From Paramacrobiotus metropolitanus (lineage: Eukaryota; Tardigrada; Eutardigrada; Parachela; Macrobiotidae), in assembly GCF_019649055.1 (NCBI RefSeq), contig NW_026570258.1, positions 186,001-250,000 of the forward strand: 64,000 nucleotides of DNA. Direction: 5' to 3'. Of this stretch, positions 1-64,000 are shown piece by piece. The notes under the pieces were generated by a model. It made no database searches. It was not told the DNA's origin and saw only the letters and a list, made by a program, of their open reading frames with translations. Within the stretch, counting starts at the first letter, position 1; each line of letters begins with the position of its first letter. The translations under genes and the position numbers were made by a program.

Positions 1-1048
1 CCATTTGTTCCGGTTGAGCTGCCAGTTCAGCTGGGACTTCAGCCGCCGGTTCCGCCTGATGGGCTTCCGGCTGCTGTTCGGGTGGGACAAAGTTACGTTT
101 CGACTTATTTGTTAAGTCTACCGTAAGTCCGATTCCCGTCTCTCCAGATCCGGTCCGTTTTCCTGGTGGAGGTCTGGTCGGCTCTTTTCCGACTTGCCGG
201 ATCACGGCTCGTTGCTCTTCGATTCTGTCTCGAAGATCAACAGGACCGATCCTATGTCGAAGGTCATGTCCCGCAAGATTCTTACTTGGTCGGCGCTGCT
301 GTTGAGCCGCCGGTTGAGTCCGATTTCCGTGTTGAGGGATCTGCTGGGAAACAGTTGGACGAGCCTGTGTGACTACTGGCGTTGCCCTGTGTGGGATTGC
401 CATCAACTGTTCCTGAGTCGCCGGGGTAAAGGTAACCGGCTGTTGGGTTCCGTCCGGCATGTTCATCATCATTGTTATCGATGCACTGGTCAATGGTCGG
501 TGTGGGTCTCCGACGAAGACATCGCGTACATCGTGGATGAGCTGTTCGCTATCCGAGCGACCCTGTGTGGGTGCCGGTAACCGAATTTTTATTTCTGGTT
601 CATAGTCGGTCGGTGGGGGATGGACCTTCATCGAGGCAATTCGTTTGTCGACCTCTCTGATCTTCTTCTGGTCCTCCAATTGACGGTTAGCGTCTTGCAG
701 CTGGCGGTACTCCCACAGTCTATCCGTTAAGACTGGTGGTCGGGTTCCTTCCCATCTCGGGTCGCGGGTTCGTTGCCGCTGGAGTGTAGCCAGGTTATCC
801 TGTTCATGCGACTCTAGTTGGTCGACAAGGTATTCTCTGCCGGCCAGGTACCGATATGCGCTCAAGTTACCAGCGACAACATTAATGTAAAGTGCCGCCG
901 CCTGAGCTCGGTGTTGGGGTCCCGTGCCGGTAACTCGTTCGTTCGTGAAGGATACGATGCATTGCGCGCAAGGCAATCTGTTGTTGTCCCTCGTCGCGTT
1001 ATCCCTGCACTGTTGGCAGTCCACCGTGTAAGCTTCCGTTCGAGTCTG
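1..1048 (-). CDS. Giant element: accessory frame open at the left edge
   Basis: A minus-strand frame is open from 1048 to the first base of the window without a stop, so it continues outside. The first in-frame ATG is at 629-631, but coding-like sequence extends upstream of it. The protein has a four-cysteine cluster CQQCRDNATRDNNRLPCAQC (C-x2-C...C-x2-C, possible zinc binding), a short helical stretch, then a Pro/Gln/Thr-rich region. Composition matches the other accessory frames. Confidence 0.5.
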
Positions 1049-1268
1049 TCAAAACAAAGGTAAGCAAACCGTTTCTCGGTTGCGTCCTATGATTTACACC
1101 CTATAATTACTACGGTCGGGCCAGGTCGGTTCTCGAGCTGGTCCAAGACGCCTTTGTGGTCGTCTAATGAGGTAAGTCGACTTCTGTTGGTCGTTGGTCG
1201 GTGATGCCAATGTGGTGTCACTGGAGGAAGGTCGGTTATGCCTCTCCTCCGACGCGTTCTGCGTTCCC

Positions 1269-3449
1269 TCACTCCCGTGTGGGTGCTTCTGTCGACTCCG
1301 GTCGACTTGCTTGGTGCGAGTCAGCCAGCTCGGTTGACTGTGCCGAGGTGGATCGTCCCTTCGGTAAGTGTCCGTGCCGGTGAGTTGATGGGTTTAATGC
1401 GATGAACCGTTGGCCGCCCTGGACTTTTTCGGTGTTCGTGGCAATTCTTTGTTGGTAGAGTGCCTTCGATAAGACGAATTCCAGTTCGTCTTCCAGGGAA
1501 TACTTCTTGCGTCCGGCGATTACGTCCGGTTTGGCTTCGTATTTAGGGTCGACCAACTGCGGTTCTGCTGCTGTCCATTCGAACTCGAACCGTGCTGTAA
1601 GTTGGTGGAGTATTTCTCCACGGGTAAGTCCGTCGGGATGCCAGGACATTTCCATACACGCTTCGATGGCGTGTGTCCATCCTTCGTATGTTGAAGGGGC
1701 CGGGTCCTTTTTAGCCGGTGGGAACTCGTAGTACATCCGCTTTGTGCTGGTGTACGTACGTATTATCTTCCCGGCATGGTATCCCAGGTCGCAGTAATGT
1801 CGTACGTTATTCTGGCTGAGTTGTCGCCAGTCGCCCGTCTCATCTACCTTCCAATGTTGGAGGAGTTTGAAGGCGATTCTTGGTGTGGCGAATTTCGGTC
1901 CACGTGTAGCCAAGGCCTTCAGGGCGGCGAATGTGTACATCCATCCCGCATCGTATTCCGAAACACTCGGCTTCGGTTTTGAGGCCGATTTGATGCCGGT
2001 GTATTTGACCCTAACGTTGGTCAACGGGGGAATGTCGTCCGGCAACACTTCCATGGTGTCCTCATTCCATTCGGAGAGAAGTGGCCGCTCGTCAGTGTCA
2101 GGAGTTATCGGTATCCGTTTACCGTACTGACGAGGGATATACACTCCGCCATCGTCCTCATTGCCTTTGGACTCCTCGGCTTTGTCGCCGCTGTCCTTTT
2201 CTTCGGGTTGTTTATCCGGTATCTCCGGTTCGCCCTGGTGTTGAGGTGCCGAGCTCGACGGTGGTGGAGGTTTACCATCCTCGTCGTCGTCGTCATCGCT
2301 CTTTGGCGATCCGTTCCCAGGTGTTTGGAAATCGTCGTCGTCATCATCATCTTCGGTTTCTTCATCGGATGACGAGGTCGGTTCCGATGACTTCGGTTCC
2401 TTTTTCTTGGCCGGCTTAGTCGACTTCGTCTTGGTCGACTTTGACTTTCCCTTCTGCTGGGTCAAGTCTTCCGGTTCCGGGGAAATTTCCATGGGCGAGG
2501 ACGGCGGGAGTGACTGTACGTCCCTCGGAATGAACCGTCCTTTCGCGCTCCGAGTCGGTTTTGCCGTACTTGCTCGTCCCCCTGGAGCTGGTGCCGTGCC
2601 GACATATGTTGTCGGTTCGTGGGGTGCTCGAGGTCGGGGTAAGACTTGGACTCGTCTTTGTGACGACTGTCCAGCCGTACGAGCTATATGCAGCAAGGCG
2701 GCTGCATCCTCCGACGGTTGTTCGTTGGAGTCACTATACTCTTCAATAGGTTCCGTGCCAGCCGGAGGCTTGTCCGTGTTGACGTAAGACATCCGGAGGT
2801 TGAATTCACGCCGATGTTGTTCCGGTATGAAGTTAGGCACGGTATACCGTACCGGTACATCTCGTTCCGCATTGGTCGTTTGAAGGGTATGTTCCGCGAC
2901 CAAGGATTCGATTCGACCTGCTATATGGTCGATAATCTCATCGATGTTGCCCTTCTTGTCCATGTACATTACGTTATATACACGGGCAATCTGGACCAAA
3001 GTCGATCCACGGGGATTCCGGATATATCCGATACACCGTGCTATTCTAGTCGGTGTATCGTCCGCATTCCTGGCGGCTGCACTTTTGAGTGCCTTGATGA
3101 GGTCCGGTGGGAGCAGTTCGGCCATCCGTCCCCATTGTCGGTGAACGGCTACTGCTAATCCGAAATCCAAAGTCCAGGCGACGATCTGCATCATGAGTTG
3201 ATGCGTCAACCATTTTCCGGTTTCGCCTCCGACTTGGATGTTATTGGACAGGTCTCGGACCAAGGACTGGTAGATGTCCACGCCGTTTTTCCTGGCGTTT
3301 TCGATGCTCCTGACGACTTCAACGTGTACTCGGACGGTACGGATTAACGTATCGACCGGGTCATCCGGCTGTTCGTCCGGGAGACGCTCGCGTACATCGT
3401 CTGGGGCTGGCCACTGTGATTCATCAGTGTCCGCTCCATGGTCGAACAT
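1269..3449 (-). CDS. Giant element: 726-residue accessory frame with two winged-helix-like domains
   Basis: Residues about 1-200 look like a compact helical domain (LIRTVRVHVEVVRSIENA, LVRDLSNNIQVGGETGKW, IARCIGYIRNPRGSTLVQ). Residues about 290-450 are acidic and disordered with Asp runs. Residues about 495-690 resemble two tandem winged-helix units: first TPRIAFKLLQHWKVDETG through TSTKRMYYEF, then LTRGEILHQLTARFEFEW through GGQRFIALNP, each with helices followed by a beta-wing-like end. If right, it is a DNA-binding accessory protein. Fold assignment is by eye only. Confidence 0.55.
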   Translation of the reverse strand: MFDHGADTDESQWPAPDDVRERLPDEQPDDPVDTLIRTVRVHVEVVRSIENARKNGVDIYQSLVRDLSNNIQVGGETGKWLTHQLMMQIVAWTLDFGLAVAVHRQWGRMAELLPPDLIKALKSAAARNADDTPTRIARCIGYIRNPRGSTLVQIARVYNVMYMDKKGNIDEIIDHIAGRIESLVAEHTLQTTNAERDVPVRYTVPNFIPEQHRREFNLRMSYVNTDKPPAGTEPIEEYSDSNEQPSEDAAALLHIARTAGQSSQRRVQVLPRPRAPHEPTTYVGTAPAPGGRASTAKPTRSAKGRFIPRDVQSLPPSSPMEISPEPEDLTQQKGKSKSTKTKSTKPAKKKEPKSSEPTSSSDEETEDDDDDDDFQTPGNGSPKSDDDDDEDGKPPPPSSSAPQHQGEPEIPDKQPEEKDSGDKAEESKGNEDDGGVYIPRQYGKRIPITPDTDERPLLSEWNEDTMEVLPDDIPPLTNVRVKYTGIKSASKPKPSVSEYDAGWMYTFAALKALATRGPKFATPRIAFKLLQHWKVDETGDWRQLSQNNVRHYCDLGYHAGKIIRTYTSTKRMYYEFPPAKKDPAPSTYEGWTHAIEACMEMSWHPDGLTRGEILHQLTARFEFEWTAAEPQLVDPKYEAKPDVIAGRKKYSLEDELEFVLSKALYQQRIATNTEKVQGGQRFIALNPSTHRHGHLPKGRSTSAQSTELADSHQASRPESTEAPTRE

Positions 3450-3454
3450 TTCTT

Positions 3455-6400
3455 TCAGGTCGCCCTTAAATCCCTCATAGGGATCGCCATCTCCAGGTCG
3501 GAGATTGAGTCCTTTTCTTCAATATCCGAGATCTGATCGGATTCCACGTCAGACTGTTGTTTGGATGTGGAGGGCTGGGGTTGCTCGATCGGAGTCGGCG
3601 GTTTTGGTGGGTTCCGTAGCCGACCTCCTGAAGTCTTGGCCGGCTTTGTGCCGGTTCGCTCCATGACTTCTTTGAATTTACGCTCCACCGCATCCTTGTC
3701 GTGCGGTTGTTGAGCTTTCTCCTTTTGCTCGGTCCTTTGTGGGCCGGCATCCGAAATATCCAAGCCGTCGGATGACTTATGCCGCTTGGCCGGATTGGGC
3801 TTCGGCGTCTTCACCGTAGAGTCCGACTTCGGTTTGGTCGTCTCTTTGGCTTCCGACTTTACTGGTTTCTTCTGAGTTCCCGTCGGTTGCAGCTTAGCGG
3901 ATTGTTTCGCTGCTTCCTTCTTGGCCTTCCGTTTATCCTTGTGGGATTTCGCGGAATTGGCCGAGTTAATGACCCGTGTGTCGAGATCATCGTCGATCTG
4001 GACGGAAGGTTGTCTGGTCGGAGGGGGGACTTTCATCTTGACGGGTTGCTGTGCCGTCTTCTTGGTCGACTTGGGTTCCGGAGCGGTGGCTTTATGTCGA
4101 GTCGGCGTAGCCGCTTGTAGGGCTTTAGGTCGACTCTTTTCCGCTCGGTAATGTTCTCCCATACGTTTCATAACGTCGGCCATCTTCTCGGTAAGTCGGT
4201 CGTGGTCGCGCCGAGCTTCCGTGGTGTTTCCGACTATACTGGAACGTCGGATTCTCAGCGAGTGCCAGAGTTCCCTGTCCTCCGGGTATGCCATGTCGAT
4301 GCAGGCATCCTGTTCCGACCTCGTCAGGTCCTTGACATGTTGTAAGGCTGGGTCATCGTGGAATTCGCGTGACGAGTCCTGGGGTGGTTTCTCTTTTATC
4401 GTACTCCGTTTGGTCGGTATATTTACCGACTCCTTTACCGACTCGTTCGTTCGAGACTCGTCAATTGTTAGACGTGGGCCGGAGTGTATCGAGGTCGGTT
4501 CGTCCCTTTGTGGTGACGTTTGGACCGTTATTTCGACTCGCGCTTCCGAAGGGGATGTTGTGTCCATCGCGTCTTCGGTTTTCTTCGGTTTGGTCGGAGT
4601 ATTCCGAGGTGTGAACCTGAGTGGACTCTCCATTATCGGTTGACTCGGCAGCTTAGTCGGCTGGGATGCTGATCGGGTCGGCGAAATTTGTTTGGCCGGC
4701 GATCTGCCTCGTTTCGGCGTGGATCCCTTCAGTGGTGCCGCTGCCTTCTGTTGCATGGAGTCATCGGAGTCTACGTTGTCCGCATTCTCTTCATCTTCAC
4801 TACTATCCGACATTGTTATCGGAATCTTCTCGGTAACCTCTTCTCCGGGCCGAGGTTGGATTTCCAGCGTGTAAGCGCCCGGGTTGATGCTCGGATTGCG
4901 GAGCCGTTGAATTGTTTGGATCATGGTCGGGTCCAGCGGGAGTTGTCGTAACTCCTGCTTTCCGCATCTTAATGTGACCAACCGTCTCAAGACTTTGTCT
5001 CTGTCCTGGATTGTGGCATGAATCTTCTGGGCCGTTTGAGTCTGTTGCTCTTCGGTCATGGTCCGATCTCGGATACCTCCTTGAAGTTGTGCTTCGTAAA
5101 GTATCCGTTGAAGATCCAGTGTTTTGGCTTGGCTGACCAACTTCTTGTGGATGCCGGGAGTAAATAAGGCCTTCGCTCCCATCACTTTCCGTGACGGGCT
5201 CGGCTTCTCTTCAGCCGGTGGTAGGGAAGACGGAGTCGCCTTCAGGATTTCCAAGAGTCGTTCCTTGGTCCTGACTGGTGATGGCGACTTTGGCGGGAAG
5301 AGACGCCTGCGTGGACCGTGCTCTTCAATGTTATCCGTCAGTTTCGGCTTCCTGGCGAATTTCGGTGAGTTTGATCCGCCAGGTTGGAGGACGAGTCGAC
5401 CGTCGGGTGTTCGTTCACTCTGCGGTTCTCTTTGTGAGAGCCCAGGTAACGTGGTCGGTCGTTCGAGGGGATTAGGTCGGCTAGTTTCCGTTGCTGGAGC
5501 TTCCTCGGACGTGTCCATCGGCTCGTCTTCACCTTCGAGTCCTGGTACCGGTACTTCGTCCATCGGTTCGTCTTGGTGACTCGCCGGTGGGACTACCTGT
5601 GTCGGTTTGACAGGTTGTACCTTAGGCTTTTTAGCGGAGGGCGGCTTCTTCAGCTTGCGTTGCGCTTCCGCTTCCTTCCGCTTGTAGAAGTCGTCTACGA
5701 AGGACTGAATCATGGCCGTCAAAGTTTGCAGCCGTTCCTGGTTCTTTGCCGACCACACCGTTGTTGGTCGGAGGATGAATCGGGCTTCCTTGGCGTTATT
5801 CTCCAAGTGTCCGAGATTGATATCGATCTGACAATACTGCGGACTCCGTTGGTCGGTCTCGTCCATCATCTTCCGAAGTTCGACGATGACAGCGTCCGCT
5901 CGCAGTAACTGTGTGTTAACTGCTTTTACCCATTCAAGGTCGGGTTTGGCTGGTGGGGCTAGAGGTGGAAGTCGGACAGAATCGAAACTCGGTTTCCGAG
6001 CCGACTGGATCTTTGTGATCCGAGACGGTCGACCTTCAGTCATGGCGTTTGTTGCCAAGCTGGTCGATTCCTGTTCTTTGTCCCGTTCCTTCTCTTCCTC
6101 GTACTCGTTTACCCTTGTCTCCAACCATGAGGTCGTTCGAATCAAATGTTGTCGAGTCCTGGTCGTCTGTGGGGCGTCCGGATGACAGAGTCGTCGTATG
6201 AACCGAGCATTGTTTCCCCACGCTAGGATATCTCGATCCAAGTCGTTCGCTTCTTGGCTGTTGTCTTCGCAAAAATTTCTGCGGGCTCTCATCTCTGTGA
6301 TGAGTTCCGCTACTCTAGCCAGTAGTTTGACTATATGTGGCGCGACCGTACTCGGCAGTTCGTCCGTGTCCGGTATGGCTTCCATGATCCGAGCTTCTGT

Positions 6401-7249
6401 AGCCGGAGACATGGGTCGGTCGGCCATTTCCATCGGTTTCGGTTGGGCCAAACCTGCTGTTGAGGTCGGCTGAATCCGAGCTGTTGTCGAACTCGGCTGA
6501 CTCGAGGTGTTCGGCTGTTGCGAACCGGATGCGCGTTGTGCTGCCTTCCGTTGTTCCTCGAGCTCCTTTCGCCGTAAGATTTCGAGGTCAGTTTGAACAT
6601 CTTGGATGTGCATCTGGGAGACTCTAATTTGGTCTTCAATTGCCGTCCGGATGTTACGGATGGTCGGATCTGTTCCGTCCATGTTGTCAACTTGACGTTG
6701 CAAGCTATCGGCAATCCTTTGTGTACGAGCCAACTTGTCGTTGAGGGCTTCACGCTTTTCTGCCAATGTGGGCTCGAGCGGTTGTTCCGAAGCAGTCGGC
6801 TGCGGCTGACTAGGGGTCGGCTGAACCCTTTGTGGGTTAACCTCTAGAATTTTCCATAAATCTTCGACCCGCCTTGAGCAGATGCTATACTGCTGGTCCA
6901 AGGCGTTGCGCATTTGCTTCTCCATGGCGTTATTCGGGTCGAGTTCCCGGAGTTGTTTTCCGAGCTTCTCCATGACGTCGACCGCTTCGCGGTATTGGTT
7001 CTCAACTTCACCGATGTCGACTGCCTTTGGTTCGGCTGCCTCGGCGAATGGAAGTTCGACGTCAAGTCCAGGTGATGGAACTGGGGAAGGTGGTTTCCCA
7101 CGAGCTGGTACTGGCGCTCCCGCTTTGTTCGGGTTTGCCAAGTACTGTTTGACATGATCGATCACCGACTGAAGTGCTTCAATTAGCCGGTCCCGGTTCG
7201 GGCCTGGCGGTGGGATTCCCCATGAGCCTAGAGTATCGGCCCAATCCAA
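3455..7249 (-). CDS. Giant element: 1264-residue accessory frame, the longest in the window
   Basis: Residues about 1-560 contain at least five helical-hairpin modules of the same design (MEKLGKQLRELDPNNAMEKQ, SLQRQVDNMDGTDPTIRNIR, ELRKMMDETDQRSPQYCQID and others) joined by Pro/Thr/Ser linkers. Residues about 560-1264 are mostly disordered, Lys/Pro/Ser/Thr/Glu-rich, with some helical patches (ERLLEILKATP, DRDKVLRRLVTLRCGKQELR). The Lys-rich C-terminal half could bind nucleic acid, which is inference. It is one unbroken frame of 3.8 kb, which argues for recent selection or recent insertion. Confidence 0.65.
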   Translation of the reverse strand: MDWADTLGSWGIPPPGPNRDRLIEALQSVIDHVKQYLANPNKAGAPVPARGKPPSPVPSPGLDVELPFAEAAEPKAVDIGEVENQYREAVDVMEKLGKQLRELDPNNAMEKQMRNALDQQYSICSRRVEDLWKILEVNPQRVQPTPSQPQPTASEQPLEPTLAEKREALNDKLARTQRIADSLQRQVDNMDGTDPTIRNIRTAIEDQIRVSQMHIQDVQTDLEILRRKELEEQRKAAQRASGSQQPNTSSQPSSTTARIQPTSTAGLAQPKPMEMADRPMSPATEARIMEAIPDTDELPSTVAPHIVKLLARVAELITEMRARRNFCEDNSQEANDLDRDILAWGNNARFIRRLCHPDAPQTTRTRQHLIRTTSWLETRVNEYEEEKERDKEQESTSLATNAMTEGRPSRITKIQSARKPSFDSVRLPPLAPPAKPDLEWVKAVNTQLLRADAVIVELRKMMDETDQRSPQYCQIDINLGHLENNAKEARFILRPTTVWSAKNQERLQTLTAMIQSFVDDFYKRKEAEAQRKLKKPPSAKKPKVQPVKPTQVVPPASHQDEPMDEVPVPGLEGEDEPMDTSEEAPATETSRPNPLERPTTLPGLSQREPQSERTPDGRLVLQPGGSNSPKFARKPKLTDNIEEHGPRRRLFPPKSPSPVRTKERLLEILKATPSSLPPAEEKPSPSRKVMGAKALFTPGIHKKLVSQAKTLDLQRILYEAQLQGGIRDRTMTEEQQTQTAQKIHATIQDRDKVLRRLVTLRCGKQELRQLPLDPTMIQTIQRLRNPSINPGAYTLEIQPRPGEEVTEKIPITMSDSSEDEENADNVDSDDSMQQKAAAPLKGSTPKRGRSPAKQISPTRSASQPTKLPSQPIMESPLRFTPRNTPTKPKKTEDAMDTTSPSEARVEITVQTSPQRDEPTSIHSGPRLTIDESRTNESVKESVNIPTKRSTIKEKPPQDSSREFHDDPALQHVKDLTRSEQDACIDMAYPEDRELWHSLRIRRSSIVGNTTEARRDHDRLTEKMADVMKRMGEHYRAEKSRPKALQAATPTRHKATAPEPKSTKKTAQQPVKMKVPPPTRQPSVQIDDDLDTRVINSANSAKSHKDKRKAKKEAAKQSAKLQPTGTQKKPVKSEAKETTKPKSDSTVKTPKPNPAKRHKSSDGLDISDAGPQRTEQKEKAQQPHDKDAVERKFKEVMERTGTKPAKTSGGRLRNPPKPPTPIEQPQPSTSKQQSDVESDQISDIEEKDSISDLEMAIPMRDLRAT

Positions 7250-7938
7250 CTCGAGTCGTAGTGCTCGGTCGATCCGGGTGAGGTCGGTTTCTCTTGTTCC
7301 GTTAGGGTTCCACTAAGTCGATGGTAAAAGATGTCGGCCAAATCCTGTCCAGCTTGGGTAATTATGTCCAAGTTGGCGGTTAAGTTTTCCATTGGTGTCG
7401 TGCCGACTAGAGTCATCACCGCTGTCGTAGTCGGTGCTGGTCGGCGAGGTGGAGACGGCGTGGCGATCCGAGTGTACTCGGGTTCCGCGTTGAGGATCTC
7501 TGTGATCCGCTCAACTACCGACCTGAGTTGTCGTTCGTCGACTTCGGTCGGTTCTTCTTTGCGGAGTAAGTCATCTGCCTTTTTCAAGTAGGCTGTCAAG
7601 TCGTTCATCTTCTGCCGTGCCACTCTCAGAGTTTCGCCGTCAGTTGGCGTATTCTGTACGAAAGTCCGCTGGAGGTCTTCCAGTAGGTCCCATCCATCGG
7701 TGATTAAGGACATCTTTTCTCTGCGGCTTTTCCGCATTGCCGAATGCATCTCTGCCGCCGATGAGGTCGACGGTAACGCGTCCGAGGCTTCCGTGTCCGA
7801 GTCGTGTGGTCGGTGATAGCCCCGTGACTCTGGTCGGCGCTGGCGTCGGCTATATTCCCGCAACTGGTTTATGCCGTTCATTACGAGTTGAAAATGAACT
7901 CCCGGTTCGACCGTGCCTGGCTGTATCAGGTCCCTCAC
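7228..7938 (-). CDS. Giant element: 236-residue accessory frame with helical hairpins
   Basis: Same style as its neighbours: an Arg/Ser-rich stretch, a helical hairpin block (LLEDLQRTFVQNTPTDGETL... then DLTAYLKKADDLLRKEEP), a Pro/Thr linker (PPRRPAPTTTAV), and the start of another helical block. It overlaps the next frame slightly. No recognised family. Confidence 0.55.
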   Translation of the reverse strand: MRDLIQPGTVEPGVHFQLVMNGINQLREYSRRQRRPESRGYHRPHDSDTEASDALPSTSSAAEMHSAMRKSRREKMSLITDGWDLLEDLQRTFVQNTPTDGETLRVARQKMNDLTAYLKKADDLLRKEEPTEVDERQLRSVVERITEILNAEPEYTRIATPSPPRRPAPTTTAVMTLVGTTPMENLTANLDIITQAGQDLADIFYHRLSGTLTEQEKPTSPGSTEHYDSSWIGPIL

Positions 7939-8010
7939 AAGTTGTATGTGAGTGGCGAACTCGGAAGTTATCCTCTGCGCGTTCGGCTCGAGTCCATTTT
8001 CGGCACGTTG

Positions 8011-10515
8011 CTAAATCCGTTTTAGAATATCTTCCGCCTCCTGTATAGCGATTCCGCCGTAGAGGATTGTCCTGTCGGGTGGTGAAGGTTTCGCCGCTAC
8101 GGCCTGTGTGGTCGTCAGCGGAGGCGATGATATCGGTGAAGTCATAACGGCTCCCGGTAGTAACGTCGTCGGTTGGACGTTATCCGTCAGTAAGGACGGG
8201 AGTTTCTCCGCCGAGATAGCCGTCTTCACCTGATCCATGACTGTTCGGAGTCGGTGTTTGTCCACCTCTGTGGTGGGCAAGCCGTACCGAGTGAGATCTT
8301 CAGTTAGCCCTATGTGGGCTATGAGATCGTGGATTTTCCGGACTGGATCTAGGTTGGTAGGATCTCGGATTCCATCAGCTATGCGTCCGTAGATTCCTTG
8401 GAGAGCTTCTTTGCCGTCCAGGATGGTTTTCCAGACCTCTGTCGTCTGGTCATCCTGTCCGATCTGAAATGCCATCGCATGGTACCGGGGCTGGGGAACC
8501 TGTTGTTCGGCTCCGCCTGTTTGGCTCTGGATTATCTGTCGAATCCTCCGGTAATGCATGTTTAGTCGAACGGCCTGATCATCTGTGGTTATGCCGCCGT
8601 CCTGTTCGGCAAGTCTGCGGGCGATCCGTAAACTTCGGTAAAGGTCGTTTACTAACCGTGCTCTGTTGGTTACGGCGACCAAGTCTCCGCCTTGCGTCAT
8701 CCTCACTTCGTCGAGGATTCGATCTCCCGTTCGGATAGCGGCCTGTACTTCTGCCAATGTGGGCATTTGTACGTCTTCTGACCGTCGTTCGGCTGCGTCC
8801 AGGTTCTGGGCAAGCTGTGGATACAGGTTAGCTCGGTTCTGAGCATTCCGTATCCTGTTCCGGATTGCATTTAGCGAATCCAGACTTGTCGGCATTCCGG
8901 TCGTTAAGTAAGACCGAAGTCCTGACATGAAGTCGCGGATGGCCCTCCTGTGGCTATCGAGGTTCGTTGCCTCGGTAGTCCCTGCCTGTGTATCTTCTAA
9001 TACCGTGTCCATCCGACCTGTGACTATTGTAGCCATTCGCAGGAAATCCCGCAGCTCCTGCAGTGTTGGGAGCGGTTCGACGGGTGGCCCTTGTGGGACC
9101 TGTTGTATCGGGTTCAGCTGGAAGGTCGGAACTTTGATCAGCGGATTAGAGCTGAGCGTCATTAACGGTGAAGGTTGAGTTCCGGTCGGGACAACTGCTG
9201 GTTGAGTCGTCGTCGGCTGTAAAGCTCGGATTTCATTCTCCTTCTCCGTCAACCTCTTAGTCCAATATCCGATTAGTTCGGAGTTAGATTGGACGGCTGA
9301 GGGGTAATATTCCTTGGTTGGATCAAGTGTAGCCAGGCGCTTCTTCACTTCATTTATTTCATGAAGGTATTCGCTGCGTTTTTGCGCTAGAGCGTCCAGC
9401 CGGGCTAATCGGATTTCTTCGTCAATCACCGCCTGTGTGGTCGGTGCTGATATTCCCGACGAGCGCAAGTTTTGTTCCTGTGCTCGTATCCGCTTCTCCG
9501 AGTCGGCTGCAATGTCGACTTGTTGATCTTCCTGTCGGCGTATTCTGCCGAATTCAGCCGTGTAATTATCCATGTTCTGAGGAAGGCGTGTCCATGACAC
9601 TCTTAGCTTTACGGCCTCTTTCATGGCCTCCTCCTTCCGGAGACGTAGTTTTCCGATCTCCAGTGAGGGTGTTCGGCCAGGCGTTTGTCGGCCTGCCGAA
9701 GTCGACGGAATTGGTTGAGACGTCGGCGTGACAACCTGTGTGGTTATCGCCGGGGGCCCTGGGTCCGGGTCTCCTAGTCTCTGGCCAACATGCCGAGCTA
9801 CCGCTTGTTGGCAGATTCGGAGGGTTTCCTTTTCTTCGGCATGAAGCTTCAAGGTGGCGTCGTTCAGACGGTTCTCGTAGTACGACAGTTCAGCCAACAA
9901 CTTCGTTCTGTACGGCGTGTGGCTCGGATCCATCTGTGAGGTCTGCGTAAGTGCTTGGCTGATCGTGTCTATGTGAGCACGAGCCAATTTTGCCTGTTGA
10001 CGCAATTCCTCTTCGGTTCTGCCGTTAGTGTTGATTTCTTGGACGACCGCAAAAGGTGGAGGCATCGACGTTACGACCTGTGTGGCCGTCGTCGAGACAG
10101 GCACTTGTTGGCTCTGTCCTCCGACCTGACTTCTATGCTGGTTCAGCCGGTTCATTAAGTGGGTCGTCGCGTTTGGATCCATCCAGAGGTTCTGTCGTCC
10201 GGGTGGTCTAAGATGATTCGGCGAGATCGGTGGCGTAAGCAATACTGGCCTTGGTGGCGAGATTATGCCGTCCGGTCTGACCATACTCATCGTTGCGATC
10301 GTCATAGGTGGCATTCCGGGCGTAGGCGGAACCGCTACGAATCGCATCGGTGGTGGGTATGCGAAACTATTCGGCGCCAGTGTGGGCGTCGTATAGATTG
10401 GACCCGCTGTGTTAGCCATTCCTGGCGCCATTGTGGGCACCGTGTAAATCGTTACGGGCGTGTTCGCCATCCCTGACACCATTGTCGATGTCGGGTAAGT
10501 TGCTCCGGTCATCAT
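8011..10515 (-). CDS. Giant element: 834-residue accessory frame with helical-hairpin modules
   Basis: The N-terminal 110 residues are Pro/Thr/Met-rich, with a repeated MANT.....IYT.PT phrase. From about residue 150 on, blocks of roughly 55-70 residues repeat: two amphipathic helices separated by a D-P or N-L-D turn, for example DTISQALTQTSQMDPSHT, EVKKRLATLDPTKEYYPS and TVLEDTQAGTTEATNLDSHR. Blocks are separated by Pro/Thr linkers with TTQ[VA]V. I know of no Ty3 protein like this. A structural or scaffolding role is inference. Confidence 0.6.
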   Translation of the reverse strand: MMTGATYPTSTMVSGMANTPVTIYTVPTMAPGMANTAGPIYTTPTLAPNSFAYPPPMRFVAVPPTPGMPPMTIATMSMVRPDGIISPPRPVLLTPPISPNHLRPPGRQNLWMDPNATTHLMNRLNQHRSQVGGQSQQVPVSTTATQVVTSMPPPFAVVQEINTNGRTEEELRQQAKLARAHIDTISQALTQTSQMDPSHTPYRTKLLAELSYYENRLNDATLKLHAEEKETLRICQQAVARHVGQRLGDPDPGPPAITTQVVTPTSQPIPSTSAGRQTPGRTPSLEIGKLRLRKEEAMKEAVKLRVSWTRLPQNMDNYTAEFGRIRRQEDQQVDIAADSEKRIRAQEQNLRSSGISAPTTQAVIDEEIRLARLDALAQKRSEYLHEINEVKKRLATLDPTKEYYPSAVQSNSELIGYWTKRLTEKENEIRALQPTTTQPAVVPTGTQPSPLMTLSSNPLIKVPTFQLNPIQQVPQGPPVEPLPTLQELRDFLRMATIVTGRMDTVLEDTQAGTTEATNLDSHRRAIRDFMSGLRSYLTTGMPTSLDSLNAIRNRIRNAQNRANLYPQLAQNLDAAERRSEDVQMPTLAEVQAAIRTGDRILDEVRMTQGGDLVAVTNRARLVNDLYRSLRIARRLAEQDGGITTDDQAVRLNMHYRRIRQIIQSQTGGAEQQVPQPRYHAMAFQIGQDDQTTEVWKTILDGKEALQGIYGRIADGIRDPTNLDPVRKIHDLIAHIGLTEDLTRYGLPTTEVDKHRLRTVMDQVKTAISAEKLPSLLTDNVQPTTLLPGAVMTSPISSPPLTTTQAVAAKPSPPDRTILYGGIAIQEAEDILKRI

Positions 10516-10560
10516 TGTTGATGCCGAGCTGGTCGGTCCGACTATTGTAGTCGGTACCGG

Positions 10561-10920
10561 CTACTGATAAGGTGGCATTTGACCATGTGGGCCTGCTGCC
10601 GTTGTCGGAGTCGTCTGACTCGTTCCAGTTCCGAGATTCCACAGACAGCCTGTGTTATCGACTGCTGTGTTCGGTGGCAGGATTTGCGGTGGTATCGTTC
10701 CACGTTGGGGCCCGACCGTAAGACCTGCTAACACATTAGCTGTTACGTTAGCTTGAGGATTGTCTACCTGCGGTAATGGCGTCTGTGTGGCCGACCGCGA
10801 ATTATCCGATCGCGATGTCGAGCGATGAGTCGGGTAAGGTTGTGATCGGTTCGATCCGTTACCACTGCGTCCACTGTTCGATCCGCTGGAAGGTGGGTCG
10901 TGTCGGCGACGACCTGACAT
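10561..10920 (-). CDS. Giant element: small Ser/Arg/Asn-rich accessory frame
   Basis: About 119 residues, the first frame past integrase. The N-terminal part is rich in Ser, Arg, Gly and Asn, the rest in Pro/Thr with ATQTPLPQ (element-wide T-Q motif). No domain recognised. It may be the leading end of the next, longer accessory frame. Shared base composition shows it belongs to the element. Confidence 0.45.
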   Translation of the reverse strand: MSGRRRHDPPSSGSNSGRSGNGSNRSQPYPTHRSTSRSDNSRSATQTPLPQVDNPQANVTANVLAGLTVGPQRGTIPPQILPPNTAVDNTGCLWNLGTGTSQTTPTTAAGPHGQMPPYQ

Positions 10921-11096
10921 TGTTGCTGGCTGTCAAGGAAAGGAAATACGGCGCGTTAGAATTCTACTAACTCCCGTACATTCAACTGAAGATGTTCCAG
11001 TCAACTGAAGAGATTCCATTTCGACACCAAAGGTCCATCTATACCTAGCTACTGTTAAGCTATCTAAAACTCGTTCTAAGTTTTACGCCTATGGCC
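10921..11096 (-). other. Giant element: non-coding gap between integrase and accessory frames
   Basis: At 176 bases this is the largest break in the coding body. It holds a tandem direct repeat: TCAACTGAAGA occurs at 10982 and again at 11001, inside two related 18-19-base units. It could carry the signal (splice acceptor or internal promoter) for expressing the frames beyond integrase. Nothing in the sequence proves this. Confidence 0.4.
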
Positions 11097-12632
11097 CTAT
11101 GACTGAGTCTGTTCTGCTGTGACTGCTGTTTTAGGTGTCTTGGGTTTTGCTGTTTTGACTGGTTTCTCCGAGTCCGCCCGTCCCTCGGTAATCCGTTCAA
11201 GGATTTCCTTATGGGCTTCGTCTTCAGCGACTTCAGTTTCCTCCAGCATCTGTTGTGCTGTCAGCTTCGGCTTCTTAGCTGTCCCATACTTCCGTTTCGG
11301 CTTAGTCGGTTCGACTGCCTGGTCGGCTGCTTCGACTTCCGTAGTCGGCGCTGATATATTCGGTAAGTCAACCTTCCGCTTTGTGTACTTCCGCTTGGGC
11401 TTAGTCGGTTGGGCTGCCAAGTCGGTTACGGCGACCTCTGTGATCGGTGCCGACGAGTCGGTTTTCTTAACCGTCCTCTTCTTCCGAGCTGGCTTTGTCG
11501 CCGGCTTCGGTTCCTCTGTTGGTCGGTTAGCTGGCTGAACCGGTGCTTCCGACTTGTCTTCCGACTCCTTCGGTTTCTCCGTGGTCGGCTGAGCTTTGTT
11601 CTCAGTTTCGTCCAAGGTCGGTGCTGGTTCGGCAGCTATCACATCTTGCTTCTGAAGTTCTTTCAGTGCAGGTGTCTCGAAGTCGGTCGGTGGTTTCTTC
11701 CGAGGTCGACCTCGTTTCTTCTTCGCCGTCGGTTCGGTTTTATCCGCGTCGTTAGTCGGATCCGAAGGTTTCTCGACGGTTTCTTCCAGTTTGTTCTTCG
11801 GCTTCCGAGTAGCTTTCCCTTCTGTCGGGTCGGCTATCGGGCCGGTTGACCGAGTTGCTGGTCGACTTGTCTCGACTCGGCAATGTTTAGCTCGGTCGAC
11901 GGCTACCGTATCTTCACGTCCGTCTTCGCATCGAAGGAGTACGTTGTTTGGGCCAACGTAGTTGATGACCGTCCAAACTCCATCGTAGCGTTCCTTTCGG
12001 GTGGGATCCTTGGTCGGAAATTCTACCGTTACCTTATCCCTCGGTCTGAAGGTCGGACTCGACTTCTTCTTGTTGTACTGCTCGGCATTTCGTTCGAATG
12101 CTTCATCGATGTTGATGCGGGCAATCTCATGCGAGCGCTGAAGTCGTTCTTTTATCCGTCGGATATATTGTTCTTTATCCGTAAAGGTTTCCGGTGTATT
12201 TGTTCCGGCCACTACGTCCTGTGGCATGGTCATTTCTCGACCGTACAACATGTAGAACGGTGTGAACTTAGTCGCGGCATGGACGGCTCGGTTCATTCCG
12301 CAGACGACGTAATCCAAGGCTCTGTGCCATCGGTGTCCGTCTTTTACATCGCAGAACTTCCTTATTCCGTCCCAAATTGTTTGCATTTGCCGTTCGACTT
12401 GTCCTTGTCCTTCCGGATGATGGGCAGTTCCGAGTGTGTGTTGGATGCCGAAGATCCTTGCGACCTTAGCGAACGTCTTCGCCGTGAAGTGAGTCCCTCT
12501 GTCCGAGTGGATGAAGGTCGGCATTCCGTACTTCAATAAGACATCTTTGACGAAAAACCTTTCGAATTCTCTCGCGGTGTTCGTTTTCGTTGCCCGGGCT
12601 ACGGTGAACTTCGTCAGCTGGTCGGTTACCAC
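11097..12632 (-). CDS. Giant element: integrase catalytic core with AT-hook tail
   Basis: About 511 residues. The catalytic core shows MVTDQLTKF, FIHSDRGTHF (second catalytic Asp), and HHPEGQGQVERQM (catalytic Glu), followed by a C-terminal SH3-like part (DKVTVEFPTKD, VWTVINYVGPNNVLLR). The last 250 residues are a low-complexity Lys/Pro/Thr/Glu tail with KKRGRPRKKPP, a canonical AT-hook, and two copies of PTKPKRKY. A basic AT-hook tail could tether the integrase to AT-rich DNA or chromatin, like chromodomain tails of other Ty3 integrases. That role is inference. Confidence 0.92.
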   Translation of the reverse strand: MVTDQLTKFTVARATKTNTAREFERFFVKDVLLKYGMPTFIHSDRGTHFTAKTFAKVARIFGIQHTLGTAHHPEGQGQVERQMQTIWDGIRKFCDVKDGHRWHRALDYVVCGMNRAVHAATKFTPFYMLYGREMTMPQDVVAGTNTPETFTDKEQYIRRIKERLQRSHEIARINIDEAFERNAEQYNKKKSSPTFRPRDKVTVEFPTKDPTRKERYDGVWTVINYVGPNNVLLRCEDGREDTVAVDRAKHCRVETSRPATRSTGPIADPTEGKATRKPKNKLEETVEKPSDPTNDADKTEPTAKKKRGRPRKKPPTDFETPALKELQKQDVIAAEPAPTLDETENKAQPTTEKPKESEDKSEAPVQPANRPTEEPKPATKPARKKRTVKKTDSSAPITEVAVTDLAAQPTKPKRKYTKRKVDLPNISAPTTEVEAADQAVEPTKPKRKYGTAKKPKLTAQQMLEETEVAEDEAHKEILERITEGRADSEKPVKTAKPKTPKTAVTAEQTQS

Positions 12633-12732
12633 TGCGATATATTGGTATCCCTTCGTCTCCGTCCGAGGAAGAGGACCTTTGAAGTCCGCGTATATGCGAT
12701 ACCAAGCTTCACCGACTTCCGTCTTTTGGAGT

Positions 12733-13422
12733 TTACCGGGGTGGTGGGCATCGTTGCTTGTTCGTCATGATGCACTGTCGGCATTTCTCGATGTAAGCAA
12801 TGGCGTCGCTATTCATGCGAGTCCAAAAATAACGCAGCTTTAATGCTTCGATCGTTTTCTCCCTGCCGAAGTGGTTTCCGGTTTTTCCGTCGTGGAGCGA
12901 TCGAATGATTTGATTCCGCATGAGGAGTGGTACGACGAAGCAACGTTCCAACTTTGTGTTGATCGTCTTCAGTCTGTACAATACTCCTTGCGCCATCTGG
13001 TAGTGTTCCAGATGCTTCGACTTATGGTCGAGTTTCTCTGGGTTCTCCAGTTCATCGATGATTTTGCGTAGCTGCGGGTCTCGCAACTGCGCTTTCCGAA
13101 GTTCCATGTTAGGTTCGGGTGGAGGTGGGAGTGTCTCTTCGACTGCCAGCTCATCTTCTTCCGCCGTGTTGACGGTTCGAATGGTCGGTTCCAGTGTCTC
13201 TGGTGCTGGTATGTTAATGACTTGGACCTCTGTGGTGCTCAAGTCGTGCCAGTCGGTTATGACATTGCATCCGGGGAGAACCGGTGGAAGGGGGATTTTC
13301 GGTGGGTTTTCCTTATCCTTCTTTTTCTTCTTGGAGGCGTTCGCCTTCAGACGTCTAAGAGTCCGTACTGTACAGACCTTAACTTCGTCCTTGAAGTTCT
13401 CGAAGTTGGGGACTTGATCCAA
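12733..13422 (-). CDS. Giant element: RNase H-integrase spacer with H-H-C-C zinc domain
   Basis: About 229 residues. A Lys-rich N-terminus and a Pro/Thr linker holding TTEVQV precede a standard integrase N-terminal zinc domain: IIRSLHDGKTGNHFG then YFWTRMNSDAIAYIEKCRQC (H-x4-H...C-x2-C). It directly precedes the integrase core, as in other Ty3 elements. Confidence 0.85.
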   Translation of the reverse strand: MDQVPNFENFKDEVKVCTVRTLRRLKANASKKKKKDKENPPKIPLPPVLPGCNVITDWHDLSTTEVQVINIPAPETLEPTIRTVNTAEEDELAVEETLPPPPEPNMELRKAQLRDPQLRKIIDELENPEKLDHKSKHLEHYQMAQGVLYRLKTINTKLERCFVVPLLMRNQIIRSLHDGKTGNHFGREKTIEALKLRYFWTRMNSDAIAYIEKCRQCIMTNKQRCPPPR

Positions 13423-15323
13423 CTATTCGTGTGGATCTTTGTCTTCACTGCGTTCGAGTGGCCATCTCGACAGGGCGTCCGCATTGTCGCAGAAAACACC
13501 TGGCTTATACTCGATGGTTATGTCCCGTCCTTGTAAAGCCAGTGCCCATCTTGTTAGTCGAGGGTTAATGCCAGGTCGGTTCGACTCGCATCGGAGCAGG
13601 TTCTGCAGTGCTCGATGATCCGTCCTCACGGTGAATGGTCCGTGGTCGATGAAGTGCTTAAATTTCTGCACGGCCCATACCACGGCCAAACATTCCCATT
13701 CGGTAACTCCATAGTTGAGTTCCGGTCCTCGTAGGACTCTGCTGGCGTAGGCGATTGGATGATCGTCTTGTGAGATCACCGCGCCAAGTCCGGCTCCGCT
13801 TGCGTCACATTCGATGACAGTCTTTTTAGTCGGGTCGAACTTCGCCAGTACGGGTGCTTCTGTTAGCGCCTTCTTGATGTCGTTGAACTCAGCCGTGTGG
13901 GCTTTCGTCCAATCGAGCTTGATATTTTTATCCTTCCGGAGGAGCTCGTACATTTTTGACGTCTTCTGAGCGTATCCTCGGATGAATTTCCGATAGTAGT
14001 TGGCCAGTCCGAGGAACGACCTGAGTTGTCGTTCAGTTCTCGGGCAGCTTTGTTCTGCGATACAGGCCACTTTCTCGTCGTCGGTCTGGACTCCGTCTTT
14101 GCTGAGGACGTGTCCAAGGAACAACAGTCTGTCCGTTCCGATCTCACATTTGGAGGGTTTGACCGTAAATCCAGCATCGCGGAGGCATTCGAGAGTCGCT
14201 CGAAAAGCCTCTAGGAAGTCCTCGAACGTTTTGCCGAAGAAGATGATATCGTCGATGTAGGCGAATACACCTTTCTTCCGAGCTGATGCTGTGATCTTGT
14301 CCATATGCATTTGGAAAGTTGCTGGTCCGTTGCAGACTCCAAACGGCATACGGTTAAATCGCCACATGCCTTCGGGTGTTACGAAGGTGGTGTAGTCTTT
14401 GGATTGTTCGTCCATAGGAATTTGCCAAAAGCCGGACTGACAGTCTACCTTGCCGTAGTATTCCATTCCGGCACATCGGTCCAGTAGCTCGTCCGGGTTC
14501 GGTAGTGGGTAGTTGTTTTTCTTCGTGACGGCATTCAACTTGATATAGTTGATGCAGAAGCGTGTTCCTACCGTGCCGTCTCCGTTCCGTTTCGCGGCTA
14601 AGACGACGGGGAAGCTCCATGCAGCCGATGACGGTTCGATGACTCCTTGGTCGAGCATCTCTTGCACGTGTTTTGGATGAATTCACGTCCCTTCCAGCTT
14701 GTCCTGGTGGGGTTCATCTTAATCGGCTGTGCACCTTGGACATCAATGGTATGTGTTACCCCTTTGACGTCCCCGTAAGGTTTCTTCGAGGTCGGAAATA
14801 CGGTCCGGTAATCCCATGCAACTGCCTTCAGTTTAGCTAGTTGCTCATCGGTTAAGTTTTTTCCGAAGTTCATGGAGTCGATGATTCTCCGTCGCTCCTC
14901 CTGGGATTCCGCGTCTTCCTTTTCTACCTCTGCCGTGTTGACCCGTGCTTCTTCGACCTTTTGGTCGTCCGTCATCATCGTAAATGCTTCGGCTCGACCC
15001 ATCGGTGCACCTTTGCGTAAGGTGACTTCCCGATGAGTATGATTTGTCACCATGACGGTGAATCGTTTCCCGTCATGTTTGGTTACGCCGTCCATGAATT
15101 CGACTCCGTCTCGTTTGGGGTCGGATTCACCTAGGTACATAAGTTTTTGATCCGTGGATACCGGTACGTCCAGGACAACTTCTACCATGGTTACGGCTCG
15201 AGGGATGAGTTTGACCTTCCGTTGAGATCGAACTCCTGTTGCCTCGAAGACTTCGAACTGGGGTTTTAGCTTTATTTCCCGAGTAGGGGCCATGTCTTCG
15301 CCACTTTGTGTGGGAGTTCCCAT
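13423..15323 (-). CDS. Giant element: reverse transcriptase and RNase H
   Basis: Clear Ty3/gypsy polymerase. Motifs seen in order: KLNAVTKKNNYPLPN, YYGKVDCQSGFWQIPM, FNRMPFGVCNGPATFQ, FAYIDDIIFFGK (catalytic YIDD), FLGHVLSKDGV, and LRSFLGLANYYRKFI. RNase H follows with IECDASGAGLGAVISQ, TEWECLAVVWAVQKF, VRTDHRALQNL and DNADALSRWP, including the D/E/D catalytic set. Two overlapping frames cover this region. The spacing between motifs is normal for the family. Function: copying element RNA to DNA in the particle. Fossil element part. Confidence 0.95.
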
Positions 15324-17367
15324 TCGACGTATTCGTTGTTGATTTCCGGTTCATAGACATCGGCGTATTGCATATGGCCAAGTCGTACGCCTTTCTTCAG
15401 CACCTTCGTTTGGTGAGTCGTGTTCTGGATGTTTATCCATGCCGTGTCGACTTGAGGTCGGATGTCGATCTTGGCTTCGATGGGCCGAATTGGTCGGACT
15501 ACCCGTTGTAGGGTAGAGAAGTAAATTCGTCTTCTCGGATCCATTGGTTTGGCCGTCCGTACCTTGATCGAACATGTTGACCATGGTGGAAGAGAGACTC
15601 GTTCGCTGTTAAAGACAACTTGTCGGTCTAGCGCTTTCGTCTCTACATAAGGATCCAGCTTCAAGTGGTGAACTTCTGGGCATTTGTTGTCCAGGTCCAG
15701 CTCGTCAATCGTCTTGACTTTGGCTACTCGTGCCTTCCATGTGTTGAAATGCTCCGACTTCTGTTGGTCGGTCAAGTTAGCCAAGGTCGGTTGTTCGGTT
15801 GACAATTGCTGAGTGACGATTGTTGGAGGTCGGGGATCGTCTTGTTCCGGTTTATCTCCTCCGAATTCCCGCAAAGCCTTGAGCTGGTCGAATTCCTCCT
15901 GTTGTTCGGAGTCGACCGGCTTCTCCTTTTCGGGTTGTTCCGGTTGCTTGTCTATTAGTTCTGTGTGAACTATAGACCGCAGTGCTGTAGTTAGCCGGAC
16001 ATCGAAGGTCGGTTCTTCGTCCTCCGGTGATGAATCGTCCGAGTCGTTTATGCTCGGTTTATCCGTCTTACAGTGTCGGACTGACAGATCGAATTCTTCG
16101 TCGTCATCTTCCTCGGATTCTTCCGAAGGTCGGTTGTCGGAGTCTGTGTCCGCCGAATCGCTCGTACTTTGTATGTCCGAGTCGTCCGACTGATAGTCTT
16201 CAAATTCGACTTCCGATCCGTTTTCGGGGTCGACTTCTAACATGTTTTCGAATCCGACCTTTGTGGTCGGTTCGAGTTGGTCGACTTTATCCGTCGGTTG
16301 GGTAGGTCGACTTGCCCCGTCCTGATTCTCAAGATCGGCTGGCTGTGAGCCTATGTTGCTCAGCCATCGGGTGCTCGTCTGTTGGGGCTTCCGAAAGCTG
16401 TCTACCTTCCGTTCCTGTTGCGGAGGCGACGGTGACGACGGTCTGTCGTCCGACCAAGTTAGATCGTGATGGGCTTTTATTGCTCGTACTACCTCGTCAA
16501 TATTGTCTTGACAGATAGCACACCGATAAGGTTGATCGGTTTCCTCCGGGACTACGTTTCCTTGAGGCTTCGCCGGGCTACTCGCAAACTTCACATTGGT
16601 TGGAGTGTGCGCCGTAAGTGGTGGTAGCGGGTTAGGAACTTGCCGCGTTATGGCGGTGTCCTCGCCGTACCGTTGCCAAAATGCAGTTGTTGACGATTCT
16701 CCGTGCAACCTTATTCGCTGCATGTAGGCGAAGAGTTGGGAGCCTAGTTCCTGGCACGGCATTTCCAGCGGGGGTGGTATGGAAAGTCCGTATTCCATGT
16801 ATTGTCGATGGATCGGAATTCGTTCCTCTTCCCATTCCCATGCTTCGTCCTCTATGTCGTTTGTAAGGGCGATTACCGGTTCACACGTTTGTTGTGCGTC
16901 CAGTATCTGGTCGGGGGTTACCGCTCCGTTCTGTTGCAGAGTGGTCACTATCTCCGACGTCCGTTGGTCGAGGAAGTGTCGAACTCCCGTGAACCAAGTT
17001 CGGTACTTTTGTCGTACTTCCTTTGGTTCATGGCATCCGCGTCAGCGGATGCCTCTGGTATCGGGATAGACTTCAGTACAGTCCTAGCCGGTCGTAGTGT
17101 ACCGTCGCGTATCCGTTTCTGATAGTGCTCTATCACGTTATGGAGTGCTAGTTCCTCCAGCAGAGTGCGGTTCGTATCCCGGCAATCGCGGCAGATGTTA
17201 CGTGTGGAGTTCGCCGGGTGATCAAGCCGACTAATCCGAACTTCGTTTCCTACCGTGTCCGATGCCTCTGGTATCGAGATAGACTGCACTACCTTCGTTC
17301 CTTCTGGTTGTTCCGAATAGGAATCGGTGTCAGGATGAAGGTGAACTTCGAATGCAGGTAGTCGCAT
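15272..17367 (-). CDS. Giant element: protease-RT linker with C-x2-C...H-H motifs
   Basis: Two overlapping open frames between protease and RT. One contains CRDCRDTNRTLLEELALHN and the other CAICQDNIDEVVRAIKAHH, both C-x2-C followed by His pairs, so possible small zinc-binding modules. The middle part is strongly acidic (runs of E, D and S), and the last 150 residues have beta-type spacing and lie just before RT. A phrase [ST]IPIPEAS occurs twice, matching a DNA direct repeat near 17.05 and 17.27 kb. I do not recognise a known family. Confidence 0.5.
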
Positions 17368-18944
17368 CCGAGTAGCACTGGGATGTCCGCTTCGGTCGGC
17401 TGGACGTGAAAAGTGTGATGGCTAGTAAAGCCCTGCATTGTGACAGGTGCCGTACAGCAATGAGACACTACGAAGGCGACTTGTCCGCCTACACCGAGTA
17501 TTTTGGTGTAGTGTCCGAGAGGTTGCATCGTTAAGCCGTTCCTCTCACAAAACCGTTGTTCGATGAGCGAGGTTTCCGCTCCGGTATCCAACATCGCCAG
17601 TGTGGGCGTGGATCCGACTTGGATTTCGTGTGTCCAAGCTCGAACTGTTTTCGGTTTCTTGTGTGCTCCTTTTTCGAAGGTCACTTCCCGTATCGTTGGT
17701 TTGATGGGAATTAATGACACCGGTCCGTGGTCGGTTTGCTGTTGAATTGAACCTTGTGTAGGCTCAATTTCGACTTCAGCCACTTCTTGTACCTCAGGTC
17801 GGTTCATGACTCCGTCCTTCGGTATTTCGGCGGTTCTGAACCGTTGTGCATGTGCCAGTATCCGTTCCTCCATCGAGACCTCCGTTGGTCTCAATGTCGA
17901 CCACATGTAGTCGAGGTTGAGGAATGTTCGAGAGCCAGCTACCGTTCTAGTGGGCTGCTCCTTTGGCTGGGAGAGGTCCGCTTCCTCCGGCCGAGAGTAG
18001 GCGGGTACCTGTGCTTCCAGTGGGACTGTTTCCCATTGCTCGAATCCTTCCGGTTCTTCGGTAAGGTCGATTGCTGCCATTGTTGCAGCGTATCTATCCG
18101 TTGCGCGTCCGGATGATGCATTGGGGAAGTTTCTGTTGCCCCGGTGCGTGGATCGGCGTCCCGGTCCTCCACGTCTTGGGCCTCGTCTGGGCTGCTCGGT
18201 TGAGTTTGTCCTCACCGGCAATCCGGTCCAACTTCCGTGGCCGGGCCGTACTACGTCACTTTGTGTGACGGACGGCGCAGTCGCATTGTTTGCGCTGCTT
18301 GGGTCGGGCAATTCTTGCGTTCCGACCTCCGACGTTCCAGCACCAAGTCGAGGTGCTGGGTCGGTTGCCTCGAGTGCCTGTTGCATCCCGGGCCAAGCTT
18401 CGACGGTGCCATTGTTGGCGTACACGCCGAGCTGAGCGGCTAACTTCCGAGCCGTCTCCGCCTCCTTTGTGGGGGCCGATATCGCTTTTGCGAATTCCTC
18501 CTCGGAACTGTTTTCGTTCAGTCCGAGTAGTTGGAGGATGGTGGCTATTTGTTGATGGCTTTCCTCCATCGTTGTAGGAAAGTTCGATTCGTTCCATATC
18601 GCCGATGTTCCAGCGCCATGTCGGTGCGCTGGGTCGGTTCGGCCGGGCATTTCTTGCGTTCCGGTCCGGAACTCGATTTCACCGTTGTTGATGAAAATTC
18701 CGAGTTCGGCTGCCTTAGTTCGGGCGGCCATCGCCTCCTTTGTGGGGGCTGACAGTGCCGTGAGGAATTCCTCCTCCGTGCAACTGGTCCAGTCCAGTCC
18801 TAATGTGTTTAGGACTGTCGCTATCCGTTTTTGTAACGGATTAAAGTTCGGCTCGTTCCGTAGGGTAAGCGGCTGGTTAGTTGGATTATCCTTGTCCGGT
18901 GGTTCGGTCGGATGTTGGAGGTCGAATGAGTCACCGGAGCTCAT
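17289..18944 (-). CDS. Giant element: aspartic protease region
   Basis: About 551 residues. The C-terminal third holds a retropepsin-like domain: MLDTGAETSLIEQRF carries the catalytic D-T-G, followed by a beta-rich stretch and a late hydrophobic IPVLLGCDYL, which matches the usual ILG[RC]D[WFY] element of Ty3 proteases. The N-terminal half contains two diverged copies of a block of about 70 residues with LNTLGLDWTSCTEEEFLTAL / LQLLGLNENSSEEEFAKAI and a shared SAPTKEA, an internal duplication. The likely role is processing of Gag-Pol. Fossil element part. Confidence 0.8.
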   Translation of the reverse strand: MSSGDSFDLQHPTEPPDKDNPTNQPLTLRNEPNFNPLQKRIATVLNTLGLDWTSCTEEEFLTALSAPTKEAMAARTKAAELGIFINNGEIEFRTGTQEMPGRTDPAHRHGAGTSAIWNESNFPTTMEESHQQIATILQLLGLNENSSEEEFAKAISAPTKEAETARKLAAQLGVYANNGTVEAWPGMQQALEATDPAPRLGAGTSEVGTQELPDPSSANNATAPSVTQSDVVRPGHGSWTGLPVRTNSTEQPRRGPRRGGPGRRSTHRGNRNFPNASSGRATDRYAATMAAIDLTEEPEGFEQWETVPLEAQVPAYSRPEEADLSQPKEQPTRTVAGSRTFLNLDYMWSTLRPTEVSMEERILAHAQRFRTAEIPKDGVMNRPEVQEVAEVEIEPTQGSIQQQTDHGPVSLIPIKPTIREVTFEKGAHKKPKTVRAWTHEIQVGSTPTLAMLDTGAETSLIEQRFCERNGLTMQPLGHYTKILGVGGQVAFVVSHCCTAPVTMQGFTSHHTFHVQPTEADIPVLLGCDYLHSKFTFILTPIPIRNNQKERR

Positions 18945-19923
18945 CGACCTTGGGCGTTTCCCGGGGAGTTACTCCGAGCTGGCCCGTTGTTGGGCGACGC
19001 CAAGCCGAAATGCTGGTGTGGCGGTAACTGTTGCCGCCGTTCCGGAGATCCTTGTTGACCTCCACCGCTATTCCTGCGGTTGCTACCCGACCCGTTTCCT
19101 GGGCCGGTTTGCCGGTTTCCGTTACCGGCGCCGCCCGAGCCTCCACCTTGTTGGCGTTGGCGCGGGGGCGGCACGACCAGTGCATAGTTCGGGTTGGCCG
19201 ATCCCAACGGTCCTCCCGTCTGGTATCGCGTATGCCAATCCTCGAACCAACGGCGATTCGGGTTGTCCTGTACCCGAGTGCCGATGAACGCACATCGTGC
19301 TTGGTCGTGATTGCTGAACTTGCAGAAGTTGCAAGTAAAGCTGTCCGCTAACGACCATTGGAGGAACAGTTGTTCCATCCGGTCCACGTAGGTCGTGTAT
19401 TGCCGAGCACTTTGTTGTGCCTGGGGGGGTCGGTTCCCTTGTTGGTTGCCGCCTCCGCCGCGGTTAGGAAAGTTACCGCGACCGCGTTTTCCGCCGCCAC
19501 GTCCTTTTCCGCGACCAAAACCTCCGCCGCCGTATCCCTGTGTGGGAGGTGGGCGTATGCGGAGTATCCCTGGTTCGGGTTCTGTCCGTAACCAAAACCT
19601 GTGTTGTTTTGGTTACCGCCCGAGCCATAACCTGGGCCTCCGTAGTTGTTAACGGGGGCTCCTATTCCAGGTGCCGGGGGATTCAGGTTTGCTGCCGCCG
19701 CGCTCGCCCAAGTCTGTTGCTGGACTGGTGCTTGTTGCACCGGTGGCGTCGGCGCCGGACTCGGTTGTCCGTACTGTGCCGTCGGAGTTTGGTATCCCGG
19801 CATCATGTGCGGCTGATATCCGGTTTGTTGCGATATCGCCGGAGGTGGAGCCGGGACAGGTGCAGGTGTTGCTGCCCGAACTCTGGCGTAGTCGCCATCG
19901 CGTTGTCTGCGCACCTCATACAT
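18941..19923 (-). CDS. Giant element: Gly/Asn-rich nucleocapsid-like region with zinc knuckle
   Basis: Region between capsid and protease, covered by two overlapping open frames. It is rich in Gly, Asn, Gln and Arg (RGG-like and GGN runs) and contains CNFCKFSNHDQARC, a CCHC zinc-knuckle pattern (C-x2-C-x4-H-x4-C) typical of retroelement nucleocapsid. The likely role is RNA binding during packaging. Position directly before protease agrees with a Gag C-terminus. Fossil element part. Confidence 0.65.
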
Positions 19924-21428
19924 TTGCTTGCCATTGACGAAGCTCCGTAAGTAGTCGCGGAACTTGGTGTCGCTGGCATCCTGATTTCCAGGGCTTCCCG
20001 TAGTTTGGGTTCGTGGATATTCTCCTTGAGGTGGTACATTATTATTTGATCGGTAATCGTGGGGACTTGGGACTTCATGAACATCATTGCGTCGTAGTAT
20101 TGTTCCGGCGTTTCTTCGCCGAAACGAAATATCCGTTTGTTAATTCGGGATATCATGTTCACTTCTTTGTTCTTGTCCGCAAATCGCTGCTCGAATTTGG
20201 TCAGCCATACGTTGACTGGCCATCCGCCGAGTGGTTCTCCGGCGGCTTCGAGAGTATGCCATTCTTCCGCTTGGCCCTCTAGTCGGGCTACCAAGTCGGA
20301 CATGAAAGTCTGATCGTCCTCGTACCACTGTTGGGCTTGACGATACAGGCTTCGGATCTGTTTGAGCCACCCATGAAGTTTGGTGTGGTCTCCGTCGAAC
20401 GGCGGTAAGGGTTGCCGACGTCCGTGAGATATCGCTCGTACCAAAGCGATATGTGCCGGGTCCTGTGCCGGAGGAATCGGGTTTGCCACCGGCGCAGCTT
20501 GTTGTGCAGCCGGGGCGGGTGGCGGGTTGGCATATGGTACGTGACCTTGCTGGTCTTCATATGCCCCCTGTTGATAGGCTTCTTCGTCGTAGCCGTCGTA
20601 TTCGTCCTGTTGCGGATACCGAGCCTGGGCCTGGTCTTCGTGACGAGGCCGTTGCGGCTGTCCTCCATACTGTTGTGGAGGGGGCGCTCGATTTTGTCTC
20701 GGCGCCTGCGGGTAGAATCCACTCGGTTGATCGTAGACTCTTCCGTACCGGTTGGGCTGTGTTCCCTGAACCGGTATCCGACCTTGTATTAGTCGGTGTA
20801 GGGGCACCCGACCTTGTTGGTCGGAGCTATCCTCTCCGTTCTGTCCGTCCTGCCGCTGGTCAGTCGTGTTGAATGACCGAGCCCTTGCTCGTTCAAAGTC
20901 GAACGGCGGGTTCTGGTGGAGGAAGTTCGGGTTGGAGTTCGTCCTTGGTGGGCGATATGCTTGTATGCCCGGTCTCAGTGACGGGACTGGGAGACGTTCG
21001 GCATCTGTTGTCCGACCTCCTCTCGCATTAGGTACCGGCGCGTACGTTGTTGTCCGCGTCGCGTACGAGGTGCTGGTATATGCACCGGCAGACGTCGTTG
21101 TCGCCACGTTCGACGTTGGCACACGCGGTACCGCGGTCGACGTATTGTGTTCCGGTTCCGAAGCAGCCGGAACTGTTGGTGGTTGTGGGTTTGTTCCCAC
21201 GCTTGGGTCGGTCGTTACGACTCCGACGAAGTAGGAGGTGCTGTTCTCCTTCTCCGCCATTTGCTGGGTTGGATTGATTCCCCACAGGATGTCACTGATC
21301 GTTCGTGACGGCTGTTGATCCTGTGCCGTGGACGTCCGGTATGAAGGAGGTTCAACCCGACTTCGTTCCCGGTATGGGGAAGTTCGACCTGGCTTTGTTC
21401 CAGGTGCTTCTTCTCTTCCCTCAGACAC
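19803..21428 (-). CDS. Giant element: Gag region with Ty3-type capsid domain
   Basis: About 541 residues. The N-terminal 330 residues are Pro/Gln/Tyr/Arg-rich with many QP and PPQ runs, typical of a disordered Gag N-terminus. Residues about 350-500 fit the retrotransposon Gag capsid fold: LPPFDGD followed by LHGWLKQI, then LVARLEGQAEEW, WLTKFEQRFAD, and ETPEQYYDAM. These match the general retrotransposon_gag pattern of a hydrophobic W-x-x-x-F core and an alpha-helical array. This part identifies the element as capsid-bearing. Confidence 0.8.
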   Translation of the reverse strand: MSEGREEAPGTKPGRTSPYRERSRVEPPSYRTSTAQDQQPSRTISDILWGINPTQQMAEKENSTSYFVGVVTTDPSVGTNPQPPTVPAASEPEHNTSTAVPRVPTSNVATTTSAGAYTSTSYATRTTTYAPVPNARGGRTTDAERLPVPSLRPGIQAYRPPRTNSNPNFLHQNPPFDFERARARSFNTTDQRQDGQNGEDSSDQQGRVPLHRLIQGRIPVQGTQPNRYGRVYDQPSGFYPQAPRQNRAPPPQQYGGQPQRPRHEDQAQARYPQQDEYDGYDEEAYQQGAYEDQQGHVPYANPPPAPAAQQAAPVANPIPPAQDPAHIALVRAISHGRRQPLPPFDGDHTKLHGWLKQIRSLYRQAQQWYEDDQTFMSDLVARLEGQAEEWHTLEAAGEPLGGWPVNVWLTKFEQRFADKNKEVNMISRINKRIFRFGEETPEQYYDAMMFMKSQVPTITDQIIMYHLKENIHEPKLREALEIRMPATPSSATTYGASSMASKCMRCADNAMATTPEFGQQHLHLSRLHLRRYRNKPDISRT

Positions 21429-22729
21429 CGTGTTTCCGTGTCCATCTCGTCCATTTGCCGCATCATCTCTGTGAGATTGCGGGCGGCTTGTTCGCCGAAG
21501 TCGTATAGTTCGACTTCACGAGCTTCCAGGTAAACGATGCGGCTGTGTTGCGCCTCGTTTACTTTTCGAGCTTCGTTCAGGCTGTACTCCAGTTGAGCTC
21601 GGAGTTTCTGTTCCTCCTTGAGGGCTTGGTTCAGTCCATGAACCTGGTCGGCTAGCTGAGCATTTGCTTCCACCAGGTCGACATCGGCTGTCCTTTGGTT
21701 AGGAAAGCCCATGTCCCGAGCGTTCGCGTCGATGAATCGACGTCCCGTTCTGACGAGGAGGAGTTCCATTTCCGACTCGAGTTCGTCGGTTCGTTGCGTT
21801 AATCGGTCGATCTCGTTATCGGCCTTCTTAAGTTCCACCACATATCTATCGACTTCGTTTCGATAGACTTCGGCCTCTTCGTTGGCCTGGTTGAGTTGCT
21901 GGTGGAACGCTCCTGCTGCCTGTTCCGACTCGACCAGTGCGGTCTGAACATCGGCCAGGTCTTTCTGTGCGTCTTCGAGCGCTTTGTTCGCTTCGTCAAG
22001 CTCCTTCTTGATTTCGAAGACGGCTGCGGTTGACCGTTCCAGCATGCCGGTTAGTATGGCGACTTGGTCGTCTTCGTATCGACACGGTAAGTCAGCCCGC
22101 TTCAGTATGGCGTTTAGCCGGTCGATCTCCCGTTGTTGGGTGGCGATGCCCTTGTTGGCATCGGCCATGTCTCGTTCCCATTTCCTCCGTTCGAGTTTAT
22201 GGGTGTCCTCCGAGTTTCGGAGGGATCCTTCTGCCGAGTCGACAATTTTGTCCGCCAAAACGATCTGTGTGATCAGTTTATGGCATCTCGCTCGGAGTAG
22301 GTCGAGATCGGTGATCTTTTCAGGCGGTGTTGCCGCGATCCACTTCTTAGCCGTGTATTCGAGTGCACTGGCTTGGTATCCGAGGTTCTCCTTATCGGAC
22401 TTGGGTGGTGTCGTCAAGAATCCGTCCGCACTGCTCGGTCTTGATGCGTTTGTTGCCTCAAAGACTTCGTTTGTCGGTGACGGAGTACTACCAAGTTCGC
22501 CAGTTCCGAACATTGGTGGTGACAACCTTTGGCTCAGGTCGACAGGTCGACTTTGTGTCGCCTTAGTCGACTTCACCGTTTGTTGAGCTTCGGTTGCTCG
22601 AGTCGACTCGCTTCCGGTTGGCGAAGGTCGGCTCAACGGTGAAATTACCCGTTCATTGGGTGCCGGTATACTAGTCGGCGATCCAGCTGGGTGAGGGCCG
22701 CTTCGTGGCGGTACCTCGGAATCTTTCAT
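21215..22729 (-). CDS. Giant element: long coiled-coil open frame upstream of Gag
   Basis: About 504 residues. Residues roughly 1-140 are Pro/Ser/Thr-rich. Residues about 150-440 have the charge pattern and heptad-like Leu/Ile/Val/Ala spacing of a long coiled coil (for example ELKKADNEIDRLTQRTDELE). A coiled coil of this length ahead of capsid is unusual for Ty3 elements. It could mediate multimerisation of the Gag product, which is inference only. Same strand and same composition as its neighbours. Confidence 0.65.
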   Translation of the reverse strand: MKDSEVPPRSGPHPAGSPTSIPAPNERVISPLSRPSPTGSESTRATEAQQTVKSTKATQSRPVDLSQRLSPPMFGTGELGSTPSPTNEVFEATNASRPSSADGFLTTPPKSDKENLGYQASALEYTAKKWIAATPPEKITDLDLLRARCHKLITQIVLADKIVDSAEGSLRNSEDTHKLERRKWERDMADANKGIATQQREIDRLNAILKRADLPCRYEDDQVAILTGMLERSTAAVFEIKKELDEANKALEDAQKDLADVQTALVESEQAAGAFHQQLNQANEEAEVYRNEVDRYVVELKKADNEIDRLTQRTDELESEMELLLVRTGRRFIDANARDMGFPNQRTADVDLVEANAQLADQVHGLNQALKEEQKLRAQLEYSLNEARKVNEAQHSRIVYLEAREVELYDFGEQAARNLTEMMRQMDEMDTETRCLREEKKHLEQSQVELPHTGNEVGLNLLHTGRPRHRINSRHERSVTSCGESIQPSKWRRRRTAPPTSSES

Positions 22730-23543
22730 TCCTGCCGGTAGTTTGGTCGACTGGACGGCCGCATCCGACTTTGTGTCGGCTGGTTGCCGTTCCAGGCTGG
22801 TCGGTTGCCTGTTGCCGACTTCCTTTTCTCCGACCTCTGTGGTCGGCGTCTGTTGTCCGACCTTGAGTTTGGCGAAATCCTTCCGACCTGTGTGGTCGGT
22901 TGGACGTGCCGACTTCTGTTGTCGGTTTCTCCGTTCCGTTCGAGGTCGGTTGTCCGACCTCGTTCGTTAGTGGTAGGTCGACCTTCGGTTGGTCAACTTC
23001 CCTAGTCGGTGATGGTTCACCGGCTTCTTTGGTCGGAGATTTTCGCTCGACCTGTGTGGTCGGCGATTTCCGTCCGACTTGGTTAGTCGGTATGTCTATG
23101 TTGGACGAGGTCGGCTTCGGCATTTCTTCCGTCCTGTTGGGTGATTGCCGTCCGGGCTCGGTGGCCTTTGTGACCGTTACCGAGTCTGGAGCTCTGTGTG
23201 AGCTCGACTGTTGGTCGGCATGAGACAACGTGGTCTCTGCCTGCAGCTGTTCCACATCCCCCACAGTCGGGTGGGACGGGGCTGCTACGTCAGCTGGGGC
23301 TTCCAGGAATGTTTTATCCCTGGCGTCCTCAAGACTGTCATCCGAAGTTGGATTCGAGTCGGCGAGGAGAATCCGTTCGTTGCGTCTCTCCTTCGCTTCG
23401 GCTGACTTAGTCGAGTCGGTTGAGGACGGCTGACTTTTGTCCTGACCGGCGTACCGGAGTGAGTACTTCCCGGTCATGTTCGCACGCCGAGAATAGTCAG
23501 TGTTGAACTTTCTCGCGTATTCGTTTTCTCTGGGATTCGACAT
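22671..23543 (-). CDS. Giant element: Pro/Thr/Ser-rich first open frame
   Basis: Open frame of about 290 residues, first in the element after the leader. The protein is hydrophilic, apparently disordered, and made largely of short near-repeats such as KSPTTQVERKSP, with the element-wide motif T-T-[QE]-V several times. I recognise no domain. It may be an N-terminal extension of the Gag region. The end overlaps the next frame, as do most frames in this element. Part of a fossil LTR element. Confidence 0.6.
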   Translation of the reverse strand: MSNPRENEYARKFNTDYSRRANMTGKYSLRYAGQDKSQPSSTDSTKSAEAKERRNERILLADSNPTSDDSLEDARDKTFLEAPADVAAPSHPTVGDVEQLQAETTLSHADQQSSSHRAPDSVTVTKATEPGRQSPNRTEEMPKPTSSNIDIPTNQVGRKSPTTQVERKSPTKEAGEPSPTREVDQPKVDLPLTNEVGQPTSNGTEKPTTEVGTSNRPHRSEGFRQTQGRTTDADHRGRRKGSRQQATDQPGTATSRHKVGCGRPVDQTTGRNERFRGTATKRPSPSWIAD

Positions 23544-25150
23544 TGTTGTCGAATCAGGTCGGCTCTGGTGGAGCCTTAAAGGTTTTATTAATTAGAAAGA
23601 GAAAATCGAACAATCTTCTGTGTGAAGATGTTCGATGGAATCGGGAACGTCTTTTGGTTCAGGAACTTCCGAGTGTCAGGAACGTCCGGTGAGATGTTGT
23701 TGTTGTTGTTGATGTGTCTGTTGGTGACTCAGTACACAGGGTTAATATACAGTACTATGGTACAGTACAGTACGTTATAGTAGTACGGTGTAGTACGTCC
23801 TATACTACTGTGCTGACCAGTGTGACGTAACAGGTTAAGTGGTCTTGCACTTCTGCCTACGTCACAGAATGCGAGCCGCGTGCAAAATTTACAAAAAACG
23901 ATGAATCACGCCTATGTTAGGCTATGGGAACTTTCCCCTGCACTCTGATTGGCTGCTTCTTAAGTACTGATAAGCGGTCGTTATGACGTCACAAGGAAGT
24001 TCGAGAATTTTCGCGCTATTTTCCGCGAGAAAAACAAATTATTTTTAGTCGGCTAGAAAGTTTATCTAGTCGGATTTTCGAGTTTTTAACCGTTAGAAAT
24101 TAATTTTATTAATTAAGAAAATTTTCTGGTGATCGAAACACCGTTAGAAATCAAAATGAAGAGAATTTCCGACCTGTTGCCGGTTAGCCTTTGTCTAACT
24201 GTCTAGACAGGTTCGTTGACCTAGCAGGTCGGTTCTCGACCAAAAGCAGAATTCCGAGTCGGTTTCTCCGTCGGAAATTACTTTTTATCCGTTAAAAAGT
24301 TAAATTTTACGGATAGAATTCGTTTTCTACCGTTAGAAAGTGAAAAGCCGACCTAGTTGCGGCTAGAATCGACCTATAACCGTGACTTTACCAGTGTCGG
24401 TGTCGGTGTCGGTTCCGGTCGATTTCCTCCGTCCGAGGTCGGAAATCCGTCGTTTCCGAGCTGAAATCCGCGTGTAAAGTTGCGGGTCGCTGTTCAAAGC
24501 GAAGGTCCCCGTATTATTGGATTAATCCGTTCGCGCTGCAGACTCTCGTTCGAGTCTGATCCGTCAGTTGGGAGAAGAAAATGTCCGTGCTGTTGGGATG
24601 CTCTTCAGTGTGGAAGAGACGAAGAAACTGTGCTCACCAGCTGGGTGAGAATCACTTCAGTGATCCTCGTTTTCCTCAGCTGTAAGACGGCAAGATCAGT
24701 CCGATCGAAGTCAGAGCAGAGATTACTTCAGTAATCAATCTGACAGTGACTTTCAGGTTCTCACGAGTTCTCCATAATTCGAAGCCTTCACCGTCTCCTC
24801 AAAGGTCCGTAGATCGAAAACCAGAATCTGCTACCATGTAACAGACAAGCACGAGGAGATAACGAGTGATGCTTTATTGACAAATAAAGGGGAGCAATAC
24901 TGCGTGATAGCAGGAAAGCAAGAACAAAGCCGTGATGCAAGTGGCTAATCAAGTCGAAAAGCTGAAAGAAGCAACTGGCGTGTCGCGTGATGCGGCAGAC
25001 TGGACTCGCAGACTAATCCAACGCGAGCGTATGAACGCTGAGTCATACTGCGAGAGAGGAACGAGAGAGCAAGTGTGGCTCAGTGTATGCGCTGCGTATA
25101 TCCGCTTCAGCGGATGAGTGCAGTGCAGCAGCACACGTACGTACAGCGAG
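23544..25150 (-). other. Candidate 5' LTR and untranslated leader of the giant element
   Basis: This non-coding stretch lies immediately upstream, on the minus strand, of the first open frame of the element. It contains a TTG run near 23.70 kb, a GTAC-rich partly self-complementary stretch (23.74-23.82 kb), AT-rich blocks with repeated CCGTTAGAAA-type words (24.05-24.35 kb), and a minus-strand AATAAA (24873-24878) that could be the LTR poly(A) signal. A minus-strand TATATTAA lies near 23.75 kb. I could not fix the LTR ends or a primer-binding site because the partner LTR is off the window. Confidence 0.45.
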
Positions 25151-25202
25151 AGAGGTGGTAACGGCAAGCAGTGGTGCAAGTACGTCCTGTGTGGACCGTA
25201 CG

Positions 25203-25302
25203 CACCAGGCGCAGTCGTACGCCTCTGACACCAAGATCGACCCGCTCCTCTTCTACAGGTGCAGCGATTCCCCGGTAACCAGCAAATGGGACGTCAAATC
25301 AC
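25203..25302 (+). pseudogene. Decayed exon of a cysteine-containing secreted-protein family (type X)
   Basis: Reads HQAQSY...IDPLLFYRCSDSP...SKWDVKSQ, clearly related to the minus-strand exon at 33430-33684 (FDPLIYYKCSDSPVVSKW). At the place where the other copy has a GTAAGA splice donor, this copy has GGAAAA, so the splice site appears lost. It abuts the right end of the giant retroelement, which may have inserted into or beside this gene. Family not recognised. Confidence 0.5.
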
Positions 25303-25447
25303 AGGAAAATTTTGGTGCGCCAAAATGTTTTCTTTAATTATATTGAAGTACTACTGATCATTTATACTTTCTACTATAATAAATTGTATTTGCACTTTGG
25401 TAGTAGAATTATTATGGATAGAATAATACTGCGCTGCCTTTTTTAAG

Positions 25448-25660
25448 CCTTTGCCTTTGCCAACACTTTGAAAGCTGCGCCGAAGGGCAAGAAGACATTC
25501 TTGGGCACGTGCGTGTTTAACAACGACAAAGCGAAAGGCTGGAACTGCCGCGGTGTGTCCATTGACAAGGATGCCGGGAAGACGTACATTGGAGGACAGA
25601 CACACTACGATTACTCGCGCGGCGCAAAGGGAAAGCCGTCCTGGAAAGTGACCGGAAATG
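25448..25660 (+). CDS. Symmetrical 1-1 exon of an unrecognised cysteine-containing family (type Y, copy 1)
   Basis: Open exon bounded by a TTTTAAG acceptor and an AATG|GTAAGC donor. Both ends are phase 1. It encodes about 70 residues with LGTC, GWNCRGVSIDKDAGKTYIGG and a terminal GKPSWKV. A second copy on the same strand lies at 32928-33134 with the same phases and the pattern LGAC, GWYCRGVSLDTAAGKTYIGG, GQPSWKV. Conserved positions are C, G-W-x-C-R-G-V-S, A-G-K-T-Y-I-G-G, and P-S-W-K-V. The protein family is unknown to me. The flanking exons of a full gene were not identified. Confidence 0.6.
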
Positions 25661-26219
25661 GTAAGCACCGCAGGCAGGTTTCTTTCTCCCGTAATCGTTG
25701 GTGTATACGGTATGATCGGGCCTTCCTTTTTGCAGATGACGTACAGTTCGTGGATAACTAATCAATACAAGCAATCATCCAAACCGCTGCACTGTTCTGC
25801 CAGCGGCGTTACTTTTTGTGAAGCCAGAAATGGGTTAACATTGCATACACCACAGTCGTAATTTCCTTTTTGCGGCTACAATGGCATGCGTTTATGTGAA
25901 ACAGCAGCCATTACTCTGGGCGTAGAGCAACATAATAAATAACGTTTGTGGACGTTTATTGCCATGTACGTTCTCTATTCAAAGAAAATACAAAGCTGCA
26001 CACGCTAAGCTCATGTACGAAATTATTCCAAAGTAATTTTCCAAATATACAACGTAGTCTCAAAATGTACGTGACTTGTAGAAGCTCTACAGCGATGGCA
26101 GAGGCTAAGTGAACATTGCAGGAATCTGTTTCAGAAATTGGCTAGTTTAACTCTACCATCATTTCTATCAATCAAATTCATTTTTAGATACCAAATACAC
26201 TTGGCAAGAACGTGCGGTA
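25661..26219. other. Intergenic, no gene seen
   Basis: AT-rich spacer downstream of the first lipocalin-like gene. A minus-strand AATAAA (25955-25960) about 260 bases beyond that gene's stop is a possible poly(A) signal. Nothing else recognised. Confidence 0.5.
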
Positions 26220-28747
26220 TTAATAAGGTGCATTATGTACGGCGGGCAGTAACTCGTTATACCCAGCAATAAACTGGTTCAAACAAGGCGTCGCGCCCTT
26301 CCATTCACACTGGGTCTTGTCGCTGGGATGCGGCATGATGCGCATTTCCTTGGCGGCACAGCCGAAACTCTGGATCAGCGGGGTGATGATGTCGTTGTCC
26401 ACGTGGTCCTTCTCACTCTGCGACCAGGTCGATGGGTCGGTACGGGCGCTGAACATGGCGAAGGGCGACGCGCAGATCTGTGTCTGCATGTTGGGGATGA
26501 AGCAGCCGTAGAAGAATTCGTACTTGTCGTCTTGGTAGATGGTCATCGAACGCAACGGCACTAAAAATTACCAACCACATCTTAAAAGATTTCCTTGGGT
26601 CGGTTGCCGTTGCAGCGGCAGATCAACTGCATGAAAAAATTTAATATCATTTGCCCAAAATTTAATATCATTTGCTTGATACGAAACTGCTGTTTCAGTC
26701 AAGCTTGCACATAACTGTTCTAGCATAATGAACATAAATTTTTATCTGTAAACTTCCGGATTTTGAGCAAAAAATCACAGGGTGTGGTAAAATTTGGCGA
26801 TAGCTAAATATTTTGAGAATTGTAGGTGAAGTCTTACCAATGCCGTCGCCACTGTCGCTGGTGATGAAGCGGAAGCCGACGTTCTGCCCGGTGGTGACCA
26901 GCATGCCCGTCCAGTAGCCGTAATTGCACTGCGTATCGTTGGGATTATTGTACTGTGTATACTCCGCCCAGACATAGTTGCCGTTGAAGGTGGTCTGCGG
27001 TAATGGAGCACTGCCGAGGATATGCCAGAAGTACCGCATCCCCACTGAGTTCGGCTCGGCGTCAAAGGCCGCGCGATACACCCACCATAGACCGGCGACC
27101 TGCGCATTTTGCACAATTACTGATTCTTTCGAGGTTTTCTCGATTCGATGTTCGGAAATGTAGTGAATAAAGAAAGCTGAAGTTAACAAGGACCGTGGAA
27201 CCTTACTGTCTGCGGATCATAGGTTAATTTCGGATCGATATAAACCGGCCATTGACAAGTCGACGCAGGGGAACTGTACGTTAAAGCCGGCGAAGTGGTT
27301 GGGGCTGCAAATCCAATTCAATAGCGAAATTAAAATTAAGGCAGTACTAAGGTTAATAGATGTGGCATCTGCACCGAGCGAAATTCTGCGAGTTTTTACT
27401 ACAATACCGAACATTTGTGACGTTGCCTCGTTCACAATAAACAGCACAGGCTTTGGTCAATTCTCACCGGCCGTATTACTGGATGGGACACTGGCGTTGA
27501 TTCCCTTGATAATGGTTGACATGCATAATGGTGGATCGCCCGATGGACAGTTGGGCTTGGAGTCATCGTACACCTGGAGCGGCAGATCCTGGGTCGTGAC
27601 GCAGTACGGCTGCAATGTGGTGTTGATGATGGCGTCGAACGCGGCCATCTCGCTGGCCGAGAGTTTGTCCGGCCGGGTGCGGGTCTCCACCCAGATCACC
27701 GGAGTGTCGCAAGTCCCGTCCATCTTCGGTATGGTACAGCCGTACCCAATCATGAGTTTCTGGTAGTCGTGGTACATTACCGAATTTCCCACAAGACCTG
27801 TCGCGAGACGATACACATTTAAATTAATGAGAAATCTTCGAGGAAACGTGACCTACGATTAACGCTGTATCCATCCCTGGATACTACATCATTGCCGATT
27901 TCCATGCCGTTGATCAAGTAGATCCCCGTCCAGATTTCATTCTCACAAATGTCGTTGTTGGCCACTGTCGTCCAGGCGCTTTGCAGATACAGCTGGTATG
28001 CCGTCAAGTTGGCCAGCGGTTCGATGGTGGCACCGAGGTTAACCACGGTGATGCGCTTGTTGATGCTCACCTCGCCATTCTTCCGGTACACATACCAGGT
28101 ACCAACGGTCTGCCAACGTAATACGCTTTTTAAAATTCATGAGCATCGACACCTAAATGCGGATGAATAATCCAAAGCACTCGCTTTTATTAAGAAAGAT
28201 GGTAATTCTGCCCAAATTTGCTGTAGATAAGTATAATACGTATACGTTGTTCGAGGCATTCCGCCGAACTGCGAGGTCAGTAAACCAACTGACCAGCATT
28301 GCAATGGCAAAGCCGACGAACATTTATTTCATACAATAAATTAAGATTTTTTTTGTCTTCACTCAGAAAACCGGTTTTTGACTCGCACAGGCGTACGCTT
28401 TGCATGTACTGAGAATTTACTTGATTGCGCTTTAAGAGATAATAATCAGCAAGACACTATCCTGTTCCACACTGCAAGACGGAAACGGAATATTGCGACA
28501 AAAATGTATAGTGGCCAACCTGAGACGGATCGTCACCACCCGGAGCCGCTGCCAGTGTCGGATAATGTGCGGTGCACGACTGCGCCGAGGATAGCGCTGA
28601 AGGAGCTGTACCAAATTTTCTCGCATTAATTTGTAATTACTGTAATTTACGAACTATAATGTTTGCATGATAAATTATCGGTTTATGATTATTCTTACCG
28701 ATGACACTGAGGACCAGGATGAACACTGCACTGTTTGCACACGACAT
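26220..28747 (-). CDS. Secreted two-domain lipocalin-like protein, copy A (7 exons)
   Basis: Exons, in order: 28747-28699, 28605-28520, 28109-27857, 27797-27468, 27304-27207, 27099-26838, 26560-26220. All junctions are GT-AG and phases agree (1,0,1,1,0,1), giving 472 residues. Exon 1 is a signal peptide (MSCANSAVFILVLSVIG). Two homologous halves follow. Each starts with a lipocalin-like G-x-W (VGTWYVYR; AGLWWVYR), has a central W-T-G region, then YHDYQKLMIGYGC or YQDDKYEFFYGC, and ends with an Arg-Thr segment (VETRTRP; FSARTDP) before a helix and cysteine. This fits the lipocalin pattern of GxW, D-Y and late Arg, but the family call is by eye. Likely extracellular binding of a small hydrophobic ligand. 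Tandem paralog of the gene at 41979-45482. No breaks seen. Confidence 0.85.
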
Positions 28748-29058
28748 TTCCTTAAAGATAAAAGGTTTCTGCACAAAGTTAGTTTCGGTAGAAACTTGGT
28801 CGTCGCTTTCTTAAGTATCCGCACAAGCGAGACTAAGAGCAAAATGTACTCCGCTGTTTAACGCCGCGTTACCGGCAATGTACTGTACAAGCGGCAAAAC
28901 CTTGCTCGGGGGTCAGTGACTATCCCAGTTTGTTTTCATGTCGTCTTGTGTAGTGTTTCTACCTGGAAATTAAATCAATGTATCTCAGTAGTGCCGAAAG
29001 CGGTAAAAAGTTTATTGGCTTTATAATGAAATTTATTTATTATAAAGGCAATACTAGT

Positions 29059-29150
29059 AATTAATCACCGACATCGTACGATGCGCGCATGGTTGCTGGC
29101 ATTTGATGTCAGTAACAGTGCCCGCATTGTGAGGGTGTCGGTGATTAATT
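29059..29150. repeat. 92-bp inverted-repeat MITE or hairpin
   Basis: Perfect 15-base inverted termini, AATTAATCACCGACA (29059-29073) and its complement (29136-29150), enclose 62 bases. No coding sequence. Probably a short non-autonomous DNA element. No clear target duplication. Confidence 0.7.
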
Positions 29151-29289
29151 ATCCGATAATCTGTACGTTCAATAATATTATGCGAAGATATTATGTTCAT
29201 GCAGCCCGTACACACGAAGTCCGTTAGCAATTTTTTCCGTACATGCACTGTACAACTTGTTCGATCGGCTACTGTAACGTCTGTAAGGC

Positions 29290-29904
29290 ACATTTACATA
29301 AGCGCGAGAAACCAATTGTGCTTATTGATAATAATTCGTATTGTGCCGCGTAGCTCACCGTACACGGCGTCGATCCCGTGTTATACCACAGTGCATCCAT
29401 AACTATATGCGGAGTATTGAGCCCCAGTAAATATACCCACATTCCCAGCAGCAACCATCCTGTTAATCGCACCGAATGCGTGGCATTATATCTGTACGAT
29501 TACTGAACAGAGATAAAATAATAAGCACCACAACCGATCCACCCCGATCAGCGCCACGGTATAACTGACTTCCGTGAAAAACATTCTATCGCAAAATGAG
29601 AAATACGGACAATAAGCCGACGGGGTGTCCGGATGCCAGGCGAACTGGCGAACCAGACAAAACCGGTCATACTGAAGACCGGCAATTACAGATCGCATAC
29701 GGCGAGAATGAGGAGGTAGAATGAAAAGGGACTGCGAACAGCCGGTTCGCGGAGGAATACGAGAATGACTGCGGTATTATACAGTACGGTGACTGTGATT
29801 ATCAGAACGAAAGCCGCTGTAATAATGTTCACGTGGGTTGCCACGGCGTCTCCATGGACAGTTGTGACATTGGTGACATTAGGAGTTTCGTTGCCAGCGC
29901 CCAT
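29290..29904 (-). pseudogene. Rhodopsin-type GPCR fragment (TM1-TM4)
   Basis: The minus strand begins at an ATG (29904) with N-glycosylation sites (NET, NVT), then TM1 (VLIITVTVLYNTAVILVFL), TM2 (PFSFYLLILAVCDL), TM3 ending SYTVALIGVDRLW, with the family's D-R-x of the TM3 end, and TM4 (LLLGMWVYLLGL) followed by a loop cysteine. The frame shifts once just after TM2 and is disturbed again between TM3 and TM4 (a small intron there is possible). TM5-TM7 are missing. So it is a truncated class A receptor pseudogene rather than a working gene. Ligand unknown. Confidence 0.65.
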
Positions 29905-30632
29905 GACCGTTTATTTACAGCCTAAAGTTTTCAGTACAGTAATTTCAGTAACTGAAAGGTGGTCCAAGTCTAATCTGCATGGACAATTACCGGAAAAACG
30001 AACTATTTGAAAGAATGCCACATCCAGCAACACTGTGTGATCATCTTAATTTCAAATGGCAGGCTGGCAGCAAGTGAAGCGGACCTCTCAAAAATTTCTT
30101 ATAAAGAAAGTTCCAACATGAGATTATAATATGTAGGACAATTTTGCGCCATAAAGATGCTTTTTAATCACTCGCTGGAAATAAATGCAGCTGTCCATCA
30201 TAGGAGAGCATTGTTCTCCCGGTCAAAATTACTGTGTTCGTTCTATACGTAATGACGATAGTAAGTCTGTCATTTAATCGATTTCAGTAAACAGATCACA
30301 CGGAGTGAAGATAATCTCCACCTAGCCTGCGCTCAAGTATGCCGCGCGTTTTTGGATGCGCTGGAATCTTGCATCTCTTTTGCTGCAACATAGCTGGAAA
30401 CATATCCGGCAACTGCCGCATGAGACGTTGGCTAATCCGAAATTTCCTAATGTTCCCCGTTATTACGCAGTTGGAGGGGGGAAGGCTGAGTGGGCACTAA
30501 GAGAACAGCGCAATCAGCACATGTGGTGCGATTTATCGGCGGATGATAATGAGCGAAAATAATTAATAATATATTTAAGATACTAGTCATTATACATGAC
30601 AGCTATTTTGCGCAGTATTATTGTATGGTCAT
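29905..30632. other. Intergenic, no gene seen
   Basis: No coding signal that I trust. A 68-codon plus-strand frame near 30.36-30.56 kb has no recognisable motif. Confidence 0.5.
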
Positions 30633-32878
30633 GGCTACGCGCGAGAGTATCTCGCGCTATGAGTATTGACTACTCGCGAGAGTTTTTCCCCGCGCAATAA
30701 AACTACGTACAAAACGTTTTAGAGAAGAAGAAACCGCGCGAGAATATCTCACGGAATATTTTCGACCGCCAGTTATGGCATAAACTGGAAATTGTACGGT
30801 TCTTTCAATTATTTTTGAACACACGTCCACGTACGTCAATTTATTTTTTCTTGAGGTGGTCAAGTTAAGAAACAGAACAGTTATTGTATCAGTCAGTATG
30901 TGAGCAATTTTCAAAGCGAAACTGTTCTGTATCCGCTGGGCAGATGCAACCGCCGGCGTATTTCCACCGTATCTGCTGCTGTTACTGTGCAGTTATGATC
31001 TTGCACCGTGGTTTTCGTTCGAGGATTACGGCCCTGCGATCTGGGAGGAGGCGCCAACGTGCCGGTTTCGATGATGGTTAAAAACCAGTGGCGCAGCTCA
31101 TCCTCCCGGGCGTAATTGGCGTTTTGAATCTGCTTGCCCAATAACCCAATTTGGAATTTGTGTAGTATCATCGTCTTTGCCATGTGGATGTAATCCTGAT
31201 ATTTTGCAAGGTTGGCTTTATGGCTAATGACGGATATGACAATCTCGATGCACTCTGTTAGATGGAACCGTTTGGCAATCGATCGTCCTGATCCGCGCAG
31301 CGCTGTTTTCACAGTAAAGAAAAACCTTTCTATTCGATTTGTGGTGTTGTTGCCAAACGTTCTCAGTTCACGCCGCTTTGCCATGCACCACATCGCCGAA
31401 TCCTTCGCCCAATTCTTTTCGTAGTAACTTCGCAGCCTGTCGGTGCAACTCTGCAGAAATATGGCTTCCCGTTCTTGGAACATGCCTTCTTGTGGCGCGT
31501 ACAGTAAACCACGGAAAGCCGTCAGCAGACCTTGCTTCTCCGTGACATTCAACTGATCTGGAACTTCCATGTCTTTATTGCGTGGAATGCATAAATAAGT
31601 AGGGCACGTCAAGGAAACGCTCTTGCAGTACCGCAGTTTGCGTGAAATCTCGGTCAACGAAAATGGCTTGCACTTTACTGGTTGCGGAGCTCGTGAATTC
31701 TTTTACATGGTCGAAGAACAATCCTAGCGTATCGGCGCGCTCGTTGTCCACAAACCCGATGGCGACAGGCTGACCAAACCTATTTTCGTCCTGGACAACC
31801 ATTGCGTACAAGGTATAATGCTCCATATTGATTCGATACGTGCTGTCCAAGAAAATGACCTAGAGCCGCATTGTGCAGGTTTTAAAATGATTATGGCAAA
31901 ACTTCATGATGAAATTCACAAAATCGTGGCTATACCTCTGGATTGCGCGTGAAAGTCTGCTTCGTGACTGTAGTCTGCACAAACACAATGCGCAAAACGT
32001 TCGTTTCGTCTTCTGCAACGACCACGTTGAATGTTCCGCTCGCATCCCGCTGGCTAATTTCTCGTAGAAATTCTGTAAGAATTTCATGTTCTTCTCGACC
32101 TTGTCTCTTTCCCATCTGTGTTCTCGTTCCTTGGTTGAAAATGTCTTTGGTTATAGGAGTGCCGGTCGCACCGGTCGACCCGCGCGTTGCGTTGCTTGTG
32201 TTGGTTATAATTCGAGGTGGCACCCGACTCTCGATTAGCTGCTCCACAGTGTTCTTTTCCGCTTCGGACAGGCGCCTTCTTTCTGGAAAATGTTGGGCGA
32301 TCGTTTCCGTCACTTCATGGTTATGGTCTTCTAAAGCCGGCAGGTGAATAACCTCCATCATGCCGTTCACAAGCTTAAGACGGACCATCGCCTGGCAGTC
32401 ACTTTTCAGAGTCGTCGTTATGCTTTTCTTTGTGGGGACTGAATTCCGCCGGTGTGGGTGGCAAGCGTCAGCTTTCTTGCAGACCAGCTTCACTGAGCTG
32501 TAGGGGAACGTGTCACGAAGCGGATGCGTCTTTGAAGTTTTCGCATTACCGCCGGGATTTGTAAAGACTTGATGTGTTCGCTGGCTCCATTGCTCCACCG
32601 CTCTCAAAACCTCCGCGTAGGATTCGTTTCTATTTCCCACTGTAAGTTCTGAGGCCATATCGGCTGATGGTTGTGAATACTTGAATTATCAGAAAATGTA
32701 AAATGCCGGTACGGTCAGATTTTTTATTTCTTGCACTAAAAGATGACCCTCCCGTAATTTTTGGTTGCCATATGGTGATAAACGCACTGATTTAAATTGT
32801 TCGTTGGTAGTTTTTTGTGCGGAAAAACTCTCGCGCGTAGCCAAAACTCATAGCGGGGGAGGCTCTCGCGCGTAGCCA
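30633..32878 (-). mobile_element. MULE-type DNA transposon with about 60-bp terminal inverted repeats
   Basis: The left end (30633-30695) and right end (about 32819-32878) are inverted copies. Both start GGCTACGCGCGAGAG, share CGCTATGAGT in the middle, and end CGCGAGAGTTTTTCC. Each end also holds the terminal motif again about 30 bases inward. The 2.2-kb element contains one minus-strand transposase gene. I did not find a convincing 8-10-bp target duplication, so flanks may have decayed or the exact end is a few bases off. Confidence 0.85.
30911..32658 (-). pseudogene. Broken MULE transposase
   Basis: Three frames in the right order. 32658-31930 holds a FAR1/FLYWCH-like N-terminus (CQAMVRLKLVNGMMEVIHL then DHNHEV). 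31850-31575 holds the MULE catalytic core start (FLDSTYRINMEHYTLYAMVV, GQPVAIGFVDNE, IFVDRDFTQTAVL). 31657-30911 holds the C-terminal part (MWCMAKRRELRTFGNNTTNR, IERFFFTVKTAL). There is a frame change near 31.94 kb, an in-frame TAG just before the STYR motif (near 31.86 kb), and another frame change near 31.62 kb. It lies inside a TIR pair, so it is a recently dead autonomous copy. Similar to ZSWIM/MULE transposases of animals. Confidence 0.85.
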
Positions 32879-32927
32879 TTTCGTTATTGTTACAATTAAC
32901 TGAGTGTAGTATCTTGGTTATTTACAG

Positions 32928-33134
32928 CGCTGGCGTTTACAAATAAGAATGCACTGCAGTCTGCACCCAAGAACAAGAAGACATACTTGGGCGCGTGCGA
33001 CAGAACCAAGGGCTGGTACTGTCGCGGTGTATCCCTTGACACGGCCGCCGGGAAGACGTACATTGGTGGATTGACACAATCGGATTACGAGCGCGGCCTT
33101 AAGGGACAGCCATCGTGGAAAGTGGACAGACACG
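32928..33134 (+). CDS. Symmetrical 1-1 exon of the unrecognised cysteine-containing family (type Y, copy 2)
   Basis: Acceptor ATTTACAG before 32928 and donor CACG|GTATGG after 33134, phase 1 at both ends, same as copy 1 at 25448-25660. Encodes about 68 residues with the shared pattern LGAC, GWYCRGVSLDTAAGKTYIGG and PSWKV. It lies between the MULE right end and a minus-strand exon of the companion type X, so the two exon types are here in opposite orientation. Confidence 0.6.
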
Positions 33135-33414
33135 GTATGGATCATGAAAAATGTTATGGATCATGAAAACGGTATGGATCATGAAAAGAAGCCAGGCTTC
33201 ACATGGCTTCAAAAAGTTTCACTAACCTACGCTTGGTTGTCAACAGTAAATCGTACTTTACATAGAATAACTACAAATGCATAGAATTGACATAGAATAC
33301 ATAGAATACAAAAAAATTCACATGCATATAGAATTTACATATACTGAAGTATAGAATTTACGTATGATGTGCGTTTACATAGGATTTATTTTAACAATAG
33401 TTCAGTGGATTTAC
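33135..33414. repeat. Short tandem repeats in AT-rich spacer
   Basis: Three near copies of TATGGATCATGAAAA at about 33135-33188, followed by a degenerate run of (A)CATAGAAT-type words to about 33390. Nothing coding seen. Confidence 0.6.
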
Positions 33415-33429
33415 TCACCAAATTCTTAC

Positions 33430-33915
33430 TGAGATTTGACATTCCATTTGCTGACGACCGGGGAATCGCTGCATTTGTAATAGATTAGCGGATCGAACGT
33501 GGTATCGTACTGTTGTGCTTGCGGAATATCGTTGAACGCCGGGCGGGCCTTCTCTAATTTCTCGATGTCGGCCTCTGAATAGACTGTGCATTTCGTCTGG
33601 CATCTCTTTTCCCCGTTGCTGTAAAACCGACAAAGCAACGCCACCAAAATGGCATCGGCCAGTCCGCCAACGCCACAGCACAGACTGCAACATAATCGTC
33701 AGATGGCTTGTTAACTAACTGGCTGGCTACTGATTTAATTCGGTAAATTAGTTTATCTTACCAACTACTTATAGCATGCTAAATCACTAACGAGATACTT
33801 AATGAATTAATTAATTTGTAACTGCAAAGGCAAATCGACGAAACATTTTACGGTGGTCGGATGCAGTTTACTTACCGCTTAAAACGACAACTAATCCAAT
33901 CATCTTTGCCGCCAT
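33430..33915 (-). CDS. Cysteine-containing secreted protein, type X exon with candidate signal-peptide exon
   Basis: 33915-33876 reads MAAKMIGLVVVLSG with a G|GTAAGT donor, a good signal-peptide exon. 33684-33430 follows a TTGCAG acceptor and encodes hydrophobic LADAILVALLC, then KRCQTKC, AEADIEKLEKARPAF-like helix, and FDPLIYYKCSDSPVVSKW, ending in a GTAAGA donor. The phases of these two exons do not agree as drawn, so either the start exon or the acceptor is wrong. The downstream exon on this strand was not found. Related to the decayed exon at 25203-25302. Function unknown. Confidence 0.4.
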
Positions 33916-34185
33916 AGTGATGCAGCTGGTACAGGAAACCAAGCAGTCCAACAGGGAAATTGACCCCAAGGTAATCTGAGAAAACTCTGACGAAAACGCG
34001 CTCTTGTAACGACGAAGCGGATATTACTTTCCAACGCTGCAGGGTTTTTTGTTTATTCCGGATGATCGTGGAAGCTAACACGCGGCGGCTTTGTAAGAAA
34101 AATAATTATTTTCGACGGGTGAACGACACGGATCATTTGTTGATTTAGAGCCACAGCACCGGGCTTGACCGACACATTGTGTGGT

Positions 34186-34900
34186 AAACGGACGAACCCG
34201 GACATTTGGGAGTGTGACATTTCGCACTCAAACTCGACGCGCGACTTTCACCGCAAAGACATTTCGCCGCCGGGCATTCGGACGCTGGGACACTTCGGTT
34301 TGGGACATTATGCTTTGGGACATTTTACCTTTGCGACATTTCCACGCAAGACGTCTGGTCGCAGACAATTCATCTTGGGACTTTTCGAACGATGCAACTA
34401 ATTGCCGCAAAATAATTCACCGCGCTTAATTCTCACTAGCTTTTCAGTTTTTTTAGGCTTGTATTTAGTTTTTCTGAGGTTTTCTTAGTCTTTCTTGGAC
34501 TTTCTTAGGTCTTATTAGGCTTTCATAGGTTTTTTTTAGGTTGCTCAGGTTTCTTAGCTTTTTTAGGTTTTTTCAGGTTTCTTAGGTTTCTTAGGTTTTC
34601 TTAGGTTTCTTAGGCTTTCTTAGGTTTCTTAGATTTCTCAGGTTTTTTTTCTGACTGTTTTATTTCGCTTATTAAATCATTTATCTGATAGGCGAAATGT
34701 CGCTTCGTCGAGATATCCTTGCGGCGAAATTTCCTTGCGTCGAAACGGCCATGCGAACGAAAGTCTCGCGGCGTAAAGTCCTACCGACGAGATGTTCTGC
34801 GACGAAACGTCGCGCGGCGAGATGACCTGGCGGTGATATGTCTGCTACCAAAATTCCTGCGACTAGTTGTCCGCGGCAAAATGTCGCGGTGCCGTAAACG
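34186..34900. repeat. Degenerate minisatellite pair in inverted orientation around a T-rich TTAGG-like tract
   Basis: 34186-34400 is made of degenerate units of about 16-18 bases around GGGACATTTCGCCGC. 34687-34900 has the complementary units (GGCGAAATGTC...). Between them (34440-34660) lies a T-rich tract of imperfect TTTCTTAGG units. The inverted arrangement suggests the subterminal repeats of one mobile element. Related units recur at 54.2-54.3 kb and, more weakly, 51.9-52.4 kb. Confidence 0.55.
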
Positions 34901-35357
34901 GAACATGCAATCTCCACACCAGCACACCTGCTCGTGAAAAACTTTTTCGCTTCGGCTTCCGCTTTCGCTGTTTTTCGGCTTCCGTTTCTGGCGTTTTGCC
35001 TGCACTTCCAAGTAGACTGTAGTGTGTGATCTGTACGTTTATTCTGACAATAAATCTGAGAAGAACACATCCGCTGTAAGCAGATCCAGGACAGTCACCG
35101 CTTCTGGGAACTGCAAGCGCAGCTGATCATCCGTCGCTTCATGATGCTGAATTTCAATAGCGCTTCAGTATCACTGTAGGCTGTAGCAGTTGGCTGAATA
35201 ATAATGGCATTTCGTCTTAATTACCTCCTTTCAGATGGCGATAATACGAATGTGCACCAATATAAAAACCGTTGGTCTGCTGTCTGATTTGCCCGCAATG
35301 CAACCGACAAAATCGTTCGGTCTGATAAACCGTTCGCCGGACGCTTTTGCAGTTTAA
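34901..35357. other. Intergenic, no gene seen
   Basis: No coding signal or repeat recognised. Confidence 0.5.
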
Positions 35358-35482
35358 GTACGAGGCAAGCGGCAACCCTTTCCCATCGCTTTAGTAAATT
35401 TTATCACTTTCCCCGCTGCATCTTACCCGTGTGCAGGCGCTCACGTGATACTGACATTCTTTATTAATAATCAACGTACAGA

Positions 35483-37838
35483 TCAGGTGGAAGAAAAACA
35501 AAAACGTGATATTATTCCCAACAGCAAAACTTCATTTAAACTATCCACTCCGTCCATCGTGCCAAGGATAGATGCTGCATTTCCGCGCTGAATTTCCAGT
35601 GAAAGCCGTTGGCGCAGAAATTCATGCGATCGACGCTCTCCCGTGTGCTGCTGCAGTCTTTTGCCCAACTCTTTTACAATGGCGATAGCCGACGGGCCCC
35701 AGGGTCCCATCGTCTCGAAGGCAATCGGAGAAAAGATGTAGCGCCCTTGTACATAAATATGCATAATGTCGAGATTTCTTTTCTTCTGCTTCAACAGCAG
35801 CAGCACCTGCCGTAACCGACGTTGACGGGCGATGGGAAAGGGCCATTGTGTCGACGCACGTTACATCCCAGGCCAGGCACATCCCTCTTTTCCAGGCGAA
35901 AGTTGTACAACCGTCTGGGCGTTGATCTGTAGTTGACGATGTGCCGCGTGGTTCAAGCTTAGCTGGAATTCCGGCTGAAACACAAGCCCGACACACGATA
36001 TTGTTTAGTCCTCCGTGGCGCGCATGTCTACCGGCTGAGTAGCTGCACGATAGCCCGTGGTGTCCGAGCTTGTCCACCAATTTATGGCATTTGGTGCAGT
36101 TATGTGGCTCGCAAATATCTGCTCCAAGACGCAAACCAATAGAGATTTTCATAGTTTCGTCGTCGAGAAGATTGCCGATGTGGGCTGAGGGAAGCGCATT
36201 CAGCCAGATACCGGCTTCCGGCCTAGACTGCGCGAGTAAACGGGCAGTGTTGACACCATCATTGCGAAATAATTCCATTAAGACCGAAACTGACACATTG
36301 CACAGAGGCAAGTCCCACGTTTTTTGCAGCTTTCGGAAGGCAACTTCTGGCATTTCCGGTTGGCGAGCTTTAACTTTCCACAACTCTATTGCTTCTGATG
36401 CATCTACTGCCGGATGTTGAGGAAGCATCGACGATAGCAAGTCAAATGCGGAGTGAATCGAAGCCAAGAAGGCTGGGAGTGATAATTCCTCCGCACGACG
36501 TATGCCAATTCCTCCTCGACTAACCGGAAGAGTCGCTTGTCGCCAGCAAGGATAGTCGTCGTGGTTCCCCCGAACGTTACTGAGTTCTTGAAAACACGAA
36601 CGTAATGACTCGTCAATTTGATATAGCTGGTGTGGATGTTTCCAGGCATTGCAAGATCTGAGCACATATATAATTTTCGGGGCGCCCAAACAATGTCTGA
36701 GCAGATATAGTGCGTGGTGGCGAGGAAGGAGTTGCAAGCGTTCGCAGGCTCTATTTATGGCACAAGATTTCTCATCAAGGACGTCACTAATCGCGTCGTC
36801 CAGAACCGGGGCGCCTAGTAGCGTTAAAGTGGAGTTGGATATCACACGGAGCTGAGGATGATGCGAAACAAAAGACTCGATAACTTCCTGACGTTCACTT
36901 TCGGAGCCTCCCGATACAAAAAGCTCGCATTTGGATTCATATATGTCCAGTCCAATGGTACGAGCGCCTTCGATTACCCGAGTGAAGTTTTCTGCAACTG
37001 CCGCCGGCGCTCCGCCCAGGGTTCCGTCATCAAGGTACCAAGCGTTAAGCTCGGTACTGAGCGTAGCAATCACACGGAGCAATGCAAGGCAAAATAACAA
37101 AGGTCCTAGCGGGTCGCCCTGCTGCACTCCACATTCAGACGACAGCACTGTCTGATCAATGAACAAAGAAGAATGATATCCATACGCCGACCAGAAGAAT
37201 TCATCGTACTCCGGGAAATGGGTATGCACGGCATCCAAAATTATTTCTCGGGAAACGGTGTTGAAGGCATTGCGAAAATCGATCTTCACGAGCGCTTTTA
37301 TATCCTCCGGTTTGGACAGTATAAAATGTCTGGTTGCGTGGACGATAGCTTCGGCTCCGCCCCGAACGTTAAAGCCAGACTGGTGAGGAGTGAGCAAAGC
37401 AGTTGCCCGGTCCGCTATCCTGTTGAAAATAATTTTAGCGATCAGGCGGCGCAACGACAGTCCTACCGCTATCGGGCGCAGTCCACCGTCTTTCTTGCGT
37501 AACGCCAATAATTTACCACCAAAGAAGATCGGCCGTATATCCGCAGGTATCTTTCCCTGTGAAACCAGCGTCAACATAGAGGCAATGGCTTCGCAAAGGG
37601 ATCCGCTATGATCATCTAACTTCGAGCCCACCATGTCCAGCAAATGTTGAGGCCTTAAGCCATCTGGTCCTGCAGCCGAGCCCCGTGGAAGGCAGCAGCA
37701 GAAAAAGTGTGGATAAAAGTGCTGAAAAGTGTGGATGGCAGCAAAAACTTCAGCAGCCGTAAAAGCAGGCGCAGTAGCAGCGGTTGTGGCGTGACGAGCC
37801 GTGGACGGTGGGGCGCTTAATGGATGCTTCTCTCGCAA
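35483..37838 (-). pseudogene. Non-LTR-type reverse transcriptase with C-terminal endonuclease-like domain, one frame change
   Basis: The main frame 37838-35622 (738 codons) contains GSAAGPDGLRPQHLLDM, LALRKKDGGLRPIAVG, FNVRGGAEAIVHATR, LVKIDFRNAFNTVSR, ECGVQQGDPLGPLLFCLAL and AWYLDDGTL (catalytic Y-x-D-D). After the polymerase come a C-x2-C...H-H-G-L-S-C zinc-like motif, GRHARHGGLNN, then RPDG and LAWDVTCVDT, which resemble a PD-(D/E)xK-type endonuclease end. The expected C-terminus (FSPIAFETMGPWG, FLRQRLSLEIQRGNA) is read in a second frame, 35806-35483, so one frame change lies near 35.8 kb. This family is widespread in invertebrates as uncharacterised RT proteins. I am sure of RT, less sure of clade. 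Confidence 0.85.
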
Positions 37839-37840
37839 AC

Positions 37841-37925
37841 TTTGAAGGACCTCGGGCGTGCTTGAGGTCCTTCAAAGGCTGAAACGGCTGAAATCAGGTC
37901 CGTGATACTTGATTTCAGCCGTTTC
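37841..37925. other. Two adjacent perfect hairpins at the 5' end of the RT gene
   Basis: Hairpin 1: 13-base stem TTTGAAGGACCTC (37841-37853) with its complement at 37864-37876, 10-base loop. Hairpin 2: 16-base stem GAAACGGCTGAAATCA (37881-37896) with its complement at 37910-37925, 13-base loop. They sit just upstream of the first ATG of the RT on the minus strand, within the inverted-repeat-bounded element. Possibly RNA structures or protein-binding sites used in mobilisation. Confidence 0.85.
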
Positions 37926-38206
37926 ACGTCTAAACCGGTTTGCAGCTATAGTTGATTACGCAGACTGATAAAGAATATAGCGAAGAGGGCGGCAGGTGAG
38001 ATTTTATCGCCGGCTAAGTAAGCGTTGATCACACTGGTGATGGATACGATATCACGTGAGCGCCTGCGCAAGGCAAAGATGCAGCGGGGAAAGTGATAAA
38101 ATTTACTTAAGCGAAGGGAAAGAGTTGCCGCTTGCCTCGTACTCGTATTAATTTTACGGCTACCGAGTTGTACCCGGACTATTTAATTTGGCAACGGACG
38201 CGTGAA

Positions 38207-38950
38207 TTCTTTTGAATAAGCAGGTTGCGGTATCAACGAAGGCATACGATTGACGACAGTATTAACGACGGGGTACGATTACCGAACGTTTAAACGGCAC
38301 TGCCCGTCGTTATTAACGAAAAGAAAGGGGTATCGTTTCGTTAATAACGACGTTGAAATTCAGTAATGAACGACTGTGCTAACATAGACCATTGAGCTCG
38401 AAGACTGCATAGGCGAGACAATCTACCCAGTGAATTTCGGCCTGGGCATTCAATCCTGAGTTGCCCACTCGACTCGAATTTTCGAAAATCGTACCAGTCT
38501 CGACAGTTGCACTGCTGTCAGTGAGATTTTTGCCAGCTAGATCATTGAAAGAAAAATAATTTACTTCTTCATAAATGTAAAAATTACTGCAAAAATCAAA
38601 ACACAGTTACACGAATACTTCACTGTTTCAGCAGCTAGAGTTCTGCAGCAACTTTGTCGCCTGACGGCCCCAACTATCTCTCTAGTGCAACTGCTAGTCA
38701 CGCATTTTAGAATGGATTGACTGTTTTTAGAACGTCTCCGCGGAAACTTTAACCACATTTCTTTCTAAAGTGTGTGTGCCATATAAAAAAGATCTATTTT
38801 GTTATTTTTACGCTGGTAAACAAAGTTGTTTTAAGTTTTTCAAGACTGAATACAATATTTGACGGAGACTGTTTGATACCTAGTTCCTCACGTTAATACC
38901 AGGAGCAGTAAATTGTTTAGTTTATAACGCAACCTCTTATTCGAATCAAC
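38207..38950. repeat. Probable MITE with inverted ends and an internal 17-bp hairpin
   Basis: Inverted ends GAATAAGCAGGTTGCGG (from about 38213) and its near complement (to about 38946). Inside, a perfect 17-base inverted repeat CGTCGTTATTAACGAAA (38305-38321 with 38336-38352) and several more GTTAATAACGA words. No coding sequence recognised. Confidence 0.5.
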
Positions 38951-39026
38951 GGAACGTTGAATTAACAACGCTAAAATCGTCGTTAATTTTGCCGTTAATC
39001 ATGAGGCCGTGCAAAACGCAACCTAC

Positions 39027-40467
39027 TTAACCCTCCAGCGGGCGGTACCCGAAGGAATGCGAGTTTCCTTTTGAAAATCGGGATTTCCCGATGAAAATAA
39101 TCAGTTAAGAAAGGGAACTTTTTGTAAGCTTGTGCTGACCATAGGTCAGCCGTGATGACTAGGGTGTTTGCCAACGCCAATGCCCACGGACAGTCCACAG
39201 CATGAAAACATTTAATTTTGTAATAATTAGGCGAACGGGAATTACATAAAAGCAATAACTTTATTAAATAGAACAAAAAAAGCACTTTAAAACAAGAGTA
39301 TAGTAGTGGTCAACAAGGTGACCACTGGTCAGCAAAAAATTAAAAACTTCCAAATTCTGTTACCATGTATTTTGACCACTATTACAGATAGAATAGAGGA
39401 AATAAACGATGCTAACGATATTTTTTTCTCAAAACTTCCATTATACTCTCATATAAGACTGTACGAAGCATTATTTTGGAAGTTTAACATTGCATATCCT
39501 GCATTTCCGGCACGCCTAGCCGACTTTATACTGGCGCGCTTGCATTTTTCCTTGGTGTGGCCGCAAGTGCCAGTGTCTGAAATGAGGCGCGGATAGTCCA
39601 GCTGCAGTGGTCATTGGCGTAAAATGTGAATTAGTGGTCACTAGCACTTTTTGGAACGCATTAGCGATCGGTAGAAACTAGTTAGGCTGCCGCAAAGGTC
39701 ATAATCACCAACGTCAACGTGCACCTGCCGTGTACAGTTACTGTTGTTTTTAAACGCCCGAGACTGATCAAAACTCTAAATCATCTTTTCAGCAAAGCTG
39801 CGCCACTCTCGCATGTCCAAACAATGCATCAACATTACAATCAGGACTACCATGTTCGGCTTCCCTAAGCGTTCTGTTTTCCTGAAGCAGACAAAGTTTT
39901 GAGGCGATTTTGTTTTTCGCCGACCGCCCGGGGTGTTGATACGCGAAAGCGCTTTTCACAAGCTTCCGACCAACAGAACTGCGTGGCGCATGCTTTGCGT
40001 ACGAACCGACAGTAACTTGATCTGACTACGTGATTATAGGGAAACAGTCAAAATGGCACCCGCCCGTGTATCTGAGACCCTTCATGGGCAATGGTGTTGG
40101 CACGCAACACAAGTTTTTGACGGACTGTGGTCTTCCACTGTTAAACTTACAGAACCCGTGTTAGTCAATTTTGGATTGAACGTTGTTAATTGTACCTTGT
40201 TGATTTATCTGCGGTTTAATTATTCATCCACTAATTAGTTAATTAGCAAGACGTACGAGAGCTTGGAAAGTCCGAAATTAGCCATTTTCGGGCAACGGTC
40301 ATTTGTGATTGACTTGAAATGCAAGTTTGAATTATGTTTTTACTGCTGCTTTAAAGTCTCTTATTGCTAATTATGCTAATTAATATTCATTAACTGTTCG
40401 CAATCCCTGGGAAAAAAATTCAGAAAACCATGTTGCGCCCTGACGCCAATGCCCGTCAACGGGTTAA
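39027..40467. mobile_element. piggyBac-like non-autonomous element
   Basis: Flanked by TTAA on both sides, with short inverted ends TTAACCCTCCAGCGGGC (left) and TTAACCCGTTGACGGGC (right, complement strand). TTAA target sites plus CCC-starting inverted repeats are typical of piggyBac. No transposase seen, so non-autonomous. A direct copy of the subterminal word ACGCCAATGCCC occurs both near 39.17 kb and near the right end, so an older end may be nested inside. Confidence 0.6.
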
Positions 40468-41419
40468 TATCTTTTAATTCAGCTGGAACTCGTACGCATT
40501 TACGATACATAGTCCTTTTTGTAGTTTGTACCAGCATAATTATATTCTACTTTGGCATCGAACATGTTGGTATAAACCATGATTCATTGCAGTCGTGTCT
40601 TCGGTTTTTCCAATATATAAGCAACACTGTGAATTGCTACTTTCAGTACAAATAGCCAATTTTCTATACAAAAGTAGAAATTAAAAATGATGTGCAAGTC
40701 ATTAGCTGACCAATCAGGTGTTGTGACTAAGAGCTCGGATTTCATCCTTCAGCTGCCTATTAACGTGGATCCATCAGGGAATGCCGGATTATTTTTTACA
40801 GCAGTTGTCTGATGCGTTTCCAGCTGGTGTAGCAGCAGATGGAATTAAAATTCCAGCATACTCGACGAGCGGCATACTTAAGCGGAGGCTAGGAAGAGAT
40901 AATCTTTTCGTGTTCTGTTTGCGGACATCGATAACGAGCACAGTGATCTGGACGGATATGCCCAGTGATCTGCTGCCTGTCAATTCGTATCCCTACAACT
41001 CTGCTGTCTCTCTTCTTGCCGAAGCTGCTTCGTTGACGGACAGATTGCCGGTATGTATCCTAGGTTTGTTAGTTGGAATTTTTTTTCTTAGGTTTGATTG
41101 ATTTCGTAGTATTTTTCTTAGGTCTCTAGGCTCTTTGAGTTGCTAGATTGCTCTGGTTTTTCCCATGTTAGCTAGGTTATTCTTAGGTTATCCTTGTTTT
41201 TTAGGTACTTCATTGCGTTTTCTAAAAATTATTTCTTAGATCTTTTGAGTTTTGGAAAGTTTCCTTGTTGGTTTCAGAAGGTCATCGGTAAATTATCGGT
41301 GTTCAGCAAATTGTCGCTCAGTATGGGATACAGCATTGTCGAGTACCGGATTACAACATTTTCTTGGCAGCTTTCGCCGTGTGGTCTTTGGGATACCTTT
41401 TTTAAACTTTTTACTTACC
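40468..41419. other. Gene-poor spacer with a weak plus-strand exon candidate
   Basis: A plus-strand open stretch at about 40781-41049 ends in a plausible CCG|GTATGT donor and encodes an unrecognised sequence (LLPVNSYPYNSAVSLLAE near its end). It may be a single host exon, but I could not place partners. From 41060 to 41230 there are scattered T-rich TTCTTAGG words. Confidence 0.3.
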
Positions 41420-41679
41420 CATGGACGGATCAAGCTTCCGGTTCCATTGGAGAAAAGGTTTTAAAGCAAATCGGATTACAAATTCAGAATCAGCGAATTT
41501 TTGGTCTAGAAAATCATTGGAGGAATCCCAACAAATCAGTGGTTCTCTTCCCCCTGTTGCAGGTACCTGTAATAGGGGGAAGACTTTCTAGATGAAAAAA
41601 ATTCGCTGTTTCTGAATCTGTCATCAGAGTTGCTTTAAAACATTTTCTCCAATGGAATCGGAAGCTCGATCCGTCCATG
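41420..41679. repeat. Foldback element with arms of about 95 bases
   Basis: Left arm 41420-41513 and right arm 41585-41679 are inverted copies, both beginning ATGGACGGATC and reading through ATTCCATTGGAGAAAA. The middle contains a smaller hairpin with CTTCCCCCT and AGGGGGAAG around GGTACC. Non-coding hairpin MITE. Confidence 0.8.
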
Positions 41680-41795
41680 TATTTACCTGTCTTTTTTTCA
41701 CGATCTGAGCGCATCTTTTATTTGTAGTACGAAACTGCAGCAGTGCATTTAAAGCACAAAAGCATATTATGTTATAATATTAGTACAGAATTAAG

Positions 41796-41801
41796 TTTAT
41801 T
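41796..41801 (-). promoter_or_regulatory. Candidate poly(A) signal of lipocalin-like copy B
   Basis: AATAAA on the minus strand, 178 bases past the stop codon of copy B. Confidence 0.4.
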
Positions 41802-41978
41802 TGTTGTCTATTGCGAGTACAAGCGAGTTTGTGCAACCGGGCTATAGTACAATAATAAGGAAATCTTATTCATAAAAAGTAGCACAGCAAAAAATAATAT
41901 ACTAGCATATCGAACAGGGGAAGGGAAGCTAAAGGTTTATCATTTGCTTATCACATGCGCTTCTTTGAACTTTGCGAG

Positions 41979-44900
41979 CTAATAAATCACATCGTGAACG
42001 GGTGGTAGTAACTCGTTATACCCAGCAATAAACTGGTTCAAACAGGGCGTCGCGCCCTTCCATTCGCACTGGGCTTTGTCACTGGGATGCGGCATGATGC
42101 GCATATCCTTGGCGGCACAGCCGAAACTCTGGATCAGCGGGGTGATGATGTCGTTGTCCACGTGGTCCTTCTCACTCTGCGACCAGGTGGTCGGGTCAGT
42201 GCGGACGCTGAACATGGCGAAGGGCGACGCGCAGATCTGCGTCTGCATGTTGGGGATGAAGCAGCCGTAGAAGAATTCGTACTTGTCGTCTTGGTAGATG
42301 GTCATCGAACGCAGCGGCACTGCAAAGTAACGACCACTTTGAAAGATTACCATTCAAGTTGTCGTTGTACCGGCAGATCAACTGCCCCAACTATCATTCG
42401 CCCATGTCGCTTAATACAGAACCCGTCAAGCTTGTACATACTATTTAGGTTTTATTTGTAAGCTTGCGGTTTTGAGCACAGAATCGTAGGATGTGGGCTT
42501 CGTAAATTGTCGGTGAAGTCTTACCAATGCCGTCGCCGCTGTCGCTGGTGATGAAGCGGAAGCCGACATTCTGCCCGGTGGTGACCAGCATGCCCGTCCA
42601 GTATCCATAGTTACACTGTGTATCGTTGGGATTGTCGTACTGCGTATACTCCGCCCAGGCATAGTTACCGTTGAGGGGCGTCTGCGGCAACGGAGCACTG
42701 CCGAGGATATGCCAGAAGTACCGCATTCCCACCGAGTTTGGCTCAGCATCAAAGGCCGCGCGGTACACCCACCACAGACCGGCCACCTGCGGGATGTTCC
42801 GTAATTATCGATTCTTTAAAGTACATATTTTACCATTCGATCGCTGTGTTCAGAAACCAGTTGTTGTAAAGCAGAAGCAATTAAAATGAATTGTAAACTT
42901 ACTGTTTGCGGATCATATGCCAGTTTTGGATATATATAAACCGGCCAATGACAAGTGGAAGCAGGCGAACTGTAAGAGAACGCGACGGAGGAAACTGATG
43001 CTGTAACAGAGTTGAACCAGTATTTTATCGAGCACTTGCAAATCTTCGGTGCTGTACACGTTTTGGTTTCTGACCTGTCGTATTACTGGATGGGACACTG
43101 GCTTTTATTCCCTGGATGATTGTTGACATGCACGATGACGGATCGATGGACGGACAACTAGGCTTGGCATCATCGTAAACCTGTACCGGAAGATCCTGGG
43201 TCGTCACGCAGTACGGCTGTAGTGTGATGTTGATGATGCTGTCGAAAGCGGCCATTTCGCCGGCCGATAACTGGTCCGGGCGGGTGCGGGTCTCCGCCCA
43301 GATAACCGGCGTATCGCACGTTCCATCAGTCTTCGGTATCATACATCCATATCCAATCATTAGTTTCTGGTAATCGTGATACAGAATGGAATTCCCAATC
43401 AAATCTGTCGTAATTCGATCAAACCGTTAAATTGCATCCCACATGCTGCAGACGCCCGTAATAACCACCCGATAAGAAAGTTCTTGTGTTACTTAATTTT
43501 ATTTACATTCAATTAACTATTAGTGTCTCTGATCCTGATTTATCCATTTCTATGGGCATGTTCTTGTAATTTTGCCCCGTTTACACATAACAGGCATTAT
43601 TAAAAGACACTACTCAGGTCAGTAGGTAGAACTCCATTTAGGGTGTTTGGAAATTTATCGATAGGACACCTACGATTAATGCTGTATCCATCCCTGGATG
43701 CCACATCATTGCCGATTGCCATGCCGTTGATTAAATATGTCCCTGTCCAGATTTCATATTGACACGTGCTGTTGGCCGCTGTTGTCCAGCTGCTTTGCAG
43801 GTACAGCTGGTACGCTGTCAGGTTGGTCAGCGGCTCAATGGTGGCGCCGAGGTTAGTGACGGTAATGCGCGAATTGATGCTGACCTCGCCATGCTTCCGG
43901 TAAATATACCAAGTGCCGACACTCTGTCAAAATAGTGCCGTCTTGCGACCCTGACTTTTATTAGCTACAAGCCGATGAGCCAATACCTCGTTGCTAGCGA
44001 CATTAATGTCGACGACTCGACAGTATCGTACTACTATGACACAGCAAAATGCGTGCACAAACAAGCGAAAAACAAAAGCCAAAATGCAAAAAAACACGTT
44101 GCCGGCGGCGGCAGTTAAGTTTGTTACTCGGTAGTTTCTACTGGGTGCTGACTGACTGCCATATTCGTGTACTTGCTCGAGCGCTTTCGCTTTCGGGCAT
44201 TTTCAAATAATTTTTATGTACTGTTTTATGACTTGTTTAGACAAATGATTTTAAGAAAAGTGGGCCGGTACATGGCACCAAATTCGTGTACATCCATAAA
44301 AACTTTCGCTTTCGCGCACTCCCAAGCACAGTTTTGTTTCGGTTGATGACGTTTGTAGCCAAAAGATTTGTATACACTGGCGTGAAAACCGTTTGTGCGC
44401 GCAACATCCGGTTTGGAAGTTATGGCTGCTAGAAAATTCCAAAAAGTTTAAATGCGTTCAGGTGTACCAAAAGTCTCATTATGGACCGATCTCCCATAAA
44501 TTTTGCACGTAAATGCACCTAACCATGAAGATGGTTTTTACACCGATCCAAACTTCCATGGTGTTTTTCAAATTTCAAACTAAATTTTAAAATTTTTGAA
44601 ATTCATTTTAAAATTTGAAAAACATGGTAGAACAGTGGATCGGTGTAAAAACATTCTTTGTGGGTATGTCCATTTATGTGCAAAATCTGAAAGGGATCGG
44701 TCCATAATGAGACTTTTCGTATGCCTCGATGCATTTAAACTTTTGGAATCGATCTTTTAACAGCCGTAACTCCCGCACCGGATGTTGCGCGCACAAACGG
44801 TTTTCACCCCAGTGTATACAAATCATTCGGCTACAGAATGTCATAAAACAAGGGAAAAAAAGGTTTGGGAGTGCGCGAATGTGAAAAATTTCGAATGTGA

Positions 44901-45482
44901 AAAGTACACGAATTTGGTGCCATGTACCGACCCACTTCCCTTAATACGCATATTGGACAACGGTGTATGGGACCGGCATTCGCCACCACCCAGCTGTCGT
45001 CCCAGCATCTGCCACGTTGCCGGTCTCGGCACTTTTGAGATACTAACACCACGTGGCGTAAGTTACACGCTACATTTACTTCGCCACCCGACAGATTCCG
45101 CTGGAGGCCACGTGTATATATAACTAACCTGGGTGGGATCGTCGCCACCCGGAGTGGCAGCTAATGTTGGGTAATGCGCCGAGCACGATTGCCCCGATGA
45201 GACCGATGAGCTGCCTGCAAAAACATTTCACAATCAATATTATACATGTAATGAAGAACACAGTATACTACGGTGCAGCAGAAAAATACCAGAAAAAATG
45301 CTGCCAGAAAAAATACCAGAAAAATACCGCCAGAAACAATACCAGAAAAAATGCAGCAGATTAATTGCGTTTTTTTCTAGCAGATTATTTACAATAGAAG
45401 GAACTGATCCTGTCTCACCGATAAAAATAAGTGCAATTGCCAGTATTTTACACTGCATTTTGTATATGAGAGAAACCGGCAA
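41979..45482 (-). CDS. Secreted two-domain lipocalin-like protein, copy B (7 exons)
   Basis: Exons: 45482 or 45458 to 45419, 45214-45129, 43923-43674, 43404-43075, 43000-42903, 42786-42525, 42319-41979. All are GT-AG with the same phases as copy A, and five of the seven exons have exactly the same length as in A. Product is 468 residues from the 45458 ATG (MQCKILAIALIFIG signal peptide), eight more from 45482. Same architecture: SVGTWYIYR and AGLWWVYR G-x-W starts, YHDYQKLMIGYGC and YQDDKYEFFYGC, late Arg-Thr segments, and a shared C-terminus ending before VIY. The C-terminal exons are most similar to copy A. Exon 3 differs more and is one codon shorter. Intron 2 (45128-43924) carries a foldback transposon. 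No breaks seen. Confidence 0.85.
44251..44944. repeat. Foldback element, copy 1, in intron 2 of lipocalin-like copy B
   Basis: About 690 bases that fold back on themselves: left arm from TTAAG (44251) through GGTACATGGCACCAAATTCG and CGCAACATCCGGT, right arm the inverted copy ending CTTAA (44944). The arms meet near 44.58 kb. Both ends carry TTAA. Some arm-length differences are present. No coding sequence. A second, more diverged copy is at 50231-51006. Confidence 0.8.
45270..45362. repeat. Short tandem repeat in intron 1 of lipocalin-like copy B
   Basis: About six imperfect copies of ATACCAGAAAAA/TGCCAGAAAAA in 90 bases. Confidence 0.6.
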
Positions 45483-46405
45483 GTGTAAAAGCTGGTTTCT
45501 CCAAAATTTCTAACTGATTTTATAAGCAGTAATATTTCGCCGCTGATGCGGTGACGTCTGACTGAATAAGAAATGTTTCTGTTCAGCAGAACCCACGCAT
45601 TAGCTAAACAGTCGTGCAAAAAAACTGTTAACCGTTTTCCCGGAGGTTATAGTGTGTCAACGCCTTCGAAGTTTTTTTCAATGCACCGGTGAATGGAAGT
45701 ACAAGACACAGTACGTACTCCAGCGTTTTTAACTGCATCTTTTTGGCTTTTTATGGCCGAGAGCACTGGTGGGTGCGTTGCCACCAGGATACGCGGATAG
45801 CTCATGTATGACTATGCTAGCATCGCCGGGTAAGTAGCACTGTAGCATAATGCCGTTTTTTTTATTAATAAGGGATGCCAACGTCAACACGGATGCACGG
45901 TGCAGCAGCCTGTGGAGCTGCACCAAGTGTTACAGCGAAGACTGATACAAAGCATGCTGCACACCGACAGCACCAAAACTCCTGCAAACGACTTTTCTTC
46001 AGGTCGTGCCTGTAACAGCCTAGTTACATTCGTTTTGTGGAGAAGAATACAGGAATTTTTCTGATTTTCTGCAGTTTGTGCAGATTAGCAGCGGTCCAGA
46101 CAAAGAAAACCGTAGCGAGGACGGGTTTCCGGCTTTTCTATTTCCGAGTTTCCGCACGTTAACAGCGGTCCAAACAAAGAAAACCGGAACGAGGACGATT
46201 TTTCCGGGTTTGTGGCTTTCGGGGTTTCCGGTTGGGCTTGGTTCAGTGTTTCGCTCAATTGCACACTGGGGATTCGATGAGGAGAGCAACCGGAACGTGG
46301 CAAAGCTAAAATTCCCTTTATCCTCGATTTACTCGAAGTAGTCATGTAATAGCAGTCATATGACACATAAACCGGAGAAGATGCTGCACGTTAGGTTTAT
46401 CATGT
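45483..46405. repeat. Spacer with a tandem duplication of about 70 bases
   Basis: At 46086-46230 two neighbouring units share AGCGGTCCA and ACAAAGAAAACCG, GAACGAGGACG-type sequence and a TTTCCGG end. No gene recognised in the rest of the spacer. Confidence 0.5.
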
Positions 46406-46627
46406 ACTTCGCTATTTCTCATATTCCGGTCACTTTTTATGAATGGTTTCATATTCCGGTCATTCAGTCGTACGCATGCGCAGTAAGTGAGCGGCAATCT
46501 AGCACCTATATCGAGTGCTAGATTGCTGGATGAGATAGCCGCTCACTTACTGCGCATGCGTACGACTGAGTGACCGGAATATGAAACCATACACTCAAAG
46601 TGACCGGAATATGAGAAATAGTGAAGT
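46406..46627. mobile_element. Palindromic MITE with TA flanks (Tc1/mariner-like target)
   Basis: Nearly the whole 222 bases form one inverted repeat. Ends read CTTCGCTATTTCTCATATTC and the complement, flanked by TA on both sides. Within each arm the word CATATTCCGGTCA occurs twice. The inner arms (GTCGTACGCATGCGCAGTAA) are perfectly complementary around AATCTAGCA...TGCTAGATT. TA duplication suggests Tc1/mariner-type mobilisation. The near-perfect arms suggest a recent insertion. Confidence 0.8.
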
Positions 46628-47182
46628 AATTATACAGACGCAATTACGTGCAACACTTGCCGAGCGGTTGGCATAATTTTCTGCATTTGTCCACAAACGT
46701 AGCGCATACATAATTAGTCTCGCCTTATCTTCCCCAACCAGTTCACATATAATTGAGTGGGCCTAATGGCTCATTCCCATTCCACGAATTGCACGTTGAA
46801 ACAAATGGGATTATCATTAATAAGCTGGTTGGATTACGTAAAGAATCGCCAATCTAGTCCAGTAAGCGCCATTATTTTGTCATCTAACCACTTGTGCCGC
46901 CTTTATGCCGCATTGCCGACTAATCGGTTGTGGGGAGCATGGGAATTAAAATGTCCGAAATAAAGCACCGATTAACATTGAGTAATTCTTTCCTTGTTTT
47001 AAGGCGGCCGTTTTTCAGATGCCTGATTTATTACGCTTCAACGCTGTAACAATTGGTAACGTTACCCAGAAGTGGCTCAATCTGTACCAACATTGGATTT
47101 AAACGTCACTGTCGCGTTGCGGACCAAGATTCGCGTTGCGCATCCGTTCGTTGCATAAAGTTCAGCATACCGTATACAAAGG
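46628..47182. other. Intergenic, no gene seen
   Basis: Nothing coding or repeated recognised before the minisatellite begins. Confidence 0.5.
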
Positions 47183-49600
47183 GCGCAACGCCGCAACCGG
47201 CCGCAACAGTGCTAGCCCGTATGCTGCACTGGTCTGCTGCAACACGGCTTATAAGCCGCAACGTGCAGCAACGGGCCGCAACCGTGCTAGCCCGTATGCT
47301 GCACTGGTCTGCTGCAACGCCGCAACAGCCGCAACACGGCTTAAAAGCCGCAACGAGCAGCAACGGGCCGCAACCGTGCTAGCCCGTGTGCTGCACTGGT
47401 CTGCTGCAACGCCGCAACAGCCGCAACACGGCTTATAAGCCGCAACGTGCAGCAACGGGCCGCAACCGTGCTAGCCCGTGTGCTGCACTGGTCTGCTGCA
47501 ACGCCGCAACAGCCGCAACACGGCTTATAAGCCGCAACAGCCGCAACAACGTGCAGCAACGGGCCGCAACCGTGCTAGCCCGTGCTGCACTGGTCTGCTG
47601 CAACGCCGCAACAGCCGCAACACGGCTTAAAAGCCGCAACGAGCAGCAACGGGCCGCAACCGTGCTAGCCCGTGTGCTGCACTGGTCTGCTGCAACGCCG
47701 CAACAGCCGCAACACGGCTTATAAGCCGCAACGAGCAGCAACGGGCCGCAACCGTGCTAGCCCGTGTGCTGCACTGGTCTGCTGCAACGCCGCAACAGCC
47801 GCAACACGGCTTAAAAGCCGCAACGAGCAGCAACGGGCCGCAACCGTGCTAGCCCGTATGCACTGGTCTGCTGCAACGCCGCAACAGCCGCAACACGGCT
47901 TATAAGCCGCAACGTGCAGCAACGGGCCGCAACCGTGCTAGCCCGTATGCTGCACTGGTCTGCTGCAACGCCGCAACAGCCGCAACACGGCTTAAAAGCC
48001 GCAACGAGCAGCAACGGGCCGCAACCGTGCTAGCCCGTGCTGCACTTGCTGCAACGCCGCAACAGCCGCAACACGGCTTAAAAGCCGCAACGTGCAGCAA
48101 CGGGCCGCAACCGTGCTAGCCCGTATGCTGCACTGGGCTGCTGCAACGCCGCAACAGCCGCAACACGGCTTAAAAGCCGCAACGAGCAGCAACGGGCCGC
48201 AACCGTGCTAGCCCGTGCTGCACTTATTGCTGCAACGCCGCAACAGCCGCAACACGGCTTAAAAGCCGCAACGTGCAGCAACGGGCCGCAACCGTGCTAG
48301 CCCGTATGCTGCACTGGGCTGCTGCAACGCCGCAACAGCCGCAACACGGCTTAAAAGCCGCAACGTGCAGCAACGGGCCGCAACCGTATAGCCCGTGCAT
48401 GCTGTGCACTGGCAGCTGCAACGCCGCAACAGCCGCAACACGGCTTAAAAGCCGCAACGTGCAGCAACGGGCCGCAACCGTGCTAGCCCGTATGCTGCAC
48501 TGGGCTGCTGCAACGCCGCAACAGCCGCAACACGGCTTAAAAGCCGCAACGCAGCAACGGGCCGCAACCGTGCTAGCCCAGCACTGGGCTGCTGCAACGC
48601 CGCAACAGCCGCAACACGGCTTAAAAGCCGCAACGTGCAGCAACGGGCCGCAACCGTGCTAGCCCGTATGCTGCACTGTTGCTGCAACGCCGCAACAGCC
48701 GCAACACGGCTTAAAAGCCGCAACGTGCAGCAACGGGCCGCAACCGTGCTAGCCCGTATGCACTGTTGCTGCAACGCCGCAACAGCCGCAACACGGCTTA
48801 ATGCCGCAACGTGCAGCAACGGGCCGCAACCGTGCTAGCCCGTGTGCTGCACTGTTGCTGCAACGCCGCAACAGCCGCAACGACGGCTGTGCAGCAACGG
48901 GCCGCAACCGTGCTAGCCCGTGCTGCACTGGGCTGCTGCAACGCCGCAACAGCCGCAACACGGCTTAAAAGCCGCAACGTGCAGCAACGGGCCGCAACCG
49001 TGCTAGCCCGTATGCTGCACTGGGCTCAACGCCGCAACAGCCGCAACACGGCTTAAGCCGCAACGTGCAGCAACGGGCCGCAACCGTGCTAGCCCGTATG
49101 CTGCACTAGGCTGCTGCAACGCCGCAACAGCCGCAACACGGCTTAAAAGCCGCAACGTGCAGCAACGGGCCGCAACCGTGCTAGCTATGCGCTGCACTGT
49201 TGCTGCAACGCCGCAACAGCCGCAACACGGCTTAAAAGCCGCAACGTGCAGCAACGGCCGCAACAGTTAGCCCGTATGCTGCACTGGCTGCTGCAACGCC
49301 GCAACAGCCGCAACACGGCTTAAAAGCCGCAACGTGCAGCAACGGGCCGCAACCGTGCTAGCCCGTATGCTGCACTGGGCTGCTGCAACGCCGCAACAGC
49401 CGCAACACGGCTTAAAAGCCGCAACGTGCAGCAACGGGCCGCAACCGTGCTAGCCCGTGTGCTGCACTTGGCTGCTGCAACGCCGCAACAGCCGCAACAC
49501 GGCTTATAAGCCGCAACGTGCAGCAACGGGCCGCAACAGTGCTAGCCCGTATGCTGCACTGGTCTTCTGCACACCTTAACAGCCGCAACACGATGCTACG
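47183..49600. repeat. Minisatellite of about 26 copies of a 92-bp unit
   Basis: The unit contains AGCAACGGGCCGCAACCGTG, CTAGCCCGT, GCTGCACTGG, GCTGCAACGCCGCAAC and CACGGCTTA[TA]AA, with GCAAC recurring as a sub-motif. Copies differ by small deletions (mostly 1-6 bases, in the GTATGCTGCACTGG part) and a few substitutions. Left copies mix TTATAA and TTAAAA junctions with GGTCTGCTG, while right copies are mainly TTAAAA with GGGCTGCTG. The first and last units share an otherwise rare AACAGTGCTAG variant. Each unit can form a CGGGC...GCCCG hairpin. Open frames across it are by-products of the repeat. Confidence 0.95.
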
Positions 49601-49790
49601 GGCTTAGAACGGCCTAACAAGCGCAACACAGGAACGGTGCGCTACACTGTTGCGCCTCGTTGGACGGTTACTGTAAGTTTTTCATGTTTTTCCACTGCAT
49701 ACTGTAGCCCATAACAATATTTTAAAAAAATATATCTATAGCTGCAATTTTTTCTGTTTGTCATGTGTACTTCGATAAATCTTATAATAA

Positions 49791-50031
49791 ATGGGCTCCC
49801 AGCACATTATAATCACGTATCGTATCTGGACGTTCCGCTCGTTAAAACGGCTGTGAAACGGAAAGTACAATTTGAGACTACAATTAAAGTGCACTTTACG
49901 ACTAACTGGTAAGCCAAAAATCCGATTCGTACAAGTGCACTGCGCCGCATGCGGATAGGATGCAGGCGTTTTAACGAGCGGGGAGCCCAGTAATGTGACT
50001 GCAGTAATTAGTGTAATGCGTTGGGAGCCCT
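49791..50031. repeat. MITE with nested inverted repeats
   Basis: Outer inverted ends GGGCTCCCAGCACATTA (left) and the near complement ending TTGGGAGCCC (right). An inner perfect pair, CCGCTCGTTAAAACG and its complement, encloses about 115 bases, and a second GGGAGCCCAGTAATG follows the inner pair. No coding sequence. Confidence 0.65.
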
Positions 50032-50230
50032 TATATAAGATTTTGCGAAGCAGTTTTTTTAATGAGAGTTAAGTATTAAGCAGCGTGAAATTCGGACATT
50101 TTGGAAAGAAGTTTAACGCAGTTTTTGGCATGACAAACTGGGAGGTCAACAAAAAGCATTTGCGTATGTTCCGAATCAGAATCTATGTTTGCGGTAGAAC
50201 TTTAATTGTGTTGAATAATTTATGTTTTTA

Positions 50231-51006
50231 TTAAGGGAAGTGACCCCGGTACATGAAGCTAAATTTGAATACATCCAAAAAAAGTTTTAATCTCCCGCAC
50301 TCCCAAAGACTTTTTTTGAATCGGTTTATTGCGATCTATTGCCAAATGATTTTTGTTTACAGCGATGTGAAAACCGTGTGTGCGCGCACCATTCGGTTGA
50401 AGAGATATGAATAAAATATCCTTGTTGTTTTATTTATCTGTCAAAATGCACATCAACGAGCACCACTCACTATATAGATCACATAAAGAAAATATTTTGT
50501 CCCAGTTAACATGAGAAGGGACTGGGCACAAAAATATAATCGAAGAATTAAAAACAAAAAGGCACCAGAAGTCTCGCTATCGACCGATCGTTTTTCCAAA
50601 GAATCGCACGGAAACCTAAAGATCCTTTTGACAAGAAACCAAGCTTCCATCTTAACATATTTAAATGTACGAGTATATTCAAAATTTTAAAGTCCGCTTT
50701 AGAAGTAAAAAATGACTCCGTGCCAAAATGATCTTTATGCTTATTTGCATTTTTTCGCAAAGTGTGAAGGAGATCGGTCCCTAATGAAACCTTTATTACA
50801 CCTTGCTTTTAAACTTTGTATTTTTCTTGCAGCCATAACTCCCGGTCGGATGTTGCGCGCCCAAATGGTTTTTACGCCAATTCTCACATCTTATTTAACA
50901 ACATGCGCTTGTAAAATAATGCAACCAGGTGTTAAGGCGGGAAATTAATTGTTTCCGTGCAAGTAACCGAATTCGGCACCATTTGCCAGGTGATATATTT
51001 TCTTTA
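50231..51006. repeat. Foldback element, copy 2 (older)
   Basis: Starts TTAAGGGAAGTG like copy 1, and shares CGGTACATG, GCGCGCACCATTCGGT/GGTCGGATGTTGCGCGC and GACCGATC-type words in inverted arrangement, but with many substitutions and length changes. The right end is unclear. Same family as 44251-44944. Confidence 0.6.
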
Positions 51007-51880
51007 GTAAAACCCCGGGTTCCTATATCTCCACGAGGAGACCGAAGATACTGATGCTCAAGCTGTTAAACAAGTTGGTAGGTACAACTTTCCAAACGAA
51101 CAGAAATTAAAAATCCAGCCCTGCAAGGGCCAGAAACAACACGGCAGCCAGCAACGGCATTATAGTGGCTGCTGCGGTATCGAAGCGTCACTTTGCGATG
51201 AACGTCCGTAACGGGCAGGATTCAGAAGTTGCAGTACCATCGCAGTTAATTTTAATGCGTCGGGCAACTAAAGATCGCTGCGCAGCGATATGCTTCGTCC
51301 ATGACGTACCAGCTGAGTCATTTTGTATAGGCCCGCAAAAGCACGGCACGGCAGCCATTAATGGCCTTGTAGCAATGAAATGGCGGACGCCATAGCGCTA
51401 TTTTGTTACGATTTTTTTCTACCAGAAATCCTATCTGCAACGGAAAGAAACCTAAAACTACGGTACCGCTGTATATGCACGCTTCGTCGCGGCAACAAAC
51501 GACAACGTCGTAGACCCGGGCTGCGGTAAGGGCGTCATAGTTATTTTTCCCTTACCAGCTTCCGTAACGAGCTTTCGTAACGGCCTCAACCTAGACATTC
51601 GCTACGCTTCGGTCGATTATTACTTCGACTTTTTCACATAGTTATCATTACACGATGGGCTAGTACTAGAAGTACCTTTGATGAACTACATAGCAATATT
51701 GATAAATCGTTGTCAAGGTACGATAAAAGTTACTTTTAGCATACCACGAAAAAATTCCTAGTGTGCCTTGCAGATGGAATCTGAATCGGTAATAGTAGGT
51801 GATACTGCAGACAATTGACCCATACGCATTGTGGCTTTATGGAAAAATCGCACTAGTTAGGGCGGCCCACTGACGATATG
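51007..51880. other. Intergenic, no gene seen
   Basis: Contains GC-rich words and short partial palindromes but no coding or element signal I can support. Confidence 0.4.
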
Positions 51881-52420
51881 CTACCCGCTATTTTGCAGAC
51901 GTTTTGCTGACCGGCAAAATATTTACCGACAATTCGTTGAGCGCTGACATTTTGCTGACAACACTCTGATGCCCGACAAAACAGCTTCCCCAAACCCAGT
52001 AAAAATTCTTTGAGATCTAAAATCAAATAACACCTAAGCAAAAATAAGAAAGTATGAGAAACATAAAAAAAACCTTATGTTACATACACCACCGGGATTA
52101 CAAGAACTAAACCTGGGCAAACTGGTAATTCTATAAAATGAGCACCGACGGAAGCACTTTGAGCCCTAAGCAACAAGCTATCCAGTAAACACGCACCGGT
52201 AGTTGAGAAACCCAGGAACCTGACCGATGGTCGGCCAACAAAATAGTTTCCGCAAAACGTCGCGCAGTGAAATTGTAGAAAAGCGAACTTAGGTAGCAAT
52301 CTGTCGGTTAGCAACTCGTGGTAGTTAACAACATTGTCGTACAGCAAATTGTCGGAAAGCAAAACGAAAATTAGTAAGAAAAGCGACTTGTTAACCTGAG
52401 CTACACGAAACACTGAAGCT
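51881..52420. repeat. Degenerate short-period repeats around GACAAAATG/TTTTGCTGAC words
   Basis: Two clusters (51.88-51.99 kb and 52.20-52.38 kb) of loosely repeated GACATTTTGCTGACAA and CAACAAAATAGTTTCCG-type words. Resembles the degenerate arrays at 34.2-34.9 and 54.2 kb. It lies just beyond the 3' end of the KDZ gene and could be a subterminal repeat zone of that element. Confidence 0.4.
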
Positions 52421-52875
52421 AGCCATTGTCATCTCCAGTTTGTTATCGCAATCTATATGGTGGCACGCCGGCCGTATGAACTGTTTTTATCTGCGCTTAA
52501 GAAGACAAATAAAAATTTTATTAGTTCTCCAGCAGCGCGTTTTTTAAAGCCTGTACGTAAGTTCAGCTGCTTCTGAGCTAGGTCTGGCATCAGCCACTGC
52601 ATCCGTAAACTGTATAGCAAGGAAAATTTTATAACGTTTTGACAATCATAACACATTGACACTGTTCTGCGTTCGAAATTTTGCGAACTCATTAGCAGCT
52701 TTTGTTGCAAATTGCAGAAAATCACCTGTTACGAAACGCCAAAAAAATTAGCAACAATGCAAAGATATTAAGGTTAGGCCAACTAAACCATTGCTCATTA
52801 CAATTTTTTAGTACTTCCATTTTAGGATGGCTGCTGTACCCAATGGAAGAAATGCCCCTGCGGATCGAAATGTGG

Positions 52876-55800
52876 CTACTTTTCCTTGAAGGTGCGCATG
52901 GTTCCTCCAACAGGCCGGTTATTTTCCGCTAAACAATTCGAGAGATAATCGTTCCGACGCACTGCCATTCGGTGAATGAAAAAAAACTGCCTGGTTTTAG
53001 TCATCGCATTTAACTGCTTCTTGTACTTGGCCAACCAAGAAAACGTCTGCTCGGCAGCCATGGTATTTCGTTCAGTGAGAGTAGGATGGCTCGCTGAGTA
53101 CTTATTGGGATGGTATTTTTCTTTACATTTAGGATCCTTGTGGTTCTGAATGTGCAACCCATCCACGATTTTGGATACACGACTCCACAGTTGATCGAAG
53201 GGCTCGGGGAAAGGCAAAGGCTCACCTGCAGCTTTCAGTCGGTTAAGTTGACAGATGTTATCATAACATACAAAGATGTTTCCCCACTCTTCCGGCGCAA
53301 CTTTTTGCAGCAACTCATAGAGTGCGCTGACAATAAAAAGGTACACCTGCCCAAGACTTTCAGCTCTGGAAAAAAACGCATGTCATTCGCAATACTTCGC
53401 CTTGCCCATTATTTCAATCAGTACCGCTTTAGGGATCAATATATTAATCACTTTACCGAATTGAGAGCCTTTGTGGCGGGCGGCTACATGAACAACACGG
53501 CTGACTGAAATGCAGTCTATGCATTACCATTCAGTCTATGCAGCCTACGCAGCTTATCAGTGTGCAATCTATGCAGTAAGACCAGCACTGCATCTATGCA
53601 GTAAAAGTGATTAATATATTGATCCCTAAAGCGGTACTGATTAAAATAATGGGCAAAGCGAAGTACTGCTTTCGTATCATACAGCAATTATTTGTCCCCT
53701 GCAATTTAGTAATTGCTATCAGAACGCTAGCACAAACAGTAGTAGAAAAGCAAAAAAAAAACATAAAGCTTTTCTTCGTTGTATCATATTCTTCTTCATT
53801 CTGTCCCAGCATTTCTTCAAATGAAACAACGGTAGATTTGATTTCGGTAAATGACTATTCTTCGTTTCGCGAGAATGGGCAGGTAATTCTAGTTGCTGTG
53901 TTGTGGTAATGCGCAACCGTGCAAACTGCTGTTATTTGCGGATGGAATGCAGTCATTGTACTAATGCCGAGCCAGTGCAAAGACGCCGTTGCATTGCGAT
54001 TTTGTCTGTAAACTTCCGTGAAATTCAGGACGATAATTTGCAGTAATAGGAATATTTGCAAAGCGTGTGATGAGTTCATTTTTCTAGAATGTGTTTGCGC
54101 GTGCGCGCTCGGATTAATGTTTCAAAAAGGCAACGCTTTTTCAGACGAACTTCCAGTTAGTTGGTCGGTGACTTTTATTTACCGTCGGGATGTCCATTAA
54201 ACTAATTGTCCGTCGCCTGGCAAGATGACCTTTCGGCGATATGTTTGCGGCTAAATGTTCTGCGACAAATCGTAATTGGCGAAATGTCGTGGTGCCCTCG
54301 TTCAACACAGTGTGCCAACAGGATCATGAGCTAGTGTACCTGTAGATGGGAGCAAAGCTGAAAATATGTCCCGTTGGTCCAACAAGAAACAGATAACCGC
54401 GACTGTACAAATGCCCGCGCTGATTCTCTCCTTTGTCTTTTCTGCAACCGAGCTTGGGGTCAAACTTTCGACAGGCAATGTCTCCAGGCTCAGCATCTAC
54501 TTCCCCGCTTAGAATCGAGTCGATGTCGATTCTTGCTTTAGTCTGCAGAGCCCTGGAAACCCCTGCAACAATCGAAGACTGGCGGCACCAACCTTACAAA
54601 GTATATATAGACTTGAATATCTTTCTTGACTTAAGCGACAACTGTGCGTTGAGCAATCACATTTTACAGATCCAAAAGCGAACAAGACGTAGCAAAAATA
54701 AATGCACAGCACCACTTGAAGTGCTCTGTACGAGGATATAACCAATCGATAGTGGATTCGTTATTTTACGACAGGCTGACGAAAGTGCCTATCTACGGCA
54801 GACGTATCTACAGCATCAGCATACTAACATCCACGATTGATTATTAGTTTACTGTCACCAGTGGATAGCACAATCGACAACGAATACTGTATATGCAGTC
54901 TGCACAGAATAGCCACAAGTACAGCTATCCACGAATGGCCACGATTAATGAATGGCCACTATCCACTATCAATGAAAAATTCCGCCTAAATACCCATTTG
55001 TATCTAGAAAATAACCTCAGCAGTTATTTACCTGCCATATGAATAGTGATTCGATCGGTTTCCGTTCCGCTTTCTTTATCAAAGATACGGTGTTTCAGAC
55101 AAAACAGGGACCTGCCACATGGCGAATGCGTGCAAACTCGAGGAAAGTTAATCAAAGAAATTCCTTCAACGAAATTCTGAAAAAGCCAAATCATGAATTC
55201 GAGGTCATGAATATTTAATAATCATCAGAGACACGGCGACTTTAATGTAAACATTGATGAGGTTAAGTCAGTTGCATATATTAGCTGACCACTTGTACGT
55301 TCTAGTCTGGCGGTAGATAGTTATTCATAAATCACGAAAAACAATGACAGTTCGTGTAAACGCTTACATACAACGATGGGGCTGGAAACTATTTTATAAT
55401 GCTGATATAGTTTAGCAGCAACACTATGATCGGTAAATAGACCTAATAAGGAAGATCTACTGAATGGTATAACACACCCAGCGGCTACTTACCCGCACTT
55501 CTGCTATACAATGCCGGAACACGATTTTCCAAAGTCCGTCCATAATAAACAGTCTTCCACACCCTTTGGCTACGCACTCGCCAGAACAGCGGTGTTCGTA
55601 TGTGCTTGCGAAGATCTCGTCCATACGCTTGTCCAAATATTGCAAAACACTTCTCTGCTCTTCAAACTGGAAGGTGATCTTCTGCTCTCTGATGTCGCAT
55701 TCAATCTCGTGTCGCAGGAAAATAACCGCCACGGTTTTTCGCGAGAACACTGAGACGAAACAAGACACACTCAACGCTTTTAAACTGGCCTGAAACTGTC

Positions 55801-58510
55801 TTGTATTAATTGAGACACTTATGACTCACATTTATTCCAACCATATGTGTACTTCATAGTTTCCGCGATTCCGTCGTAAGTTGCGTGATTAAAAAATCTA
55901 AATAATAAGTACTGTACAATTAGCAAAGCTGGAGACAACGTAGCCGAAGCATACATGTTATTCACGATTTCTTGGGCAAATTTCCTGCAGACGTAAATGT
56001 CCTGAGAGACATCAGTGAACGGCTGCTCCACATCGTAAAAGGAATATGTAGAAGTCTGTCGGTTCGACCATGTGCATGGAGAGTAGCGGGACTCACAACC
56101 CCGGCATCTCAGAGTAACAGCCAACCCCTGAATAACCTTTCCAGCGCCGCAAAATATTGTAACCTAATAAATAATCAAATTTTTCTCCATAATCAGCTGA
56201 AATATACAATTGATGAATTCTGCAATATCGGTTTTTAAATAACAGACAATCATATCTGTAATTTTAATTTACCGTTGAAATTTATGAAGCAAAAGGTAAA
56301 GAATCTAGAAAACTCGGCATCTTTGATGCAAAAATAATGTAAATTAGACGCTATAAAGTAGGTTTTTTTGGGAAGAAAACGCAAAATGCCCCGTGGACTA
56401 CTGTGCTAGATGAATGAATACCCGAACTGCTACTGTACTAGGAAGGTTCACTCGCTTTTGGCGGGCACTGCATGACCAAAGGCTCCAAAGCGTAGCATGA
56501 TTCTAATTATGGCAGATAATACACATCAGGTTGTTGGCAGTATAAGTCCATTATATGATGTTTACAGTTATCGATGCAGAACTATTAGCACTACTTTATC
56601 TTTTGCAGAGCTGCCGCAGATTAATAATTTGATGAAAAGTAATTTTAGCGAAAACAGGCAATTAGTAAAAAATGCGGCAGTTTACAATAGCCGTCTCGTA
56701 CACGGACGACGGAACAGCCATTGCTATAATTCTGACCATTGGTATTGCTACTGCCGCATTTTAACAAGTAACCGCTGCGTTAACTTACCCACGAAATGCG
56801 CTATTTACATACTATCTTCTACCACATAGCAAAGCGCCCATAACTTCCATACCTTAGTTGGATTACGGTGCCATGCCAAAACTCTTGGCATTCCTTTATT
56901 AGGTCCCTTTTTCCACGCACAACCTTTTAAACAAGGGGTTACTGGGGGACACAGCACTTCGAGCGGAGCAACGAAAGGATCGCCTGTTAGAAAATCGGGC
57001 GAGTAAGATCCGAAATCTTTTAAAAACATCTCTCCTAATGTCGTCGACATCCCCATCATTTCGGATAAAATCTGGAAAAATAAGTCAATCCCTAGTTCAC
57101 ACGCTCAACACGGTAGTACGTAAATTTTCTGATTTTAGTTTTGCTTCATTACAATCTGATTACCGATATATTGCTAATTCACAGAACCTCCTTAATCGAC
57201 AAACTGCTTACCGACGAACACAATGCTTTTCAACTACTGTATTTGCTGCCCGACTATTCACAGAAATGCGACTAGTGTATGTTGCTGCCCCACGCTTTAC
57301 AGAATACATTTTACTGATAGACAGTTTCACCTTTAGTTAATTATTTTTTGTGCTTTTTTCATGACTTGACGCAGTAAATCCGCTACCGACTGCTGTGCAA
57401 CTGGTTGTACACTTAAACCTTTTGGGAGTACCCTACCGGTCTGTACTCGTGTTTATAATCAGAATCCACTAACGTCCGACCGCCAAATGAAAAACTGTAA
57501 ATTTGTAGATTTACTAACTCCTCGCATAAAAATTAATAATTCACCATCAACATGTTCTCCAGCAATGATGCCCTGCTGACAGCAGATTAAGTGTTAGAGT
57601 GATTACATTGCAATGCCAAGCGGACCGGCTTCACCGCGGTCGATGGTAGTGTACAGACGAGATGAAGGAGTGCGTAACAACGATGCATCATGCGTCTGCT
57701 AGGAGCAGTCGTAGCATCCTAGACACGACACGCAGTGTTTTCCGGTGCCGTCGTTTGCAATAAAAAAAATCACGATAAAGCAATAAAAATCGAACAAACA
57801 TGGTTTTAATAGCGAGCGAAAAATATCTTGGCGTGGCTGAACGAACTATCTAGAGCGGCTGAGTGATGATTACGTACAGAGAACTAAATGAGAATTTGAC
57901 GAATTCTATACCTTTGGCCTTGGTGCTGACGGCAGCCCCAGAAAATCTTTCATATAAAAAAACTTTTACTTTTCATGTATTTGCAGAAACAGTAACCATC
58001 GCATAGCCTAATTAATGAGGCATGTCCACATTGAAGCTAGAAATAGCGAAATAACAATTTCACTAACCTAATGCATCTTCATTATTTGTAACTATTTAAT
58101 CAAACTGGAGCACCAGACACAAAAACAATTTCAAATTTTAAAGCTGGCACAACAAGATTTCCTTCTAATAATAGTAGCAAGCGACTCACCTTCAACCGTC
58201 GGAAGTACGGTAAAGTTACTGGTACTGCGGCGGAACAAATCTTGAGCCGCTCAACATTTTTGAGGCCGTACTTTTCAACCATAAAAGAAGATGCCTCACG
58301 AGAGTTCGTTTCAAGCTTTATTCTTTTGGCCATTTCGTTGAAAAACTTGCAAGTGGAAATAACAAATTTGCGTTTACTACCTACGACCAAAGAAATCTGC
58401 GAAAGAGAAGCAAGATCAGAACGAAGATGATCAGACAAAAGCCGTAGAGCGCGAAAGATGAAATAAGCCGACAACCTTTGTGATGCCGCCGCTGTACCGA
58501 TGCCGCGCAC
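52876..58510 (-). CDS. KDZ (Kyakuja-Dileera-Zisupton) family transposase gene, 6 exons
   Basis: Exons: 58510-58190, 57071-56826, 56127-55830, 55749-55493, 54542-54340, 53365-52876. All junctions are GT-AG and phases agree (0,0,1,0,2), giving 604 residues. The exon 2 and 3 cysteine cluster (CPPVTPCLKGC, CRGCESRYSPC) matches the CxC-type zinc modules of KDZ proteins. GCGRLFIMDGLWKIVFRHC carries the first catalytic Asp, and GENQRGHLYSRGYLFLVGPT matches the next KDZ block. VCYDNICQLN has the second Asp and DGLHIQNHKDPKC the following His/Cys block. AAEQTFSWLAKYKKQLNAM has the Glu. The start exon is the least certain. No breaks seen, so it could encode an active transposase or a domesticated gene. 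It is head-to-head with the NTPase gene. Confidence 0.85.
53389..53668. repeat. MITE with about 66-bp inverted arms in intron 5 of the KDZ gene
   Basis: 53389-53454 and 53602-53668 are near-perfect inverted copies, both reading ATCAGTACCGCTTTAGGGAT and ATATATTAATCACTTT. The centre holds repeated TCAGTCTATGCA-type words. Sits between exons 5 and 6. Confidence 0.85.
54210..54300. repeat. Degenerate GGCGAAATGTC array in intron 5 of the KDZ gene
   Basis: About five loose units of the form GGC(G)A(A)ATGT(C), similar to those at 34687-34900. Confidence 0.5.
54746..54980. repeat. Probable MITE in intron 4 of the KDZ gene
   Basis: Short inverted ends GATAGTGGAT (left) and ATCCACTATC (right) about 230 bases apart, with additional internal TATCCAC/GTGGATA words. 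Weak but consistent with a small non-autonomous element. Confidence 0.4.
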
Positions 58511-58801
58511 GGCAGCGCATTCGGCATGCTAACACGGGTAAACCGGGTAGGCCATAAGCAAGACCATCATTTTAATGACGTGTTGCTGGTGATTGGGACG
58601 TTTGCGGACCGTCCTAATAATTTCTAAAAAAGACGTGCTGCTCACTGCATTGTTACGTAAAATAAAATTTTCGTTTTTATTTGATCGAACTACTTCTTTC
58701 TCTGATCGGCACAGCTTATATCTGCCCAAAGATGGATTTATCGGTAAACTATACGCTTTTCCCCCTTTTACTCAATTAGCCAACATCTTTATTGGTTACA
58801 G

Positions 58802-61800
58802 ACGACCGGCTGTTACACGTTTGATGTGGACAAGGCGAAGACCTTCAAAGTGGCAACACCGAGAGAGCAGGATGACGGCCGCAGGGAAGTTCTAAGCTGC
58901 GCAATTGAAATCCAAGCGATTATCTGTGGTGATGAAAGTGATACGGACGCCGGATACCTTGTAGACGTGGATTGCGATCAATTTGGAAAATAGTGAGTTT
59001 ACTATAATAGCACACTAAATGTCGCAAGTCACAGATGCGCTGTCTTTCCTCGATATTAGTCACAAATTTTTATTCCAACTGCAGCAGTAACATCGAAGGC
59101 TGCCCAGACTTTAAAACAAACTTCCACTGCTGACGCGCGCAGTATGGGAACAAGGCTATCTAAAAAACATTCACTGCACAGCTGATACGGCGGTTTTATA
59201 AAACTAAAACATTATTGGGTTTCGCTTCGTAAAAAATTGCAGTACTGCTAGTGGTAATGTAGTTGTAAACCCCTACCCAGCATCGCTAAATGAAGCACAC
59301 ATTTTATGAACTAAGGTCTAGCATAATATTAAAACCGCTTTTCAAACACTGTGCTGTTTATTAGGTCTTATATAACGTTATTATCAAATCTGTGGCACGC
59401 ACCACAATAAGGGCAACCCTGAAGTTGTCGCAAGACGCGCCGTAGTTATTAGGCCGTAAATATCCTTCCTATTAAACTCATAATTAGACAATTTTTAAAA
59501 ATGCTGTGGTGAATACTACCAAAGAGTTGCATACATGTTCTGAGCTGTCGCACGCAAGCTGTGCAACTACATCCTGTAGACCCGGGAACTACACCAACAA
59601 AACGCGTTCAGATTTGATGAAGCAGGATGCGTTCTTGTTTCGGAAATAATGGCCTGTCCCGAAATTTATCGCGTAAAAAATAGCACCCCTAAAAATGGTG
59701 CTGGGGAGAGGCGGCTCACGTACAGCGACAAGTCTTCCAAAGTATTTCAACACTTTGCGCCGTGGTGCAGTGGTGCTGCCTACGCGGGTCTATCGACGTA
59801 GCAGGGATTCGATTCCCCCATCGGTGCACTTTTCAGTCGTTTCTTGGTTTTCTTCGATTTGCGCCCTGCTTAGTGTGCCATCTCCGCAAAACAAGCGCAC
59901 CTGCACCAGGGCGTTAGAGTTCGAAGTATTTGCCGCCAGGTGCCAGAAATTAGGTATTTACGGTATGCGTTCATACGATTGGTCGTAAAGACTCGTAATA
60001 ATCATTTGCTGATTTGCATGACGCTGGGCTTGAAAAGAAAATATGTACAAAGTGTGAAGATGAAAGTTTCAGGTAAAAATACCTGGGAACTTTAAACCAG
60101 AAAGAACGGGCTGAGGTTGCATTCTCGAGCAGCTATTTATAGAGTTTTCCAAACGCTCTTTTTGCATAACTGAAATTTTTTTGATAGTAAATCTTAAGAA
60201 TTTTCCGCTTTAGTGATTTATTTTCAGTTACTTTACTTTTATCGGAATGTACCATCGGGTACATCCACTTGGCAGTATGGGCACTCATAAACTGTAGCAG
60301 AAAGGTCATCGGAAGACCGCTATAGCGTTCCGATTTTCAAGCAGCAAACAGCTGGCGTAATTTACGAATGGCGAAGTACCAATGTGGCAAGAAGCGAGAC
60401 TGTTGGAGTGCGATTTGCTCTTGATAGCTCATGGGCGCTGAGGCATTCTTTGAGTTACACTTTCGTTCGTGTTTTTTCTATCTAGATGGTGACGAGATAC
60501 TAACCAGTTCCGTTACGTATTTTAGCAAAGGATTTCTCTCCATAACCGCTTGGAACTCAGCAGAAAGTCTGAAGACGGCTTTGAAGAAAGGCTGCAAATG
60601 CAAAGGCTTGCCTGCGATATTCTGCAAAATGAGCCAAAATGACCTTCAAGAATACGGCAAATTTCTGACAAGCGATTATATTCAGTAAGTAGCTGTCTTT
60701 AAAAAACTTTTTAGGCGTATTATATGAAACACAAAAGATATGTAATCGTTAAATCTTCACTGCACACTTCTGTTCTAAACCAACATCGTGTTGAAATGAA
60801 GCGTTAATAGCGTTGATGACCCGATATTACAGAAATACGTTTTTTCTTTAGGAAAGCCAAAGAACGCGGTGACCCTTTTGTACGAAAAAGAGTAATCCGC
60901 CATGGCCGGCAAGCGGACGGGGATACTGTGGTTTTCGGCCCGGAAACTGCATTTCGTAAAACTGAAGTGGGCGACTTCCAACGCGTCGACCTTTCCGCAA
61001 CGGAATTCGTTTGGGTTCCTGGATCGCTGCCTGAGCTGTCTGTCCCTAAAACTTTACCGCCTGATTATGACGCTCTGTCGTTCCTGTCATCTTTACTGCC
61101 AGAGAAAACAATGCTTGGGCTCTGCATGGCACTAGGTAAGACCCAAAAGAAGCGAAGAGCAACATAATTCTCATGTAATTGAATTTATTTGGATGTAATT
61201 TTTTCAAATTAAAATTTCCTTGGAGAAATTGTCGGTGAGCCATCAAATGACGGAGAACTGATTTTTGCTGTGCCGCACAAATGGAAAATACACTGGTTTT
61301 ATTTTTTAAATTTTTCTACGAATTTTTTTAAAACTGAAGATGTAGCAAAATTAACTTTGACAAATACGTTCCCTTTGGCAACTTGACGCAAGTTCAGTCC
61401 AACTGATCTTTCTCTACATCTGCTCGGCATGCCATTCTACGATGTAATACACAATGAAAATGCAGCGCGTTACAAAAAGCATTTAATGCGCTTTGCCAAA
61501 GTATAGTGCGCGTTGCGCCCTGTGCAGTACTTGCTATCGACATCGCAAAGCAACGGTGGCAAGTTTAACCTCTCCTGTGAAAGGACGAAGGTGCTATTAA
61601 ACCTACCCGCACCCATGAAGATACAGATACAGCACCTTAACGTTATAAAGCCAGTATACTGCATTGTGCATACTGTAGTGCAATCAGGGGCGCTTATGCT
61701 TGTACGGTACTTCACGTTCTACTTAGAGCATTTATGCTCTCACTGAAAATCAATGGTTTTGCACTGTTGGAAAAATTATGACTTAGCGAAAAATGGATTT

Positions 61801-63779
61801 ACATGGCGCTTTTTGTGCCAGCTGATCTTTAATTTGTACGTTTTTGAGAGTTTACAAAACGTAGCTGCGGCTTTGCCTCCACGTTTCTTGCCATCCACGG
61901 CCGGTTTGAGTAAAGAATTCGTTTATTTCTTTGATAAAAGGGTGAACACGTTAAGCTGTCGCATGCCGATGTAATATTGTACTACATAATTCACGCACCA
62001 GTATTACGTCTGCCAACGCATAGCAGTTGACGCAGGCGAAAGGTTTTCGTCAGTTTTAAAAATCGCTATTCCGTACTCTTAATCATGCATTTTCAGGGGG
62101 CGCTTATGCTGGTTTTCATTACGACGTTACCATTGCAAATTTCAAGCGAATGCCGGTACTGTTCTTGTATGGAGACACAAACTGCGGAAAATCGTTTGTT
62201 GCCAGTATGGTGTTGGAAATGTTTGCGCAAGGCGCATCTCAACTGTGAGACTTTAAAAGTACTACCGTAGCGGCACTGAGAGACTTCATCACAACACAAA
62301 ACCTTCCGGTTGTGATACACGATCCAGTCAGCCCAGAAATTGTGAAGGCAGCAATCGAAGACACCTACGAGAAGAAAGCGTTAGCGAATAACACAGAACG
62401 GAAATATCCGCGGACTTCGGCAATTATTACGCTGAACTCTGATGCACTGGCAGACTTTCGCAACTTTGACGGGTGGGTTGTATCAGGTTTTACCTGTTTG
62501 TTATACAGTTAGAAGAAACGAGACAACTCCACAGCATCCGAGGCATATCGCGCGGGAGTCTTGTGTCTTTCTCGGAGCAAATTGCGGAACGCAGTGCCTC
62601 GTTACGGATTCAGGACAAGAGTTCGTTCAGCTTCCTGTCGCAGCATGCGGAGAAACTGTACGTATGCCGCGATACTGAGATTGCGGCAGTCGCGCGTTAC
62701 AGTGACTCAATCTTCCCCGAAGTTATTGAAATGTTGACGAAATACGGCATGGGTCAGTCAAAGCAGCGAATTGGTTTCAACATATCCTTGATTTATGGAT
62801 ACACTTGCACGGTAAGCGCTTACGGATTCCCCGACACACGCACACTAGCCCACACACGACTACCAATGACTTCGATCGTTTTCATTTCGGCCACCCTCAT
62901 TTCGGCCAAAGCATTCGGCCGTCATTCACTTCGGCCGCAGCACACATCGCCGACGTCCACTTCGGCTTGTGTACTCTTCGGCCGTCATTCTACAAGCGTA
63001 AGATCTTAACCTTGATGCAAAATCTCGATACAAGTCAGATGTACTGAATAAGAACCGCGTCAACCTTCAAGACAAAAAATACACATTCCAAACCGAGCTT
63101 AACTGAACAAAGTGCCTAGTGAAAACCGCTTATGCATATTTCAGCATGTACAAGCACAGTGTTGTCCACTATAAAACTGCATGATCGCTCGAAAAAAGTG
63201 AGGATCGCGCAAAGTTGACATCGAAAACTAAGTAATTCCAAAAAACTTGAAATATACATGCAAAACAACAGATGAAAACGAAAGAAATTTACGAAAAAGT
63301 GAGCTCCGACCGGAGTGAGCGTTGCCCGAAGTGAATCTGTGCGGCCGAAGTGTAACGCGCGAAAATGATCTGAGACAACAACACGCACGGTCATAGTCTT
63401 GACCTGCAACTGTTTTGTCCCGTACCTTGCGAAAAATTAACAGGTTCATACATTTGCGTATACAAGCCTATCAGCCAAACAATTCCATATCTGCTAGACA
63501 TTACAAGCAATATGTTCATGTTCCTTGAACGGCTTTGTGTAGGTACTGGACATTGTGGATGTCGAAATGTGTGTAAACAGGGGAGCTCTCCGTGATTTTG
63601 TCCTAAAGTTTATGTGCAAAGTAGCGGCTACCTGGCAGACGCAACCGCAAGCGAAAGCCAAGCACGCACTTCCTCAGACACCACTGTCACCAAAGTCTAA
63701 GGAGCAGAAAACTTTGTCAGCTCCCAGTGACCTTAACATGATTATCGAAAGAGCAATCCAAAAAGCGGAACCAGTTACG
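58802..63779 (+). CDS. P-loop NTPase gene (uncharacterised, DUF927/helicase-like), partial and interrupted
   Basis: Exons I can support: 58802-58992 (CYTFDVDKAKTFKVATP, LSCAIEIQAIICGDESDTDA), about 60470-60684 (SLKTALKKGCKCKGLPAIF), 60852-61135 (DTVVFGPETAF, EFVWVPGSL), 62097 to about 62470 (VLFLYGDTNCGKSFVASMV with Walker A GDTNCGKS; LPVVIHDPVSPEIVKAAIED; RTSAIITLNSDALADF), about 62505-62811 (LEETRQLHSIRGI, AVARYSDSIFPEVIEML), 63543-63779 (ALRDFVLKFMCKVAATW). Most visible junctions are GT-AG with matching phases. One more exon probably lies in 60.3-60.47 kb. The frame is interrupted at least once in the Walker A exon, so this copy may be dead. The gene continues past the right edge. The layout resembles uncharacterised ATPases repeated in many invertebrate genomes. 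ATP hydrolysis is inferred from Walker A, substrate unknown. Confidence 0.65.
59757..59828 (+). tRNA. tRNA-like sequence, degenerate, or SINE head
   Basis: 72 bases with a tRNA-type acceptor stem (GCGCCGT with TCGGTGC, six of seven pairs), an A box TGGTGCAGTGG, a B box GGATTCGATTCC, and an anticodon-type stem CTACG/CGTAG. The anticodon loop is 12 bases rather than 7, and the T stem is weak, so this is more likely a tRNA pseudogene or the promoter part of a tRNA-derived SINE than a working tRNA. Lies in an intron of the plus-strand NTPase gene. Confidence 0.4.
61136..62096 (+). other. Large intron of the NTPase gene
   Basis: AT-rich, no coding sequence of its own recognised. Near 61.69 kb it contains CAGGGGCGCTTATGCT, which almost repeats the start of the Walker A exon at 62.10 kb. 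Confidence 0.5.
62860..63000. repeat. Degenerate CATTTCGGCC repeat in an NTPase intron
   Basis: Seven or more loosely repeated CA(T)TTCGGCC words in 140 bases. A weaker inverted cluster (GGCCGAAGTG) occurs near 63.31-63.36 kb, so the two may bound a small element of about 0.5 kb. Confidence 0.5.
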
Positions 63780-64000
63780 GTAAGTATTTTCAAGGTATAG
63801 AATGCAGCCATGAAGAGTCTTATAACATGGGCAGAAGGTTTTCGGCCGACAAAGGGGTCGAGCCAATTTCCGTCAAGCATAACTTTTCTAAAAAATGCTG
63901 AAAACCAAGATTTACGTTTCCCTAGGTAAAAAGCAATGTCAAGGTTTATATGGGAAAGGCCAAAAGTGGGGATCAAGTTGCTTTCTTGGCGTTTAAACTT

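Follow-up and report, generated by a model that had tools for sequence, protein, structure and literature searches.

RESULTS

Organization of the element

The window, a 64,000-nucleotide stretch of contig NW_026570258.1 of the tardigrade Paramacrobiotus metropolitanus (positions 186,001 to 250,000), holds part of a 29.7-kb LTR element of Ty3 type, which lies on the minus strand at C38:181560-211230 and carries behind integrase an extra coding block whose end is cut off by the window (Table 1). Protease, reverse transcriptase (RT), RNase H and integrase all match Pfam families above cut-off and follow one another in the order typical of Ty3/gypsy elements (Metaviridae). An earlier sequence-only reading was right to assign the block to such an element; its comparison in scale with the planarian giant Burro also agrees with the size found. 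No Pfam gag match was obtained in the Gag frames of the window, and Gag is placed by position only; the ATG of pol overlaps the Gag stop (ATGA). The Rfam scan of the window returned 0 matches at gathering scores.

Table 1. Features of the element, in order of transcription (window positions unless C38 is given)
Feature	Position	Strand	Remarks
5' LTR	24837..25230	-	394 bp, TGTCAGAGG...TGTTACA
Primer binding site	24819..24836	-	TGGTAGCAG..., directly after 5' LTR
Candidate leader splice donor, CTG/GTGAGC	24630..24638	-	Last exon base 24638; prediction only
N-terminal Gag region, coiled-coil-like sequence	21215..23543	-	Two frames here; assigned by position
Gag-like region	19348..21428	-	Two frames here; assigned by position
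Aspartic protease (pol start)	17289..18944	-	Pfam
pol region between protease and RT	15272..16948	-	No family above cut-off
RT and RNase H	13423..14667	-	Pfam
Integrase	11097..13422	-	Two frames here; zinc-binding part 12733-13422, core 11097-12632
Putative splice acceptor tract TTTCCTTTCCTTGACAG	10930..10950	-	9 nt upstream of ORF2 ATG
ORF2	1269..10920	-	Broken in window copy (in-frame stops, two; frame changes, two)
Common first exon of ORF2 and ORF3	10768..10920	-	51 codons, MSGRRRHDPP...TPLPQ, Arg/Ser-rich
Intron of ORF3 message	1046..10767	-	9,722 nt, GTAGAC...TTTGACAG; contains remainder of ORF2
ORF3 exon, N-terminal portion, carrying C4 cysteine motif	1..1045	-	Continues in frame to C38:184868
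3' LTR, window copy	C38:181560-181996		437 bp, outside window

In the window copy the block is enclosed by the LTR pair. An alignment of the two LTRs of this copy contains 4 mismatches and 71 gap columns, and no target duplication was found there. Three other copies (C52, C3 and C54) have LTR pairs that span the block, have TG...CA ends, are followed by TGGTAGCAG (the start of the primer binding site in 4/4 copies compared) and are each accompanied by a 4-bp target duplication. Their LTRs, about 0.44 kb in size, are identical at 433/433, 440/440 and 438/439 positions, and the copies span 27.4-30.4 kb. The internal region measures 28.8-29.6 kb in three copies and 26.5 kb in C52.

Among the matches listed, the terminal gene of the block (ORF3) occurs at most 25 kb downstream in 41 of the 67 RT copies of at least 92% identity. 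The distance from RT to ORF3 is 12.8-14.2 kb in 30 of these 41, as against four with the spacing of an intronless copy. For 34 more distant RT copies (83-89%), neither ORF3 nor ORF2 was present within 25 kb downstream among the matches listed. Given the LTR pairs, the target duplications and the preserved spacing, a host gene and a nested element, both of which the sequence-only reading had named against itself, can be rejected as sources of the block; it sits within the LTR pair and travels with the rest of the element. That copies end just after integrase, another outcome named there, does not hold for the close copies either. Some of them do lack the large gene, owing to exact intron loss (see below).

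Two genes behind integrase

The sequence-only reading counted six or more long frames after integrase and wrote of extra proteins. Long same-strand frames are indeed present, including the one of 1264 residues, but those of at least 150 aa within the window number five (834, 236, 1264, 726 and at least 341 aa). The block is real, and its frames are pieces of two splice-linked genes, ORF2 and ORF3, the former of which is broken in this copy. In C3, ORF2 is a single open frame of 3,223 codons, and the open frames of 3,066, 3,302 and 3,218 aa in C478, C69 and C41 cover both tested ORF2 parts. The predicted product is a Pro/Thr-rich protein of about 3,200 residues. ORF3, to which the final frame belongs, runs for about 730 codons from window position 1045, ends 1.1 kb outside the window and, together with the leader exon, would encode about 780 residues.

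The CCGACC bias noticed earlier is real: 83 sense versus 21 antisense occurrences in 24.8 kb of the element, compared with 6 and 7 in the 38 kb beside it. Estimates of dN/dS were 0.11-0.25 in 6/6 pairs for the 1264-aa part of ORF2 and 0.10-0.19 in 8/8 pairs for the terminal frame (14/14 pairs in all); these are not chance open frames. Both ORF2 and ORF3 are under purifying selection. C52 has a shortened ORF2 region, yet its LTRs are identical, and ORF2 thus need not act in cis. Within ORF2 there is one clear internal duplication (3.5e-06 versus a best value of 0.0011 among 20 shuffled sets). A regular repeat array was considered and rejected, since the units ranking next under iteration scored 0.064 and weaker, no better than shuffles (0.022).

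Splicing of the ORF3 message

The ORF3 intron is exactly missing in C152, C163 and C176, that is, in all three candidates whose junction was read, from which it follows that they arose by reverse transcription and insertion of spliced RNA. C163 represents a diverged lineage, its ORF3 being 60% identical to that of the window and containing a stop; for C46 and C180, intron loss is likely, judging from the spacing. The intron donor is retained in 5/5 intron-bearing copies read, and a pyrimidine-rich acceptor is found in 12/12 ORF3 stretches (12 of 14, leaving aside L054, which has no in-frame cysteine motif, and the intronless copy L059). The NCBI model P0002 has the same join between the ORF2 exon and ORF3. 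As the intronless genomic copies show, a splice that removes ORF2 apart from its first 51 codons evidently gives access to ORF3.

An additional, earlier splice would connect the 5' leader with the acceptor tract before ORF2. No copy carrying this join was found among the 40 scored of 137 candidates, and we therefore infer it from signals in the sequence of two or three copies: the candidate donor has the top donor score within the leader in both copies compared, and the acceptor tract is identical in C52 and also occurs in C152, there 8 nt before the ATG. The predicted fold of the leader RNA is not remarkable (z -1.32).

Homology, membrane and structure searches

Profile searches with ten window frames, those of the block included, gave no Pfam family above cut-off for the block, no env match, and no BIR, ankyrin, MATH or env-like domains, consistent with the earlier statement that the extra proteins belong to no recognised family. 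Sequence searches of PDB and Pfam with ORF2 and ORF3 also gave no match. That no transmembrane or env-like segment is visible likewise holds: across eight protein pieces the highest 19-residue hydropathy mean was 1.49 (in ORF2; maxima in two ORF3 sequences were 1.23-1.38), and a clear membrane segment was not found. In protein searches, where the candidates sharing most words were scored, no relatives of ORF2 or ORF3 turned up in other retroelements; the only matches were P. metropolitanus records, and those that could be placed sit in element copies (P0002 on C99, P0003 on C52 and P0004 on C3). AlphaFold models of ORF2 and ORF3 were unusable (mean pLDDT 36.5 and 34.4, from jobs with 3 and 2 sequences). 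The idea that ORF2 and ORF3 are duplicates of Gag or of each other was rejected, since of the 28 profile comparisons made between pairs of eight parts only two scored high. One of these is due to the leader exon, which P0002 contains as well, and the other to rows overlapping by construction.

DISCUSSION

Based on these data, we consider it quite probable that the locus represents a 29.7-kb Ty3-type LTR retrotransposon with ORF2 and a splice-reached ORF3, which would share a start codon and likely provide the element with assembly and regulation of its own. The sequence is best read as a giant Ty3 element in which no Env is visible and whose expression would resemble that of a complex retrovirus. 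In complex retroviruses, regulators come from multiply spliced RNA; PMC7264820 has a general statement on this. Here, too, there would likely be unspliced, once-spliced and twice-spliced messages for separate genes, although the element has neither a visible Env nor a homologous regulator, and of the two splices the second alone is recorded in genomic copies. The ORF2 message would arise when the 5' leader is joined to the acceptor that precedes ORF2, and the ORF3 message through a second splice, from the first exon of ORF2 to ORF3, so that both products would begin at the same codon. By analogy with complex retroviruses, the once-spliced product, ORF2, might be a late assembly protein for a very long RNA; ORF3, made from twice-spliced RNA and bearing a C4 cysteine motif, might be an early regulator acting, for example, in RNA export or packaging. 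These roles are suggested by analogy; in more general terms, both proteins likely help the element to copy itself. One may speculate further that an Env-less Ty3 lineage evolved this style of expression independently of retroviruses, alternative splicing from one start codon giving rise to an assembly protein of 3,200 residues and a regulator of 780 residues with a zinc motif, which together enable the copying of an internal region of about 29 kb; we regard this as a tentative scenario, possible but less likely than not.

Several other explanations have to be weighed. ORF2 or ORF3 might replace Env, a spliced RNA then encoding a protein for entry or for transfer from cell to cell. The position behind pol and the splicing are as for env in the elements treated in the relevant part of PMC7264820, and transfer between cells without env is described for Drosophila MDG1 elements in the corresponding part of PMC11952523; however, the hydropathy maxima of both proteins show no membrane-like segment, and although a buried fusion segment is conceivable, we find this explanation unlikely. 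It is rather improbable that the intronless gag-pol-ORF3 arrangement is a second self-sufficient form and ORF2 a dispensable cargo. More than one lineage does contain intronless copies (C152 and C176 on the one hand, the diverged C163 on the other) and, by spacing, C46 and C180 join them, but only 4/41 copies are of that size versus 30/41 full-size ones among the matches listed, the ORF3 of C163 contains a stop, and ORF2 is under purifying selection. Capture of host genes, as with a transduced oncogene, would fit the failure of the searches described above to find relatives in other retroelements and the restriction of protein matches to P. metropolitanus records. Nonetheless, it seems very improbable, as the placeable matches sit in element copies, and any capture must be old, because ORF3 lineages within this one genome have diverged down to 59% identity. 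Finally, the differing LTRs and missing target duplication of the window copy and the 34 distant RT copies without ORF2 or ORF3 nearby (among the matches listed) might suggest that the block is an independent element inserted into, or lying next to, an ordinary Ty3 element. This can practically be dismissed, since in three copies the block is spanned by clean LTR pairs with target duplications and the spacing is constant in 30/41 copies (among the matches listed).

Literature searches revealed no comparable element for Tardigrada. The proposed giant Ty3 element is reminiscent of several systems known from other hosts. Barley Bagy2, according to the part of PMC7264820 devoted to it, has env-like sense ORFs with splicing between pol and the 3' LTR; additional sense genes at the same site and a spliced message are thus shared, whereas here two genes have a common first exon, one of them reaches about 3,200 codons, and a clear membrane segment is missing from both. 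The Drosophila MDG1 group likewise comprises Env-less Ty3-type elements with conserved accessory genes. Its sORF1 and sORF2, of about 110 and 70 aa, precede gag, the relevant part of PMC11952523 gives no evidence of their splicing, and sORF2 is a membrane protein, whereas the tardigrade ORF2 and ORF3 lie behind integrase and ORF3 is reached by splicing. An LTR element with no visible Env that splices to an extra gene, as can be seen here from genomic copies alone, implies that complex expression need not accompany Env. Moreover, since ORF2 and ORF3 are under selection and matched none of the families searched, it becomes directly testable which functions other than gag and pol a retroelement requires, in an animal that can be kept in the laboratory.

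As to size, Burro is the closest parallel, being of Ty3 type, from an invertebrate host, about 30 kb in total and endowed with very large extra coding capacity (PMC6431247, in its description of the element). Its BIR, ankyrin, MATH, BCL2-like and env-like domains are, according to the same description, fused with gag and pol into a 4,873-aa ORF1 polyprotein, whereas the extra genes described here follow integrase and no known domain was found in them. Ogre elements of dicot plants owe most of their size to LTRs of 1.9-6.5 kb around an internal region of 11-13 kb, as given in the relevant part of PMC6431247, compared with LTRs of about 0.44 kb in the tardigrade element. The Burro internal region is up to 25 kb in that source and the tardigrade one 28.8-29.6 kb in three copies (C52 has 26.5 kb), so that the known internal length of LTR elements rises from up to 25 kb to about 29 kb, longer than is given for any LTR element in that part of PMC6431247.

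Structure and boundaries of the element

We searched the genome across 533 contigs (169.8 Mb), denoted here by C and a number; the window corresponds to C38:186001-250000. On the minus strand of the window, the Ty3-type element runs from Gag-like frames through protease, reverse transcriptase (RT)-RNase H and integrase into the block, that is, the coding region behind integrase. In both copies compared, the pol ATG overlaps the Gag stop. The window copy is 29,671 bp long, with an internal region of 28,840 bp; its two LTRs are 4 mismatches and 71 gap columns apart, and a target duplication was not seen at this copy. Clean LTR pairs together with target duplications are found in the C52, C3 and C54 copies, which places the block inside the mobile unit, and these three insertions are recent. 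The sequence-only reading, which had claimed a giant Ty3 element with extra frames behind integrase, is borne out in that the block belongs to the element. The 3' untranslated part measures 2.9 kb in the window copy and 3.5 kb in C52, and the fold energy of the leader is overall ordinary (z -1.32).

Features of the element, its copies and its surroundings (L009 and L010, stretches of C38 beyond the window)
Feature	Location	Length	Details
LTR direct repeat	window 24837-25230	394 bp	start TGTCAGAGG, end TGTTACA
LTR direct repeat	C38:181560-181996	437 bp	start TGTCAGAGG, end TGTTACA
C52 copy	C52	27.4 kb (outer)	LTRs 433/433 identical; duplication GACA
C3 copy	C3	30.0 kb (outer)	LTRs 440/440 identical; duplication TAAG
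C54 copy	C54	30.4 kb (outer)	LTRs 438/439 identical; duplication CAGG
Leader hairpins	window 24590-24836		two, each with ACUGAAGU, close to candidate splice donor
Tandem duplication	L009 6770-7077	164 bp	3' untranslated part of element
Ubiquitin-domain frame	L009 671-1840 (C38:176671-177840)	389 aa	1.7e-13; just outside 3' LTR
DNA polymerase B frame	L010 500-3610 (C38:166500-169610)		DNA_pol_B_2, 3.6e-22; element's strand, about 12 kb beyond 3' LTR
Direct copies	window 26236-28116 and 41995-43930	roughly 1.9 kb	about 80% identity
FAR1-like match	window 31930-32658		weak, below cut-off
RT frame of another type	window 35622-37838		RVT_1, 3.4e-17
Head-to-tail units	window 47178-49603	roughly 90 bp each	~27 units, G+C-rich (estimate from self-matches)

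Two genes behind integrase

In the C3 copy, the large gene behind integrase (ORF2) reads as one uninterrupted frame, 3,223 codons counted from the ATG, and C478, C69 and C41 carry single frames of 3,066, 3,302 and 3,218 aa, each covering the parts that appear in the window as frames of 1264 and 726 aa. In the window copy, two in-frame stops interrupt ORF2 and the frame changes twice. Part of this breakage may be assembly error, since the published assembly, as described in excerpts of its report, was made with Canu from nanopore reads with a read N50 of about 17 kb (PMC11191345). The last frame of the block is a second gene, ORF3. Protein records retrieved with the extra frames belong to Paramacrobiotus metropolitanus. 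The extra frames that had been taken as separate are better described as pieces of ORF2 plus ORF3. Pro, Thr and Ser abound in the ORF2 product, which has some helical-looking stretches. In the ORF3 product, a C4 motif is present in 13 of 14 copies, the C-terminal part is conserved and many of its columns are invariant, and the tail is acidic.

The hexamer CCGACC is the most enriched on the sense strand (window 1-24836 and L009 5997-10000), turning up in each of the three frames as well as in the 3' untranslated part. It lies more than 2 sd above synonymous-codon shuffles in 5 of 10 frames and is not enriched in RT or the two Gag-region frames; the 1264-aa frame has 17 occurrences versus 4.1 in the shuffles. 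CCGACC may be an RNA-level motif or an expanded simple sequence.

Splicing to ORF3

The NCBI protein model P0002 joins the first 51 codons of ORF2 (ending CCGCAG|GT) to ORF3. Introns can be artefacts of gene models, and we therefore turned to the genomic copies for proof of this join. Twelve intron-bearing ORF3 copies share the following layout: 9-10 codons ahead of the cysteine motif there is a stop, the earliest in-frame ATG comes at least 36 codons past the motif, and the interval between stop and motif contains a pyrimidine-rich tract that ends in AG. The donor is retained in all five intron-bearing copies read. The C152 copy is devoid of the entire intron: TPLPQ directly continues into TRTEAYTVDCQQC, with both the end of integrase and the ORF2 acceptor retained upstream of the junction. 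The RT-to-ORF3 spacing is 12.8-14.2 kb in 30 of 41 copies and takes other values in seven; in the remaining four (C176, C163, C46 and C180) it is 3,718-3,738 bp, the prediction for the window copy minus its intron being 3,706 bp. At the C176 and C163 junctions, which we read, the intron is exactly absent, and ORF3 of the C163 lineage is 60% identical to that of the window. The GT-to-AG loss is exact in three copies, which represent at least two lineages, and so, judged from the copies themselves, is the trace of reverse-transcribed spliced RNA; chance deletion would not be expected to hit the identical two points three times. The spacing suggests C46 and C180 as candidate intronless copies, and C112 is a further candidate on account of its 793-aa frame. 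Spacings below the exact intronless size occur at C19:1219615 and C37:463585 (3,103 and 3,140 bp) and also at C42:680723, these copies being candidates for other deletions or other splice joins.

One ATG likely opens ORF2 and, once spliced, ORF3. An acceptor tract 8-9 nt upstream of the ORF2 ATG in all three copies read suggests a first splice, which we infer to run from the leader to the ORF2 acceptor. The best-scoring predicted leader donor, CTG|GTGAGC, is common to both copies compared, and none of 40 scored candidates was a copy spliced in this way. The ORF2 product would likely act in assembly and the ORF3 product in regulation, an assignment made by analogy with complex retroviruses and the weakest step of the model.

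Distribution and relation to known elements

Matches in this genome number at least 49 for the 1264-aa frame (37 of 1,093 candidates scored), at least 63 for the 726-aa frame (62 of 923) and at least 109 for the C-terminal 376 residues of ORF3 (109 of 514). For RT, 101 of 1,709 candidates were scored, 67 at no less than 92% identity and 34 at 83-89%. Among the matches listed, a same-strand ORF3 follows downstream at a distance of up to 25 kb in 41 of the former and in none of the latter (for example, C51:73520, C151:68578 and C57:293869 lack a listed block). Searches with a diverged ORF3 (at least 63 matches) and with the 1264-aa frame likewise gave nothing downstream of these 34 among the matches listed. 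The block may be either confined to one clade or, in the 83-89% relatives, too diverged for the matches listed. The dN/dS ratio is 0.10-0.19 in all eight ORF3 pairs and 0.11-0.25 in all six ORF2 pairs, with synonymous distance reaching 1.67 in the most distant pairs, where it is unreliable.

Burro resembles the present element in size and Ty3 pol; however, according to the excerpted account, its extra domains are inside gag-pol and its internal region reaches 25 kb (PMC6431247). Excerpts of another study describe spliced sense genes behind pol for env or env-like ORFs, such as in barley Bagy2 (PMC7264820). Drosophila MDG1 elements differ in having, as excerpted, small accessory ORFs before gag, without splicing (PMC11952523). 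In the portions seen of the literature on Paramacrobiotus and tardigrade LTR retrotransposons, extra ORFs and splicing, the element was not found described; one such excerpt, which concerns two other tardigrades, mentions their Gypsy elements but gives no detail of this kind (PMC11071193). As for the neighbourhood of the element, the DNA polymerase B frame is possibly a Maverick/Polinton.
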